A stretch of 47,412 bases of DNA, taken from positions 1 to 47,412 of the IMG/VR virus record IMGVR_UViG_3300042197_003248; one strand, 5' to 3'. Positions 1 through 47,412 of the stretch are shown one piece after another (position 1 is the first letter of the stretch; every line of letters starts with the position of its first letter). The position numbers and the translations under genes are program-made. This DNA is from a virus. The notes under the pieces are model-generated. The model was not told the DNA's origin and made no database searches. It was given only the letters and a program-made list of their open reading frames with translations.

Positions 1-408
1 CGGTGTTACTGTGGGAGTTTCAGTTGGGGTTACTGATGGAGTATTGGTTGGTGTTTCTGTGGGAGTTTCAGTTGGGGTAACCGTTGGTGTTTCGGTCGGT
101 GTTACTGTGGGAGTTTCAGTTGGGGTTGGTGTTGGCGATATTAAATCAGAAACGGTTATGTCACATTCCGGAACTGGAGTTTCAGTTGGGGTTACTGATG
201 GAGTATTGGTTGGTGTTTCTGTGGGAGTTTCAGTTGGGGTTACTGATGGAGTATTGGTTGGTGTTTCTGTGGGAGTTTCAGTTGGGGTAACCGTTGGTGT
301 TTCGGTCGGTGTTACTGTGGGAGTTTCAGTTGGGGTAACCGTTGGTGTTTCGGTCGGTGTTACTGTGGGAGTTTCAGTTGGGGTTGCTGTTGGGGTCGGC
401 GTAACACT
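1..408. repeat. Tandem repeats coding the Thr/Pro stalk, 24/36/48-nt periods
   Basis: Units of 24 nt (PTETPTVT) and 36 nt ([12 protein letters not shown]) alternate. Blocks of about 48 nt recur almost letter for letter near 72, 284 and 332, and another block of about 48 nt recurs near 28, 190 and 239. The near-identity at DNA level indicates recent duplication or homogenisation. Length change by recombination is likely here. Confidence 0.85.
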
Positions 409-1011
409 ATTATACAATATATATGGAACATTGGAGCTAACAAACAAATATGTTTTTCCGTATTCAAGAGAAGAAAAACCTTGCACAAAAGAAGGCTCTC
501 CTTTGATCCAGGTCAATGGACTATTATTAGACAAGCTAAAAATTTTATCTATATTACTAATAAAATTAAGATTATCGTCTAATGTAAGCTCAGCACCTAA
601 ATATGTGGCAATCTGATAAGCTTCTGTTATAGATCGTGTGGCCGGTACTATAGGATCATAATACCAAATAGTATAAGGATAAATAGCAGAAATATCCGAC
701 AAAATCAGATAACCCGTATTCGGATCAATAGTATTAAAGCCCCTTAGAAATTCTGGCTCATCACCATCCCAACATATTAATGATCCATTAGTATATTTGC
801 ATATTTTATCTATGTACGATAAATTATTAAGAGAATCAATATTAATAATAGAGTTGCCAAGGTATTCGGATAAGATCTTACCAGAAGTAATACTCCATGG
901 CTGCCCCAAAGATCCTCCGGGGCCAGGGCCAGGGGGTGGACCGGGACCGCCACCAGGAGCCGGTGGTAAGTATAATGCAAATAGGTCGTGTTGTTGATTT
1001 TTCTCGGCCAT
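1..1011 (-). CDS. Thr/Pro-stalk surface protein (3' end beyond window)
   Basis: The reading frame is open from an ATG at 1011 to the window edge (337 codons, no stop), so the C-terminus is missing. The N-terminus has a Pro/Gly-rich linker ([18 protein letters not shown]). Two related units of about 60 residues follow, each with the pattern 'IDKI....SL..W.G..P.F..GF..L....YL..S'. After them comes a long stalk of PTETPTVT and [12 protein letters not shown] repeats, interrupted once by [14 protein letters not shown] infer a phage fibre or adhesin with an extended, possibly O-glycosylated stalk. It is the last gene visible in a minus-strand run of surface-type genes. The repeat-rich plus-strand reading frames opposite it are antisense by-products. 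Confidence 0.75.
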
Positions 1012-1022
1012 ATATTATCCGT

Positions 1023-2117
1023 TTAGACTAAATCAATTCTTCTATCTGCTCCAACACTATATCCTGCTCCAAACGACGACTGATAAACTGTTCCATTATT
1101 AGATATTAATACAAATGGTAAATTAGCCGTAATAATTTCTGTAAATACTGTCATTCTATAAGTATATGTATTATTAATATATAATCTAATTTCTGTAAAA
1201 TTTAAAGGATTATTGATTGGAGACAATTCATCAAAATACAATCTGGTGCCTGTGGCTCCGTATATTGTTACTCCTCCGCCAGAAGTATAATTACCAGATG
1301 TTATACCCAAATAAACATCAAAACCAGAATACGATGATGGGGTTGGGGTTACCGTTGGTGTTTGTGTTGATGTTGGAGTAGATGTTGTTGTAGGCGTTAC
1401 TGTTGGCGTTTCTGTCGGTGTAGCCGTTGGAGTTTCTGTCGGAGTAACCGACGGAGTATTAGTCGGTGTTTCTGTTGGGGTTGTGGTCGGTGTGGTTGTA
1501 GGAGTTTCGGTGGGTGTTACCGATGGGGTGTTAGTTTGTGTAGCGGTTGGGGTTACTGTTGGAGTTTCAGTTGGCGTTACCGACGGAGTATTAGTGGGTG
1601 TTGCTGTGGGAGTTTCGGTTGGTGTAACTGTTGGTGTTTCAGTAGGTGTAACTGTTGGGGTTTCGGTTGGAGTAACCGATGGAGTATTAGTCGGTGTTTC
1701 TGTTGTGGTGACGCTAGGAGTATTTGTTGGTGTTTCTGTTGGCGTAATGGAGGCGGTAACTGAGGGGGTATTGGTCGGAGTAACTGATGGGGTGGTTGTT
1801 GGTGTGGTGGTCGGAGTAGTAGTAGGAGTAGTTGATGGGGTTTGAGTTACAGTTGGGGTATTTGTGGAAGTAATAGTTGGTGTGGGTGTCGGTGTAGAGG
1901 TACTGCCAATACTGGGTGTTGGAGTGGGTGAAGGGGGCGGTCCTCTGCGGGTTCTGAGAAATCTGTTGGACAGTCTGGAGGCTAGTAGGGCCAGTCTGGC
2001 CTGTTCGTCATTAGGGTTTGTTCTTCCGTCTTGTCCAGTCTTAGGGTAATATACAAATACGTCGCCATTATCTACTGGATCATCGTTGATAATTTTAACT
2101 AATTCGTCTGGCGACAT
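1023..2117 (-). CDS. Thr/Pro-stalk surface protein with C-terminal domain
   Basis: The protein has 364 residues. Residues 1-60 are a compact, charged N-terminal region ([14 protein letters not shown]...). Residues about 60-265 are a low-complexity stalk of [17 protein letters not shown] and PTTTPT units. The last ~100 residues form a Tyr/Asn/Gly-rich, beta-predicted domain that could be the binding head. It is a paralogue in design of the gene ending downstream (start 1011), 11 nt away. By position and composition I infer a fibre or adhesin with a flexible stalk. The family is not recognised. Confidence 0.75.
1340..1905. repeat. Diverged tandem repeats coding the second Thr/Pro stalk
   Basis: The protein-level units ([22 protein letters not shown]) match those at 1-408, but the codons differ from unit to unit, with many synonymous changes. 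This array is therefore older or less homogenised than the one at the window edge. Confidence 0.75.
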
Positions 2118-2158
2118 AATGAGGATTCCATAAGTAATTAATTATTGGATATATTTAT

Positions 2159-2884
2159 TTACACCGACCAAGACTCTTCAACTAAAGACCGATTTTCTAG
2201 CTCGGAATCGTTGTGTTTTACTGTATAGACAATAGTATTATCAAGAATAGAACACTTATAAATGTGATTATGATTACTATTACGTATTTCTTTGATAAAA
2301 TTTAAATTGATATCATATAAGCAAGAAAAATAAGATAATTCATCTGTCTGTCCAGTAATAATAAGCTTATCCTCATTAAAGACTTTATTTATTTTATAGA
2401 TATACTGTGTAGGCATAGTGATTTCATTGGTTGTTTTGTTATCAAGATTTTTAATAATTATATTGCCATTTTTTTGAGGATTATCAAATATTAATTGATT
2501 TAAGTATTGTGTTCCAGTAAATGTTTGTTGTAAAATATCAACGTGTCCAAGCTGTATGGTGTCAGAGTCTAGTATAGGAAAGCTACATAGATGATATACT
2601 AAAGGGGTATTATATCCCCGATTAGTACCAAGTGTGCAGTATAATTTATTGTCATAGATGTGGGGGTTGCATTCTAAAATTACAGCACCAAATCCGGACA
2701 AATGAGACGGTGTTATAATTTCTATATCTTGATTAGTTATATAATTTTTATGTCTAATTTTCCAACCTTTAATATTGTATGGCTGGCCATATACTAGTGT
2801 TTTGATAGATTTACCATAACAATACAATAAACATTTATGGTTGTGAGCGTTATAATAAAGATAGGGTTGGCTGCTGTTATTCAT
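2159..2884 (-). CDS. Hypothetical protein, beta-rich
   Basis: The protein has 241 residues and I recognise no family. It is rich in Asn, Tyr, Ile and Leu and shows recurring short beta-strand-like segments of the type 'LYCYG', 'LYCTLG', 'IIITGQ', 'FSCLYD' and 'IVYTVKHND', which would suit a small beta-propeller or repeat fold. No signal peptide or membrane segment is evident. It sits between a Thr/Pro-stalk gene and the large cysteine-rich gene, 12 nt after the latter ends, so it is probably part of the same surface-protein operon. Confidence 0.6.
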   Translation of the reverse strand: MNNSSQPYLYYNAHNHKCLLYCYGKSIKTLVYGQPYNIKGWKIRHKNYITNQDIEIITPSHLSGFGAVILECNPHIYDNKLYCTLGTNRGYNTPLVYHLCSFPILDSDTIQLGHVDILQQTFTGTQYLNQLIFDNPQKNGNIIIKNLDNKTTNEITMPTQYIYKINKVFNEDKLIITGQTDELSYFSCLYDINLNFIKEIRNSNHNHIYKCSILDNTIVYTVKHNDSELENRSLVEESWSV

Positions 2885-2896
2885 ATGGTTATATAA

Positions 2897-5737
2897 TTAA
2901 TAAGGATTAGCGGGAGGGAGTCTGCCGTCTTGACAGCATGGGTTCTGTACGGACAGCGGAAGCATATGCGGATTAGTCGAACTATAAGACACAAAGAAAA
3001 ATGTTCCAACTCGGGTGCCGTCACTACAGGTAACATATACGCTCATTTGACCAGCATAACCATAGTTACTATTAAATGTAGGAGACATGCCGTTATAAAC
3101 CCATGTATCATTATTGCTTATATTATCAAGAGACAAGCCCCCTCCACCATAATTAACACCATAACCATAGTCTGTGTTATAATTTTCGTTTAAAGTCCAA
3201 GAAACAGGATAGTTAGAACAATCACAATATTCAGTACCATTAACACAATAGCAATCATTTTTTGTCGGAGTATATGGTATTACGGCCCCAGTGGTGGAGT
3301 TACAGCTTTCGCACTTGCTTGGATCAGCACAACCACCAGACTGGCCATTAGTTCCGGTACAGCAGGTTAATTTAACGCCATTGGTTGTTGGGCAAATATC
3401 AACTAAGGTGCCATTAACACATTCTTTACACGACGATACACTAAAAATTTGCCCACCGCAGCATAGACTAGGATCAGAACATTGGTTACCACAGCATATT
3501 TCGTTTGCTTCACAAGGTTGGTTGTTACAACACACATAGTCATGACAAGTATTATTACAGCAAGACTGACTCGCTACGATAATACCATTAAGATACGTTG
3601 CTGTGCATGGCTGTCTGTTTGGTGCTGTACCGCAGCATTCTCTGTGTTTTTTTATGCACTGTCCATTACAATTATATTTATCCGAATCACAACATTTGAG
3701 AGAAGCTCCGTCTTGCGAACAGAATTGTCCATCTGGACAACACCCACCATCGCATTGTTGGTCTTTGGGACAACATTTACCATCTACACACATTGAGTCT
3801 TTTGGACAACACTTGTATTCTCCAGAGTCTAGTAAGCAACATTCTGTATTACAACAATAGCCATTACAACACAATTTGCAATTTGGATCAAGCCTAACCA
3901 CACCACCACTACAAGTCTCACAGGATATATTGTAACATTGAGAGGTTCCGTTATTTGGATTATAGCAACATCCTCCCAGCCAACCGGCTTGGGTTCCGTT
4001 GTTCTGACCAGGGCCGTTATAGTTACTATCAGGAAAAGAGCATTTATCCGATACTCCGGGAGTTAAACATTCTTCGCACGTATCATTATAGCACTGTCCA
4101 GTATTTGGGCAGCAGGAAGATTTACCTCCGGGCCATTTGCTATTGCCCGCACATTTATCTATAGTTTTTCCGTTGTCGCAAACTTTGCACAAATTAGCCG
4201 TGGAATCCCAACATGTGGCTGTTTGTTTTATTGGGTCATAACAACAGTCTGGCCCATTGGGATCGTTCTGGCATACCGGTTTAAATGGTGGGTTTTGTGT
4301 TGGATCGCATTCATAACATGCTTTAGCATTGGGATCGTAACAAATCCCTAGCGGGTCTCCATCTTGCTTCCAAATACTACAACAGCTCTCGTTTCTACCA
4401 CATATAGATTCTGGACCAAATAACCTATTGCATTCATAGCACCCAGCATCAAAAATGGGAACGATCTTATTATTTTCGCATTTATAGCATTTAGAATAAT
4501 ATGGTTTGCCGTCACAACATCCTTGATATTCGTCTATAGGTTGTCCATCACAACACCCATTTTGCCAATTAGCATAAGAGTATGCGCTATTATTACAGCA
4601 AAATTGTGTTGCCTTATCAAACTGGTTATCATTACAACATCCAAATAATAGTTTATTAATTGGTTGATCTCCACAACACTCATAAGAACCATTATTGCTA
4701 TCAATAATAGTATTATCGCAACAAATTTCTCCCGAATTCAATAATGTACCATTACAGCAGTTTGTTGTTTCGGTATATATATTATTTCCGTTTTTTGTAA
4801 CACAGCATATTTTTCCTGCTTCGTTTTTGGATACTACTGTATTATTATCACAAGTGGAGCATTCGGTATCAAAGCATGTGCCGTTGCAACAACCTTTTAG
4901 TTTCGGATTATTTTCTGGTGGACATTTTGATTCCCAATAGTTATTTTTACACGCCATGCAAGGATTTTCATACGGATCTCGACATGATCCTCCGCAACAT
5001 AGTGTTTTACCATCGGATCTACCATCGCAATCGTTGTAAACATAACTATTAATACAATTTTCGCAACCATAGTCATAACAGGTGTCGCCACCACAACACC
5101 CTTGATTGGATGAGCATTTGTTAGATATGGTCCCATCCTTGCACTCCTGACAAGGCCCTACATTATCAGATATATCTACTTTTTGTCCATTTTGACACTT
5201 TTCGCATTTGTTACAACACCCACATTCTCCGCAACAATATTCGTTAGGTCCGCACAAATCTCCGTTAGTACAATCATAACAATTTGGATCATAACACACG
5301 CCAGTATCAGGACAACAATTAGGAGCATTTGACGTATCACATTTTGGTTTGGGTTCTCCATTAACGCATTTTTGGCATTTTTCTAAACAAACACCAGGAG
5401 CAAATTGTAAACCATTTATTGTAGGTTTGCAGCAATCGCAGTTATTTTTTGACACAATTGTTTTAGTGGTTGAATTACACTCTTCACATCCCGGATCATA
5501 ACATGTGCCAAAACAACATCCTTGCCAAGTAGGACAAATACTAACTGTCGAATGGGTTTTTACAATTGGATCATACTGACATTTTTTGCAGTCTGTTTTT
5601 AAATTATCTATATCGTCAATAATTTTACCCTGAACAGGATCACAACCTTGACATACTTTGAGATCATAACATCCTATGAACCTATTATTTAAATCAAAAC
5701 AACACTCTAAACCTGGGCATCTAGTGGCAATACTCAT
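2897..5737 (-). CDS. Giant cysteine-rich repeat protein
   Basis: The protein has 946 residues and about 145 cysteines by hand count. Repeats follow a loose pattern 'CC.G.CYD..C..C.NG.....C' many times over, with about 20 or more CC pairs. The Cys-poor last ~100 residues (after 'YCDCSNYPVSWTLNENY') form a separate Gly/Tyr/Asn-rich domain. I chose the ATG at 5737 because it overlaps the previous stop as ATGA and has GAGG seven bases upstream. An in-frame ATG at 5743 would leave only one base between the GAGG(A) and the start. Likely disulfide-stapled rod or metal-binding surface protein; family unrecognised. Some pairs resemble EGF/granulin-like knots, but I cannot assign one. Confidence 0.8.
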   Translation of the reverse strand: MSIATRCPGLECCFDLNNRFIGCYDLKVCQGCDPVQGKIIDDIDNLKTDCKKCQYDPIVKTHSTVSICPTWQGCCFGTCYDPGCEECNSTTKTIVSKNNCDCCKPTINGLQFAPGVCLEKCQKCVNGEPKPKCDTSNAPNCCPDTGVCYDPNCYDCTNGDLCGPNEYCCGECGCCNKCEKCQNGQKVDISDNVGPCQECKDGTISNKCSSNQGCCGGDTCYDYGCENCINSYVYNDCDGRSDGKTLCCGGSCRDPYENPCMACKNNYWESKCPPENNPKLKGCCNGTCFDTECSTCDNNTVVSKNEAGKICCVTKNGNNIYTETTNCCNGTLLNSGEICCDNTIIDSNNGSYECCGDQPINKLLFGCCNDNQFDKATQFCCNNSAYSYANWQNGCCDGQPIDEYQGCCDGKPYYSKCYKCENNKIVPIFDAGCYECNRLFGPESICGRNESCCSIWKQDGDPLGICYDPNAKACYECDPTQNPPFKPVCQNDPNGPDCCYDPIKQTATCWDSTANLCKVCDNGKTIDKCAGNSKWPGGKSSCCPNTGQCYNDTCEECLTPGVSDKCSFPDSNYNGPGQNNGTQAGWLGGCCYNPNNGTSQCYNISCETCSGGVVRLDPNCKLCCNGYCCNTECCLLDSGEYKCCPKDSMCVDGKCCPKDQQCDGGCCPDGQFCSQDGASLKCCDSDKYNCNGQCIKKHRECCGTAPNRQPCTATYLNGIIVASQSCCNNTCHDYVCCNNQPCEANEICCGNQCSDPSLCCGGQIFSVSSCKECVNGTLVDICPTTNGVKLTCCTGTNGQSGGCADPSKCESCNSTTGAVIPYTPTKNDCYCVNGTEYCDCSNYPVSWTLNENYNTDYGYGVNYGGGGLSLDNISNNDTWVYNGMSPTFNSNYGYAGQMSVYVTCSDGTRVGTFFFVSYSSTNPHMLPLSVQNPCCQDGRLPPANPY

Positions 5738-6564
5738 GTGCATTCCTCACACTTAGGATTGTAGCACTCATCTCCACAACACTGATGCTCCGCAGTAGCA
5801 CAACATTTTTTAGAACAGCACTTTGGGCATTCTTGTGGAGATTTATCAACTAGTCTTTGTTTAGTAACTAGAACACCTCCAACTATTACATTGTAAGGTT
5901 CGCACTTTTTGCACTGATCCGATGGATCCCAACACATCCCCCCACAACAAGCCGTAGCATCTGGGTCTGAGTTACTAGTATTAGGACACTTAGTTTCTAT
6001 AGTATTATCAATACATTTATCACATTCTTCATTATAGCACACACCGGGTTTACGGCTTCCTTGACAACATATAGTATTTCCTGCCTTATATCCAGAACCT
6101 TCGGGGTCTGTACAGCCTGATTTTAATATTGCCCTATTTACAGGAATAGTATTAGCATCTAAAACAACACATTCTTCACAAGCGCTCATATCAAATATGC
6201 CGACTCCTTCGCAGCATCCTTGATAAGCAGTATCAAAATTAGGTTCAACTTTTTTAGTATTTGTATTACACTTATAACATCTGTCGTCATAACACTCACC
6301 AAAACAACAAGATCGTTTACCTAAAGCATAATTTGGTCTATCGGGATCGGTGCAATATCTAATTACTTTTTTGTTGTCTGGATTTTGGGTAGTCGGATCA
6401 TCCGCGCACTCCTCACAAATATCAAAAGCAAAACACACATTTCCTGTAGAAGTGTCACAGCACTTAGCATTAGGCCCCAATACTGGACCTAGGGTCACAA
6501 TACAATCGGGGCAGCATTCGGAGCACACATTCCCTACTACTTTATAGAAACTATCACATGACAT
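5734..6564 (-). CDS. Cysteine-rich repeat protein, shorter paralogue
   Basis: The protein has 276 residues with about 42 cysteines in the same 'CC.G.C.D..C..C' repeat style as the 946-residue neighbour, which it precedes with an ATGA overlap. The shared repeat grammar and coupling suggest the two arose by duplication or fission and are made together. There is no signal peptide. AGGG lies six bases before the start codon. It lacks the Cys-poor C-terminal domain of its larger partner and ends directly in the repeat (PKCEECT). Function unknown; probably structural. Confidence 0.75.
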   Translation of the reverse strand: MSCDSFYKVVGNVCSECCPDCIVTLGPVLGPNAKCCDTSTGNVCFAFDICEECADDPTTQNPDNKKVIRYCTDPDRPNYALGKRSCCFGECYDDRCYKCNTNTKKVEPNFDTAYQGCCEGVGIFDMSACEECVVLDANTIPVNRAILKSGCTDPEGSGYKAGNTICCQGSRKPGVCYNEECDKCIDNTIETKCPNTSNSDPDATACCGGMCWDPSDQCKKCEPYNVIVGGVLVTKQRLVDKSPQECPKCCSKKCCATAEHQCCGDECYNPKCEECT

Positions 6565-6639
6565 ATTTGGCCCTAAATATAAACTATCATCCTATGAGTC
6601 TAAACGACCGATAATAGAGTTTACACCAAATATATAAGA

Positions 6640-6930
6640 TTATCTATGGTGTCTTCCTGGTGGGCTTGGAGCTTTCAAAGAGCCATTTTTATCGGTATCT
6701 GGTTCACAATAATTGCATTCTATTTTCTTAATATCATCTCCGCTCATATACCAACCCTTACCTTTGCAAACCGGACAATCTTTGCGTTTGTACTTTTGTA
6801 TATTCTCGTCTATATGTTTAGCCTTAATAATGCCGCCAGCTATTGTAATAGGCGCGGTGGTCGAACCGTAGTATTTTGAGGAAGAAAACAACAAACCAAT
6901 ACTTAGTAGTCCTATGGTATATTTATTCAT
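6640..6930 (-). CDS. Small membrane-anchored or exported protein with zinc-finger-like CxxCxGxG motif
   Basis: The protein has 96 residues. It starts with a hydrophobic signal- or anchor-like segment (MNKYTIGLLSIGLLFSSS). A DnaJ-type cysteine pair follows (CPVCKGKGW, then CNYC about 18 residues later), then a Pro-rich, basic tail. I preferred the ATG at 6930 over an upstream in-frame GTG at 6942, because GGAG is well spaced before it and it overlaps the upstream gene's stop as ATGA. The function is unknown; the motif would fit a small Zn-binding domain outside the cytoplasm. Confidence 0.65.
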   Translation of the reverse strand: MNKYTIGLLSIGLLFSSSKYYGSTTAPITIAGGIIKAKHIDENIQKYKRKDCPVCKGKGWYMSGDDIKKIECNYCEPDTDKNGSLKAPSPPGRHHR

Positions 6931-7097
6931 CTTTTTCTCCACGGAAGAGTCTTGTCCAAAAGATCTTTAATCGGTCTCTTTTTTAGTTTAGGAGTCTCTA
7001 CAGAATTGGGTTTATTGAACATTTTTAATATAGCTAAAATAAAATTTAGTATTATTTGAACGGTTCTATTGAGTACGATTCTGTCAATTAGTTTCAT
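6927..7097 (-). CDS. Small 56-aa protein with amphipathic/hydrophobic N-terminus
   Basis: This is a short frame starting MKLIDRIVLNRTVQIILNF and ending LPWRKR, with AGGA upstream of the ATG and an ATGA overlap with the next gene. Residues ~10-26 are hydrophobic and the rest is strongly basic. The overlap, the SD and the clean frame make it credible despite its length. Function unknown; possibly membrane-associated. Confidence 0.55.
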   Translation of the reverse strand: MKLIDRIVLNRTVQIILNFILAILKMFNKPNSVETPKLKKRPIKDLLDKTLPWRKR

Positions 7098-7125
7098 AAA
7101 AATAGTCCTTATATTAAGATAAAAT

Positions 7126-7135
7126 ATAATACACC
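7126..7135 (-). promoter_or_regulatory. GGTGTATTAT promoter-like element
   Basis: On the minus strand GGTGTATTAT lies about 30 bases before the 56-aa gene, with no good TTGACA at -35. The same GGTGTAT core occurs at 10976-10985, 18203-18212 and 28178-28187. Confidence 0.4.
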
Positions 7136-7166
7136 AATTTCATCCTTGACTATTTTGAACTCAAAT

Positions 7167-9317
7167 TTATAGATAGTCATCAAAACCGTAGCTTGGTAAT
7201 TTTTGCAGTGGAAATCCATCGAATCCACTAAAAGCATAAGAGCCGTTTTGTGATAACATCCCTTCGGCAGCATCAGCGTGTATTAAAAACGATCCTTCTG
7301 GTATTGGGCCCCATTCTGGATGACCACCATCGTTCCATTTACCCCAACTGTTTTGTACAAGAAATGCCGGTTCTCCATTGGTATCATCACAAGCTATCCA
7401 GGCCATACAATGAGCCCAAGAGCCAGAAACTTTAGCAAAGCCCTTCTTGTCTCTTTTGTCGCTAAAACCATAATTAGAACATACTGCCAAACCATACCCA
7501 TTAGCTAGGGCATCTCTGGCTTCTTCTACTGTTCGTATTAATGATGCTGTACGTATTTGATGATCATTGGCTAGATCAAGAACCTTGTCTGGTAATCCTC
7601 GACCGCCCCAACCCGCTCCAAGATTGCCGTTGTATTTACTGAAATCGGCAACGCCAGAATAATTTTTTCTGACAACTATACCACCAGTACGACTAACAAA
7701 TTCCGCTGCTCTGGCGCAGCTCATACCTTGACCAGAAAACCCTCTATATCCGTAGATCGCCTCTGTTGCTCCTTTTGCTATCCAATCCTCTCTTTCGTTG
7801 TGTATATCTATCTCTACTGCTCGGCTAACATCACAAGCGTTTCTTGTGCCGTGTGAAACACAATTTTTTCGGCCATAGCCATTAGCTATCATTGTATGAT
7901 CTACATCAACTTCAATACAATATACAGGATGGTCTATTACATCTTTATACGTTATACTTTCTATTGGTAAAGCATACCCATTTTCTGTCATATCAGAATA
8001 ATTTTTACTAAATTTTACCAGAGTTTGTGCTGTTTGTCTGCATTCTGGATAAAGAATAGTGGCACATTGTCCATAAAAATGTATATCTCCAGAAGCAACT
8101 CTTTGATGAGAGGCTTTCTTCCTACGGGTTATGTGCGGACGCAATTTACAAGTTAACGACAATCTAAACATATCATTTAATAGTTGACTACTAGCACTGG
8201 TCCCGGTTAATTTTAATCTATACCATTGACTATTATTACGTTTATTAAGATCTAGGTGTCCGTCTCCATCTAGCCATCCTCTAATAGTAGCTAGTTTTAC
8301 GTCATTGTTACTATTAAATATAAATTGTGGAATATATTTATTATATAAATTAGCATTAATAATATTATTAAAAAATCTTGCAATAACAACATTATTTACG
8401 GTAACCAATCTAACATTATGATTTTTTCTTTTTCGATCTTTAATACATTCATCTGCTACTCCAAAAACATGTTTAATAGCTGACCTAATCTGTTCTGCCA
8501 GCAATACTTCTGTAACATTCAAAGAAAAACATAAACCATCGCTTTGTTTATTTTTTCTTCCTATACGGCCGCCTTCCGCTAGATACATACCAATTAACCA
8601 TCCTAGGATGTTATCTATTTTAATATATCTATTAACAGACCTACTATTTTGCATTAAAATAGTTTTAATCTTATTATTTTCTAATAGTTCTAGATTATTT
8701 AGATATTTGCATATATCTAGTTGTTGTGCAAAGATTGTTTGATTAACATCATATCCGTATGGTATCAATACTTTTTCTTTTTCATTAAGGTGTCCAATAG
8801 GTTTAAATTCCTCATTGGGTTTATATCTACCTCCGACTCCAGCCCCTCTTTTCCCCGATGTCATATTTGGAAACCAAATAATATCATGATTAAAAGTAGA
8901 AGTTAATGTTTGATTTAATCCTTTAGCTTTGATGGTAACCAATTTACCCGTGTATTGTTTTTTAATGGTATCTGTAACTTTTCTGGCAATATTTTTATGA
9001 CTTAAGACATAATCGCCAACTTGTACGTCTTCAATATTTTTTAAAGACCCATCAGCCATTGTTACTTTAGTACCAGCTACTGTACAATCACCCGTTGTCT
9101 GACGCTCATTATATGGGTTTTTATCAAATTTCAATACGCTTTTATATGGTGTTGACAATTTACCTTTACCTGAGTCTGTTATTTTTTTGCTAGCACTACC
9201 GAATAATGGATACTTAGAAGTATTCATCAAGTAGTCAAACATGTGTTGTTCCCATACGCATCCACTAAAGCCTTTACGATAATTATCGTATAGTTCTCTT
9301 GGTGTCATTCTGGACAT
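7167..9317 (-). CDS. Papain-like (C1) cysteine peptidase interrupted by an intein
   Basis: The precursor has 716 residues. The spliced peptidase would have 308: residues 1-77 joined to 486-716. The join creates TGD|CVSHG, the papain-family active-site block, with the catalytic Cys as the first residue after the intein. The catalytic His is in SWAHCMAW and the Asn in VQNSWGKW, so the triad is complete once spliced. No signal peptide is visible. The intein's own features are listed separately. The gene starts one base into the stop of the upstream gene (TAATG). Likely roles are virion maturation, lysis or attack on host protein; I cannot choose between them. Confidence 0.9.
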   Translation of the reverse strand: MSRMTPRELYDNYRKGFSGCVWEQHMFDYLMNTSKYPLFGSASKKITDSGKGKLSTPYKSVLKFDKNPYNERQTTGDCTVAGTKVTMADGSLKNIEDVQVGDYVLSHKNIARKVTDTIKKQYTGKLVTIKAKGLNQTLTSTFNHDIIWFPNMTSGKRGAGVGGRYKPNEEFKPIGHLNEKEKVLIPYGYDVNQTIFAQQLDICKYLNNLELLENNKIKTILMQNSRSVNRYIKIDNILGWLIGMYLAEGGRIGRKNKQSDGLCFSLNVTEVLLAEQIRSAIKHVFGVADECIKDRKRKNHNVRLVTVNNVVIARFFNNIINANLYNKYIPQFIFNSNNDVKLATIRGWLDGDGHLDLNKRNNSQWYRLKLTGTSASSQLLNDMFRLSLTCKLRPHITRRKKASHQRVASGDIHFYGQCATILYPECRQTAQTLVKFSKNYSDMTENGYALPIESITYKDVIDHPVYCIEVDVDHTMIANGYGRKNCVSHGTRNACDVSRAVEIDIHNEREDWIAKGATEAIYGYRGFSGQGMSCARAAEFVSRTGGIVVRKNYSGVADFSKYNGNLGAGWGGRGLPDKVLDLANDHQIRTASLIRTVEEARDALANGYGLAVCSNYGFSDKRDKKGFAKVSGSWAHCMAWIACDDTNGEPAFLVQNSWGKWNDGGHPEWGPIPEGSFLIHADAAEGMLSQNGSYAFSGFDGFPLQKLPSYGFDDYL
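7863..9086 (-). mobile_element. LAGLIDADG-type intein inside the peptidase active site
   Basis: Residues 78-485 (408 aa) start CTVAGTKV with the typical N-terminal splicing block. Two LAGLIDADG-like helices are visible at about 238-250 (LGWLIGMYLAEGG) and 342-355 (ending WLDGDGHL). The intein ends at Asn485 in 'ANGYGRKN', followed by Cys486. The penultimate residue is Lys instead of the usual His, which is unusual but tolerated in some inteins. Insertion directly before the catalytic Cys follows the known preference for conserved active sites. Confidence 0.9.
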
Positions 9318-9811
9318 TACTTACTTCCCTCATTTAGTGCCCAAGCCAAAGCATCGAAACCATCGAGAGCTTTGGATCTTAAGATTGGGGTTAATACCAT
9401 TTGGTCGTCACCAATGGCTGCTACTATCACTTCTTTGCACTCTTGAGCAAAACTGGGGTACTTGCCCTTAATATCCATACGCAGCATTAAACCAGCTAGA
9501 CTATTGGCTTGACGAATTTCCTCTGTATTCTTTATTACTTGATCTTCTCCATCTAATTGGATTAATGTTTTCATATCCAAATATAAATCTCTGAGACGTC
9601 TAGCTTCATTTTTATCCATTTGTTGTTTAACGATCACTAAAACGTCTTTTGCTTCTTTGAGAATATTTTCGTCAGTAGGAGCAGCCAATTCCATAACATC
9701 CACAACTGTGGGCCTGTTGGGTAAAACATTTAATTTAGACAAATCAAACTTGGTTAGACCAGCCAGTATCAATAACCCAGCAACTAACAATAAAACATTA
9801 TTTTTTTTCAT
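9317..9811 (-). CDS. Small exported or membrane-anchored protein
   Basis: The protein has 164 residues, with an N-terminal Lys-Lys pair and a hydrophobic run (NNVLLLVAGLLILAGLTKF) typical of a signal peptide or single anchor. A mostly helical, charged domain without cysteine pairs follows. Its start overlaps the preceding gene's stop as ATGA, and it ends one base into the peptidase gene. It forms a tightly coupled set with the two upstream membrane proteins and the peptidase, so a shared role at the host envelope (lysis or entry) is plausible but unproven. Confidence 0.65.
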   Translation of the reverse strand: MKKNNVLLLVAGLLILAGLTKFDLSKLNVLPNRPTVVDVMELAAPTDENILKEAKDVLVIVKQQMDKNEARRLRDLYLDMKTLIQLDGEDQVIKNTEEIRQANSLAGLMLRMDIKGKYPSFAQECKEVIVAAIGDDQMVLTPILRSKALDGFDALAWALNEGSK

Positions 9812-10212
9812 ACTACCTTATCCTCTTTTTTAGCACAAACGTTTGGACTCAAAAAAGGAAACATTTGGTCTGCTACCTTTACAGCTTCTGCACAGCCGCT
9901 TTGTTCGGCAAGGTCTCTTGTTTGTTTCCAGCTTACTACTAACTTAAAAAACACATCATCCTTACCGTCTCCTGTTGCTTTAGGTAATACAACGGGGTCC
10001 ACTTTAGGAACATCAACCGTAGGAAGTTTGATTGATGTTGATCCAGACAGGAGTCCTTTGACCCTGTTAACTACCGAAGCAACCAACTGTTGTACCGGGC
10101 TGAGTCTCTCCTTGAACATAACCCAAACCACTAGACCCACACCAGCATAAAGAGCCAGATCCGTTGCGCTCAACTTGCTACTAAACTCTTGAAAACTTTC
10201 TGTAAAATTCAT
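9808..10212 (-). CDS. Small membrane protein
   Basis: The protein has 134 residues. One membrane segment is visible near residues 17-36 (LALYAGVGLVVWVMF). A basic, Pro/Val-rich linker and a short C-terminal helical region follow. GAGG lies five bases before the ATG, a strong ribosome site. It is followed by the exported 164-aa protein with an ATGA overlap. Family not recognised; the topology suits an envelope-associated or virion-membrane component. Confidence 0.6.
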   Translation of the reverse strand: MNFTESFQEFSSKLSATDLALYAGVGLVVWVMFKERLSPVQQLVASVVNRVKGLLSGSTSIKLPTVDVPKVDPVVLPKATGDGKDDVFFKLVVSWKQTRDLAEQSGCAEAVKVADQMFPFLSPNVCAKKEDKVV

Positions 10213-10223
10213 CTTATCCTCAC

Positions 10224-10652
10224 TTATTTGTCTGACACTCTTGGTTTAACATCAACAAAAACATTCACTTTGACATTAGGATCAACAAATACTCCAGTAT
10301 GACGGAAGGTTGTGACCATAGCATCAATGGTGGAACTTACTAGCACCATCAAGAACGACTTGACGTACTTATGTATAATAGGCTCTAAAACATTTGGAAC
10401 AAAGGGAATGTCTACCACAATGAAAACACTATCATAAAATTTACTTAATAATTCCATAGCAATGGCTTTCTTATCTTTGCCAGCTAGATCTTCTGCTGTG
10501 TTTTCTATAACTTGAATCACACTAGCTACCGCAAGCTGCAAAATTTTCCAAGCCTGAGCTACTGCAACAACTTTAACTTCATTCAGCGAGCTTTTTGCTT
10601 GAACTATTAGTTTTTCTACTTCTAGCGCTACTATTTCTTTTACTGTTGCCAT
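10224..10652 (-). CDS. Hypothetical helical protein overlapping the holin-like gene
   Basis: The protein has 142 residues, Ala/Val/Lys-rich and mostly amphipathic helix, with a moderately hydrophobic stretch near residues 70-100 (VFIVVDIPFVPNVLEPIIHKYVKSFLMVLVSS). Its ATG is preceded by AGAGGT at good spacing, which supports the annotated start even though it lies 74 bases inside the upstream gene in another frame. Function unknown. Confidence 0.6.
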   Translation of the reverse strand: MATVKEIVALEVEKLIVQAKSSLNEVKVVAVAQAWKILQLAVASVIQVIENTAEDLAGKDKKAIAMELLSKFYDSVFIVVDIPFVPNVLEPIIHKYVKSFLMVLVSSTIDAMVTTFRHTGVFVDPNVKVNVFVDVKPRVSDK

Positions 10653-10956
10653 TTTTTGACCTCTTGGGTTTGATAGGTTCTATTATTTCTACTATTTCTG
10701 CCGCTTCTTCTTTTTCGTTACCGACAGCATTCCACCAAGTTTGTTTAATTTCTTTTCTACTATTAATATATTTCCAGAGTATAGCTAATTGACCACCAAT
10801 TAAAATTATGCTTTCTACACCATGACTAACGTCTCTTATTAGATCTTCTTTTTGAGATATATCCCCTATAATACCTAATAAGTATAAACCACTGAACAAG
10901 AAACTAACAAAAGTGAACCAAAATTCACTAGTTTTATAGCCAGGCTTTATTTTCAT
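10579..10956 (-). CDS. Holin-like small membrane protein
   Basis: The protein has 125 residues. Two hydrophobic segments (about 11-31, FWFTFVSFLFSGLYLLGIIG, and 48-66, IILIGGQLAILWKY) are joined by a short charged loop. A highly basic Ser/Lys/Arg tail (SSARSRKTNSSSKKLAE) ends the protein. Size, two-segment topology and charged tail are typical of holins, but holins have little sequence conservation, so this rests on architecture. An AGGAG ribosome site precedes the start. The tail is encoded in the stretch shared with the next gene. Confidence 0.6.
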   Translation of the reverse strand: MKIKPGYKTSEFWFTFVSFLFSGLYLLGIIGDISQKEDLIRDVSHGVESIILIGGQLAILWKYINSRKEIKQTWWNAVGNEKEEAAEIVEIIEPIKPKRSKNGNSKRNSSARSRKTNSSSKKLAE

Positions 10957-10975
10957 GGTTTTTTCTCCTAGTTAT

Positions 10976-10985
10976 TTAATACACC
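10976..10985 (-). promoter_or_regulatory. GGTGTATTAA promoter-like element
   Basis: This copy of the GGTGTAT motif lies 20 bases before the holin-like gene, just upstream of its AGGAG ribosome site. If it is a -10 element, the leader would be very short and the SD near the mRNA 5' end. Confidence 0.35.
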
Positions 10986-11047
10986 AAAGACCGTCTATAG
11001 CTCAGTATCTAATAGTTCAACAGTATTGATGTCTATTGATAAATTGT

Positions 11048-11281
11048 CTATTTTGATAATGGTGTTGGTGTTACATTCAAAACTACTATGCATTGCTTGT
11101 TTTTAAAAGCCGAAAAGGTTAGATTATATGTCCCATAAATATCGTTATCTATACTGGTATAGGTATATGGCAAAACTTGTGAACCCAAATTTATAGGAGT
11201 ATTAGGGTTATTGACAGAATAAAATACTATATCTGCTATTTGCCCATTGTAATTATTAGAAGATATTAGAGCTTGACTCAT
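11048..11281 (-). CDS. Short paralogue of the peptidase N-terminal domain
   Basis: The protein has 77 residues and is clearly homologous to residues 1-66 of the next gene upstream (SS.NY.GQ.A.IVF.S.N.P......G.Q.LPY, then .YGTY.LTF..FKNK.CIV). It ends VTPTPLSK, the beginning of the Thr/Pro motif used in the stalk proteins. It overlaps the peptidase stop as ATGA. I infer a stand-alone virion-attachment or capping domain, or the remnant of a longer stalk protein. Confidence 0.65.
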   Translation of the reverse strand: MSQALISSNNYNGQIADIVFYSVNNPNTPINLGSQVLPYTYTSIDNDIYGTYNLTFSAFKNKQCIVVLNVTPTPLSK

Positions 11282-12339
11282 ATATTAACAGATCCTATTT
11301 TATTTAAATCTTCAGGTATTTGACAATGCAAGTGTAGGTGGTTTTGTGGAACTACTTGAGAAACAATATTCAGAGACGGAACACTTTCTCCACCAGACAG
11401 CTTGGCTATGTATCCAAAATCTACCAAAATTTGGATGGAAAGATTAGAAAGTATAGAATTTTGTCCTGGACCATAGGTTCCTACCATAAGCTCATTAGAT
11501 AATCCGGGATAAGAATACCCTCCCGATCCAACATACGCACTACTTCTATAATTATTTTCCCAATGAGCAGATGATGTTCCTGATCCCCCGAAATCTTCGA
11601 GAGGAATTTTATTTCTTGGGCTGGTGTCTGAAGTAATACTATCATAGGCCATACCACAATTAGTATAGCTAGTTCCATCTAGAAAAAAGTTTGATGGAGG
11701 CACGGCTCCATAAGCAGACAAAGAAGACGACCAATAAATACCTATACCTAAAGCGTGTCCCAGTTCATGCGTTAATACATTGATCCAGTCTTGATCATTA
11801 AAAAAAGCAGAATAATAACTATTAATGTTCAATTGAAACGTTACCGAATTGAATTGAACTCCAGGACCGGATGTTTGTAAGTCAACATATTCCCATGGTC
11901 CGCAACTAGCTATAGTAAAGTCATTGCTGTCATTAAACAGATTAAATCGTCCAGCTTTTAACGATAATCCATTCCATCCTGGCACCAAATTAGCTATAGC
12001 AGATCGGACTTGTGGATTGTATCCAATATATTTATTCCATCTGTTAGATGCTATCTCTAGATAACTATTGTATGGAGACGGTATTGAACCGAGCCAAGAC
12101 GTACTATCGAATAATTTATTTTCTATTTGATTAGGATCATCGATAGAAACTATGCATTTTTTATTTTTGAAAGAAGGAAACGTTAATACATAAGTACCAT
12201 ATACATCTTCGTGTTCTCTAATATATGGTAATATTTGGACTCCCAAATCTACAGAGATATGAGGACTATTGATTGAAAAAAAAACTATGTTGGCATTTTG
12301 CCCACTATAATTAGTTGAAGATACTAATACTTTTCCCAT
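11278..12339 (-). CDS. Leishmanolysin-like zinc metallopeptidase
   Basis: The protein has 353 residues. Residues 1-66 are the small domain shared with the next gene. The peptidase domain has the zinc motif HELGHALGIG (His191, Glu192, His195), a distant third-His candidate in AHWE (His259), and ELM (Met285) followed by a '..NLSIQILVDFGY' block. That order (HExxH, HW, ELM, then LS...L.D.GY) is characteristic of the M8/leishmanolysin-type zincins. No signal peptide is seen. The fused N-terminal domain suggests virion anchoring, so it may degrade host-surface protein during entry. Confidence 0.8.
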   Translation of the reverse strand: MGKVLVSSTNYSGQNANIVFFSINSPHISVDLGVQILPYIREHEDVYGTYVLTFPSFKNKKCIVSIDDPNQIENKLFDSTSWLGSIPSPYNSYLEIASNRWNKYIGYNPQVRSAIANLVPGWNGLSLKAGRFNLFNDSNDFTIASCGPWEYVDLQTSGPGVQFNSVTFQLNINSYYSAFFNDQDWINVLTHELGHALGIGIYWSSSLSAYGAVPPSNFFLDGTSYTNCGMAYDSITSDTSPRNKIPLEDFGGSGTSSAHWENNYRSSAYVGSGGYSYPGLSNELMVGTYGPGQNSILSNLSIQILVDFGYIAKLSGGESVPSLNIVSQVVPQNHLHLHCQIPEDLNKIGSVNI

Positions 12340-12543
12340 TTATGATGGAGTGCCCCACGGAGCATAATATAAGGTTTCATCGAAGCGATTATTTATTAAG
12401 CTAACAAACACATCCAACCCATTTTCTGTATCACGACTATTGTCAAATGTGAGAGCCTGACCCGCTTTAGTTACATTTAATACCGACGCTCCATTCTTGA
12501 TATTCTGAGAAGGTAAAGCTTTGATTAAATCTGGAGTTGCCAT
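12340..12543 (-). CDS. Hypothetical small protein
   Basis: The protein has 67 residues, starting MATPDLIKALPSQNIKNGAS. It is polar, with no membrane segment, and ends APWGTPS. The stop is immediately followed by the start of the metallopeptidase gene. AGGAG lies upstream of the ATG. The short N-terminal helix and beta-like remainder resemble small virion accessory proteins, but I recognise no family. Confidence 0.55.
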   Translation of the reverse strand: MATPDLIKALPSQNIKNGASVLNVTKAGQALTFDNSRDTENGLDVFVSLINNRFDETLYYAPWGTPS

Positions 12544-12554
12544 TTATATCTCCT

Positions 12555-12875
12555 TTATGTTTTTTCTATTCTGTCTTCTAGTGCTTCTAGTGTTTTTCCC
12601 AACATAGCAATCTGAATTTTTAATTCATTCATGACTTCGGTGTTTCTTTGTAAAGCAGTTGCGAATGCTGCTTGGCTTTCTTTGCCACTATTAAGTCTTT
12701 CCATAATAAATTGCCTGTCATGAACATATGGACTTTGGGTTTCGATCATACTAAGCACTTCTGCTTTTGTTGCCATATTTCGTCCGATGGTTACCCAAAA
12801 ACCTAACATGGTCACAATAATTCCGATGCTGGTAGTGGCTATATTTTCCCAGAAATGAATTATGGTTTCGCTCAT
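12555..12875 (-). CDS. Membrane-anchored coiled-coil protein
   Basis: The protein has 106 residues. A hydrophobic segment near residues 14-30 (TTSIGIIVTMLGFWVTIG) precedes a helical, charged region with a C-terminal coiled coil (MNELKIQIAMLGKTLEALEDRIEK). This layout recalls small phage holin or hemolysin XhlA-like and spanin-like proteins, though the membrane segment is at the opposite end from XhlA. The gene follows a terminator, so it may start a new transcript with the genes below it. Confidence 0.55.
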   Translation of the reverse strand: MSETIIHFWENIATTSIGIIVTMLGFWVTIGRNMATKAEVLSMIETQSPYVHDRQFIMERLNSGKESQAAFATALQRNTEVMNELKIQIAMLGKTLEALEDRIEKT

Positions 12876-12898
12876 TAAAAAGTCTCCATAAAAAGAAA

Positions 12899-12936
12899 AT
12901 CACCGATACAACATAATAATACACTGTATCGGTGAT
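12899..12936 (-). terminator. Rho-independent terminator
   Basis: A perfect 12-bp inverted repeat (ATCACCGATACA at 12899-12910, TGTATCGGTGAT at 12925-12936) with a 14-nt loop lies 28 bases after the 179-aa gene. On the minus strand the stem is followed by TTTTCTTTTT. Confidence 0.8.
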
Positions 12937-12964
12937 CTCGTAATAAAAATTACTATTCTAATTA

Positions 12965-13504
12965 TCAGCCGCCGGTTTTGGCCTTATAATCAGCCTTAAC
13001 AGCACCCTGACCAAGACGATAAACTAACTTACCGGGTACGGCTCTTGTGGGATTGGCCGCAACGTCAGAACCAAAGTTGTCTGTTGTTGAGGTTGGATTA
13101 ACGGTAAATTTACCGGTAAACATATTGAAATTACCAGCCCTCATAGCCGTAGCTTTACGAACCACTCTGCGAGCTTCAATCTTATGGATACTCTGAATTT
13201 GGCCGGGCACCGTAGCAAGTCCTAGCAGAACATTGCTTGATGAGCCACCTATAACTACTGGAAGTCTGGCTCCGATTGGTTTCTGAGTACTGTAAGCAAA
13301 AACGCCAGCACTAACAGCAGGATCAGTAGTTTCACGATCTACTACTTTTGAACCTGTTGGTACTTGTTCTCTACCAAGACCTACCTTAACAAGCTTACCG
13401 TTTGGGCTTCCAGCATTAACGGCCACGCCACGATTATTTCGTGTGGATCCGCCGGTGCGGTATGTTCCAGTAACGGGTGAACCATTTTGTTGAATTGTTG
13501 CCAT
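12965..13504 (-). CDS. Probable structural (virion) protein
   Basis: The protein has 179 residues and is Gly/Ala/Thr/Val-rich, with no membrane segment and repeated basic patches (EARRVVRKATAMRAGN). Codons are more GC-rich than in neighbouring genes. It has its own AGGAG ribosome site, a TATACT box upstream and a strong terminator behind it. Monocistronic layout with strong signals usually marks an abundant virion protein. I cannot name the family; minor capsid, decoration or head-fibre protein are possibilities. Confidence 0.6.
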   Translation of the reverse strand: MATIQQNGSPVTGTYRTGGSTRNNRGVAVNAGSPNGKLVKVGLGREQVPTGSKVVDRETTDPAVSAGVFAYSTQKPIGARLPVVIGGSSSNVLLGLATVPGQIQSIHKIEARRVVRKATAMRAGNFNMFTGKFTVNPTSTTDNFGSDVAANPTRAVPGKLVYRLGQGAVKADYKAKTGG

Positions 13505-13530
13505 TATAATCTCCTAGGAATAAAAAGGTG

Positions 13531-13542
13531 ATGACTAGTCAT
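13531..13542. promoter_or_regulatory. Palindrome ATGACTAGTCAT upstream of the structural gene
   Basis: This perfect 12-nt palindrome lies between a TATACT box (GGGGTATACT on the minus strand, 13547-13556) and the ribosome site of the 179-aa gene. Its place just downstream of the presumed -10 suits an operator or a 5' mRNA hairpin. Confidence 0.35.
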
Positions 13543-13563
13543 TCTTAGTATACCCCAAAAACA

Positions 13564-14220
13564 CTAAATACTATTATTTTTGACTAATAATTCGAGTGAA
13601 GCTAGGTGATTCACCCTTAATCCATATACTCCAGACTTGTGTACGTTGTCTATTTGGGTTTTGTGCCATATATTCCCATTACATACTACCTCTATGCCGG
13701 ATTTGGTCATAAGGTATTTAGCCGCAATTATATTATCATTAATGTCATCTAACATAAAACCAGACGATGGCAGGACCCTTTTGATATCAAAGGTTTTAAG
13801 TATCTGACATACTTTGGCCAGTATTTCGTGGCTGAAAATCCTATACTCTAACATATATCTTAATTCTACATTATATTTAGAGCAAATTTCTGCATTAGCT
13901 TTTATATCTTCTCTAAATTTATCATACTTGCGATTCACAATAAGTTTAGAGGGCATACTAATATCGACTATGTTAACTCTGCTGTTTTTAGCCAATATTT
14001 GCGATACGGTTTGATTTCTAGTTGCTGTATCGCTCAATCCCATAGGATAATCGATCACGCAAGATAAAGCAACAGAGTCGTCTAACAATCCCTTGATATA
14101 AGACAAGCTGTATGGATGCACAGATACTACAGAGGGTTTCATTTTCATAGCCGAGGCTATGTTTTGTTTTACTTCCTCTTCATTAATAGAAATGTCATAG
14201 CAAGCGTACTCTGTATGCAT
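13564..14220 (-). CDS. DeoC-like (deoxyribose-phosphate aldolase fold) protein
   Basis: The protein has 218 residues of the DeoC TIM-barrel type: VSVHPYSL, CVIDYPMGLSD (the VxDFPxG block), a central 'ELRYMLEYR' strand, and VLPSSGF near residue 150. In active aldolases the last block reads VKTSTGF and its Lys forms the Schiff base; here the position appears to be Leu. The protein may therefore be a non-catalytic relative or use another residue. It sits two bases after the ClpP-like gene among assembly-type genes. A nucleotide-salvage role is the alternative. Confidence 0.65.
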   Translation of the reverse strand: MHTEYACYDISINEEEVKQNIASAMKMKPSVVSVHPYSLSYIKGLLDDSVALSCVIDYPMGLSDTATRNQTVSQILAKNSRVNIVDISMPSKLIVNRKYDKFREDIKANAEICSKYNVELRYMLEYRIFSHEILAKVCQILKTFDIKRVLPSSGFMLDDINDNIIAAKYLMTKSGIEVVCNGNIWHKTQIDNVHKSGVYGLRVNHLASLELLVKNNSI

Positions 14221-14221
14221 C

Positions 14222-14896
14222 TTATCTCTTGGCGTATGTTTTTAGAAAATCGATGTTAGGAAATTTTTTACTACCAAGAATACCATCAGCAAAACCATAC
14301 TCTACTGATTTCTGTGCAGTGAGTATCCAGTCGCATTTGTTGGCCAATTGTGACGTAATATGTTTTTTAGCCATCATACGTTTCCAATTTTTTTCTTTAT
14401 ATATGCTACTATTCATACACCGATCAGAAAAAACATCAACCATCTTATCGCACTCTAATTCGTTCCATTCAATAGAGCTGGCCGCTGCTTTACTGTGTTC
14501 TCCATCCAAACTAAAAGAACCATAATGAATCAACATACTGGTGTTAGGCATCAAAATTCTCAGATCAGCAGCCTGTAATAAAAAACTACTAGAGGATTCT
14601 ACTTTAGCGTATGCTAGTATAACAACTGGGGCTTTAGAAAATTTTATAGCATCAAACATACCAAGACAATCCTGCCAATCCCCTCCTGGTAAATGCATAT
14701 GTACTAAAATAGGCTCAAGAGAAAGAAGATTTAGATGTCTTAGGTTTTTTTCAAAAATAATAGCCGAGCGATAATCGACTCCGGACTCTTCATCTGCTTC
14801 TGATACATATGAATGCAGATATATTTCTCTATTTTGTAGATCTATATTATGACTATGTATGGTAACTATATCAGAATCTTTATTAGATGGAGACAT
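14222..14896 (-). CDS. ClpP-like serine protease, candidate prohead protease
   Basis: The protein has 224 residues of the ClpP/crotonase-like fold. The segment VESSSSFLLQAADLRILMPNT aligns with the ClpP nucleophile region, with Ser101 the likely catalytic residue. IHYG (His124) is the histidine block, and CDWILTAQKSVEYGFADGIL the aspartate block. The oxyanion Gly-Gly is in LPGGDW. Phages commonly use ClpP-like proteases for head maturation, and the neighbours suit that, but no capsid gene is visible to confirm it. Confidence 0.75.
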   Translation of the reverse strand: MSPSNKDSDIVTIHSHNIDLQNREIYLHSYVSEADEESGVDYRSAIIFEKNLRHLNLLSLEPILVHMHLPGGDWQDCLGMFDAIKFSKAPVVILAYAKVESSSSFLLQAADLRILMPNTSMLIHYGSFSLDGEHSKAAASSIEWNELECDKMVDVFSDRCMNSSIYKEKNWKRMMAKKHITSQLANKCDWILTAQKSVEYGFADGILGSKKFPNIDFLKTYAKR

Positions 14897-14904
14897 ATAA
14901 ATAT

Positions 14905-15348
14905 TTATCCTAGGTATTCGTACACATTATCATTTATGTTTTTCATTACATCAGCATCTTTGAAAACCTTGCCAATAGCAATTCTAAAGCGATATCTAGT
15001 AAATATATCCAGAGTTTCTACTCCGTCAGTTTCCTCTATAATTTGTACTATTTTTCTTGATATGTTGAAATTGGTGTGACCCATCCAAAAATTAAAAATT
15101 TTACCACTTGCAGTATTTTCGTTAAACGGAATAATACCCATGGGGGTAGCCAAAACTCTTACTTTATGTGATTTAGTAAATTTTTTAATGACTTCGTCTT
15201 TATCGTCTTCCCAATCACTAGTTTCTGTATTAGTTTCCGGATTCTCTTCGTCGTTAAATTCTGCGTCTAGCATTTGATCAATATTTTCTTCATCATCTGA
15301 CCCAAAGGGATCAATCCATTTTTGCCAAACAATCATGTGTTTTTTCAT
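14905..15348 (-). CDS. Hypothetical acidic protein
   Basis: The protein has 147 residues. An Asp/Glu-rich first half (residues 17-52, DDEENIDQML...EDDKDEV) is followed by a compact alpha/beta domain (VRVLATPMGIIPF ... FNFWMGHTNF). A second in-frame Met at residue 5 is an alternative start. It lies eight bases upstream of the ClpP-like gene. An acidic linker plus small domain would fit a scaffold or chaperone role in head assembly, but the family is not recognised. Confidence 0.55.
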   Translation of the reverse strand: MKKHMIVWQKWIDPFGSDDEENIDQMLDAEFNDEENPETNTETSDWEDDKDEVIKKFTKSHKVRVLATPMGIIPFNENTASGKIFNFWMGHTNFNISRKIVQIIEETDGVETLDIFTRYRFRIAIGKVFKDADVMKNINDNVYEYLG

Positions 15349-15423
15349 GTTAAAGAGACCTGATGGTTTTATAGCCAGATAACACCATAATATATAGTAC
15401 GAGATGCATCACAAACAGCAAGA

Positions 15424-15855
15424 CTACTCTGTTGTGCGAAAAGCAGATAATGGCCTGATAACTGGCTGATTAGGTTTATGTCTAGTCTTTTTCTGATGTT
15501 CTATGTGTAATAACCCCCAGAATACTAGTACATTTTCTAGAAATAGTTTATCCTGAATATTATCTGTATTATCTATTCTTTTTTGAATAAACTTAATAAT
15601 ATCTGGCATTAATAATCCTTCATTAATATATAATAGCAAATTCGCATAATTTTCGGCAGAGCTTGTCAGTTCGTCATTTGACATATTGTCAGTTTCCGGT
15701 ATATAACAAGAAACATCCACAGACTTATTATGATTCAAAATAAAACTCAATCCCCCCGTTCCCTGCTCATCGTTAGATGACTTTTTCTGTGTTGACACAG
15801 GCAAAAAAATACTATAAACGAATCTAATGATACTGATAATGTAATTATATAGCAT
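15424..15855 (-). CDS. Hypothetical protein with N-terminal hydrophobic segment
   Basis: The protein has 143 residues. It begins MLYNYIISIIRFVYSIFLPV, a membrane-anchor-like run, then a polar helical domain and a basic tail ending FRTTE. I preferred the ATG at 15855 to an in-frame TTG at 15873. It overlaps the sigma-factor gene's 3' end by 11 nt. Function unknown. The overlap implies translational coupling, and a membrane-tethered regulator of the sigma factor is a possible but untested idea. Confidence 0.55.
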   Translation of the reverse strand: MLYNYIISIIRFVYSIFLPVSTQKKSSNDEQGTGGLSFILNHNKSVDVSCYIPETDNMSNDELTSSAENYANLLLYINEGLLMPDIIKFIQKRIDNTDNIQDKLFLENVLVFWGLLHIEHQKKTRHKPNQPVIRPLSAFRTTE

Positions 15856-16441
15856 TTGTAGCTTCTGAATCAAATCTTTTAATAGTTTCTAGTCCTCTTT
15901 TGATATTTTGTCTTACTGCTTCTCTAGATACTCCGAAAACCTTGCCTATTTCAGAAAGTGTTTTATCTTCAAAATAATACATCTCTATTTGTTCTTTTTG
16001 TTTTTTTGTTATTAGTCCATGATTGAGCAAAACAGATATGTTCTCTTTGAGTTGACTGTGGTACTCTTTATTTATCAGAATATCTACTGGAGACATGCTG
16101 TTATCAGAAATGGTAGACTCTAAAGAGGAGCTATCGTCGCTCTCGAAATCCAGGCTTTTGGTTTTTTGTTGTTTATATTTGTTTGTGACATAGGTTTTTA
16201 TAGCCCAAATAGCGCATTGGTTGCGATATGAGTACAACGTCTTTTTTAAGCCTGTTTTTCCTGTACGATTAGCGTCGTATCTCCAATCAGCATACATTAA
16301 AGCAGTGGCGACGTCTGATATTGCCTCTTCATTTTTAAGCATTTCTGCCGAAAGGCCATTATAGAATTTTGGCGCAAATTTAGAAATGGTCTTCTTCGCT
16401 AATGATATGTATGTATGCAACGACTCGTATGTTTTTTCCAT
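15845..16441 (-). CDS. Phage sigma-70-family sigma factor
   Basis: The protein has 198 residues. The C-terminal region-4 helix-turn-helix is clear: LSEIGKVFGVSREAVRQNI followed by KRGLETIKRF. The region-2-like helical part (about residues 50-95, including 'SYRNQCAIWAIKTYVTNKYKQ') is shorter than in housekeeping sigmas. An acidic Ser-rich linker joins them. I chose the ATG at 16441 over 16474 because AAGGA is correctly spaced before it. It probably directs host polymerase to phage late or middle promoters, like T4 gp55. Alternative: a non-sigma HTH regulator, less likely given the region-2 helices. Confidence 0.8.
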   Translation of the reverse strand: MEKTYESLHTYISLAKKTISKFAPKFYNGLSAEMLKNEEAISDVATALMYADWRYDANRTGKTGLKKTLYSYRNQCAIWAIKTYVTNKYKQQKTKSLDFESDDSSSLESTISDNSMSPVDILINKEYHSQLKENISVLLNHGLITKKQKEQIEMYYFEDKTLSEIGKVFGVSREAVRQNIKRGLETIKRFDSEATNAI

Positions 16442-16477
16442 TGAAATTTCCTTAGGTTTCCTAGTTAGAATCAAAAA

Positions 16478-17056
16478 TTATTTAGTCAATTTTTTCCAAG
16501 TATCCGAATCTGGTCTGTCTTTGTCTCCTGGCTTAGCTGGTTTATATTTTTTTCCCATCCTCTCTTTTTTCTTACGAATATTTTCCCACAACCCAGGTCT
16601 GTTGGCTGCTTCTGTATTATCGTCAGACTGGTTGACATACATGACAAAATCGTGAATCGTTCGCATGTAATCCTCAGTTATGGCGATTTTACCCTGTAGC
16701 CAGCTTTCTGTCAAGTTTTCGGCTACTTGTGGATTAGAGAGAGCGTCTAATATTTCTTTTGCATGAGTCATTATCGCCATAAGGGATCCTACGCTCATAT
16801 CATAAAAGTCTTTCTTGTATTCCATCATTTCTTGTTCAACCGATTCTATTTCAGAATCTTCAACTTCTAGAAAATCACCATCTTCTGCTTTGGTGTTTTT
16901 GATTTGCTTTAACTTCTGTTGAACGGCTTGTATTTCTAGCAATTCTTTCATATCTTCCAGAGTTAGGTCCGGACTATCAACAGGCTCTTCGCAACATTTG
17001 GAGTGTTGAGAGAGAATATCATTGATGTCTGATAAAATATCATTGATACGATCCAT
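16478..17056 (-). CDS. Phage protein with conserved basic tail, probably assembly-related
   Basis: The protein has 192 residues. The first half is coiled coil and acidic (LTLEDMKELLEIQAVQQKLKQIK); the middle is helical. The C-terminal block RPGLWENIRKKKERMGKKYK, continuing PAKPGDKDRPD, is a conserved basic element I associate with structural-region proteins of environmental phages, by recall only. It sits three bases before the ferritin-like gene's stop in a run that includes a ClpP-like protease, so scaffold or internal head protein is a reasonable guess. Confidence 0.6.
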   Translation of the reverse strand: MDRINDILSDINDILSQHSKCCEEPVDSPDLTLEDMKELLEIQAVQQKLKQIKNTKAEDGDFLEVEDSEIESVEQEMMEYKKDFYDMSVGSLMAIMTHAKEILDALSNPQVAENLTESWLQGKIAITEDYMRTIHDFVMYVNQSDDNTEAANRPGLWENIRKKKERMGKKYKPAKPGDKDRPDSDTWKKLTK

Positions 17057-17058
17057 AA

Positions 17059-17616
17059 TTATACCTGTATGCTAAGGAAGTTATCGAGACCCATTTGATC
17101 GATCATTTTTAGGAAGCCTTCATATAGTACAATGCCATTTTCGCTACCTTGTAGTAATGGTATCATAATATTAGCCGTTAATTCATCACCAACAACTCTT
17201 GCTGCCAAAATAGTAGCTTTTTCTGCTGCTGCTGCTTCTCTGACAGAATCTAGATTATAACGAATCATAGCGACCATATCATGTCTTGTCCAAGACGGAG
17301 GAGATACTATCAGGGGTTGATAATCAGTATCAAAAAACTCTAATCTGGTTAGGTTGATCATGGCATGTTGGTGTTCTTCTTCTGCGTCTGCTTTGATGGT
17401 TGCTGCCAATTTTTTATAGCCCCATCTTTCAAGATGAACAGCCTGAGCAGATAGCGATGTTGTTTGTTGCCAGTGTATATTTAAAGATTTTCTTAGTAGG
17501 TCTATAACCTGACTGTTAGGGTCTGATATTACAACCTCAACCTGTTCCTCTGATTTCGTATTTTCCATTTGATTATCTTCCTTTGGTTCCTGTAATAGTT
17601 CATCTATACTTTTCAT
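17059..17616 (-). CDS. Ferritin/bacterioferritin-like protein
   Basis: The protein has 185 residues. The helical core has the ferritin-like pattern LERWGYKKLAATIKADAEEEHQHA (ExxH), a third helix starting NLDSVREAAAAEK, and GSENGIVLYEGFLKMIDQMG then LDNFL in the last helix. Several iron ligands look changed: the first-helix Glu is replaced in 'LNIHWQQ', and the last-helix His after SENG is absent. Iron storage is therefore uncertain. I chose the ATG at 17616 because a perfect AAGGAG precedes it and this removes an overlap with the upstream gene. An N-terminal extension of ~30 residues precedes the fold. Confidence 0.7.
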   Translation of the reverse strand: MKSIDELLQEPKEDNQMENTKSEEQVEVVISDPNSQVIDLLRKSLNIHWQQTTSLSAQAVHLERWGYKKLAATIKADAEEEHQHAMINLTRLEFFDTDYQPLIVSPPSWTRHDMVAMIRYNLDSVREAAAAEKATILAARVVGDELTANIMIPLLQGSENGIVLYEGFLKMIDQMGLDNFLSIQV

Positions 17617-17629
17617 ATAAGTCTCCTTA

Positions 17630-18169
17630 TCACCACGCTTTGCAAGACCAATATCGGGCTTTCCACTTGGGTCCGGGATTATCACAATTGTGTCTTGCTC
17701 TAAAATTTTTGCGTCTTCCTGGAATATTCTTTTTGATCTTCATATTAGGATCACCAAATCTAACTATAACAACCTTACCTTTGTCGTTTTTTACATATAC
17801 AGCAGATTTTTTAGGACCGCCAGGAGTTCTGAAGGGTTTGTTAAGAGTAACTTTGCGTCCTTGATACTCTGAAGAAATGGTATGTAGCTCAAAGTCTTCA
17901 GTTTCTTCTTGAGCATCAACATAGTCATTATCTTCCGGAATAATTAGATTTGATTTTGTTACTTCTTCTCCTTCCTCGTCTTCATCGTCAAGATCTTCAT
18001 AAGCTAAGGTCTCGCAAACTTGTTCTATCAAAGACGATTTCGTTTGACCCAAACAGACGGCAACTCTTTGCTTGTTGTCTGGATAATCTTTTTTCATGGT
18101 TTCATTCGACATACATCGTGAAACATATTTGGTTGTATCTTCATTTTTTTCTGGCTGAGGAATAGGCAT
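17630..18169 (-). CDS. Phage protein with conserved N- and C-terminal Cys motifs
   Basis: The protein has 179 residues. The N-terminus reads MPIPQPEKNEDTTKYVSRC, followed by MSNETMKKDYPDNKQRVAVC. The C-terminus has PGRRKNFRARHNCDNPGPKW, then KARYWSCKAW. Both are elements I associate with proteins encoded near prohead protease or portal genes in environmental phages (recall, not searched). The paired Cys/His residues could bind zinc. I chose the ATG at 18169, preceded by AGGA, over 18211. It is the first gene after the GT4 gene and carries its own GGTGTATACT element. Confidence 0.6.
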   Translation of the reverse strand: MPIPQPEKNEDTTKYVSRCMSNETMKKDYPDNKQRVAVCLGQTKSSLIEQVCETLAYEDLDDEDEEGEEVTKSNLIIPEDNDYVDAQEETEDFELHTISSEYQGRKVTLNKPFRTPGGPKKSAVYVKNDKGKVVIVRFGDPNMKIKKNIPGRRKNFRARHNCDNPGPKWKARYWSCKAW

Positions 18170-18195
18170 ACTATAATTCCTGTAATTATTGATAA

Positions 18196-19272
18196 CTATT
18201 CTAGTATACACCTATATATAGTAGAAGCGGTATTGTTCCAGGTGAGGGAATTAGCCGTTTTAACACCTTCTGGGTTGCTGCGAATATTATTTTTATATAC
18301 ATATCTCATATAATCAATCAGTGCGTCTTTTTGTTTTTTAGATATTTTGGCCCAATTGCCCTGTTTTTGAAATGCTTTACCGTCATATGCTGATTCTATC
18401 TCATCTATATCAACTAAGAAAGCATTGTTTTTATTGCAGTACTCTGTGTGAGCAGAATAGTTGGTTGTTATTACTGGCTTGTTCATAGCCATTGACTCTA
18501 GTAGTTCTAAATTCCATCCCTCAGCCCTAGAAGGGAATACCCCACAATCTCCATTACTAATAAACCGGGCTACTTCTAGATGGTTATCAAAACCATTAAA
18601 AATTTTGATCCTAGAGTCTTTCGAGTATTTATTTTGCCACTCTTTGAGATCTTGTTCATTGGAATAGTTATTGGTATTCTGGGGAGCCAATACTCTTAGT
18701 TCAACATCCTTTTCGGTTGGAAAAGCATCTTGAAATAATTTATACAATATATCGTGTCCTTTTCTCACTTCCCATTTGCCAATATTGTAAAATACATAAT
18801 TGCTGGATATTTCTGTTGGTGATATATTATGATCAAAAATTTGTAAATCAACACCAAGGGGCACTACTATTGTTCTTGTTTTGATTCCGTTATCAGAAAT
18901 TACGTTCTGTGCCCAATGACTTGTTACAAATAAAACATCAGGAACTGACATATGTGCCTTTTCCGTGTTATTGAATGTATCCAACTCAAAAAAAGGCATA
19001 GCATAGTATGGTCCTTTACCTAGTCTGAGAGCCAAATCGAACTGGTGCCATATCTTTATGGTTGGACAATCAAAAGAGGCGGTGTCTATCCCTGCTTTAA
19101 GTAAATTTACTAATATATCATAATCTGATTTTCTTGAAACGGTTGGAGACCCTATGCTATAATAGGCTAAATCTAACTTATCTCCGTATTGTAAGTACAA
19201 GCTTCGAAGAATATTCAACGAAGCTATACCATAGCCAGTGGGATTGATTGGTGATTGAAAATTAAGTTTCAT
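18196..19272 (-). CDS. GT4-type glycosyltransferase
   Basis: The protein has 358 residues of the GT-B fold. Recognisable blocks are the N-terminal Gly-loop PTGYGIASLNI, 'YNIGKWEVRKGHDIL' opening the second domain, and the donor-site motif CGVFPSRAEGWNLELLESMAMNKPVI, with the E-x7-E glutamates typical of GT4 retaining enzymes. The ATG at 19272 fits the family start and overlaps the guaC-like stop by 11 nt; the longer frame from 19323 adds 17 residues unlike the family. It probably transfers a nucleotide-sugar to LPS, capsule or a phage glycoprotein; the acceptor is unknown. Confidence 0.85.
   Translation of the reverse strand: MKLNFQSPINPTGYGIASLNILRSLYLQYGDKLDLAYYSIGSPTVSRKSDYDILVNLLKAGIDTASFDCPTIKIWHQFDLALRLGKGPYYAMPFFELDTFNNTEKAHMSVPDVLFVTSHWAQNVISDNGIKTRTIVVPLGVDLQIFDHNISPTEISSNYVFYNIGKWEVRKGHDILYKLFQDAFPTEKDVELRVLAPQNTNNYSNEQDLKEWQNKYSKDSRIKIFNGFDNHLEVARFISNGDCGVFPSRAEGWNLELLESMAMNKPVITTNYSAHTEYCNKNNAFLVDIDEIESAYDGKAFQKQGNWAKISKKQKDALIDYMRYVYKNNIRSNPEGVKTANSLTWNNTASTIYRCILE
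18203..18212 (-). promoter_or_regulatory. GGTGTATACT promoter-like element
   Basis: This copy of the GGTGTAT motif lies inside the last codons of the GT4 gene, 34 bases before the ATG of the 179-aa gene. There is no recognisable -35. It may start the transcript for the assembly-type genes downstream. Confidence 0.4.
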
Positions 19273-20410
19273 AAAATTTATTGTGGGTATTATTGACCAT
19301 GATGAAAGTTGTTTTTTTACCAAATTCTTTTATTTTAGCTGCTCCAATATATGTACAGGCACTTCTTAGTCCACCAAATATATCAAGTAAAACGTTGTGT
19401 ACCGGACCCTTGTAAGACACCGAAACACATCTACCTTCGCTTGTTCTGTAATTAGCAACGCCATTGTGATGTTTATCCATAGCTTCTTTACTGCTCATAC
19501 CATAAAACTTGAGTGTTTTTTTTCTTTTATCTGCTGATGATGGAATATAACCAGGATCAAAAGATGACCACTGCTCATGCAACACCTTTCCTTTGTTATC
19601 AATAATGGCCCTGCGATACTCATACTCCCATTCTCCCTCGCACTCATCACATCCAGCAAAAAAATTACCACACATTACAAAATCCGCATTGGTGCCAAAA
19701 ACCTTACAAATATCACCAACGTATCTGCATCCACCATCACCACAAATGTGTCCGCCATGACCATGAGCAGCGTCAGCACATTCCATACAAGCAGAAATTT
19801 GTCCGTACCCCACCCCTGTTTTAAGTCTTGTGGTACAAACAGAACCTGGACCTATTCCAACCTTAACTATATCTACTTTTCCATGCAGAATGAGTTCTTC
19901 CACCATCTCTGGTGTAACCACATTTCCTGCCATTATAATAATATCATCATACAGTTTTCTTATATTGGCTACTGTTTTAACAAATTTTTCGCTATAGCCA
20001 TTGGCTACATCTACGCAAACATTGGGTGCGGGTACTCCTTTTTTCTTGAGTTCTCCAAATACAAGATTTAATTTTTCTATATCTGAAGAGGATGTTCCCG
20101 TTGAATAGAATACTAGATCTTTATGTTTTGTTGATTCTGATGTATAATATTTAATTAGGTTTTCTGGTTTGTAGTGTTTATGTAAAGCCACTATTCCTTT
20201 GTGATGACAAACCACATCTGCCATAGCAAAAGTTCCTGTTGTGTCCATATTTGCTACAATCACAGGAACTGCGGATAGTTTTCTTGGTGAGTGTTTGAAA
20301 TGAAAATCTCTAACTAACGACACCTCAGACCTACTAGACAGTGTGGATCTTTTTGGTCTAATAAGTACATCATCAAAATCTAGCTTGAGTTCATTTATGA
20401 TTTTTTGCAT
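19262..20410 (-). CDS. guaC: GMP reductase
   Basis: The protein has 382 residues of the IMPDH/GMP-reductase barrel. Evidence: DFDDVLIRPKRS at the start, IVANMDTTGTF, and the flap motif KVGIGPGSVCTTRLKTGVGY with catalytic Cys192 and Thr194. HICGDGGCRYVGDI and the C-terminal GGLRSACTYIGA also fit. There is no CBS domain, and the CTTR form points to GMP reductase (GMP to IMP, NADPH) rather than IMP dehydrogenase. It is longer than typical GuaC (about 345). A phage copy would shift guanine nucleotides toward IMP. It is coupled to the SET gene by a TAATG overlap. Confidence 0.85.
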   Translation of the reverse strand: MQKIINELKLDFDDVLIRPKRSTLSSRSEVSLVRDFHFKHSPRKLSAVPVIVANMDTTGTFAMADVVCHHKGIVALHKHYKPENLIKYYTSESTKHKDLVFYSTGTSSSDIEKLNLVFGELKKKGVPAPNVCVDVANGYSEKFVKTVANIRKLYDDIIIMAGNVVTPEMVEELILHGKVDIVKVGIGPGSVCTTRLKTGVGYGQISACMECADAAHGHGGHICGDGGCRYVGDICKVFGTNADFVMCGNFFAGCDECEGEWEYEYRRAIIDNKGKVLHEQWSSFDPGYIPSSADKRKKTLKFYGMSSKEAMDKHHNGVANYRTSEGRCVSVSYKGPVHNVLLDIFGGLRSACTYIGAAKIKEFGKKTTFIMVNNTHNKFYET

Positions 20411-20826
20411 TATAATTCTATTTTTTTCTTATTAAGAAAGTACATGGGTCCATATGATATAAATATTTCATTATCAGCCGGTATGTCTTTTATAGCAGTA
20501 ATGTCTGCTGTTAAATTATTATAATCGAATGATATGTTTGCGTTTGCGTTGTCTTGATGGTTGTATACCATACCATATCCCATAATCATATATAAATCAT
20601 ATCCATGTTGACGACAATGGTCGCATGGGCGACAAGGCTTGGCATATACATAATCTAAGATCTGTAAATCACAATGATATTTAGACGAAAAATCTAATTT
20701 TATCATTGGGCATCTTTCTATGAGATCGTTTTCTAATATGTTTTTTTTTGCAAATACGCCCCTACCATGCACGACAGAATAAGACACATAAGTATTACTG
20801 TCTTTTATAAAAACAGAATCATTCAT
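20410..20826 (-). CDS. SET-domain protein, putative lysine methyltransferase
   Basis: The protein has 138 residues, the whole of a minimal SET domain: GRGVFAKKNILENDLIE (SAM-binding start), MVYNHQDNAN (the NH-type motif), and IPADNEIFISYG (the catalytic Tyr block). A CRPCDHC pair lies mid-protein. The ATG at 20826 overlaps the upstream stop as ATGA, which is why I prefer it to 20844. It should methylate a protein lysine. The target is unknown; bacterial and phage SET proteins of this size are poorly characterised. Confidence 0.75.
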   Translation of the reverse strand: MNDSVFIKDSNTYVSYSVVHGRGVFAKKNILENDLIERCPMIKLDFSSKYHCDLQILDYVYAKPCRPCDHCRQHGYDLYMIMGYGMVYNHQDNANANISFDYNNLTADITAIKDIPADNEIFISYGPMYFLNKKKIEL

Positions 20827-21353
20827 ATATGAAAAAATCTCCATCTATTGTAGGTGAGTATATTTTCATCTATATTTATGTGTATAAGATACTTTTTAAT
20901 ATCTTCCCAGTTAGAAAAAAACATTTGGTGTGGTATGGCTCCAAAAAGCCAGTCCGGTGTGTGTTCTTTGCCTTGTTCTACATGGATAAGAATGGGCTTT
21001 TTTGATCTATTGGCATCAAAAATTTCTTCATAGGTACCACAAGGATGTACGTCCAAGTCTAAGTTTACTATCAAAAAATCACTTATATCTACTAACCTCA
21101 AATCAACAGATCTGATTGTTTTCATCATATGAGCAAGCTCTTCGTATCTGTGTTGATCTTTTAGTTTTATCTTGATGAGGTGTGTGTCGTGATCTTCGAG
21201 ACCGATTTCTGTGGGTTTGTTGATGGGATTAAAAACAACAATACCCATATCTGTTAGAAACGGAGTTATATTATCTCTCCATGTTGTGCCTCTGTCGGCA
21301 ACGCGATCCATAGCTCCAGCAAGATACACCCTTTGATTTTTAAGTCTATTCAT
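20823..21353 (-). CDS. Nucleoside 2-deoxyribosyltransferase-like protein
   Basis: The protein has 176 residues. VYLAGAMDRVADRGTTWR at the start and DFLIVNLDLDVHPCGTYEEI in the middle match the nucleoside 2-deoxyribosyltransferase-like fold (YLAGp..., then D..vanld....GT..E). Such enzymes cleave or exchange the base of deoxynucleosides or deoxynucleotides. Next to GMP reductase and downstream of sugar genes, a nucleotide-modifying role is plausible. The C-terminus (WLFGAIPHQMFFSNWEDIKK) is typical of phage members. Confidence 0.7.
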   Translation of the reverse strand: MNRLKNQRVYLAGAMDRVADRGTTWRDNITPFLTDMGIVVFNPINKPTEIGLEDHDTHLIKIKLKDQHRYEELAHMMKTIRSVDLRLVDISDFLIVNLDLDVHPCGTYEEIFDANRSKKPILIHVEQGKEHTPDWLFGAIPHQMFFSNWEDIKKYLIHINIDENILTYNRWRFFHI

Positions 21354-21359
21354 TGTGAA

Positions 21360-21971
21360 CTAGTTTAAATTCTCCGGCTTGTACAGTACACACATATTAC
21401 CATCCCATGCGTGTTGGTACTTACTTAGATCTGATCCAAAATATTCGGTAATAGACAACTTAACACCTGGACAGTTTTGCCACTCCCAATCATCAAATAC
21501 CATTGCTCCTCCGGGTACTAGTCTTGGCCAAAATATTTCTATGGCATTTTTTGTGGACTGGTATAGGTCTAGATCTAGGTGTACAAAACAAAACTTTTCG
21601 TCGGTTAAATACTTAGCGGATTCTGGAATCCACCCAGGAAAAAATAAGCAATTGGTTTTGTCTGACAAATAAGATTTCACCTCGGACAATCCTACGTCAC
21701 TAAAATCTCCTTTTTGGTGTCCGTTATTAACCTGGTCGCTTTCTAGCATACCTTCGAAAGAATCAAACAACAAAATATTTTTATTGTTGAAGATTGTAGC
21801 CAGTAATCTGGCGCTCCCCCCTTTATAAACCCCACACTCGGCAATATCCCCAGACAGACCCTTTTCTGCTATACCAACAGCCTTTTGTGCCAAATACTGC
21901 AATTTACTGCCTAGTATGGATGTGTTTTGAGTTCCGCCAAAAGAGATTTCTATGTATTGATTATAATTCAT
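21360..21971 (-). CDS. TylF/MycF-type O-methyltransferase
   Basis: The protein has 203 residues. The SAM-binding motif I is GDIAECGVYKGGSARLLA; ILLFDSFEGM gives the acidic residue after beta-2. FVHLDLDLYQSTKNAIE then WPRLVPGGAMVFDDW is the metal-binding/DDW block typical of TylF-family macrocin-type methyltransferases. These methylate sugar hydroxyls, so it may cap a glycan built by the neighbouring glycosyltransferases. It is coupled by ATGA to a 32-aa membrane peptide upstream. Confidence 0.85.
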   Translation of the reverse strand: MNYNQYIEISFGGTQNTSILGSKLQYLAQKAVGIAEKGLSGDIAECGVYKGGSARLLATIFNNKNILLFDSFEGMLESDQVNNGHQKGDFSDVGLSEVKSYLSDKTNCLFFPGWIPESAKYLTDEKFCFVHLDLDLYQSTKNAIEIFWPRLVPGGAMVFDDWEWQNCPGVKLSITEYFGSDLSKYQHAWDGNMCVLYKPENLN

Positions 21972-22066
21972 GTTCTATATGAGTCTGAAGATAAAATATT
22001 TTTTGTTGCTTTAATAAAACCAATTAAACAACCAGCAAGTATAAAAAAAACAATAACTGCATTCAT
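21968..22066 (-). CDS. 32-aa single-pass membrane peptide
   Basis: The frame begins MNAVIVFFILAGCLIGFIKA and ends SDSYRT, with AGGA seven bases before the ATG. It overlaps the methyltransferase start as ATGA and follows a promoter-like sequence. The hydrophobic first 18 residues would span a membrane. Function unknown. Confidence 0.5.
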   Translation of the reverse strand: MNAVIVFFILAGCLIGFIKATKNILSSDSYRT

Positions 22067-22081
22067 TTGAAAATCCTATTG

Positions 22082-22120
22082 GGTACTCTGTATAGTACCA
22101 CAAACACCACACAGAGGCAA
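22082..22120 (-). promoter_or_regulatory. Sigma70-like promoter with overlapping inverted repeat
   Basis: On the minus strand, TTGCCT (22115-22120) and TACTAT (22092-22097) are 17 bases apart. GGTACT (22082-22087) and AGTACC (22094-22099) form an inverted repeat over the -10, a possible operator. It faces the 32-aa peptide and methyltransferase genes. Confidence 0.45.
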
Positions 22121-22123
22121 CGA

Positions 22124-22681
22124 TTATTTTTTGATTGACAGCAGTTCTAGCACAGCATCGGCAACATCTTTTGACGGTATGGTGTTGATAAGTCTATACG
22201 GGTCATCGTTTGCGAAAACGGGTTTTAGGCTTGTGTACTGTGAAGGTTCAAACAAACGAATATCTTCTGGTCTAGAAAAATATGGTCCTGTATTTTTGGC
22301 ATACTGAGCATATAATGCTACTATTTTTTTGTTGTAATGTGAGGCAAGGTGTACGGGCAGACTATCAAAACCAAGATGTAGTTCGGAGTTTTTGATAAGA
22401 TAAGCTAAAGAATGGTATGTTGTTTTTCCAAGATAAGAAATATTGGCATCATATCGAATGTCGTTCAATAATCCTATTTGTACTATATCATAATCAAATT
22501 CTGTTGTTTTGAGTTTGCGTATAACATCGCTCCATTGTCCGTATTGTCTTCCATTTCCTTTATTGTTATAAGGATGAAATGTAATGTATCTACGACTTGG
22601 TAAAGGTATTTCTTCTTCTTCTATTTCGCATTTATTAATAAAAAGACCAGACACTAAGGCATAAGATTCTATAAGATGCAT
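22124..22681 (-). CDS. GT9 (heptosyltransferase-like) C-terminal half
   Basis: The protein has 185 residues matching the donor-binding half of GT9 enzymes: ITFHPYNNKGNGRQYGQWSDVI (the acceptor-side 'P......K.W' block), SLAYLIKNSELHLGFDSLPVHLASHY (the 'D.G..H.A' donor motif) and IVALYAQY. The N-terminal Rossmann half is encoded by the gene upstream, and the two overlap by one base (TAATG). I infer a two-subunit heptosyltransferase-like enzyme, or a split gene kept functional by reassociation. Confidence 0.7.
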   Translation of the reverse strand: MHLIESYALVSGLFINKCEIEEEEIPLPSRRYITFHPYNNKGNGRQYGQWSDVIRKLKTTEFDYDIVQIGLLNDIRYDANISYLGKTTYHSLAYLIKNSELHLGFDSLPVHLASHYNKKIVALYAQYAKNTGPYFSRPEDIRLFEPSQYTSLKPVFANDDPYRLINTIPSKDVADAVLELLSIKK

Positions 22682-23073
22682 TATGATTCCTTTTTGATTT
22701 TTATAGCTATTCGACTACGGCTATTATTAAGGTAATTTGTATGAATTTGTGTTAAGCATGTAGCGTGGATGCTTATGTCGAAGAGTCCAGGCCATTCACC
22801 GGTACCCTCCATTAGTATTTGATGAATCATATATATATGATAATCTAATATTTTATATATATGTGGATTATTTTTTAGAATGTCTTTGAATTCTGGCTTG
22901 CAAGCAAAATAAATATCGTATTCGTGATATGTTTCTTTAAGGCTGTTTAGTAAACTAGTAGATAAAAATACATCACCAGCACTTTCTGGCACAATAAATA
23001 ACAGCCTAGGATTGCCGGTATCGTCTAATTGTGATCGAATATGTTGTATATTAGGATCTTCTAATGGATTCAT
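22681..23073 (-). CDS. GT9 (heptosyltransferase-like) N-terminal half
   Basis: The protein has 130 residues. RLLFIVPESAGDVFLSTSLL is the GT9 N-terminal nucleotide/acceptor loop ('GD.....p....L'), followed by YDIYFACKPEFKDILKNNPHI, the second strand pair of that domain. It ends RSRIAIKIKKES, where a one-piece enzyme would continue into the second domain found in the next gene. Its ATG lies 23 bases inside the nucleotidyltransferase gene and lacks a clear SD, so it probably relies on translational coupling. Confidence 0.65.
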   Translation of the reverse strand: MNPLEDPNIQHIRSQLDDTGNPRLLFIVPESAGDVFLSTSLLNSLKETYHEYDIYFACKPEFKDILKNNPHIYKILDYHIYMIHQILMEGTGEWPGLFDISIHATCLTQIHTNYLNNSRSRIAIKIKKES

Positions 23074-23449
23074 ATATGATGGATGATGAAAGATCTGGAA
23101 TTTTAGGAAAAAAAATAACCCGTTTAACTACTTCTCTGCCTATAACTGGTTTATTTATATAATCGTCTCCGATTACTATAGTGTCAATACTGTGTTTTAC
23201 AAGACTGTCGATAAGCTCTTCGTCGCTATCAAAGACTACCAGATTGTCTATGTATTTGATATGAGACAGAAATTTTAGTCTATATTCTTGATTATGAAAG
23301 GGTTTGTTCTCTCCTTTAAGTTTTTTGATTCTCTGGTCCGAATCGATACCTACTGTAAGATTATAGCCTAAAGACTTAGCATATTGGAACAGGGACAGGT
23401 GTCCCAAATGTATTATATCAAAACATCCGTTTGTCCATATGTTTGTCAT
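23051..23449 (-). CDS. RfaE2/HldE-type nucleotidyltransferase
   Basis: The protein has 132 residues: WTNGCFDIIHLGH (HxGH nucleotide motif), VGIDSDQRIKKLKG, then a C-terminal 'IVIGDDYINKPVIGREVVKR' block as in the ADP-heptose synthase domain of HldE, where GGDY is usual. It would join AMP or CMP to a sugar-1-phosphate. The ATG at 23449 overlaps the kinase stop as ATGA. In many bacteria kinase and transferase are one protein; here they are separate but coupled. A glycerol-phosphate cytidylyltransferase is the main alternative. Confidence 0.75.
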   Translation of the reverse strand: MTNIWTNGCFDIIHLGHLSLFQYAKSLGYNLTVGIDSDQRIKKLKGENKPFHNQEYRLKFLSHIKYIDNLVVFDSDEELIDSLVKHSIDTIVIGDDYINKPVIGREVVKRVIFFPKIPDLSSSIIYESIRRS

Positions 23450-24204
23450 GGTGTGCAAACCCCGAATTTGGATACCACCCTACCTGCACAAGCATTAGCA
23501 TACTCAATACTAATAGAAATATTTTTAGTTTCTAGATATTTCACTACTAATCCGGCTAAAAAAGTATCCCCTGCTCCACACACATCTCTTACATCAATAT
23601 TAGGTGTGGGATAATTTTTTTCTGAATCTTTAGTGATATGTAAAGCCCCCTTAGCTCCCTGAGTAACGATGATATTAGAACATATAGATCGTATATAAGA
23701 CAAATCCAAGACATTATGATCGAATTCTGTCTGATTGATTTTTAAAAAATGACACCCATTAACAAAATTATTGATTTTTTTCTTAGTGTCTATAAAAGAC
23801 ACAGCACGGTTGGAAATATTTGTTAATATATATTTTATATCTTGTTCCGACAAAAATCCTTTACAGTAGTCAGATAATACAATGGCATCGTATTCTTTTT
23901 TAGGTATCGTATCTATATCAATCGGATCGCATTGGTCATATATGTCTTGTCTAAATACAATAGAATTATATCTGGTATCTACAAATCTTCTTTTGATAAT
24001 TGGTGTGGTATTGGTAATCAAATCAACAACATAGTCGGGTTGTAGAGTTTTTATATTTGTTGCAACATTAGCTGCCATGCCAGCGTTAGACGCTTCGTTA
24101 TTGTCGCTTTTAAAACACATGGCGGCGGCTTCTGGACAAACCCTGTCACAACGACCAAACACATACTGATCAACACATGATTCCCCTATAAGTAATATAT
24201 TCAT
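23446..24204 (-). CDS. PfkB-family sugar kinase, heptose-phosphate-kinase type
   Basis: The protein has 252 residues: MNILLIGESCVDQYVFG start, NAGMAANVATNI (substrate-side Gly motif), IVLSDYCKGFL, and VRDVCGAGDTFLAGL (the GAGD catalytic/anion-hole motif with Asp as base). The arrangement beside an RfaE2-like gene identifies it as the HldE kinase-domain equivalent, D-glycero-D-manno-heptose-7-phosphate 1-kinase, rather than a ribokinase. It is shorter than the HldE kinase domain (about 310). Coupled by overlap to the phosphatase (24204) and nucleotidyltransferase (23449) genes. Confidence 0.75.
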   Translation of the reverse strand: MNILLIGESCVDQYVFGRCDRVCPEAAAMCFKSDNNEASNAGMAANVATNIKTLQPDYVVDLITNTTPIIKRRFVDTRYNSIVFRQDIYDQCDPIDIDTIPKKEYDAIVLSDYCKGFLSEQDIKYILTNISNRAVSFIDTKKKINNFVNGCHFLKINQTEFDHNVLDLSYIRSICSNIIVTQGAKGALHITKDSEKNYPTPNIDVRDVCGAGDTFLAGLVVKYLETKNISISIEYANACAGRVVSKFGVCTP

Positions 24205-24506
24205 TATTGTTGATCACCAAAATAAGTCATATCATTTATGGACTTGTCGTCTATATAATAGTCATATACTGGTTTATTGAAAATAACATTATGCCTCAAA
24301 CACCCCCAATCATCTAGTTGTTGGAGTGTCAATTTTGACCAATCTTTACCGCTTCTGGAACCCCTAGCGGTCCAGTATGTTATATGGTGTCCTTCGATAT
24401 AGAGATTATTAATTCTCTCTATTCTAGATGATATAGGCGTACTATTTTCATAATCGCTATTTTGTGTTTTACATATGGTATTATCTATATCTATATAGTA
24501 TATCAA
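24204..24506 (-). CDS. Small HAD-superfamily phosphatase
   Basis: The protein has 100 residues. YIDIDNTIC is the DxD nucleophile motif, YWTARGSRSG motif II (Thr), and DYYIDDKS the C-terminal acidic motif; Lys in 'NKPVYD' fits motif III. There is no cap domain, so it suits small or exposed sugar-phosphates. Its place directly before the heptose-kinase-like gene suggests removal of the 7-phosphate between kinase and nucleotidyltransferase steps (the GmhB job). That is inference from order, since it is not a close GmhB look-alike. Confidence 0.7.
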   Translation of the reverse strand: MIYYIDIDNTICKTQNSDYENSTPISSRIERINNLYIEGHHITYWTARGSRSGKDWSKLTLQQLDDWGCLRHNVIFNKPVYDYYIDDKSINDMTYFGDQQ

Positions 24507-24509
24507 ATA

Positions 24510-24863
24510 CTAGTCTCCTATAATAATTCTGTAGCTATCATCATCAAAGTGCTGGGTAGAAAATTCGAATAGTTCGGTATCTTCCAGTGCTATCATTTGA
24601 TGTCTGAGTCCTCGATAAATATGAAAATTGTCTCCTGGACCCAAAATAATCTCTCTTGCTTGCTGATAATTATCGTTATCGTTATATTTTAATAATATTT
24701 TGCCGCTGTGTATATAAAAGGTTTCATCTTTTAGAATATGATAATGAAAAGAGCATTTTTTGTTTTTGTAAAAATAGAGCAACTTACCACAATATTCTGG
24801 CTTATTGACTATCCATTTTTCAAAACCCCATCCCTTTTTAACTATGATTGGATCGTTAGGCAT
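24510..24863 (-). CDS. Cupin-fold protein, sugar-phosphate isomerase/epimerase-like
   Basis: The protein has 117 residues, a single cupin: CSFHYHILKDETFYIHSGKILL has the metal-binding 'HYH....E' pattern, and ILGPGDNFHIYRGLRHQMIA holds 'G..H'. Single-domain cupins of this form act as mannose-6-phosphate isomerase-like or sugar-nucleotide epimerase-like enzymes in surface-polysaccharide clusters. It overlaps the upstream GT-B-like gene by 8 nt. The exact substrate cannot be read from the sequence. Confidence 0.7.
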   Translation of the reverse strand: MPNDPIIVKKGWGFEKWIVNKPEYCGKLLYFYKNKKCSFHYHILKDETFYIHSGKILLKYNDNDNYQQAREIILGPGDNFHIYRGLRHQMIALEDTELFEFSTQHFDDDSYRIIIGD

Positions 24864-25554
24864 AATTAATTTTCATCCATTTGGAGGATATATCTAAAGA
24901 TGTTCCGTCTTGTCTGATATCGTGATAATACAATTCTATATTGGGTGGCAACAACAAACTGTCTATCAGATGGAAAATTGAGCTATTAATACAGTGTATT
25001 TGTTTGGCTCTAAAAATCATAGGAACATAACTAAATAAATTAGGGTATTCGGTTTCTTTACGAATATAAATTTCTTTATAGGAAAATGGATTGGTGGCTA
25101 TAGTTAAATCGTATTTTTGTTGGCTGCTCTCGTTATGTATAATTATGAATTTTTCTTCTGGAAATTGTATGATATTGTCTGGGTCTTTGCGTATAGGCAT
25201 TGCAAATAATTCATATCTGTATTCGAATGGCAAGCCTATTTGATCATAAAAAGATTTAGCCCAATTATTATAATCGGTATGCTCAAAACCTATTCTCAGT
25301 ACAGGTATAGCTCGTTCTTCTGCAAAATTATTCACGAACGAAATTTCATTGTCTTCGATAGTAAAAACTGTTATTTTGTTGTTTTCCGAATACAAGTAAT
25401 TTACCGTTTCATAATTATGCTTTTTGCACGGTAGGAATATCTGTTCATATTTTATAGATAAAAAATTAACTAAGCCATTACATACAAAGTGATCACCTAG
25501 ACCTAAGTGATGATGTAAGACTATTTTGGTATCTTCTGGTAACGGAGTTTTCAT
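24856..25554 (-). CDS. GT-B-like glycosyltransferase-related protein
   Basis: The protein has 232 residues. KIVLHHHLGLGDHFVCNGLV is a Gly-rich loop after the first strand, typical of GT9 or fucosyltransferase-like GT-B N-terminal domains. 'KFIIIHNESSQQKYDL' opens the second half, and CINSSIFHLIDSLLLP resembles the donor-binding 'S....D....'. It is shorter than full GT9 enzymes (about 320). It lies in the sugar cluster, so a transferase role is likely, but donor and acceptor are unknown. Confidence 0.6.
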   Translation of the reverse strand: MKTPLPEDTKIVLHHHLGLGDHFVCNGLVNFLSIKYEQIFLPCKKHNYETVNYLYSENNKITVFTIEDNEISFVNNFAEERAIPVLRIGFEHTDYNNWAKSFYDQIGLPFEYRYELFAMPIRKDPDNIIQFPEEKFIIIHNESSQQKYDLTIATNPFSYKEIYIRKETEYPNLFSYVPMIFRAKQIHCINSSIFHLIDSLLLPPNIELYYHDIRQDGTSLDISSKWMKINYA

Positions 25555-26462
25555 GGCTCTTGTAGTGTTTCGTAGAACGGTTTATTAAAATACTTACTGT
25601 ATTCTGGGTCGTTTTCTATGGGCCATGGGTTGTTTTGTCTATTCCATCTTTCGTAGGCGGCGTTGTAAGAGCGGTGGTAAAACTTAACCCGATCCAGATG
25701 TCTGTACAATAAATAAGCAGGACTAGAGTGAAACCAATGCACTATGGCTGACCTATCAAAGCTGGCACCACTGTATCCGTGAAAAGAATCTGGGCAAACT
25801 TCGAATATAAATAGACTATTATTTTCTGGAGGAATCTCCTTAATGAATGAATTCAGATTCCAATTGCCATAAATAGAGGTTCCTCCTTTGTCGTTTTCTG
25901 TCCAGTCTTCTTTATTATTGAGATAATATAAACCCGCAACGCTTCTGATAAACTTGTTTGTATTAGGCTGTTGATCAACCGAATCATCAGAATAATAACA
26001 GTCTCCTGTCAATCTTGTTTCGTTACTGTTTGTACAAGTACTACCGGAGCATATATTAAGGTCTCTGTGTACAAAACCATATTTTGATGGAGCCTGATGC
26101 CAATGGGCACTTAATGCAATATAATTATTTAGTTCTATATTAAAGGTTTTAGCACAAAAGGATTTCCACTGATCATTAATAAAAAAATCATACCCTATGT
26201 GATTGCAGTCTGTTTTATTTAAACCATAGATATATCCAGCATAATCATGTACAGCTCCTGGTTGATCTTTGTATGGTGTTGTTCTTTTTATAAATAGTGG
26301 AAACTGCTCACAGATTTTACTATATATTTCTTCTTTGAATAAGTTACGAATAACTAAATAATGAAACGGTTCTGTAAAAAAATCCACACTTACTGATGGA
26401 TTAACATGGTAATGCTGTTTTAGATTTTCTAGATATAGCGGGTTGGTGTCTATTAAATACAT
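25551..26462 (-). CDS. 2-oxoglutarate/Fe(II)-dependent oxygenase
   Basis: The protein has 303 residues. The facial triad is visible: His132 and Asp134 in FVHRDL, distal His228 in SFHGYSG, with Arg237 (FDRSAIVHWF) positioned to bind 2-oxoglutarate. GGTSIYGNW follows a double-stranded-beta-helix strand. This matches prolyl-hydroxylase/phytanoyl-type oxygenases. In the sugar cluster it could hydroxylate a glycan, a lipid or a protein side chain such as Pro. It overlaps the SDR stop by one base and the GT-B-like start by ATGA. Confidence 0.8.
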   Translation of the reverse strand: MYLIDTNPLYLENLKQHYHVNPSVSVDFFTEPFHYLVIRNLFKEEIYSKICEQFPLFIKRTTPYKDQPGAVHDYAGYIYGLNKTDCNHIGYDFFINDQWKSFCAKTFNIELNNYIALSAHWHQAPSKYGFVHRDLNICSGSTCTNSNETRLTGDCYYSDDSVDQQPNTNKFIRSVAGLYYLNNKEDWTENDKGGTSIYGNWNLNSFIKEIPPENNSLFIFEVCPDSFHGYSGASFDRSAIVHWFHSSPAYLLYRHLDRVKFYHRSYNAAYERWNRQNNPWPIENDPEYSKYFNKPFYETLQEP

Positions 26463-27091
26463 TAGAGTCCTAAGTTATATGACTTACTATTATGATTGGG
26501 TTCCGAAATTATTTTTAGTAATAATTCAGTTACGGTTTTAACACTAATAGCTCCGGATTCTGGACAAGCTACGGTATTCGTGTTTTTCCAATAAAAAACA
26601 TTGTCTCTTTTTTCAAAACGTCCTGTGTAGTCATGATCTCCATACACTGCGCATGGACGTATTATTATAGTACGATCTTTATCTCCTTTTGTCAAAATAA
26701 AATGTTCTATTCTCTGTTTATTTATACAATATCTAGCGTAATCAGGATCAAGATGAAAAGAATCCATATATTTATAGTCATAAACGCTTTGTGTAGACAC
26801 CAGAATATATTGTTGGTATTTATTTAATTGATTAGCTGTATTTAAATACTGATTCAAAGAATAGCAACTAAAGTCTATGATAGTATCAAATGTGTATTCT
26901 TTTAGAATTTTACATTTATCAGCATGGTCTCTGTCTATAGCTAAATGATTTATATGACGAAACAACTCAGGATTCGTGAGTCCCCTATTTGCTATAACTA
27001 AACTTGTTTGGCCTATATCTACAAGGGACTGGGTAAAATCCCTCCCAAGCATTTGGGTGCCGCCTAAAATCAAAAACCCATAATGAGACAT
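26462..27091 (-). CDS. SDR-family NAD(P)-dependent sugar epimerase/dehydratase-like protein
   Basis: The protein has 209 residues. FLILGGTQMLGRDF is the Rossmann dinucleotide loop; VSTQSVYD carries the catalytic Ser/Thr and YARYCINK the Tyr-x3-Lys pair; IIIRPCAVYGDHDY follows as in extended SDRs. At ~210 residues it lacks much of the C-terminal substrate domain of HldD, GalE or RmlD (about 300), so specificity is unclear. In this cluster it is the best candidate for the epimerase step on a nucleotide sugar. Confidence 0.75.
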   Translation of the reverse strand: MSHYGFLILGGTQMLGRDFTQSLVDIGQTSLVIANRGLTNPELFRHINHLAIDRDHADKCKILKEYTFDTIIDFSCYSLNQYLNTANQLNKYQQYILVSTQSVYDYKYMDSFHLDPDYARYCINKQRIEHFILTKGDKDRTIIIRPCAVYGDHDYTGRFEKRDNVFYWKNTNTVACPESGAISVKTVTELLLKIISEPNHNSKSYNLGL

Positions 27092-27093
27092 GA

Positions 27094-27660
27094 TTAATGA
27101 TTTTGGTGATGATTGTACACAAATACCTGATACCTACCCCAAATGTCTTGTATTAAATCTTCTATAAAATTCCAATTACCTCCTGCTAGTCCGCTACCAA
27201 ATTTTGGAGCATGGATCTCTATATTTTCTTGTTTGTTGGTGAATTCTGTATTCTTATTGATAAAATAAGCTAGTTGACTCATGCTTCTTACCAAAGCGGC
27301 ATAGTTGAGGGGTCTGGGATTTTTGGCGTGTTTTATGCCGTTTTGGGCGATCATATTAACAAAATATAACTTATGTCTATATTGTTCGTGTTCGTATACT
27401 TTGATTACTTGTGAGTGTCCAAGATTTTCTCTTAGAAATTTTTTACCCAACATATGATAATTTGCTTTAACTTCTGGATATCTGTCAGAAACCTGAGCAG
27501 CAAACCCTGCGCCAAACGTGTCTATGTTGTTGCAAACATGAGGAACAAATACCGTACAGCCCAATTCTTTGGCTTTTGTTCTTTCTTTAATAATAGCAAA
27601 TATATCGGCATTATTCATGACTTGTAAATTGTTGTTTTTTGTATTTTGTGTAATTGGCAT
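27094..27660 (-). CDS. Macro-domain protein (ADP-ribose-type hydrolase)
   Basis: The protein has 188 residues. CTVFVPHVCNNIDTFGAGFA matches the macro-domain 'HQ(c)N...mgaGfA' ligand loop; HAPKFGSGLAGGNW matches the second loop 'iP.iG.GlaGG.w'. The domain binds or hydrolyses ADP-ribose derivatives (Appr-1''-phosphate or protein ADP-ribose). In a phage it could counter NAD+- or ADP-ribosylation-based defence or recycle tRNA-splicing by-products; this is inference. A strong AAGGA lies before the ATG. Confidence 0.85.
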   Translation of the reverse strand: MPITQNTKNNNLQVMNNADIFAIIKERTKAKELGCTVFVPHVCNNIDTFGAGFAAQVSDRYPEVKANYHMLGKKFLRENLGHSQVIKVYEHEQYRHKLYFVNMIAQNGIKHAKNPRPLNYAALVRSMSQLAYFINKNTEFTNKQENIEIHAPKFGSGLAGGNWNFIEDLIQDIWGRYQVFVYNHHQNH

Positions 27661-27699
27661 AGTTATTTCCTTCGCTTATTATGTCTAGTGTTTTAAAGA

Positions 27700-27942
27700 C
27701 TACAATCCAGCCTTGCCTTCTGTTTCTATGTTTTTAAGTGGCATAAAATTATTATCATTATCCATAATATACGCATAAGTATGGTTGATCTGTGTGTTTG
27801 GAGCAAACCATCTCGGTTGCCCTTTTTCTAGATCGTAGCATAGTCTATTACCGTTATTTTTGAAATCGGTTGTTACTAAGTAATAGATTTCGTCAGCCGC
27901 GAAAACATCGCCGCTGGATAGTTCCTCAAGGTATTTTTCCAT
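27700..27942 (-). CDS. Hypothetical small protein
   Basis: The protein has 80 residues, mostly polar with beta-like strands (DEIYYLVTTDFKNNGNRLCYDLEKG), no membrane segment and no cysteine pairs. AAGGAC precedes the ATG. It is second in the minus-strand transcript that begins at the divergent promoter near 28180. Early small proteins in this position are often host-takeover factors. No family recognised. Confidence 0.55.
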   Translation of the reverse strand: MEKYLEELSSGDVFAADEIYYLVTTDFKNNGNRLCYDLEKGQPRWFAPNTQINHTYAYIMDNDNNFMPLKNIETEGKAGL

Positions 27943-27953
27943 TTTGTCCTTAC

Positions 27954-28142
27954 TTAGTGATTATAATAATCTTGCCAGTTTTCCCAATCGTGCTCTTCTT
28001 CTTCTAACTGCATTTTCTTTCTTCTAAACTCTTTTTTCATAGCATGATTAAGAGTTTGTTCGCTACGATTAGTCTTGTCTGTTTTTTCCTGGAACTTTTT
28101 CCTTCTAATATCCTTACTGCTGTCTTCTGTATTCTTTTTCAT
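27954..28142 (-). CDS. Small charged coiled-coil-like protein
   Basis: The protein has 62 residues, dominated by Lys/Arg/Glu, with 'KKEFRRKKMQLEEEEHDWEN' as a long helix. It is the first gene behind the minus-strand promoter at 28178-28205. There is no clear SD. It could bind nucleic acid or a host protein; function unknown. Confidence 0.5.
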   Translation of the reverse strand: MKKNTEDSSKDIRRKKFQEKTDKTNRSEQTLNHAMKKEFRRKKMQLEEEEHDWENWQDYYNH

Positions 28143-28177
28143 TGATCTAGTGTTGGTTGGTGAAACTTACGCACATT

Positions 28178-28205
28178 AGAATACACCAAAAATCTGGTTT
28201 GTCAA
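28178..28205 (-). promoter_or_regulatory. Sigma70-type promoter for the minus-strand sugar/macro genes
   Basis: TTGACA (28200-28205) and TATTCT (28178-28183) are 16 bases apart on the minus strand. The -10 is part of GGTGTATTCT, the motif shared with three other gene starts. It drives the 62-aa gene and, presumably, the run below it. Confidence 0.65.
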
Positions 28206-28206
28206 G

Positions 28207-28240
28207 CCGTTCTTTAGATTTCTTTTGATTGACAGAACGG
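28207..28240. promoter_or_regulatory. Inverted repeat CCGTTCT/AGAACGG between divergent promoters
   Basis: The arms are CCGTTCT (28207-28213) and AGAACGG (28234-28240), with 20 nt between. The repeat lies between the two opposed promoters and its right arm overlaps the plus-strand -35. A shared operator is possible. Confidence 0.35.
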
Positions 28241-28256
28241 AATACGCCACTAATAT
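28229..28256 (+). promoter_or_regulatory. Sigma70-type promoter for the plus-strand glycosyltransferase block
   Basis: TTGACA at 28229-28234 is followed, 16 bases on, by TAATAT at 28251-28256 (TATGAT at 19 bases is an alternative). It lies about 50 bases before the first plus-strand gene and opposes the minus-strand promoter next to it. Confidence 0.55.
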
Positions 28257-28303
28257 GATGCAGGTCCGGGGGTTAATATATCTTTTTACTATGCGAATCA
28301 CTA

Positions 28304-29956
28304 ATGATTAATACTACTCTGGTTACTGGAATATGGGACTTGGGCCGAGATAAGGCCAAGGAGGGGTGGGGCAGACCTTTTGATCACTATATAAACAACT
28401 TTAAATCCCTACTTTCTGCAACACAGAATATTCCTCTGTGTATTTTTATAGAACCAGATAATGAAAACATAGTGTGGGATATTAGAAGCAAGGAAAACAC
28501 GAGAATAATTAATCAGCCAAGAGAAAAGTTTAATAGTGAATTTTTCCCATTTTTTGATAGGGTTCAGGAGATAAGAAAAAAACCAGAGTGGCTAAACCAA
28601 GTTGGTTGGTTAGCTGACAGTACGCAAGCAGTAATGGACTGGTACAACCCGATGGTTATGAGCAAAATGTTCATGCTGCATAATGCCAAAATATACAACT
28701 TTTTTAACACTGATTATTATTTCTGGATAGATGGCGGGATAACAAATACCGTCCACCCCGGATATTTTTCGCACGATAATGTTATACAAAAAATAGAAAA
28801 TATAGTCAAAAACTTTTTATTTATAAGCTTTCCTTATGAGACAAATACAGAAATTCATGGGTTCGATATTAATGGAATGAAACATTTCGCCCATTCTGAC
28901 AAGGTTGATAGGGTTGCTAGGGGCGGCTTTTTTGGTGGTCATAAAGATATTATTTCTTCAGCCAATGAGCTTTATTATTCATTATTAAGAGATACGCTTA
29001 ATAGCGGTTATATGGGTACAGAAGAAAGTATTTTTACTTTAATGACATATTTAGATCCGGAAACTTATGAGTTCGAACCCATACTGGACAACGGATTAAT
29101 TAATCATTTTTTTGAAAACGTTAAAAACGGTTCTACTAAACTACAATCTAAAGTTTCTAAAAGAATTCAATCGCAAAATAATGACATTGTATTATATATA
29201 AATGCATTTAATTCTCCAGATCAGCTACAAATGGTTTTAGATTCTTTTGAAAAATATGATAATAATTTTATTACTAAAACACAAAAATATTTGATAAATA
29301 ATTCAACCAAAGAAGATTTATTTCCTGAATATGATAAAATTTCTTCTAAATATGGATTTACAGAAATAAGAAAAGGTAATCTTGGAATATGCAGAGCCAG
29401 ACAATTAGCTGCCGAACACTTTAAAGAGCTAGGCGCTAAATATATGATGTTCTTTGAGGATGATATGCTAATAGATTTAAGTGACAGCAGATGCCCTTTT
29501 GGTTTTCCTAAAAAGGTCAATAATTTATTTCAAACAGTGGTAAGAATAATGGATATTGAAGAGTATGATTTTTTGAAATTCAGTTTTAGCGAGTTTTATG
29601 GACACAATGGAGATCAGTGGGCTTGGCATAATGTTCCTCACCATAAACGTATTGAATACTTTGGTAATACAAACAAAAAACCTTTAACGCAGTATTCTCA
29701 CATCAAATCTATAAACCAAACACCTTACTGCGAAGGAGAGATTTACTATTGCAACTGGCCGCATATAATAGATCAAGAAGGCAATCAGAAACTATTTTTG
29801 GACACTACATGGGCTAATCCGTTTGAGCAAACATGGATGAGTCACATATATAGCCTTACCAAAGAAAACAAAGTAAAATCAGCAATATTATTAGCATCCC
29901 CTATCACACACAACAGAGTTCATTTTTATGAGTCGCACGAAAGAAAAGAAAACTAA
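28304..29956 (+). CDS. Two-domain glycosyltransferase: HtrL/YibB-like plus GT2-like
   Basis: The protein has 550 residues. Residues about 1-280 match the HtrL/YibB/WlaTC type: VTGIWDLGRDK start, a 'YNPMVMSKMFMLHNA' block, YYFWIDGGITNT (acidic metal site), and ARGGFFGGHKDII with MGTEESIFTLM. Residues about 295-550 form a second GT-A domain: VLYINAFNSPDQLQMVLDS, GICRARQLAAEHF, and MMFFEDDM as the DxD-type motif. It has no clear SD. It heads the only plus-strand operon and overlaps the next gene by 29 nt. A fusion of two transferases suggests sequential addition of sugars. Confidence 0.8.
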   Translation: MINTTLVTGIWDLGRDKAKEGWGRPFDHYINNFKSLLSATQNIPLCIFIEPDNENIVWDIRSKENTRIINQPREKFNSEFFPFFDRVQEIRKKPEWLNQVGWLADSTQAVMDWYNPMVMSKMFMLHNAKIYNFFNTDYYFWIDGGITNTVHPGYFSHDNVIQKIENIVKNFLFISFPYETNTEIHGFDINGMKHFAHSDKVDRVARGGFFGGHKDIISSANELYYSLLRDTLNSGYMGTEESIFTLMTYLDPETYEFEPILDNGLINHFFENVKNGSTKLQSKVSKRIQSQNNDIVLYINAFNSPDQLQMVLDSFEKYDNNFITKTQKYLINNSTKEDLFPEYDKISSKYGFTEIRKGNLGICRARQLAAEHFKELGAKYMMFFEDDMLIDLSDSRCPFGFPKKVNNLFQTVVRIMDIEEYDFLKFSFSEFYGHNGDQWAWHNVPHHKRIEYFGNTNKKPLTQYSHIKSINQTPYCEGEIYYCNWPHIIDQEGNQKLFLDTTWANPFEQTWMSHIYSLTKENKVKSAILLASPITHNRVHFYESHERKEN

Positions 29957-31217
29957 CAAATCAGAACCAAATACTATTTTTATACAAATAGCAGCATATA
30001 GAGATCCTCAATTGTTACCCACTCTAAACGATATGATTGCTAAAGCTAAATATCCAGATAATCTACGCATAGGCATTGCTTGGCAGCACAAAGAAGGAGA
30101 CGAATGGGACGATATATCAGTATATAAGTCAGACTCTAGATTCAGAATCCTAGACATAAACTATAAAGAATCAAAGGGGGTGTGTTGGGCAAGAAATGCT
30201 GTTCAACAATTATATGAAGACGAAACATATACCCTACAATTAGATAGTCACCACAGATTCGTTCAAGATTGGGATGCTATACTAATTGATATGATAACAG
30301 AACTCCAGAAGAACGGTTCTCCAAAACCTTTGATAACAGCATATATTCCTAGTTTTGACCCAGACAATGATCCGGCAGCAAGGGTTCAAGAGCCATGGAA
30401 AATGAATTTTGATAGGTTTATCCCAGAAGGGGCAGTGTTCTTCCTCCCTGCTTCATTTGATAGCTGGGATGATAGGACCAAACCACTACCAGCAAGATTT
30501 TATAGTGCCCACTTCGCTTTTAGTGTAGGAGCTTTCGCTAAAGAGGTTCAGCACGATCCTGAATATTATTTTCATGGCGAAGAAATTAGTATAGCTGTAC
30601 GAGCGTTTACCCATGGATACGACTTATATCATCCGAATAAGGTAATATGCTGGCATGAGTATACAAGAAAAGGAAGAACCAAACAGTGGGATGATGATCC
30701 GGTTTGGGTCCAAAGAAATAATAACTCCCATCTTAGAAACCGTAAATTATTTGGTATGGATGGCGAAGTTCAAGACATAGATTTTGGTAAATATGGTTTC
30801 GGTACAACTCGAACATTAAGAGACTATGAGAGATATGCCGGATTAAGCTTTAAGAGAAGGGCCATACAAAAACACGTACTAGAACATAAAGCACCCCCTG
30901 ATCCAAATCAATTTGCCGATGAAGAAACTTTTGAGGGTGGATTTTTAAGTATTTTTAAGCACTGTATAGATATCGGATATGATAGGGTTCCAGAAAAAGA
31001 CTATGATTTTTGGGTCGTTGCTTTCCATGACAAAGAAGACAATACTCTCTTTAGAAAAGACGCAGATAAAAACGAAATACAAATGATGATGAATGATCCA
31101 GATAAATACTGTAAGGTCTGGAGAGAATTTCCAACAGATATTAAACCCCATTACTGGGTGGTGTGGCCTTACAGCGCATCAAAGGGGTGGTGTGAAAGAA
31201 TAACTGGTAGTCTATAA
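29928..31217 (+). CDS. GlcNAc-transferase-like glycosyltransferase (Skp1 GnT family type)
   Basis: The protein has 429 residues. TIFIQIAAYRDPQLLPTLND, GIAWQHKEGDEWDD, GVCWARNAVQQLY and YTLQLDSHHRFVQDWD (metal-site DxH in place of DxD) match the family of polypeptide GlcNAc-transferases typified by the Dictyostelium Skp1 enzyme. FHGEEISIAVRAFTHGYDLY is the C-terminal acceptor-side block. Family members add GlcNAc to hydroxyproline, so a protein acceptor is plausible here. Coupled to both neighbours by overlaps. Confidence 0.8.
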   Translation: MSRTKEKKTNKSEPNTIFIQIAAYRDPQLLPTLNDMIAKAKYPDNLRIGIAWQHKEGDEWDDISVYKSDSRFRILDINYKESKGVCWARNAVQQLYEDETYTLQLDSHHRFVQDWDAILIDMITELQKNGSPKPLITAYIPSFDPDNDPAARVQEPWKMNFDRFIPEGAVFFLPASFDSWDDRTKPLPARFYSAHFAFSVGAFAKEVQHDPEYYFHGEEISIAVRAFTHGYDLYHPNKVICWHEYTRKGRTKQWDDDPVWVQRNNNSHLRNRKLFGMDGEVQDIDFGKYGFGTTRTLRDYERYAGLSFKRRAIQKHVLEHKAPPDPNQFADEETFEGGFLSIFKHCIDIGYDRVPEKDYDFWVVAFHDKEDNTLFRKDADKNEIQMMMNDPDKYCKVWREFPTDIKPHYWVVWPYSASKGWCERITGSL

Positions 31218-31882
31218 TGCTTAAAATTATTGCTTTTAGTTTATGGGGCAATAATCCCAAATACAATATGGGAGCTATAGAAAATGCCAAGATAGCACAG
31301 AATCTATACAAAGATTGGCTTTGCAAATTCTATATAGGTCAATCTGTTCCTTCATTAACCATTAAAGAACTCAAAAAACTGGATAATACAGATGTAATAA
31401 TAATGGACCAAGCCGGAGATTGGTCTGGTATGTTTTGGAGATTTTTACCTGCTTTCGATGAATCTGTTGATATTATGGTGTCCAGAGACACAGACAGTCG
31501 CCTTAGCGAAAGAGAAAAACAAGCAGTAGACGAATGGTTATTATCCGATAAAGATTTTCATATCATGAGGGACCATCCATTCCATAACACACAGATTTTA
31601 GGAGGAATGTGGGGGGTTAGAAATAATTTACTTAACAAATTATCTATTGATATGGCCGGTTTTGTTAAAGATAATTTTTGGCAAGTAGATCAAAATTTTC
31701 TTAGGTCTTGTGTATATCCATTTGTGGTTGATCACTCTATGATACACGATAATTACAGAGCATACAACGAACCTAATGCCAAGAATTTTCCTACTAATAG
31801 AATAAATAAAGAATTTGTTGGGGAAATATATGACGAATATAACAATAGACATCCGGATCACTATACATTAATACAAGAATAG
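31217..31882 (+). CDS. GT-A-type glycosyltransferase-like protein
   Basis: The protein has 221 residues. KIIAFSLWGNNPKYNMGAIENA start, then IMVSRDTDSRLSEREKQAVDEWL, where RDTDSR is the DxD metal/nucleotide site, and HNTQILGGMWGVRN. These are hallmarks of a small GT-A family often found in capsule clusters. It begins inside the previous stop (TAATG). Donor sugar unknown. Confidence 0.75.
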   Translation: MLKIIAFSLWGNNPKYNMGAIENAKIAQNLYKDWLCKFYIGQSVPSLTIKELKKLDNTDVIIMDQAGDWSGMFWRFLPAFDESVDIMVSRDTDSRLSEREKQAVDEWLLSDKDFHIMRDHPFHNTQILGGMWGVRNNLLNKLSIDMAGFVKDNFWQVDQNFLRSCVYPFVVDHSMIHDNYRAYNEPNAKNFPTNRINKEFVGEIYDEYNNRHPDHYTLIQE

Positions 31883-31885
31883 CTT

Positions 31886-32536
31886 ATGAGATTTCTTATT
31901 AAATTTCCGAGTCGAGGCAGGCCAGACAAATTCCAGTATGCCATTAATCAGTATACATCTATGGCTTCTTCTAAACACATCATTTCTTTTGTGTGTACTT
32001 TTGATAAGGATGACGAATTGATGAATACAGAAGACATCAAAATCTACTTATCTTCTATTCCCAATCTTAGATTCTATTACGGTAATTCACAAAATAAAAT
32101 AGAAGCCATTAATGCGAATCTAGAGAATATTACTGATTTTGATATCTTAATACTAGCAGCAGACGACCTATATCCTATAGTACAAAACTATGACGATATT
32201 ATTGCAGAAGATTTTTTAATTCATCACCCAGACTTGGACGGCCCGCTGCATTATATGAATCCTAGCTGGGAAGAAAGACTAGACATAGGCTGTATTATGG
32301 GTCGTAATTATTACAATAGGTTCAAATACATATATCATCCAGCGTACAAAACCATTTTTTGTGATAATGAATACATGGAGGTGGCTAAAATCTTAAATAA
32401 ACATACATATATACCTAAACAATTATTTGCTCATCACTATGTAATATCGGATCCTACAGCAAATAGAAACTGGATATTTAATAGTCACGACGAACAACTA
32501 TTCCATAAACGTAAATCTTTAAATTTTGATCTATAA
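31886..32536 (+). CDS. GT2-like glycosyltransferase
   Basis: The protein has 216 residues. FLIKFPSRGRPDKFQYAINQY opens the GT-A fold, NKIEAINANLENITDFDILILAADDLYPIV contains the AADD acidic metal site, and IFCDNEYMEVAKIL the downstream acceptor block. It lies three bases after the previous gene. It is a minimal GT2-like enzyme; donor and acceptor are not deducible. Confidence 0.75.
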   Translation: MRFLIKFPSRGRPDKFQYAINQYTSMASSKHIISFVCTFDKDDELMNTEDIKIYLSSIPNLRFYYGNSQNKIEAINANLENITDFDILILAADDLYPIVQNYDDIIAEDFLIHHPDLDGPLHYMNPSWEERLDIGCIMGRNYYNRFKYIYHPAYKTIFCDNEYMEVAKILNKHTYIPKQLFAHHYVISDPTANRNWIFNSHDEQLFHKRKSLNFDL

Positions 32537-32542
32537 CATAAC

Positions 32543-33511
32543 ATGTTTTCTATTTTAGGGTCCGAACTAGCAGACATAGGGTTTTTCATTAATCTAGATT
32601 CTTCCACAGAAAGACTAGATAATGTTAAAAAACAAATAGATCAGTTTCAAATAACAGATCTACATAGATTCCCCGCCCTAAAAGATCCCCTACACCAAGC
32701 ATCAGCAACAAAAAGCCATTGTGCTGCTTTATCTTCGGCTATTAATTCAGGACATGATTCTTTATTTATTGCGGAAGACGATTTTCAGCTTTACGACAAT
32801 GTATTTGTAACAGAACCACATATAAACAAAAAAACATCAGACTACTTAAAAATACTATCAGAACATCTATTAAATACAGAATGGGACGTTGTGTGCTTGG
32901 GTTTTAATGGCAAGAAAAGATGCATACCGATAAGCCCGCATCTGTCAAAAAACTTTAAATCTACAGGGGCGTGGGGTTATCTGATAAAAAGAAGAGCTGC
33001 TGAGTTCATCCTAAACAATTTTAGCTACTACAGAGACAGACAGGCTATAGATGATCTTTTGCCAGCCTTAACGTATTACGGTTTTCGTTCTTTTGTAACC
33101 AATGTTCAGATATGTCATCATGCTCACGGTTTTGTATCAACTCTTCAGCCGTCTCTTGGCCCAATAGATTACAGACAATGGATTACAGGAAACTATTATA
33201 ATACAATATGGCATTACATTAAAGAAATTCCAGCTGATTTTGACAGCGCTTTAGCACAAATATATTCTGGATCTGATTTTAATCGAAATAATATTGTTAG
33301 AATCACTAATTATAATGAAGATATTACTGGTCTTATTGATTTCGTCGATAGACATCCAGAATACTATGGAACATACATAGATTTAGATACATCAAAAGAT
33401 AGACATATAGGATATTTAATATCAGTAGAGTTTCATAATCTTATACATTCCTGGACAGATACTCCTAGAATCACCGGACTTGGTTCAAATATTATTGAAA
33501 TACAAATCTAG
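32543..33511 (+). CDS. GT25-type glycosyltransferase
   Basis: The protein has 322 residues. GFFINLDSSTERLDNVKKQI is the GT25 start ('viNL....R'), ATKSHCAALSSAINSGHDSLFIAEDDF has the 'GC..SH......' and EDD metal motifs, and STGAWGYLIKRRAAEFIL the G.aYlis block. DDLLPAL is the second acidic site. GT25 enzymes include LPS galactosyltransferases and collagen hydroxylysine galactosyltransferases. The last ~90 residues are an extra domain. It ends in CTAG shared with the convergent protease gene's stop. Confidence 0.8.
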   Translation: MFSILGSELADIGFFINLDSSTERLDNVKKQIDQFQITDLHRFPALKDPLHQASATKSHCAALSSAINSGHDSLFIAEDDFQLYDNVFVTEPHINKKTSDYLKILSEHLLNTEWDVVCLGFNGKKRCIPISPHLSKNFKSTGAWGYLIKRRAAEFILNNFSYYRDRQAIDDLLPALTYYGFRSFVTNVQICHHAHGFVSTLQPSLGPIDYRQWITGNYYNTIWHYIKEIPADFDSALAQIYSGSDFNRNNIVRITNYNEDITGLIDFVDRHPEYYGTYIDLDTSKDRHIGYLISVEFHNLIHSWTDTPRITGLGSNIIEIQI

Positions 33512-34254
33512 TCCTTAGTAGTTTGATCTATCCATTCTTTGTACAGACTCAATCTGGTATGGCAACTCTCATCGGAGTAAGTAGAGTCCGGTTTTTTGTC
33601 AATAGCCAATACAGAAGAATGTATACCGGCTAATTTATTACCTATAAATAATCCCCCGCCGCTATCTCCGCTGGCTATTAAAAATTCTAGCTCAGTATGA
33701 CCAGCACCCCTGCGAGAAGGAGAGCAGATCAATACAGAACGCTCAAATCTATCTATGATGTTAGATCCTGCCCTACGCTTGCCGTCGTGTTTCATGGCTC
33801 CAGAATTAAAGGTTCCGGTAAAACCCCAACCAGCCATACTACATAGCTTGCCTGATTCATCACTATCCCCATATATTTCTGGATAAAAATCCATAACAAT
33901 CTCTTCTTTAATATAGCATAGAGCAACATCATCTTTGCCAAAAACACTATCACGATAGCCATTATGTATTATCACCTTATCTATATCATATTTTCTGTCA
34001 TCTATTTTAATAGAACAGTCGCTACCCTTATAAACAATATGGGCTGCTGTAATCACCCAATGTTTACTAATCACTACCCCAGACCCACAACCAAACATAC
34101 CGTCCCCATCTTTACAGCATAGTCTTACTATATTTTTGAATTTAGAACCATACTCTATATATTTTTGATCATTAATATTAGGATCTATTGTGCCAGCCAT
34201 AACTGACCCAATACTTAAGCAGACTATCCAAATAGCTGTAATTTTTTTTATCAT
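33508..34254 (-). CDS. Exported trypsin-like serine protease (S1)
   Basis: The protein has 248 residues. A signal peptide MIKKITAIWIVCLSIGSVMA is followed by a full S1 core: ITAAH (His72), KDDVALCYI (Asp109) and SGDSGGGL (Ser198). Disulfide-capable Cys pairs are present. The S1 pocket residue six before the Ser region is not Asp-like by eye (TELEFLIASGDSGG), so specificity may not be trypsin-like. Export suggests action in the periplasm or outside the cell. It lies downstream of a subtilisin gene. Confidence 0.85.
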   Translation of the reverse strand: MIKKITAIWIVCLSIGSVMAGTIDPNINDQKYIEYGSKFKNIVRLCCKDGDGMFGCGSGVVISKHWVITAAHIVYKGSDCSIKIDDRKYDIDKVIIHNGYRDSVFGKDDVALCYIKEEIVMDFYPEIYGDSDESGKLCSMAGWGFTGTFNSGAMKHDGKRRAGSNIIDRFERSVLICSPSRRGAGHTELEFLIASGDSGGGLFIGNKLAGIHSSVLAIDKKPDSTYSDESCHTRLSLYKEWIDQTTKD

Positions 34255-34279
34255 GACATCACCTCAGACTATATGTTTT

Positions 34280-35227
34280 CTAATCTAAACCCCGCCATGC
34301 TTCCATTTTTCTACAATCTAATAAACCGTATCCCTCGTACTCTCTGCGGTTAGAGTGATTTGGGTTATTTAAATTGGTTACATATTTTTTTAGATTACGT
34401 ATATAATCTTCTGAGTTTCGTAAATTAATGTTAATATTATTTTTTTTAATATATGATTTTAGCAAAGCTGCACACCCAACAGCAAACGGATTAGCCATAC
34501 TAGTACCACTCATTAGAGCATATCCATTTGGTATTGTGCTTAGTATGTCTTGTCCAGGAGCTAAAAAATCTAATTCATCACCTTTACATGTAAAAAAAGC
34601 TCTATATAATTTGCTATCCACAGCACCTATGCTTACTGTTTCGGTATATTTAGCCGGATAGTATATATCGGATGATTCTCCACCATTACCTGCTGCACAA
34701 AAAGAAACCACGCCTTTGTTGACCGCATAGTTTATGGCCTTGTGCAATTCGTTGGATTCGTATGGAGACCCTAATGACATACAAATCAAATCTACACCAC
34801 GATCAGCTGCCCACGCTACAGCCGCAGCAACACTTGAATTAGATCCTCTCCCATCGGCACCAAATACTTTTAATGGCATAATTTTTGTTTTGGGTGCCAC
34901 ACCGACCACACCGTACCTATTATTTATTGCCGCTATTGTCCCGGCAACATGAGTGCCATGACTGTTTTCGTCAGTCGGGTCTTTGTTTGGTTCTACAAAG
35001 TTTTTTCCTTGAACATAATTATCTTTTAGATCTATATGATTAAGATCGCAACCGCTATCGATAACAGCAACAGTGACCCCTTCTCCCTGAGAATACTTCC
35101 ACAAATTGGGAACGCTCATTCTGGCAATAGACCAAGCTTCACTCTGAGATTGATCAAAATCACCAAATATATCCTCTCTTACATAAGGAAATAATCCGCA
35201 ATCGTTTTTTCGTTTTCTAATTGCCAT
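34280..35227 (-). CDS. Subtilisin-like serine protease (S8)
   Basis: The protein has 315 residues. The triad is complete: VAVIDSGCD (Asp57), NSHGTHVAGT (His90), GTSMANPFAVG (Ser243), with AAGNGG providing the oxyanion Asn181. There is no signal peptide and only a ~45-residue N-terminal extension, so there is no classical inhibitory prodomain. It is either cytoplasmic, virion-packaged or released on lysis. It is followed 25 bases later by the trypsin-like gene. Confidence 0.9.
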   Translation of the reverse strand: MAIRKRKNDCGLFPYVREDIFGDFDQSQSEAWSIARMSVPNLWKYSQGEGVTVAVIDSGCDLNHIDLKDNYVQGKNFVEPNKDPTDENSHGTHVAGTIAAINNRYGVVGVAPKTKIMPLKVFGADGRGSNSSVAAAVAWAADRGVDLICMSLGSPYESNELHKAINYAVNKGVVSFCAAGNGGESSDIYYPAKYTETVSIGAVDSKLYRAFFTCKGDELDFLAPGQDILSTIPNGYALMSGTSMANPFAVGCAALLKSYIKKNNININLRNSEDYIRNLKKYVTNLNNPNHSNRREYEGYGLLDCRKMEAWRGLD

Positions 35228-35269
35228 TTTAGATTCCTGATTATATAGGCCAATATAATATACACTATT

Positions 35270-35572
35270 TTAATGGAATAATTTTAGTTTTTTAAAATAC
35301 TCAGAACAATCATACAAGACTGTCTTATTCCACTTTTTAAAGTCCATAAAATGCCCAAAAACTATATGGCAAGGATCAGCGCATAATGTGACTAAATTAG
35401 ATAACTCTAGTTCTAAATCAGGAAACAGATGCACAGGCTTGATGTGGTGGACTTCTAAATTTTTAGTTTTACCACACGCAGCACAAAATCCGTTTTCCAA
35501 AAGGTGTTTTTTTCTGATTGCAGACCAACCTGGGGATCTTTTAGCATATCTTAACTTTAAAAAGCTCAACAT
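35270..35572 (-). CDS. HNH endonuclease
   Basis: The protein has 100 residues. FCAACGKTKNLEVHHIKPVH contains the CxxC zinc pair and the HH of the HNH motif, followed by LSNLVTLCADPCHIVFGH with the second CxxxC and His. Such free-standing HNH genes in phages are homing endonucleases or packaging-associated nickases. It starts one base after the actin-like gene's stop. Confidence 0.85.
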   Translation of the reverse strand: MLSFLKLRYAKRSPGWSAIRKKHLLENGFCAACGKTKNLEVHHIKPVHLFPDLELELSNLVTLCADPCHIVFGHFMDFKKWNKTVLYDCSEYFKKLKLFH

Positions 35573-35573
35573 T

Positions 35574-36578
35574 TTATAAAACCTTTGCAGCTATCAAGCA
35601 TCCTTTAGATACGGCATGAAGAGGATCGTTAGCATGTTTTACCTCTTTAACAGGTAGCGGAAAATTGTTTTCTGTTAATTTTGCTTGAAAAAGTTCTATA
35701 TAACCTTTGGCTTGGGAAGTTCCGCCAGCCACAACCACTGTTAACGGTTCTTTAAATTTAGGCAACAGCTTATGACCTAATAATGCAGCCGATAATTGTT
35801 TTGTTGTATAGTCTATAAGACGTTCATAATATGACGAGACAGCAGAAAGAATAGGATTGCTATTGTCTTCTCCTATTACGAATCCTCCGTTCTCTTTTTC
35901 GGCTTGAACAACACTGTCCGGTTCGCCTGTTGCAACAGCACTCATTCTGTCGATCCAGTCACCACTTTTGGTTGTGCTAAAAGTAACCGTAGGTTCACCG
36001 TTCAACATAACGCAAACATTGGTCATACCAGCACCACAACTAATAGCAATACCAGTATAGTCACTTGTTTCAAGTTCCGCATAGCAAAGAGCCTCTGCCT
36101 CATTAATTGCTCTAGCAGCATAGCCACACTCTGATAGTATGGCTTTTACAACGTCTTCATGATACCCGACATCAAAATCTTCATCTTCTTGATCCACTGG
36201 TTGTGCAGGAACGCAGAATACCAGCTTTTCTCCTGTTTCAGAAGCTTGACCAACCACCTCCTTGAGAATAAAAGACAAAACCTTCTTGGCTTCTTTTTCT
36301 TTTGCTGATACTACGCCCTTATACATTGGTCTTTTTGCGGTATCATTTCTTTCTATAGCTTTTTCTATAGCGTCTTTGCCCAATAAAATAAAGGACCCAT
36401 CAGTATCTTTTATAAAAACTTTGCCAGACAAGCCTTTCTCTATCATTTTGGTGGCAACGGGAGTTGTGGGTTTTATAATATAGAAAGCATCTCTAAAATC
36501 TTTATAAACTAATCCGCCACTTGCGTCTTCTTTTGATAATACTATAAAACTAGTTCCAACATCTAGTCCACAACTCAT
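35574..36578 (-). CDS. Actin-like ATPase (ParM/MreB/Hsp70 fold)
   Basis: The protein has 334 residues. GLDVGTSFIVLS is the phosphate-1 loop, TGIAISCGAGMTNVCVM the phosphate-2 loop (SCGAG where DxGxG is usual), INEAEALCYA the connect-1-type helix, and VVVAGGTSQAKGYIELF the adenosine motif. It should bind ATP and may polymerise. In phages such proteins can position or segregate DNA. The replaced Asp in phosphate-2 could lower ATPase activity. No DNA-binding partner gene is obvious beside it. Confidence 0.8.
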   Translation of the reverse strand: MSCGLDVGTSFIVLSKEDASGGLVYKDFRDAFYIIKPTTPVATKMIEKGLSGKVFIKDTDGSFILLGKDAIEKAIERNDTAKRPMYKGVVSAKEKEAKKVLSFILKEVVGQASETGEKLVFCVPAQPVDQEDEDFDVGYHEDVVKAILSECGYAARAINEAEALCYAELETSDYTGIAISCGAGMTNVCVMLNGEPTVTFSTTKSGDWIDRMSAVATGEPDSVVQAEKENGGFVIGEDNSNPILSAVSSYYERLIDYTTKQLSAALLGHKLLPKFKEPLTVVVAGGTSQAKGYIELFQAKLTENNFPLPVKEVKHANDPLHAVSKGCLIAAKVL

Positions 36579-36581
36579 ATA

Positions 36582-36902
36582 TCACCTCTTTATATTTTTC
36601 AGTTTATTGATTGAATTTGTTATATTCTCATCTGATTTCTTGGTTTCCCCAAGTTTATCATATTTCTTTTCCAGACCCTCGGTACTTATTTCTGTTACTA
36701 TTTTTTTATCATCTATTTTTATTTGATGATTTTTTAATAGGCTCTGATCAGTGTTTGACTTAGAACGAAATACAGTATTAGATACACCCACCGCAGAATA
36801 CTTGCCAAAGAAATAGCCTATAAAAAAAAGACATGCCCCTACCATTAAAAGAGAGGCTATGCAAACTACACAAATTAATATTGTCAATTGTTCATTTGTC
36901 AT
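36582..36902 (-). CDS. Small membrane protein with polar tail
   Basis: The protein has 106 residues. One strong membrane segment (LTILICVVCIASLLMVGACLFFIGYFFG) is followed by a Lys/Asp/Ser-rich cytoplasmic-type tail ending NKLKNIKR. It starts 11 bases inside the thioredoxin gene's end and stops three bases before the actin-like gene. A membrane tether for the actin-like filament is conceivable, but that is only position-based. Confidence 0.6.
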   Translation of the reverse strand: MTNEQLTILICVVCIASLLMVGACLFFIGYFFGKYSAVGVSNTVFRSKSNTDQSLLKNHQIKIDDKKIVTEISTEGLEKKYDKLGETKKSDENITNSINKLKNIKR

Positions 36903-37281
36903 CTTGAATCCATTCCCGTAATTTAATAATATTACTATACCCCTTTCTTCTTTTAATCTCTTTTTTATTCTTTAGAACAAAATAATCAGGGATAGTTCTT
37001 ACCCCATACTCTTTTATCAGATCTGGGTTTGTATCATAGTCTATCATACACACAATATAAGATTCTAAAAATTGTGGATTTTTATCAATATCTTTTTTCA
37101 TCACTCTACAAGCCCCACACCAATCGGCTGTAAATATTACAAAAATATCTTTGCCTGTACTTTCTGATTCTGCCATAGCATCGACTAAACTTTCTACGTA
37201 AACAGGAGAACCAGCATATGCAATATATAATACAGAAGATATTGCTAGAATCATAGAAAGATATATAGATGTTGTTTTCAT
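36892..37281 (-). CDS. Exported thioredoxin-like protein
   Basis: The protein has 129 residues. A signal sequence or anchor (residues 1-24, SIYLSMILAISSVLYIAYAG) is followed by a thioredoxin fold with DWCGAC (Cys55, Cys58) and a cis-Pro in VRTIPDY. The CGAC centre is more oxidising than CGPC in known variants. Exported, it could form or rearrange disulfides in the periplasm, perhaps on the phage's Cys-rich proteins. Start overlaps the ruvB-like stop as ATGA. Confidence 0.85.
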   Translation of the reverse strand: MKTTSIYLSMILAISSVLYIAYAGSPVYVESLVDAMAESESTGKDIFVIFTADWCGACRVMKKDIDKNPQFLESYIVCMIDYDTNPDLIKEYGVRTIPDYFVLKNKKEIKRRKGYSNIIKLREWIQDDK

Positions 37282-38192
37282 GGTTTACCAGAGCCTATAA
37301 CTCTGCCCTTTTGTGTTCTGACAACCAATCCTTTTCTAATCAAGAACGGTTCGATATTATTTTCTATTGTTTCTACTGCAATTCCAGTCATCGAAGAAAT
37401 ACTCTTGAGACCTAATGGGCTTCCTTTAGACTTGCGCAGAACCTCTAGATACAATCTATCATAAATATCTAGACCACACTCATCTATACCCTGTCCACTA
37501 AAAATTTCTTCAATAGACATTGACGGATTAGCATAATACGCTATGCAATTCTTATACCAATTCAATCTACTATTAAGTATTCTCGGAGTACCTTTACTTC
37601 TTTTTGCTATCTCCAATAGATCTTCGTCAGATACCATTAGTCCGAGCTTGGTTGCGTTTGACTTTGCTAGTTTAGCTAGTTCATTATCGCTATAGAACGA
37701 TAAATGCTCTTTGATTTGAAAACGATCATAGAAAGGCTGGCTTAACGAGCCTCCGCTGGTTGTGGCACCAATAATAGTAAATTGAGGCAACTTAATAGTT
37801 TCTGGTTTATCTTTGTCTTCTTGATCCTTTACCAGTATATTAAGCTCAAAATCTTCCATTACTGGATACAAAAATTCTTCTACTATTTTTGGTAGCCTAT
37901 GTATTTCATCTATAAACAAAACAGATCTAGACTCCATCCCCATGATATATGGTAAAATATTTTTTACACTTCTAATATTTGCTCCATTAATAGTATATAG
38001 ATTGACCTCCATTTCTTTGGCAATAGCACTAGCCATAGTTGTTTTTCCCAACCCAGGAGGACCATCAATTAAGACATGAGGCATTGTATCTCTAGACATT
38101 TTACATCCTGTAACTATGATACGCAACCTATTTATTACATCGGACTGTCCGATAATACCGTCAAAAGAAGTAGGTCTAATAATATTAGCCAT
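37278..38192 (-). CDS. ruvB: RuvB-like Holliday-junction helicase
   Basis: The protein has 304 residues from the ATG at 38192, chosen for its GGAG six bases upstream. IRPTSFDGIIGQSDVI start, Walker A GPPGLGKTT (44-52), Walker B VLFIDEIHRL (DEIH 95-98), sensor 1 IIGATTSGG, and the C-terminal winged helix GLKSISSMTGIAVETIENN followed by RTQKGRVI are all RuvB hallmarks. RuvB is the hexameric ATPase that drives branch migration with RuvA. No standard RuvA or RuvC is seen in the window; the gene just upstream may supply a RuvA-like part. Confidence 0.9.
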   Translation of the reverse strand: MANIIRPTSFDGIIGQSDVINRLRIIVTGCKMSRDTMPHVLIDGPPGLGKTTMASAIAKEMEVNLYTINGANIRSVKNILPYIMGMESRSVLFIDEIHRLPKIVEEFLYPVMEDFELNILVKDQEDKDKPETIKLPQFTIIGATTSGGSLSQPFYDRFQIKEHLSFYSDNELAKLAKSNATKLGLMVSDEDLLEIAKRSKGTPRILNSRLNWYKNCIAYYANPSMSIEEIFSGQGIDECGLDIYDRLYLEVLRKSKGSPLGLKSISSMTGIAVETIENNIEPFLIRKGLVVRTQKGRVIGSGKP

Positions 38193-38583
38193 TGTTGTCT
38201 CCAAATAATTTTATTATAGCTTTTACCAAATCAACTTGATTATGATACTGCGATATATCTACAGAGTGTTTTCTAACAATATCAAGCACCTCTGTTTCAG
38301 AAAACCCATACTGAGATAGTGTTTTACAAACAGATTTTAAAACGTTTCTGTTTATATCTTCTTCTGGTTTTCTGTTTTTTTGTTTAGGTTTCTTGTAAAG
38401 TATTTTGATCCTTGAAACTGTTTTTGGTTTTATAAGATTACCACAAAAACAAACTATCACAAATTTATCACAACTAACCTCCCTTAACTCCACCCAATGC
38501 TCTTGAGAGCAAATAGCACACACATACTTAAAACTAGCATCTACTTGTGCTGGCTCAACTTTGATTATCTGTGTTTTTATCAT
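38185..38583 (-). CDS. Zinc-ribbon protein with RuvA-domain-III-like tail
   Basis: The protein has 132 residues. A zinc ribbon (CAIC ... CFCG) fills residues about 20-50. A basic linker (KKPKQKNRKPE) leads to a three-helix tail, VLKSVCKTLSQYGFSETEVLDIV. Its 'L...GF...E.........' pattern recalls the C-terminal domain III of RuvA, the part that contacts RuvB. The gene overlaps ruvB by 8 nt. The start could be ATG 38583 (used) or the longer frame from 38619. The RuvA link is inference. Confidence 0.55.
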   Translation of the reverse strand: MIKTQIIKVEPAQVDASFKYVCAICSQEHWVELREVSCDKFVIVCFCGNLIKPKTVSRIKILYKKPKQKNRKPEEDINRNVLKSVCKTLSQYGFSETEVLDIVRKHSVDISQYHNQVDLVKAIIKLFGDNNG

Positions 38584-38995
38584 TTTCTTTATCCAAAGAT
38601 TCTTTAATCCAAAATACAAAATCGTTTTGTTCGCTATCGTAGGCGCTTTCCAGAACCCCCTTATTCACCAAATTGTTTAGAATATTACTAACAAGCCTAC
38701 TGTTAAGATCCTCTATAATTTGCATTAAAAGGTTGTCATTGATACAATATCTAATTTTTTTTGTTTTTCTATTGATTTGAGATTTAACCTTGTTTTTAAT
38801 AATAGCTGCTGACTCTTCAAATGTTAATGTTTCATCAAGTTCCTTCATATCTGTTTTTGACAAAGCAGCCATAGATATATCAAAATCATCCGAGGCAAGA
38901 TCCTCATTTTCTCCGAAAAACTTAAATACCAGAGACCTTGCACTATTAACAAAACTATCAAAATCGTCTATAAAAAACCACTCATTATTTTTCAT
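38555..38995 (-). CDS. Hypothetical protein with winged-helix-like C-terminus
   Basis: The protein has 146 residues. The first half is helical and acidic (IDDFDSFVNSARSLVFKFF). The second half, LLMQIIEDLNSRLVSNILNN then LVNKGVLESAYDSEQNDFVFWI, looks like a winged-helix. It overlaps the zinc-ribbon gene, so it may belong with the recombination genes. Family unrecognised. Confidence 0.5.
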   Translation of the reverse strand: MKNNEWFFIDDFDSFVNSARSLVFKFFGENEDLASDDFDISMAALSKTDMKELDETLTFEESAAIIKNKVKSQINRKTKKIRYCINDNLLMQIIEDLNSRLVSNILNNLVNKGVLESAYDSEQNDFVFWIKESLDKENDKNTDNQS

Positions 38996-39011
38996 AAATT
39001 ACCACACCATT

Positions 39012-39407
39012 TTAATTCAGAATTTCAAACATAGCACGATAATAGTGTGGCTGTTTGAGAAAATGTATAGGGTTAGCTTCAATATGTTTTCTGTATTCTA
39101 TTTCTATGGGATCGTACATAAAGTATTTCTTTTTCCATATAGGAACACCTTGATAGTTATTCCCCAAATACTGTAAGGTTTTATCCTTGCCAGTATTGGA
39201 GAAGTAACTATTCACAGGAAACGACTTCTTATCGAACCCAGGCCCAATATACCACACGTTTGGGCTAGACGCAACTATATCGTTCATGGCTTCGTATAAC
39301 CACTTGCCCCAAGCATCCCACGCTTCTGGATCAAACTTAAAATAGTGCTTATACTTGTCCTGACTATCATCGTAGTCATCGTCATGGTTGTTATCGTCTT
39401 GGTGCAT
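39012..39407 (-). CDS. Hypothetical phage protein
   Basis: The protein has 131 residues. It starts with an Asp/His-rich stretch (MHQDDNNHDDDYDDSQDKYK) and continues into an aromatic-rich domain (WYIGPGFDKKSFPVNSYFSN ... YLGNNYQGVPIWKKKYF). There is no membrane segment. The His/Asp-rich head could bind metal. No family recognised. Confidence 0.5.
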   Translation of the reverse strand: MHQDDNNHDDDYDDSQDKYKHYFKFDPEAWDAWGKWLYEAMNDIVASSPNVWYIGPGFDKKSFPVNSYFSNTGKDKTLQYLGNNYQGVPIWKKKYFMYDPIEIEYRKHIEANPIHFLKQPHYYRAMFEILN

Positions 39408-39416
39408 TATGGTCTC

Positions 39417-39638
39417 TTAATTTAAGGTCTGCTGTCTTTTAGAAAGCCCTAAACGACGCACAATATAAGTTAAAACTTGGTATCCTTGGTAGAACTTGTT
39501 TCCTCTAAAACCAGTTGTTTTAAGATGATCATGCAATGCTTTTGTTGACCTGTAATGATTTGATAAGTCGGCAAATTCTTTCATAGCAGAAGGGTCGTTA
39601 AGCAATAATTCTTCTAGTTTATTCATATGTCTTCCCAT
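39417..39638 (-). CDS. Hypothetical small basic protein
   Basis: The protein has 73 residues, helical and basic (HYRSTKALHDHLKTTGFRGN then KFYQGYQVLTYIVRRLG). AGGAG lies seven bases before ATG 39638; an internal Met5 is the alternative. It follows the primase gene across a strong hairpin. It may bind nucleic acid. Confidence 0.55.
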   Translation of the reverse strand: MGRHMNKLEELLLNDPSAMKEFADLSNHYRSTKALHDHLKTTGFRGNKFYQGYQVLTYIVRRLGLSKRQQTLN

Positions 39639-39659
39639 AATTTTTCTCCTATTATTCCC

Positions 39660-39694
39660 GTCAGAAGGGCATAGGAAATTCTATACCCTCTGAC
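39660..39694 (-). promoter_or_regulatory. Strong hairpin between primase and the 73-aa gene
   Basis: The arms GTCAGAAGGGCATAG (39660-39674) and CTATACCCTCTGAC (39681-39694) pair almost fully, with one bulged base and one imperfect pair, and a 6-nt loop. No U-tract follows on the minus strand, so it suits an mRNA-stability or processing hairpin rather than a standard terminator. Confidence 0.55.
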
Positions 39695-39703
39695 AGATAA
39701 AAC

Positions 39704-40840
39704 TCATCCAATACAAAATCTATCACTAATCTTATTAGCCAACTCCTTTGCAGCATTAGATAGGAATCTATTGTTGCTAAAATAGAGGGGAGTCGAGACT
39801 TGATTAAGGAACTCCACAACGGTTTTTAAAAGTTGTGTCTGTGACCCATCAAGGTTTATATCCTCGTCCCCAGCATCCTCTGGAAGCGTCTGGAGAGCAT
39901 CTGTATCGTCATCGTCCACAGGCATAACAGGCATAGGATCGCCATAGACACGATTATAATTCATAGCCTCATGACTATCATAAACAGATTTGACATTCTT
40001 ATATGTTTCTTCGTTTCTAAGCTGATTTAGAATATCCACAGCAACATTAGCTGACACTGGAACTCCAGTAATATCAGACTGCTTATAAGCCTTGGCATAT
40101 CCCCTATACCATTCGTCACTGCACTTCTCAGGAATAATCTGTAGAGTTGCTGGTTGACCAGTAAGAGCAGACTTTAGATCAGCAACATTAACTGTTTGAC
40201 CAGTGCTGCCGGGAAGCAGACTCGTAAAATACGGAGCCTTCTTTTCCCATTCCTTACGCCACCAAGTATATGGAACACGATAAATCTGATTTGGCTTGAT
40301 CGCTCGTGGATCACCACCAAAGTAATTTACCAACTTCTTCTGTAGACCATTCCAGAAGGTCTTGTTATGACCTACAATCTTTCGACTAGCATCATCAAAA
40401 ATCCAGTAGCACTGATATCCATTACGAGTATCAACAACCCAGCTTGGCTTTACTGGAAAACTATTAATCTTAGCCAAGAACTCCTTCTTTTTCTGCATAA
40501 CTACGCTGGGCTTAAAATAAGCGCCCTGTTCATCACGACCAGCATCCATGTCACAGAAACAGCAAGTGAACTGGTTGATAGCATAAAGCTTACGTCCACC
40601 ATTAACGTAGAAGTAAACATCTGAGCGATTGTTTACATTTGCTTCAAGAGCATATTGAAGACCGTTAGAACCATTGTTGTGATTCATACTACTAATCTTC
40701 TTACGCGGATTGCCATTCCAGCAAAAAATATTGTTTTGCTTAAAAGAGTTCAAAAATTTATTTCTAGCATCTTGAGCAAAACCACAGTTCACATCATTGT
40801 TCTTATCAAAGGGATTAAAAGCCAACTTATCACTAAACAT
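39704..40840 (-). CDS. RepB-like DNA primase
   Basis: The protein has 378 residues. CCFCDMDAGRDEQGAYF supplies the DxD metal site of the archaeo-eukaryotic/RepB primase fold. KPSWVVDTRNGYQCYWIFDD is the 'S..GyH.YW' block, and GDPRAIKPNQIYRVPYTWWRK the 'D.....R.PGT.n.K' block. The C-terminal 130 residues are acidic and helical with no visible helicase motif. It would synthesise replication primers. AGGA lies eight bases before the ATG. Confidence 0.7.
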   Translation of the reverse strand: MFSDKLAFNPFDKNNDVNCGFAQDARNKFLNSFKQNNIFCWNGNPRKKISSMNHNNGSNGLQYALEANVNNRSDVYFYVNGGRKLYAINQFTCCFCDMDAGRDEQGAYFKPSVVMQKKKEFLAKINSFPVKPSWVVDTRNGYQCYWIFDDASRKIVGHNKTFWNGLQKKLVNYFGGDPRAIKPNQIYRVPYTWWRKEWEKKAPYFTSLLPGSTGQTVNVADLKSALTGQPATLQIIPEKCSDEWYRGYAKAYKQSDITGVPVSANVAVDILNQLRNEETYKNVKSVYDSHEAMNYNRVYGDPMPVMPVDDDDTDALQTLPEDAGDEDINLDGSQTQLLKTVVEFLNQVSTPLYFSNNRFLSNAAKELANKISDRFCIG

Positions 40841-40936
40841 AATTCGTTTCCTATTCCTGTTCCTGCCTACTAAAACTACTCATAGAGATGCCGGGATAAA
40901 CCACATAGCTTATCAGAATCAACATCCTATTCAAAA

Positions 40937-40991
40937 AGATGGTTGTGGAATCGAACCACACTTTAACTAGTATCCGCCCAGCGGACCATCT
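40937..40991 (-). tRNA. tRNA-like element, probably D-armless or degenerate
   Basis: On the minus strand AGATGGT...ACCATCT forms a perfect 7-bp acceptor-like stem (8 with the flanking A-T). It encloses a perfect T-arm, TGTGG-TTCGATT-CCACA. Only 24 nt separate them, too few for both D and anticodon arms. A GCTGG/CTAGT arm with loop GCGGATA would put GGA (Ser) as anticodon, but U33 is missing. No CCA is encoded. It may be a truncated tRNA, a tRNA mimic or a relic. It lies in the 191-nt gap between the primase and rIIB genes, which holds no other gene I can support. Confidence 0.35.
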
Positions 40992-41031
40992 TCTTCCGGT
41001 CGCGTTTTACGGCGACCACATCCATCGTCAA

Positions 41032-41895
41032 TCAATAATCCTGGTCAGGATCATAGTCCTCATCTTCGTCCTCGTCATCATCTTCATCGTACTGATCCCA
41101 GTAAGCATCATCATACTCATCATAAAGATCCTCGTCATCCTCATAATAAGCATCTTCGCTGAACTCTGCCTTGTAAAGAGGCTTTAGAAGTTCGCCCTGA
41201 TACTCACCAACCACTTCATACCGGCAAGTACGAAGCTTTTCACAATTACAATCGCTAGGAACGCTGACCACATCCTTTGGATTGATTTTAACAATCACAA
41301 TCCTGTCGCCAGCATCGACACTGCCATAACCAGCAACATAATTCAATGCACCAGCATGAAGCCCCTTAGAGCAACCAACAGAACGATTATCGTCTACTCT
41401 TGCTCTTGGCATTTCGCAAACCTTGCCAACATGGTTGTCAAAAGTACCAGCATACTTATCCATGTAATCCCCACGCACTGCCTTATATGCCAGGAAATAA
41501 CCGTCCTCAGTAATCGGAAGAAGTTCATGCTCCAAGAAATCATACAGCTCAGTCTGACTCTGCATACTTGGATTCTCCATCAGATTATTCAGGAAATTAA
41601 CAAGGGGCTGGAAAGGCAAACCCTTGCTCATAAACTCCAGAATTCTCTTACTGATACTACCATGCACTTCCTCGCCTTGATACAACACCTTGCCGTTCTT
41701 AACCTCTACCAATCCCTGACTAAAGTTAGCAACGGCTTTTTCAAGATCGACCAACTCTGCCAATTCATCATTAGTAGCAGTCGGAAGAGCCTCCAGAATC
41801 AACCTATAGTTGATATGATCTGGAAGAACTTGGTGAGCCTTGTTGTTAAGGATCAGCGTCAAATTACCATCAACCCACATAAAAGGAACACTCAT
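41032..41895 (-). CDS. rIIB: rIIB-like protein
   Basis: The protein has 287 residues. PLVNFLNNLMENPSMQSQTE followed by ELLPITEDGYFLAYKAVRGD, TGTFDNHVGKVCEMPR-like text, VDDNRSVGCSKGLHAGALNY, and INPKDVVSVPSDCNCEKLRTCRYEVV correspond to the T4 rIIB core. The C-terminus is a very acidic tail (DDEDEDEDYDPDQDY) absent from T4 rIIB. In T4, rIIA/rIIB affect lysis inhibition and exclusion by lambda; the biochemical role is unclear. It is the second gene after the rII promoter. Confidence 0.85.
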   Translation of the reverse strand: MSVPFMWVDGNLTLILNNKAHQVLPDHINYRLILEALPTATNDELAELVDLEKAVANFSQGLVEVKNGKVLYQGEEVHGSISKRILEFMSKGLPFQPLVNFLNNLMENPSMQSQTELYDFLEHELLPITEDGYFLAYKAVRGDYMDKYAGTFDNHVGKVCEMPRARVDDNRSVGCSKGLHAGALNYVAGYGSVDAGDRIVIVKINPKDVVSVPSDCNCEKLRTCRYEVVGEYQGELLKPLYKAEFSEDAYYEDDEDLYDEYDDAYWDQYDEDDDEDEDEDYDPDQDY

Positions 41896-41920
41896 TTTAT
41901 TTCTCCTGTTTCCTGTGAAA

Positions 41921-44575
41921 TTAAATCAAATTACCCAAAGTCTGCTTGAAATCTTCAACGTCAATCTTGCAGCACCATTCTGGCCTATCCCTATAGCCAC
42001 CATTAGCAAAAGCCTTGATAGGATTATGACTAGTGATGTGTCGAATGTTTCCGTTGTTCTCAGTCACTCCAACAATATACTTCAAGATCGTCACCTTGTC
42101 AACCTGCTCTTTAAGATTTTTTCGCAACTCGCTCATTTTAGGCAGTTGAGACACAATCTTATAATCGCTCTTATTTGACAGAACCTTGGCAACGGGGTTC
42201 TTCTCTTCACCATAAATGTTTGTCAGTCTATGTTGAAGATTCTTTAGACTAATATAGTTGCTCCTAATCTTTGATGGATCAAGACCATTCATGTTATATC
42301 TAGCCAGTATGGTTGCCATTTTGTTGTAGTATGCGACCTTATCAAAGCGTCGAATGTTGAATTCGTCGTGATTAATAGTATCCGCAAAAAACTCTATCAA
42401 CAACCACTGGTCGATCAGTTCAACCATGTCATTATTTTTAATATGCTGGGCATAGTCCAGACCGAAGATATTAAAGACATGAAACATGATGTGTCTATCT
42501 GATTGCTTGCATCCATAGTAATAGTTTGTACTGAAAGAAGAGTCGGCACTTTCATACTCTTTCCTACAATAGTCGATAATATCAGTATACTCCGACACAC
42601 TATCAGACAGTTTGTTGGAAATTTTCTCCACCCACTTCTTGAACCATTCATTAAAGGACACAAGGTTAACCCCATCCTTCTTGATCTTCTCTACAGCACT
42701 TTGCTTGATAGCAAAAATCTTTTGGTTATCAAACAGCTTTTTACCAATAGGCAGATGTTCATCCTTAGACAATTCGACAATCTTATGAATGTCTGGATAG
42801 CCACCCACAGAACCGTAGCGAAGAATCGGAATATAAACAATCTCGTTATCCTCATCCTCAAGGTATTCTACCAGATCATTCGACAACTCCTTTAGATAAG
42901 AAGAGTCATTAAGATCATTACCTCCAAGAGACTGACAACTCTTGTCTGCTCCCAGATTTGAGATTGCAAAAATCTCGTCTTTACTAATTGTACCAGTAGA
43001 ACCTCTACTCTTGCGAGTTGTTCCAGCAAGTAGACTACGATAAGTTGACACATTAACCACATTGGTTTCGCCACCAATATGCTTGATAACATCATCAAAA
43101 CCGTCAGTAGAATCTTCTGGATTATCGCTGTCAATCATAAGATAAGCAAAACAATCATTCTGATTGCAATATTTAGTCACAATCTTCTTAGCAGTCTCAG
43201 CCCCCTTAACATCAGAGCGAAAGAAAACCATCTTCCCAGACTTCTTTTCGTTACTCCAATAGTAAGCGGGCTTACCCTGCAATGTTTCATGATGAATCTT
43301 ATCTGTAAGATAAATCATGCGACGAGAACGGTATCCAGCAGTTCTCCAATTAAAAACATAGAGTTGCTTGCTTTTCTTGAACTTATATTCAAGGTCTTTG
43401 CCACTGCTCAGTTCATGCACCTTACCATCTGGATCGGTCCATGATGCTCCCGCAGTCCAGCCACCAGCAAGATCGCTCAGATTATAATAGGTAGTATAAG
43501 CATCAACAAGATTGGTACACAGCTCCAACTTTTTGGTCATATCTTCCTTGAGAGAAAGATAAATTTGCTGAGTCTTATCTCGCAGATTCTTAATAACTTG
43601 CTTGGTATACTGCAAACCTTCGCGGCTAACATCCATTTCTAGTTCGCCAATACCAAACTGAATCTCAAGGTACAATCCGGCTCCCAGAACCTCTCTGACT
43701 AGATTCTTCCAGTTATCAACGTCAACCTTCTTGAATGTTCTATTCCACTTCTGAATAGCGTCGTTTTCAACCTCTTTTTCTTCGCCAATAATCTTATTAG
43801 CATCAACAGGGTAAGCAATATTGCCCATAATAGCAATAATACCACTACCCGGATTATTATATCCGCTTGGATATTGGTGACTATGGTTAGAAATACGTCC
43901 AATCTTCCATCCATCACCCTCAATCACAACATTATGATGAGAATATGAGTGGTCTTTGATAGAATCACAAACGCCACCATCAATAATTGGCTTCATCTTG
44001 AAGTAGTGGAAAATTCTCTTGCTTTTGTTGGTAAATTCATTGAAGTCATGCTGCTTAACAGCAAAACTAATTTCAAGACCATTAGGCTCACTAGTATCAG
44101 TAATACCAAAAAGATTCAAACTAGGAACACCGTTCTCATCCATAGCAGCAATATAAGAATATTTCTTGCCGTTATAATAAGATGTGGTACTAAAACTCTT
44201 TGTATAAGCAAAAGGACTCTTGCTACCAAGACCAAGACAACCAACAAAATCATTACTGTCATTCTTATTACTAGCACCGTATGTGGTATACAGTTCCTCC
44301 ATATCCTTCTGACTCAATCCTGTGCCAAAGTCACGCACAGTAAAAGAAGGACTGGCCTGTGTGGGTAGGCTCACTTTAAAAGGATTGCGGTTCTGGGCGG
44401 CAATATGAGCATCGTAAGCATTGGTACTCAACTCACGAATAACAGCCATTACCTTGTCGGAATAAAGAGAGTCCGACAAAATCTTAAACATTTTACTGGT
44501 TTGGGCAATCGTAAACTGATTAGTGCTATCCAAACCTCGACTATGAATCTCAACTGTGCGATCTGCCAATTTCAT
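41921..44575 (-). CDS. rIIA: rIIA-like protein with GHKL ATPase domain
   Basis: The protein has 884 residues (T4 rIIA is about 725). The N-terminal GHKL ATP-binding fold is clear: VIRELSTNAYDAH (N-box), TVRDFGTGLS (G1) and GCLGLGSKSPFAYTKSF (G2 lid). The rest is helical with acidic patches. It lies just downstream of a near-consensus promoter and 25 bases upstream of rIIB. GHKL members move through ATP-gated conformations, as in Hsp90 or gyrase B; the target is unknown. Codon use is slightly more GC-rich than in small neighbours. Confidence 0.9.
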   Translation of the reverse strand: MKLADRTVEIHSRGLDSTNQFTIAQTSKMFKILSDSLYSDKVMAVIRELSTNAYDAHIAAQNRNPFKVSLPTQASPSFTVRDFGTGLSQKDMEELYTTYGASNKNDSNDFVGCLGLGSKSPFAYTKSFSTTSYYNGKKYSYIAAMDENGVPSLNLFGITDTSEPNGLEISFAVKQHDFNEFTNKSKRIFHYFKMKPIIDGGVCDSIKDHSYSHHNVVIEGDGWKIGRISNHSHQYPSGYNNPGSGIIAIMGNIAYPVDANKIIGEEKEVENDAIQKWNRTFKKVDVDNWKNLVREVLGAGLYLEIQFGIGELEMDVSREGLQYTKQVIKNLRDKTQQIYLSLKEDMTKKLELCTNLVDAYTTYYNLSDLAGGWTAGASWTDPDGKVHELSSGKDLEYKFKKSKQLYVFNWRTAGYRSRRMIYLTDKIHHETLQGKPAYYWSNEKKSGKMVFFRSDVKGAETAKKIVTKYCNQNDCFAYLMIDSDNPEDSTDGFDDVIKHIGGETNVVNVSTYRSLLAGTTRKSRGSTGTISKDEIFAISNLGADKSCQSLGGNDLNDSSYLKELSNDLVEYLEDEDNEIVYIPILRYGSVGGYPDIHKIVELSKDEHLPIGKKLFDNQKIFAIKQSAVEKIKKDGVNLVSFNEWFKKWVEKISNKLSDSVSEYTDIIDYCRKEYESADSSFSTNYYYGCKQSDRHIMFHVFNIFGLDYAQHIKNNDMVELIDQWLLIEFFADTINHDEFNIRRFDKVAYYNKMATILARYNMNGLDPSKIRSNYISLKNLQHRLTNIYGEEKNPVAKVLSNKSDYKIVSQLPKMSELRKNLKEQVDKVTILKYIVGVTENNGNIRHITSHNPIKAFANGGYRDRPEWCCKIDVEDFKQTLGNLI

Positions 44576-44615
44576 TGAAGGTTCTCCAAAAAGTCAAATT
44601 TCCCTGTGAGTCCCA

Positions 44616-44644
44616 AGTATACCATCGACCAAACCCTCTGTCAA
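44616..44644 (-). promoter_or_regulatory. Near-consensus sigma70 promoter for rIIA/rIIB
   Basis: On the minus strand a perfect TTGACA (44639-44644) lies 17 bases from TATACT (44616-44621), about 40 bases before the rIIA start. This is the best host-type promoter in the window and indicates early transcription. The flanking ATGGTATACT resembles the GGTGTAT elements elsewhere. Confidence 0.8.
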
Positions 44645-44651
44645 CCTTGAA

Positions 44652-44891
44652 TTATCTTTTGTCCCCCTTGCCGCACAATATCCATCCAATATACACATTT
44701 ATTAATCCAACATATCTTATGGCGGGTAATGGTAAAAAAAACCACCATAATCCGATTATTACATTAATAATGGCTAATACATAGATAAGCCACCTGGGAA
44801 CAGATACACATAAAGATATCAGGTACGATACCGGAGCAATAAAAACAACTATCAAAAACACTAATGATGCAAACAGTGCTAGGCTAGCCAT
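44652..44891 (-). CDS. Small membrane protein, two to three hydrophobic segments
   Basis: The protein has 79 residues, almost entirely hydrophobic: LALFASLVFLIVVFIAPVSYL, then WLIYVLAIINVIIGLWWFFL, then YVGLINVYIGWILCG, and a basic GKGDKR end. It starts one base into the previous stop. Candidate small inner-membrane protein of the early region; holin-like size, but no lysis context. Confidence 0.6.
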   Translation of the reverse strand: MASLALFASLVFLIVVFIAPVSYLISLCVSVPRWLIYVLAIINVIIGLWWFFLPLPAIRYVGLINVYIGWILCGKGDKR

Positions 44892-45202
44892 TATTCGTCG
44901 TCTTCATCTTCTGTACCATAACCATAGTCTTCGTATTCTTCTGGCTCGTATTCATTATCGTAAGGACTCCACTCATTATCTTCATCATCTGATGAATCTA
45001 GGTGTTCTTCAAGAAATTCGGCAGCATCCATAATAACTTCCAATTCTTGAATTTTAGACAATATGTCATCTACTTTTCTAGTCAAATTTTTAAGTGCTTT
45101 TTGTATATTGTCTAGGTCTTTTTGGTGTTTAGCATCTATTTGATTAATATCTTTTGTTATTTTAACGACTTCTTTAAAAATATCATCCATGCTTTTAGCC
45201 AT
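44891..45202 (-). CDS. Coiled-coil protein with acidic tail
   Basis: The protein has 103 residues from the ATG at 45202 (an in-frame GTG at 45211 is the alternative), with AGGTG upstream. Residues 1-60 are a long coiled coil (LDNIQKALKNLTRKVDDILS). The end is extremely acidic (EYEPEEYEDYGYGTEDEDDE). Such acidic tails can mimic DNA or bind basic host proteins. Function unknown. Confidence 0.55.
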   Translation of the reverse strand: MAKSMDDIFKEVVKITKDINQIDAKHQKDLDNIQKALKNLTRKVDDILSKIQELEVIMDAAEFLEEHLDSSDDEDNEWSPYDNEYEPEEYEDYGYGTEDEDDE

Positions 45203-45211
45203 ATAACACAC

Positions 45212-45559
45212 CTATTTGAGTTTTCTGTATTCTTTTATATCTCCGTTTTCAGCAATTTTTTTATCTTCGTATGGACTGGCCGCTCTACGATAAAATTCTT
45301 GCTTGATATTTTCTAATACACCAGTTATCATAGCAACTTTACCGTATGTTATTTGTCCCATAAGTCCCCCCAAAACCCGGCTGAAAACATAGTTTATGTC
45401 GCCTATAATTTTCAGCAAATCTTCATTAGACAATTGTTCTGGAGTTTTGTTATTTAATTCGCTATATGATGCCCTAAAAGCATTTAATCCTAAACAAGTT
45501 ACCATATTTTCAATACATTCATCCAGCGTTAATCTGCTATCTTCTTTAATATAAGGCAT
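45212..45559 (-). CDS. Small conserved helical protein of DUF6899 type
   Basis: The protein has 115 residues. MPYIKEDSRLTLDECIENMV start, DINYVFSRVLGGLMG in the middle, and ITGVLENIKQEFYRRAASPY followed by EDKKIAENGDIKEYRK match, from memory, the small family DUF6899 ('MPYIK...', 'G.LNY...', 'LE..K.EFYRR...PYEd.Ki..NGDv'). It occurs in phages and bacteria and its function is unknown. Confidence 0.6.
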   Translation of the reverse strand: MPYIKEDSRLTLDECIENMVTCLGLNAFRASYSELNNKTPEQLSNEDLLKIIGDINYVFSRVLGGLMGQITYGKVAMITGVLENIKQEFYRRAASPYEDKKIAENGDIKEYRKLK

Positions 45560-45563
45560 AATT

Positions 45564-46121
45564 TTAATACTCCGAGCATTTACATTGATATCTTAAACAA
45601 TACGAACATTTTGGTCCGGGCTGCTCAAACCCCCAAGCATTAGCATAGCACTGAAAACTTTCTTTGCCAGTATCTATACATACTAGTTTTTTAAATCGTC
45701 CCCTTTTAATATAACCAACATTGTTTTCGTGGCAATCCCAAAATTTCATTTTTGTTCTATCCCATATACTGTCCACTAAATCTTGAATTTTTTTATATGG
45801 TATTGGGTTTTCATAATCCATTAATACGGCTCTTTCCGTAATAAAACCCCAACCAGTAATAGTTTCTGTTGGATTCCAGAACTCCAGTAATTTTGGATCA
45901 TAATAATAGGCCAATCTACAAATTCCAGAAAATAGTTTTGGAGCCAAATCTAGTTTAGCAAGTTTTTTCTGTATTCTGTATGCTTGTTGGGCTTTGTTTT
46001 TTTTTGCAAAAGACTTGAACCCCAAATGTGGTTCATTTTTTATATACAGATAATCGCACTGACCACCAGAGTCAGATATTTCAACCTTATCAGTATCTAT
46101 AACATAATCATGATTAATCAT
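45564..46121 (-). CDS. Small protein-kinase-like protein with C-terminal zinc motif
   Basis: The protein has 185 residues. KFWDCHENNVGYIKRGRFKK then LVCIDTG carries a kinase-type catalytic loop (HENN, as in HxxxN/HxxN) and the metal-binding D-T-G. GFKSFAKKNKAQQAYRIQKK could hold the ATP-binding Lys and helix C. At this length the N-lobe is reduced. The end, CSYCLRYQCKCSEY, is a Cys-rich knuckle. I infer an atypical kinase or phosphotransferase fold; not certain. Confidence 0.5.
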   Translation of the reverse strand: MINHDYVIDTDKVEISDSGGQCDYLYIKNEPHLGFKSFAKKNKAQQAYRIQKKLAKLDLAPKLFSGICRLAYYYDPKLLEFWNPTETITGWGFITERAVLMDYENPIPYKKIQDLVDSIWDRTKMKFWDCHENNVGYIKRGRFKKLVCIDTGKESFQCYANAWGFEQPGPKCSYCLRYQCKCSEY

Positions 46122-46122
46122 T

Positions 46123-46443
46123 TTAATACGATACTATGTCCACCGACTCCCCCGTTATATCATGCAAAAATTGTCTGGCATCATTCACATCAAAAAAATC
46201 TGCTATAAATTTTGCTTTACGAGGTATGGAGTTTTTATATATGCCATATACTCTATAAAACGGATCATCGTAAGCGTTTGAGGAATCTAGATATTCTGCT
46301 GCTGTATTGATTTCGTCTAAGTATGTACCTCCATTATAGTCATTGTATTCCCTAACGGTAACTAATTCAAAAAACGAGAATAGTGACTTAGTACAAGAAA
46401 ACGGAACAACAGCCCGACATAAACCATTATTTAATTTTTTCAT
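46123..46443 (-). CDS. Hypothetical small protein
   Basis: The protein has 106 residues. The sequence is alpha/beta-like: RAVVPFSCTKSLFSFFELVT, then EYLDSSNAYDDPFYRVYGIY, and FIADFFDVNDARQFLHDITG. It overlaps the upstream gene by 17 nt. No motif or family recognised. Confidence 0.5.
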   Translation of the reverse strand: MKKLNNGLCRAVVPFSCTKSLFSFFELVTVREYNDYNGGTYLDEINTAAEYLDSSNAYDDPFYRVYGIYKNSIPRKAKFIADFFDVNDARQFLHDITGESVDIVSY

Positions 46444-46642
46444 TGATCATATCCACAATTTCTTGATTTGCCCTGAAAAGCTCATGAGCCAAATCCTTTT
46501 TTGATTCTCTTAGTTTTTTAAGTTCATCTTTAGCATTAAGAATGGTAAACTTATCCAGCTTCCAGTATCCAGTAGATATAGCATCCTCACAGCATTGGAT
46601 CAGATGATCCAAAGGATTAGATAATCTAGTAGTCATATTCAC
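46427..46642 (-). CDS. Hypothetical small helical protein
   Basis: The protein has 71 residues from a GTG at 46642 that overlaps the upstream stop and has AGGG in front; an ATG at 46636 is the alternative. The second half is a heptad-like coiled coil (LNAKDELKKLRESKKDLAHE). It resembles short phage and host helical proteins such as DUF-type tail chaperones, but no match is claimed. Confidence 0.5.
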   Translation of the reverse strand: MNMTTRLSNPLDHLIQCCEDAISTGYWKLDKFTILNAKDELKKLRESKKDLAHELFRANQEIVDMINEKIK

Positions 46643-46854
46643 GCAAACCCTATACGAATTTTTTCTTCTGTGGTTGGAACCAATTGATGAGGAGAGAAAG
46701 TATCCTTAGAGTAAGATCGACCATTCCACCAACCAACATCATAAACAACCACATTACCATGAGATATATTAATACCAACAATAGTTCCAATAACATCATC
46801 TTCCAGTTTAACTTTTGATCCCACAGCATTAATTTCTAGAGAATTTTTGCTCAT
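46639..46854 (-). CDS. Small SH3/KOW-like beta-barrel protein
   Basis: The protein has 71 residues. VGSKVKLEDDVIGTIVGINI and VVVYDVGWWNGRSYSKDTFS read as a small beta barrel of the KOW/Tudor/SH3 style ('G..V......G.V..i'). A strong AAGGA lies before the ATG. It may bind nucleic acid or protein; function unknown. Confidence 0.5.
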   Translation of the reverse strand: MSKNSLEINAVGSKVKLEDDVIGTIVGINISHGNVVVYDVGWWNGRSYSKDTFSPHQLVPTTEEKIRIGFA

Positions 46855-46883
46855 TATATTTCCTTGTGCTAAAGCTAAAATTA

Positions 46884-47075
46884 TTATTGTTCAGAAACAC
46901 CGTCCGTATATCCAGTATCATATCCTTGACTATGACCCATGGTATATGCCGCCATGAGCCACTTTATAATATCGTCGGTTCGCTCTTGTTCAACAGAAAC
47001 TTTTACATCATCAATCATTCTATCTATTCTTGGGCCGAATCCTTCGTCTTGGTGGAGCCAGTTGTCGAATGTCAT
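46884..47075 (-). CDS. Hypothetical small protein
   Basis: The protein has 63 residues: MTFDNWLHQDEGFGPRIDRM, a helical middle, and MGHSQGYDTGYTDGVSEQ at the end. It is polar and soluble. It overlaps the HNH stop as ATGA. No family recognised. Confidence 0.5.
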   Translation of the reverse strand: MTFDNWLHQDEGFGPRIDRMIDDVKVSVEQERTDDIIKWLMAAYTMGHSQGYDTGYTDGVSEQ

Positions 47076-47412
47076 AAGTTTTCTTTTCTATGTAATTTCA
47101 TGTGACAATTGGCACAAAGAAGTTCGCATTTGTCTAATTCTGTTTGTATAATAGACCATTCTCGATGCCATAAGCTTGATAGATTATCATATTTTTTTTC
47201 CCGATCAGTATGATGAAAAGTTAATACTTCAATATCTTTATTTTTACAGCGTTTACATTTAGCTCCTAGATATTTGAGTCCTTTGGATCTATTATTTTTT
47301 CTTCTATTAAAAGATCTACAGGTCCAACAAACATTGTTTTTGTTCCATTTAAAATCTCTTCCGCATTGAGGGCAATTCTTTTTGGTATTTTTATCTCTTT
47401 GAGTTTGAGGAA
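47072..47412 (-). CDS. HNH endonuclease (5' end beyond window)
   Basis: 112 residues are visible and the start lies outside the window. A zinc ribbon NCPQCGRDF...VCWTCRS opens it, a second CKRCKNKD pair follows, then LTFHHTDREKK (HH) and LLCANCHMKLHR (CxxCH...H). The order zinc ribbon, HH and CANCH is that of phage homing HNH enzymes. Stop and the next gene's start share ATGA at 47072-47075. Confidence 0.75.
   Translation of the reverse strand, partial: PQTQRDKNTKKNCPQCGRDFKWNKNNVCWTCRSFNRRKNNRSKGLKYLGAKCKRCKNKDIEVLTFHHTDREKKYDNLSSLWHREWSIIQTELDKCELLCANCHMKLHRKENL

Follow-up and report, generated by a model that had tools for sequence, protein, structure and literature searches.

T4-like cyanophages (P-SSM2, S-SM2) have been known for over a decade to carry a module of kinase, nucleotidyltransferase, HAD and cupin genes (PMC3037559). 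In the cyanophage LPS cluster T4-GC 304/305/306/307/308 (P-SSM2, S-SM2 and S-SSM7; PMC3037559), these genes, all homologous to those described here, form a single run that has an SDR and a 2OG oxygenase next to it. We found a similar arrangement in the virus record IMGVR_UViG_3300042197_003248, whose 47,412 nucleotides are referred to below as the window, in a cluster located at positions 22124-27091; this cluster and the other window genes described below are on the minus strand. The kinases of the window and the cyanophages are only 35 to 43% identical, and there are two other differences. The cyanophages carry an HldD-like SDR, which the window does not, whereas the window has a GT9 glycosyltransferase split into a pair of genes that was seen in none of the four cyanophage loci read.

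The cassette genes are real and tightly coupled, with overlaps of 1 to 23 nt or a 3-nt gap between neighbors. Every gene named in the original prediction was found where it had been placed, in one coupled run, but three neighbors had been omitted, i.e., a 2OG-Fe(II) oxygenase, a second, small GT9-like protein and a TylF-type O-methyltransferase. The oxygenase (25551..26462, 303 aa; PF13661, 4e-7) belongs to a type that also flanks the cassette in P-SSM2 and Sf-FS3. The small protein (24856..25554, 232 aa) matches no Pfam family and is a probable glycosyltransferase, its GT9 likeness having been judged by eye. Near the same kinase, about 13 Patescibacteria and other loci encode homologues of it, in which the LGD and C-terminal S/D positions are conserved. 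Seven cassette genes recur in nearly the same order in another virus (L014/L015), at 44 to 67% identity, and thus the cluster is not a chance run. In this virus the methyltransferase (21360..21971 in the window; PF05711, 5e-19) is 56% identical and sits between the nucleotidyltransferase and the GT9 N-terminal half, as part of the same module. By itself, gene order is weak evidence for a heptose pathway.

The kinase (23446..24204, 252 aa; phrog_8133) is a short-form PfkB protein (1.5e-21) that keeps the GAGD motif and lacks ca. 30 residues of HldA. Among NCBIfam profiles, TIGR02198 scored 112 bits (its curated cut-off of 345 is not reached) versus 50 for ribokinase, and the best PDB match was HldA (4e84; 94 bits versus 49 for ribokinase). 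In the tree, it forms with other short-form relatives a clade of its own, sister to HldA/HldE, so the protein appears to be HldA-like rather than a ribokinase, though outside the HldA clade proper. The nucleotidyltransferase (23051..23458, 135 aa; phrog_7878) scored 94 bits with the HldC-type model TIGR02199 versus 69 with the TagD model, and its HxGH is invariant. For these two window proteins, the HldA and HldC models outscored all others. The HldC/HldE clade (support 98/93) excludes the phage nucleotidyltransferases, which also fall outside TagD/ECT. The two groupings that would have spoken against a heptose-type assignment, kinase with ribokinases and nucleotidyltransferase with glycerol-phosphate cytidylyltransferases, were therefore not obtained. 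Nevertheless, solved cytidylyltransferases match the nucleotidyltransferase profile no less well than 5x9q does. Given these matches, and a clade position outside HldA and HldC, a CDP- rather than ADP-linked product, and a sugar other than heptose, are both possible.

The HAD phosphatase (24204..24506, 100 aa; phrog_1238, 4e-28) is, judged by its sequence, of the EcbF/BcbF type (9.8e-8) and not recognizably GmhB; the motifs DIDxT, TAR, KP and (D/E)DK are kept in eight homologues. The cupin (24510..24863, 117 aa; phrog_7851, 1e-54; Cupin_2, 8.5e-8) has kept its metal ligands, with H40, H42, E47 and H88 invariant in 10 homologues, and is a candidate isomerase. No GmhA-type SIS protein was detected among the window proteins scanned, nor in 12 related records that include four complete cyanophage genomes. 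The short SDR-fold protein (26462..27091, 209 aa) keeps the YxxxK motif and reaches 20.7 bits with PF01370 (E = 3e-4), just under the cut-off of 20.9. It has no NCBIfam match and is only 15% identical to a sibling HldD-like SDR, which rules it out as HldD. The SDR of a sibling locus, L218, is HldD (337 bits, above the NCBI cut-off of 274.6), and five others from siblings or cyanophages scored 190 to 230 bits with HldD versus 49 to 67 with GalE. Sibling loci hold HldA-like, HldC-like, HldD and GT9 homologues in one coupled run, and the presence of an HldD-family epimerase within the same gene order supports what would be a heptose-type pathway. For the window itself, the predicted ADP-heptose-like pathway is supported in part: the kinase and nucleotidyltransferase resemble HldA and HldC but lie outside those clades, and not only the isomerase but also HldD and a recognizable GmhB are missing.

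Separate kinase and nucleotidyltransferase genes, described in the original prediction as enzymes split into separate genes, are indeed present but are an ordinary arrangement (HldA/HldC). The remarkable split is that of the GT9 transferase, whose halves were correctly recognized. The N-terminal half (22681..23073, 130 aa), corresponding to the acceptor side, aligns to positions 1 to 54 of TIGR02201 (7e-4) and contains PESAGD, the catalytic-Asp motif, the Asp being invariant in eight homologues. The C-terminal half (22124..22681, 185 aa), on the nucleotide-sugar side, matches PF01075 (4e-6) above its cut-off, and its GFDSLPVHLAS fits the GT9 motif G-x-D-S-x(3)-H-x-A. The two reading frames share a single nucleotide at TAATG, where the N half stops and the C half starts. 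Searching PDB sequences with a three-sequence profile of the C half gave no match. AlphaFold2 models (pLDDT of 81 for the N half and 89.9 for the C half) had GT9 proteins as their first Foldseek matches: 3tov and WaaF (1psw) for the N half, with probability 1.00 yet weak E values (1e-3 and 2e-2), and 3tov (9e-8), WaaF 1psw (1e-7), then TibC (probability 1.00) and WaaC for the C half.

The split is found at the same place in all of the 90 distinct (non-identical) viral loci compared. A search with the C half could be biased towards start codons, so an independent one was run with the N half, which does not rely on the junction; no single-chain GT9 appeared in the 44 and 80 viral loci recovered, respectively. 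As a control, all 25 proteobacterial GT9 matches were single frames of 329 to 452 aa, and the split was not seen in bacteria (120 Pseudomonadota genomes), nor was a split GT9 found in the collection of cultured phages. The C half is in a different frame from the N half in 82 of the 90 loci, spacing ranges from -14 to +637 nt, and in seven loci another gene lies between the halves. This variation in frame and spacing, together with the intervening genes, rules out a sequencing error or a programmed frameshift as the cause. Where the halves are free-standing, they adjoin the kinase/nucleotidyltransferase/HAD/cupin set in seven of eight complete sibling loci and in the window (8/9 viruses), versus none of the 82 fused-form loci (flanks of 4 to 8 kb). 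No description of a two-protein GT9 arrangement was found in the literature, and this split looks new, while the pathway genes were already known.

We consider that the cassette probably encodes an ADP-heptose-type nucleotide-sugar pathway with its own two-polypeptide GT9 transferase, used for surface or virion glycosylation, a reading to which we assign a probability of roughly 0.6. The route would start from a ketose phosphate, probably host sedoheptulose-7-phosphate, isomerized by a host enzyme or by the conserved cupin. The HldA-like kinase would add the anomeric phosphate, the small HAD would remove the other one, and the HldC-like protein would yield the nucleotide-activated sugar, followed in sibling viruses by an HldD-type epimerase step. 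The two GT9 halves, produced by coupled translation, would pair into one GT-B enzyme, the N half supplying the catalytic Asp and the acceptor side and the C half binding the nucleotide sugar. The product, to which the TylF protein might add an O-methyl group, would most likely end up on the host surface or the virion. That the halves are instead remnants of decay, or single-domain proteins with no relation to each other, seems improbable. Many viruses do fuse them to other domains (a GT4-like one ahead of the N half, some 200 aa following the C half), the genes can stand apart, and in a minority the donor Asp or PESAGD is no longer present. Nevertheless, only 2 of 80 viral loci do not have both halves, each has kept its own complementary set of catalytic motifs, and in the window start and stop overlap.

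The sugar itself is less certain, and a different nucleotide-activated one (e.g., CDP-activated, or branched and built by a TPP enzyme), with the HldA/HldC likeness reflecting mere superfamily kinship, is a possible if less likely outcome. The short-form kinases form their own clade, and in the Patescibacteria with the nearest cellular kinases their partners are alcohol dehydrogenase and TPP (E1/transketolase-type) enzymes, and not GmhA. S-SM2 and P-TIM68 carry the same dehydrogenase/E1 pair, L020 carries an E1-like pair, and the nucleotidyltransferase profile has cytidylyltransferases as best PDB matches. We found no literature on such a dehydrogenase/TPP/kinase operon, nor on phage ADP-heptose. 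Against a different sugar stand the HldD-family epimerases in six sibling or cyanophage cassettes, the GT9 folds, nearest to heptosyltransferases, and the profile scores of the kinase and nucleotidyltransferase, which leave the heptose-type pathway as the preferred reading. That these genes are functionless stuffer DNA, one possibility named for the cyanophage clusters (PMC3037559), is very hard to reconcile with the same gene set recurring, with intact active-site residues and 40 to 67% identity, in viruses with different surroundings. The cyanophage “LPS genes,” regarded in 2010 as possible stuffer DNA, thus turn up again, as one conserved set, in viruses of a very different kind. Heptose has been reported to be absent from cyanobacterial LPS (PMC4390846), so a phage heptose pathway there would indicate a new surface or virion glycan and not repair of the host LPS core. 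More tentatively, a large group of uncultured viruses might have fixed an obligate two-subunit GT9 with recombinable and fusable halves, a subset of them feeding it by a self-contained heptose-type pathway in which the cupin replaces the isomerase.

Compared with the bacterial GmhA-HldE-GmhB-HldD pathway and WaaC/WaaF, the cassette shares the HldA-, HldC- and GT9-type enzymes, with HldD only in siblings, but differs from the LPS ADP-heptose route in having no GmhA, a small HAD for GmhB, an extra cupin, a short kinase and a two-chain GT9. TibC-type heptosyltransferases, which use ADP-heptose and have a GT9-like fold resembling the C half, are single-chain, dodecameric and iron-containing, whereas the viral GT9 has two chains. 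If the pairing is true, this naturally split GT9 would be useful for asking how the halves of a GT-B enzyme set donor and acceptor separately. The closest parallel to the split is Alg13/Alg14, a GT-B UDP-GlcNAc transferase likewise made of two polypeptides, a donor-binding and an acceptor half (PMC10937113), although Alg13/14 is MurG-related and eukaryotic, while the halves in the window are GT9 and viral.

The ten genes of the cassette occupy the minus strand of the 47,412-base virus record, from 27091 down to 21360. Assigned mostly by profile searches, they are, in order, SDR, 2OG-Fe(II) oxygenase, a 232-aa GT9-like protein, cupin, HAD, PfkB kinase, nucleotidyltransferase, the N half (22681..23073) and C half (22124..22681) of a GT9 glycosyltransferase, and a TylF-type methyltransferase. 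Neighbors among the first nine share 1 to 23 nt or are separated by a 3-nt gap, and the tenth lies 152 nt beyond. Five plus-strand genes at 28304-33511 (+), several of them glycosyltransferases (including an HtrL_YibB domain with a GT, a phrog_24687 glycosyltransferase and a GT25-like protein), adjoin the cassette, forming together a glycosylation island of ca. 12 kb. The gene at 27094-27660 (-) resembles a macro domain by eye, with no Pfam match; its homologues stand ahead of the glycosylation genes in the viral loci L017, L020 and L211. Elsewhere, a 716-aa protein at 7167-9317 (-) has Hint and LAGLIDADG matches at residues ~79-403, probably an intein with a homing endonuclease inside a phage protein. 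An IMPDH/GMP reductase-like gene at 19262-20844 (-) adjoins a SET-domain gene, a pairing kept in L017, and the viral actin-like protein Volactin is found at 35574-36578 (-) (E=1e-62).

The reading of two genes as the halves of a heptosyltransferase-like enzyme is supported, with complementary motifs on the two halves. PESAGD in the N half matches the WaaC GD motif, which contains the catalytic Asp, while GFDSLPVHLAS in the C half is the GT9 donor motif. Foldseek placed the GT9 protein 3tov and then WaaF (1psw) first for both AlphaFold models, significantly for the C half (9e-8), which also matched TibC and WaaC, and with a weak E-value for the N half (1e-3). Broad comparative evidence backs this two-chain organization. 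No single-chain form appeared in the 44 viral loci of the C-half search or in the 80 loci fetched from the 265 of the N-half search; in 78 of these 80 the C half was nearby in its own frame, and in two it was absent from the fetched stretch. Among 90 non-identical loci, 82 had the C half in another frame than the N half, with spacings of -14 to +637 and an intervening gene in seven. One such insertion is a 213-aa glycosyltransferase-like gene (L031:5356-5997). As a control, all 25 C-half-profile matches in 120 Pseudomonadota genomes fell in frames of 329-452 aa. The sole single-chain relative seen came from a Bacteroidetes MAG and was 333 aa long, and neither half was found among the annotated phages or PHROG families searched. 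Two architectures exist: both halves free-standing, as in the window, or a GT4-like protein fused ahead of the N half, with ~200 unassigned residues coming after the C half. Within flanks of 4-8 kb, the kinase cassette accompanied free-standing halves in the window and in 7/8 complete siblings, and fused-type halves in 0/82. The exception, L017, has the split GT9, yet a kinase is found nowhere in all 186 kb of its record.

Siblings reached via the GT9 halves provide the strongest support for heptose. L207, L210 and L211 share the order cupin-(HAD)-kinase-nucleotidyltransferase-SDR-GT9N-GT9C, L214 is the same but without the SDR, and L218 reads nucleotidyltransferase-GT9N-GT9C-SDR-HAD-cupin. 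The L218 SDR scored 337 bits with HldD versus a curated cutoff of 274.6 (GalE, 78), and those of L207, L210, L211 and the cyanophages P-SSM2 and Sf-FS3 scored 190-230 (GalE, ≤67). The window has no such gene: its own SDR is short and of another kind, and no HldD was found among its scanned proteins, so the original reading of this SDR as the HldD counterpart is rejected. No GmhA-type SIS protein was found among the scanned proteins, in line with the missing isomerase noted at first; none was present in 12 related records either, four of them complete cyanophage genomes. The conserved cupin, with metal ligands H/H/E/H, might, at a guess, be the isomerase.

The kinase is nearest to the heptose type, as anticipated, HldA being its closest family by NCBIfam and PDB sequence search. 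In a tree of 130 kinases, the phage proteins and a patchy cellular set, mostly Patescibacteria (of the remaining "cellular" entries, some resemble phage contigs that were placed in bins of marine MAGs), formed one short-form clade (97) beside all HldA/HldE (93), lacking ~30 residues downstream of the first conserved block. The presumed RfaE2-type nucleotidyltransferase fared less clearly: in a tree whose TagD, ECT and 5x9q reference rows were drawn from alignments, it fell outside TagD/ECT, and outside the HldC/HldE clade as well, so either ATP or CTP could be used. Some members of the cassette family may make another sugar, since the short kinase of Patescibacteria comes after a zinc alcohol dehydrogenase and TPP enzymes of the E1/transketolase type, neighbors that it also has in the cyanophages S-SM2 and P-TIM68. 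Such kinases are rare in Patescibacteria (one strong match in 145 genomes). Their operon (L091:4972-8732, L082, L078 and ~17 further loci), with the dehydrogenase, one or two TPP-enzyme genes and the short HldA-like kinase, often adds a nucleotidyltransferase, a cupin and a small GT9-like gene; we found no description of its pathway in the literature covered.

Most likely, phage enzymes would make a heptose-type nucleotide sugar, with the isomerase step supplied by the host or the cupin, and the two-chain GT9 transferase would carry it to an acceptor on a surface or on the virion; that the halves pair, which sugar is moved and what receives it are our inferences. Heptose is reported absent from cyanobacterial LPS (PMC4390846), so the cyanophage cousins of the cassette are unlikely to serve in repairing the LPS core of their hosts. 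The pathway module itself is of a kind already known in phages. Kinase tblastn matched 37 records, the majority T4-like cyanophages; P-SSM2 has, in this order, nucleotidyltransferase, kinase, HAD ("phosphoheptose isomerase"), cupin ("cysteine dioxygenase"), SDR and 2OG oxygenase, and S-SM2, P-TIM68 and Sf-FS3 are arranged similarly. Sullivan and others found T4-GC 304, 305, 307 and 308 together in three phages, leaving both working genes and stuffer DNA possible (PMC3037559). In our partial coverage of the literature, no description was found of a GT9 that is split throughout a large group of viruses and linked with a heptose-type cassette. A split GT-B enzyme is already known in Alg13/Alg14 (PMC10937113), which the viral pair would resemble, although the latter belongs to GT9.
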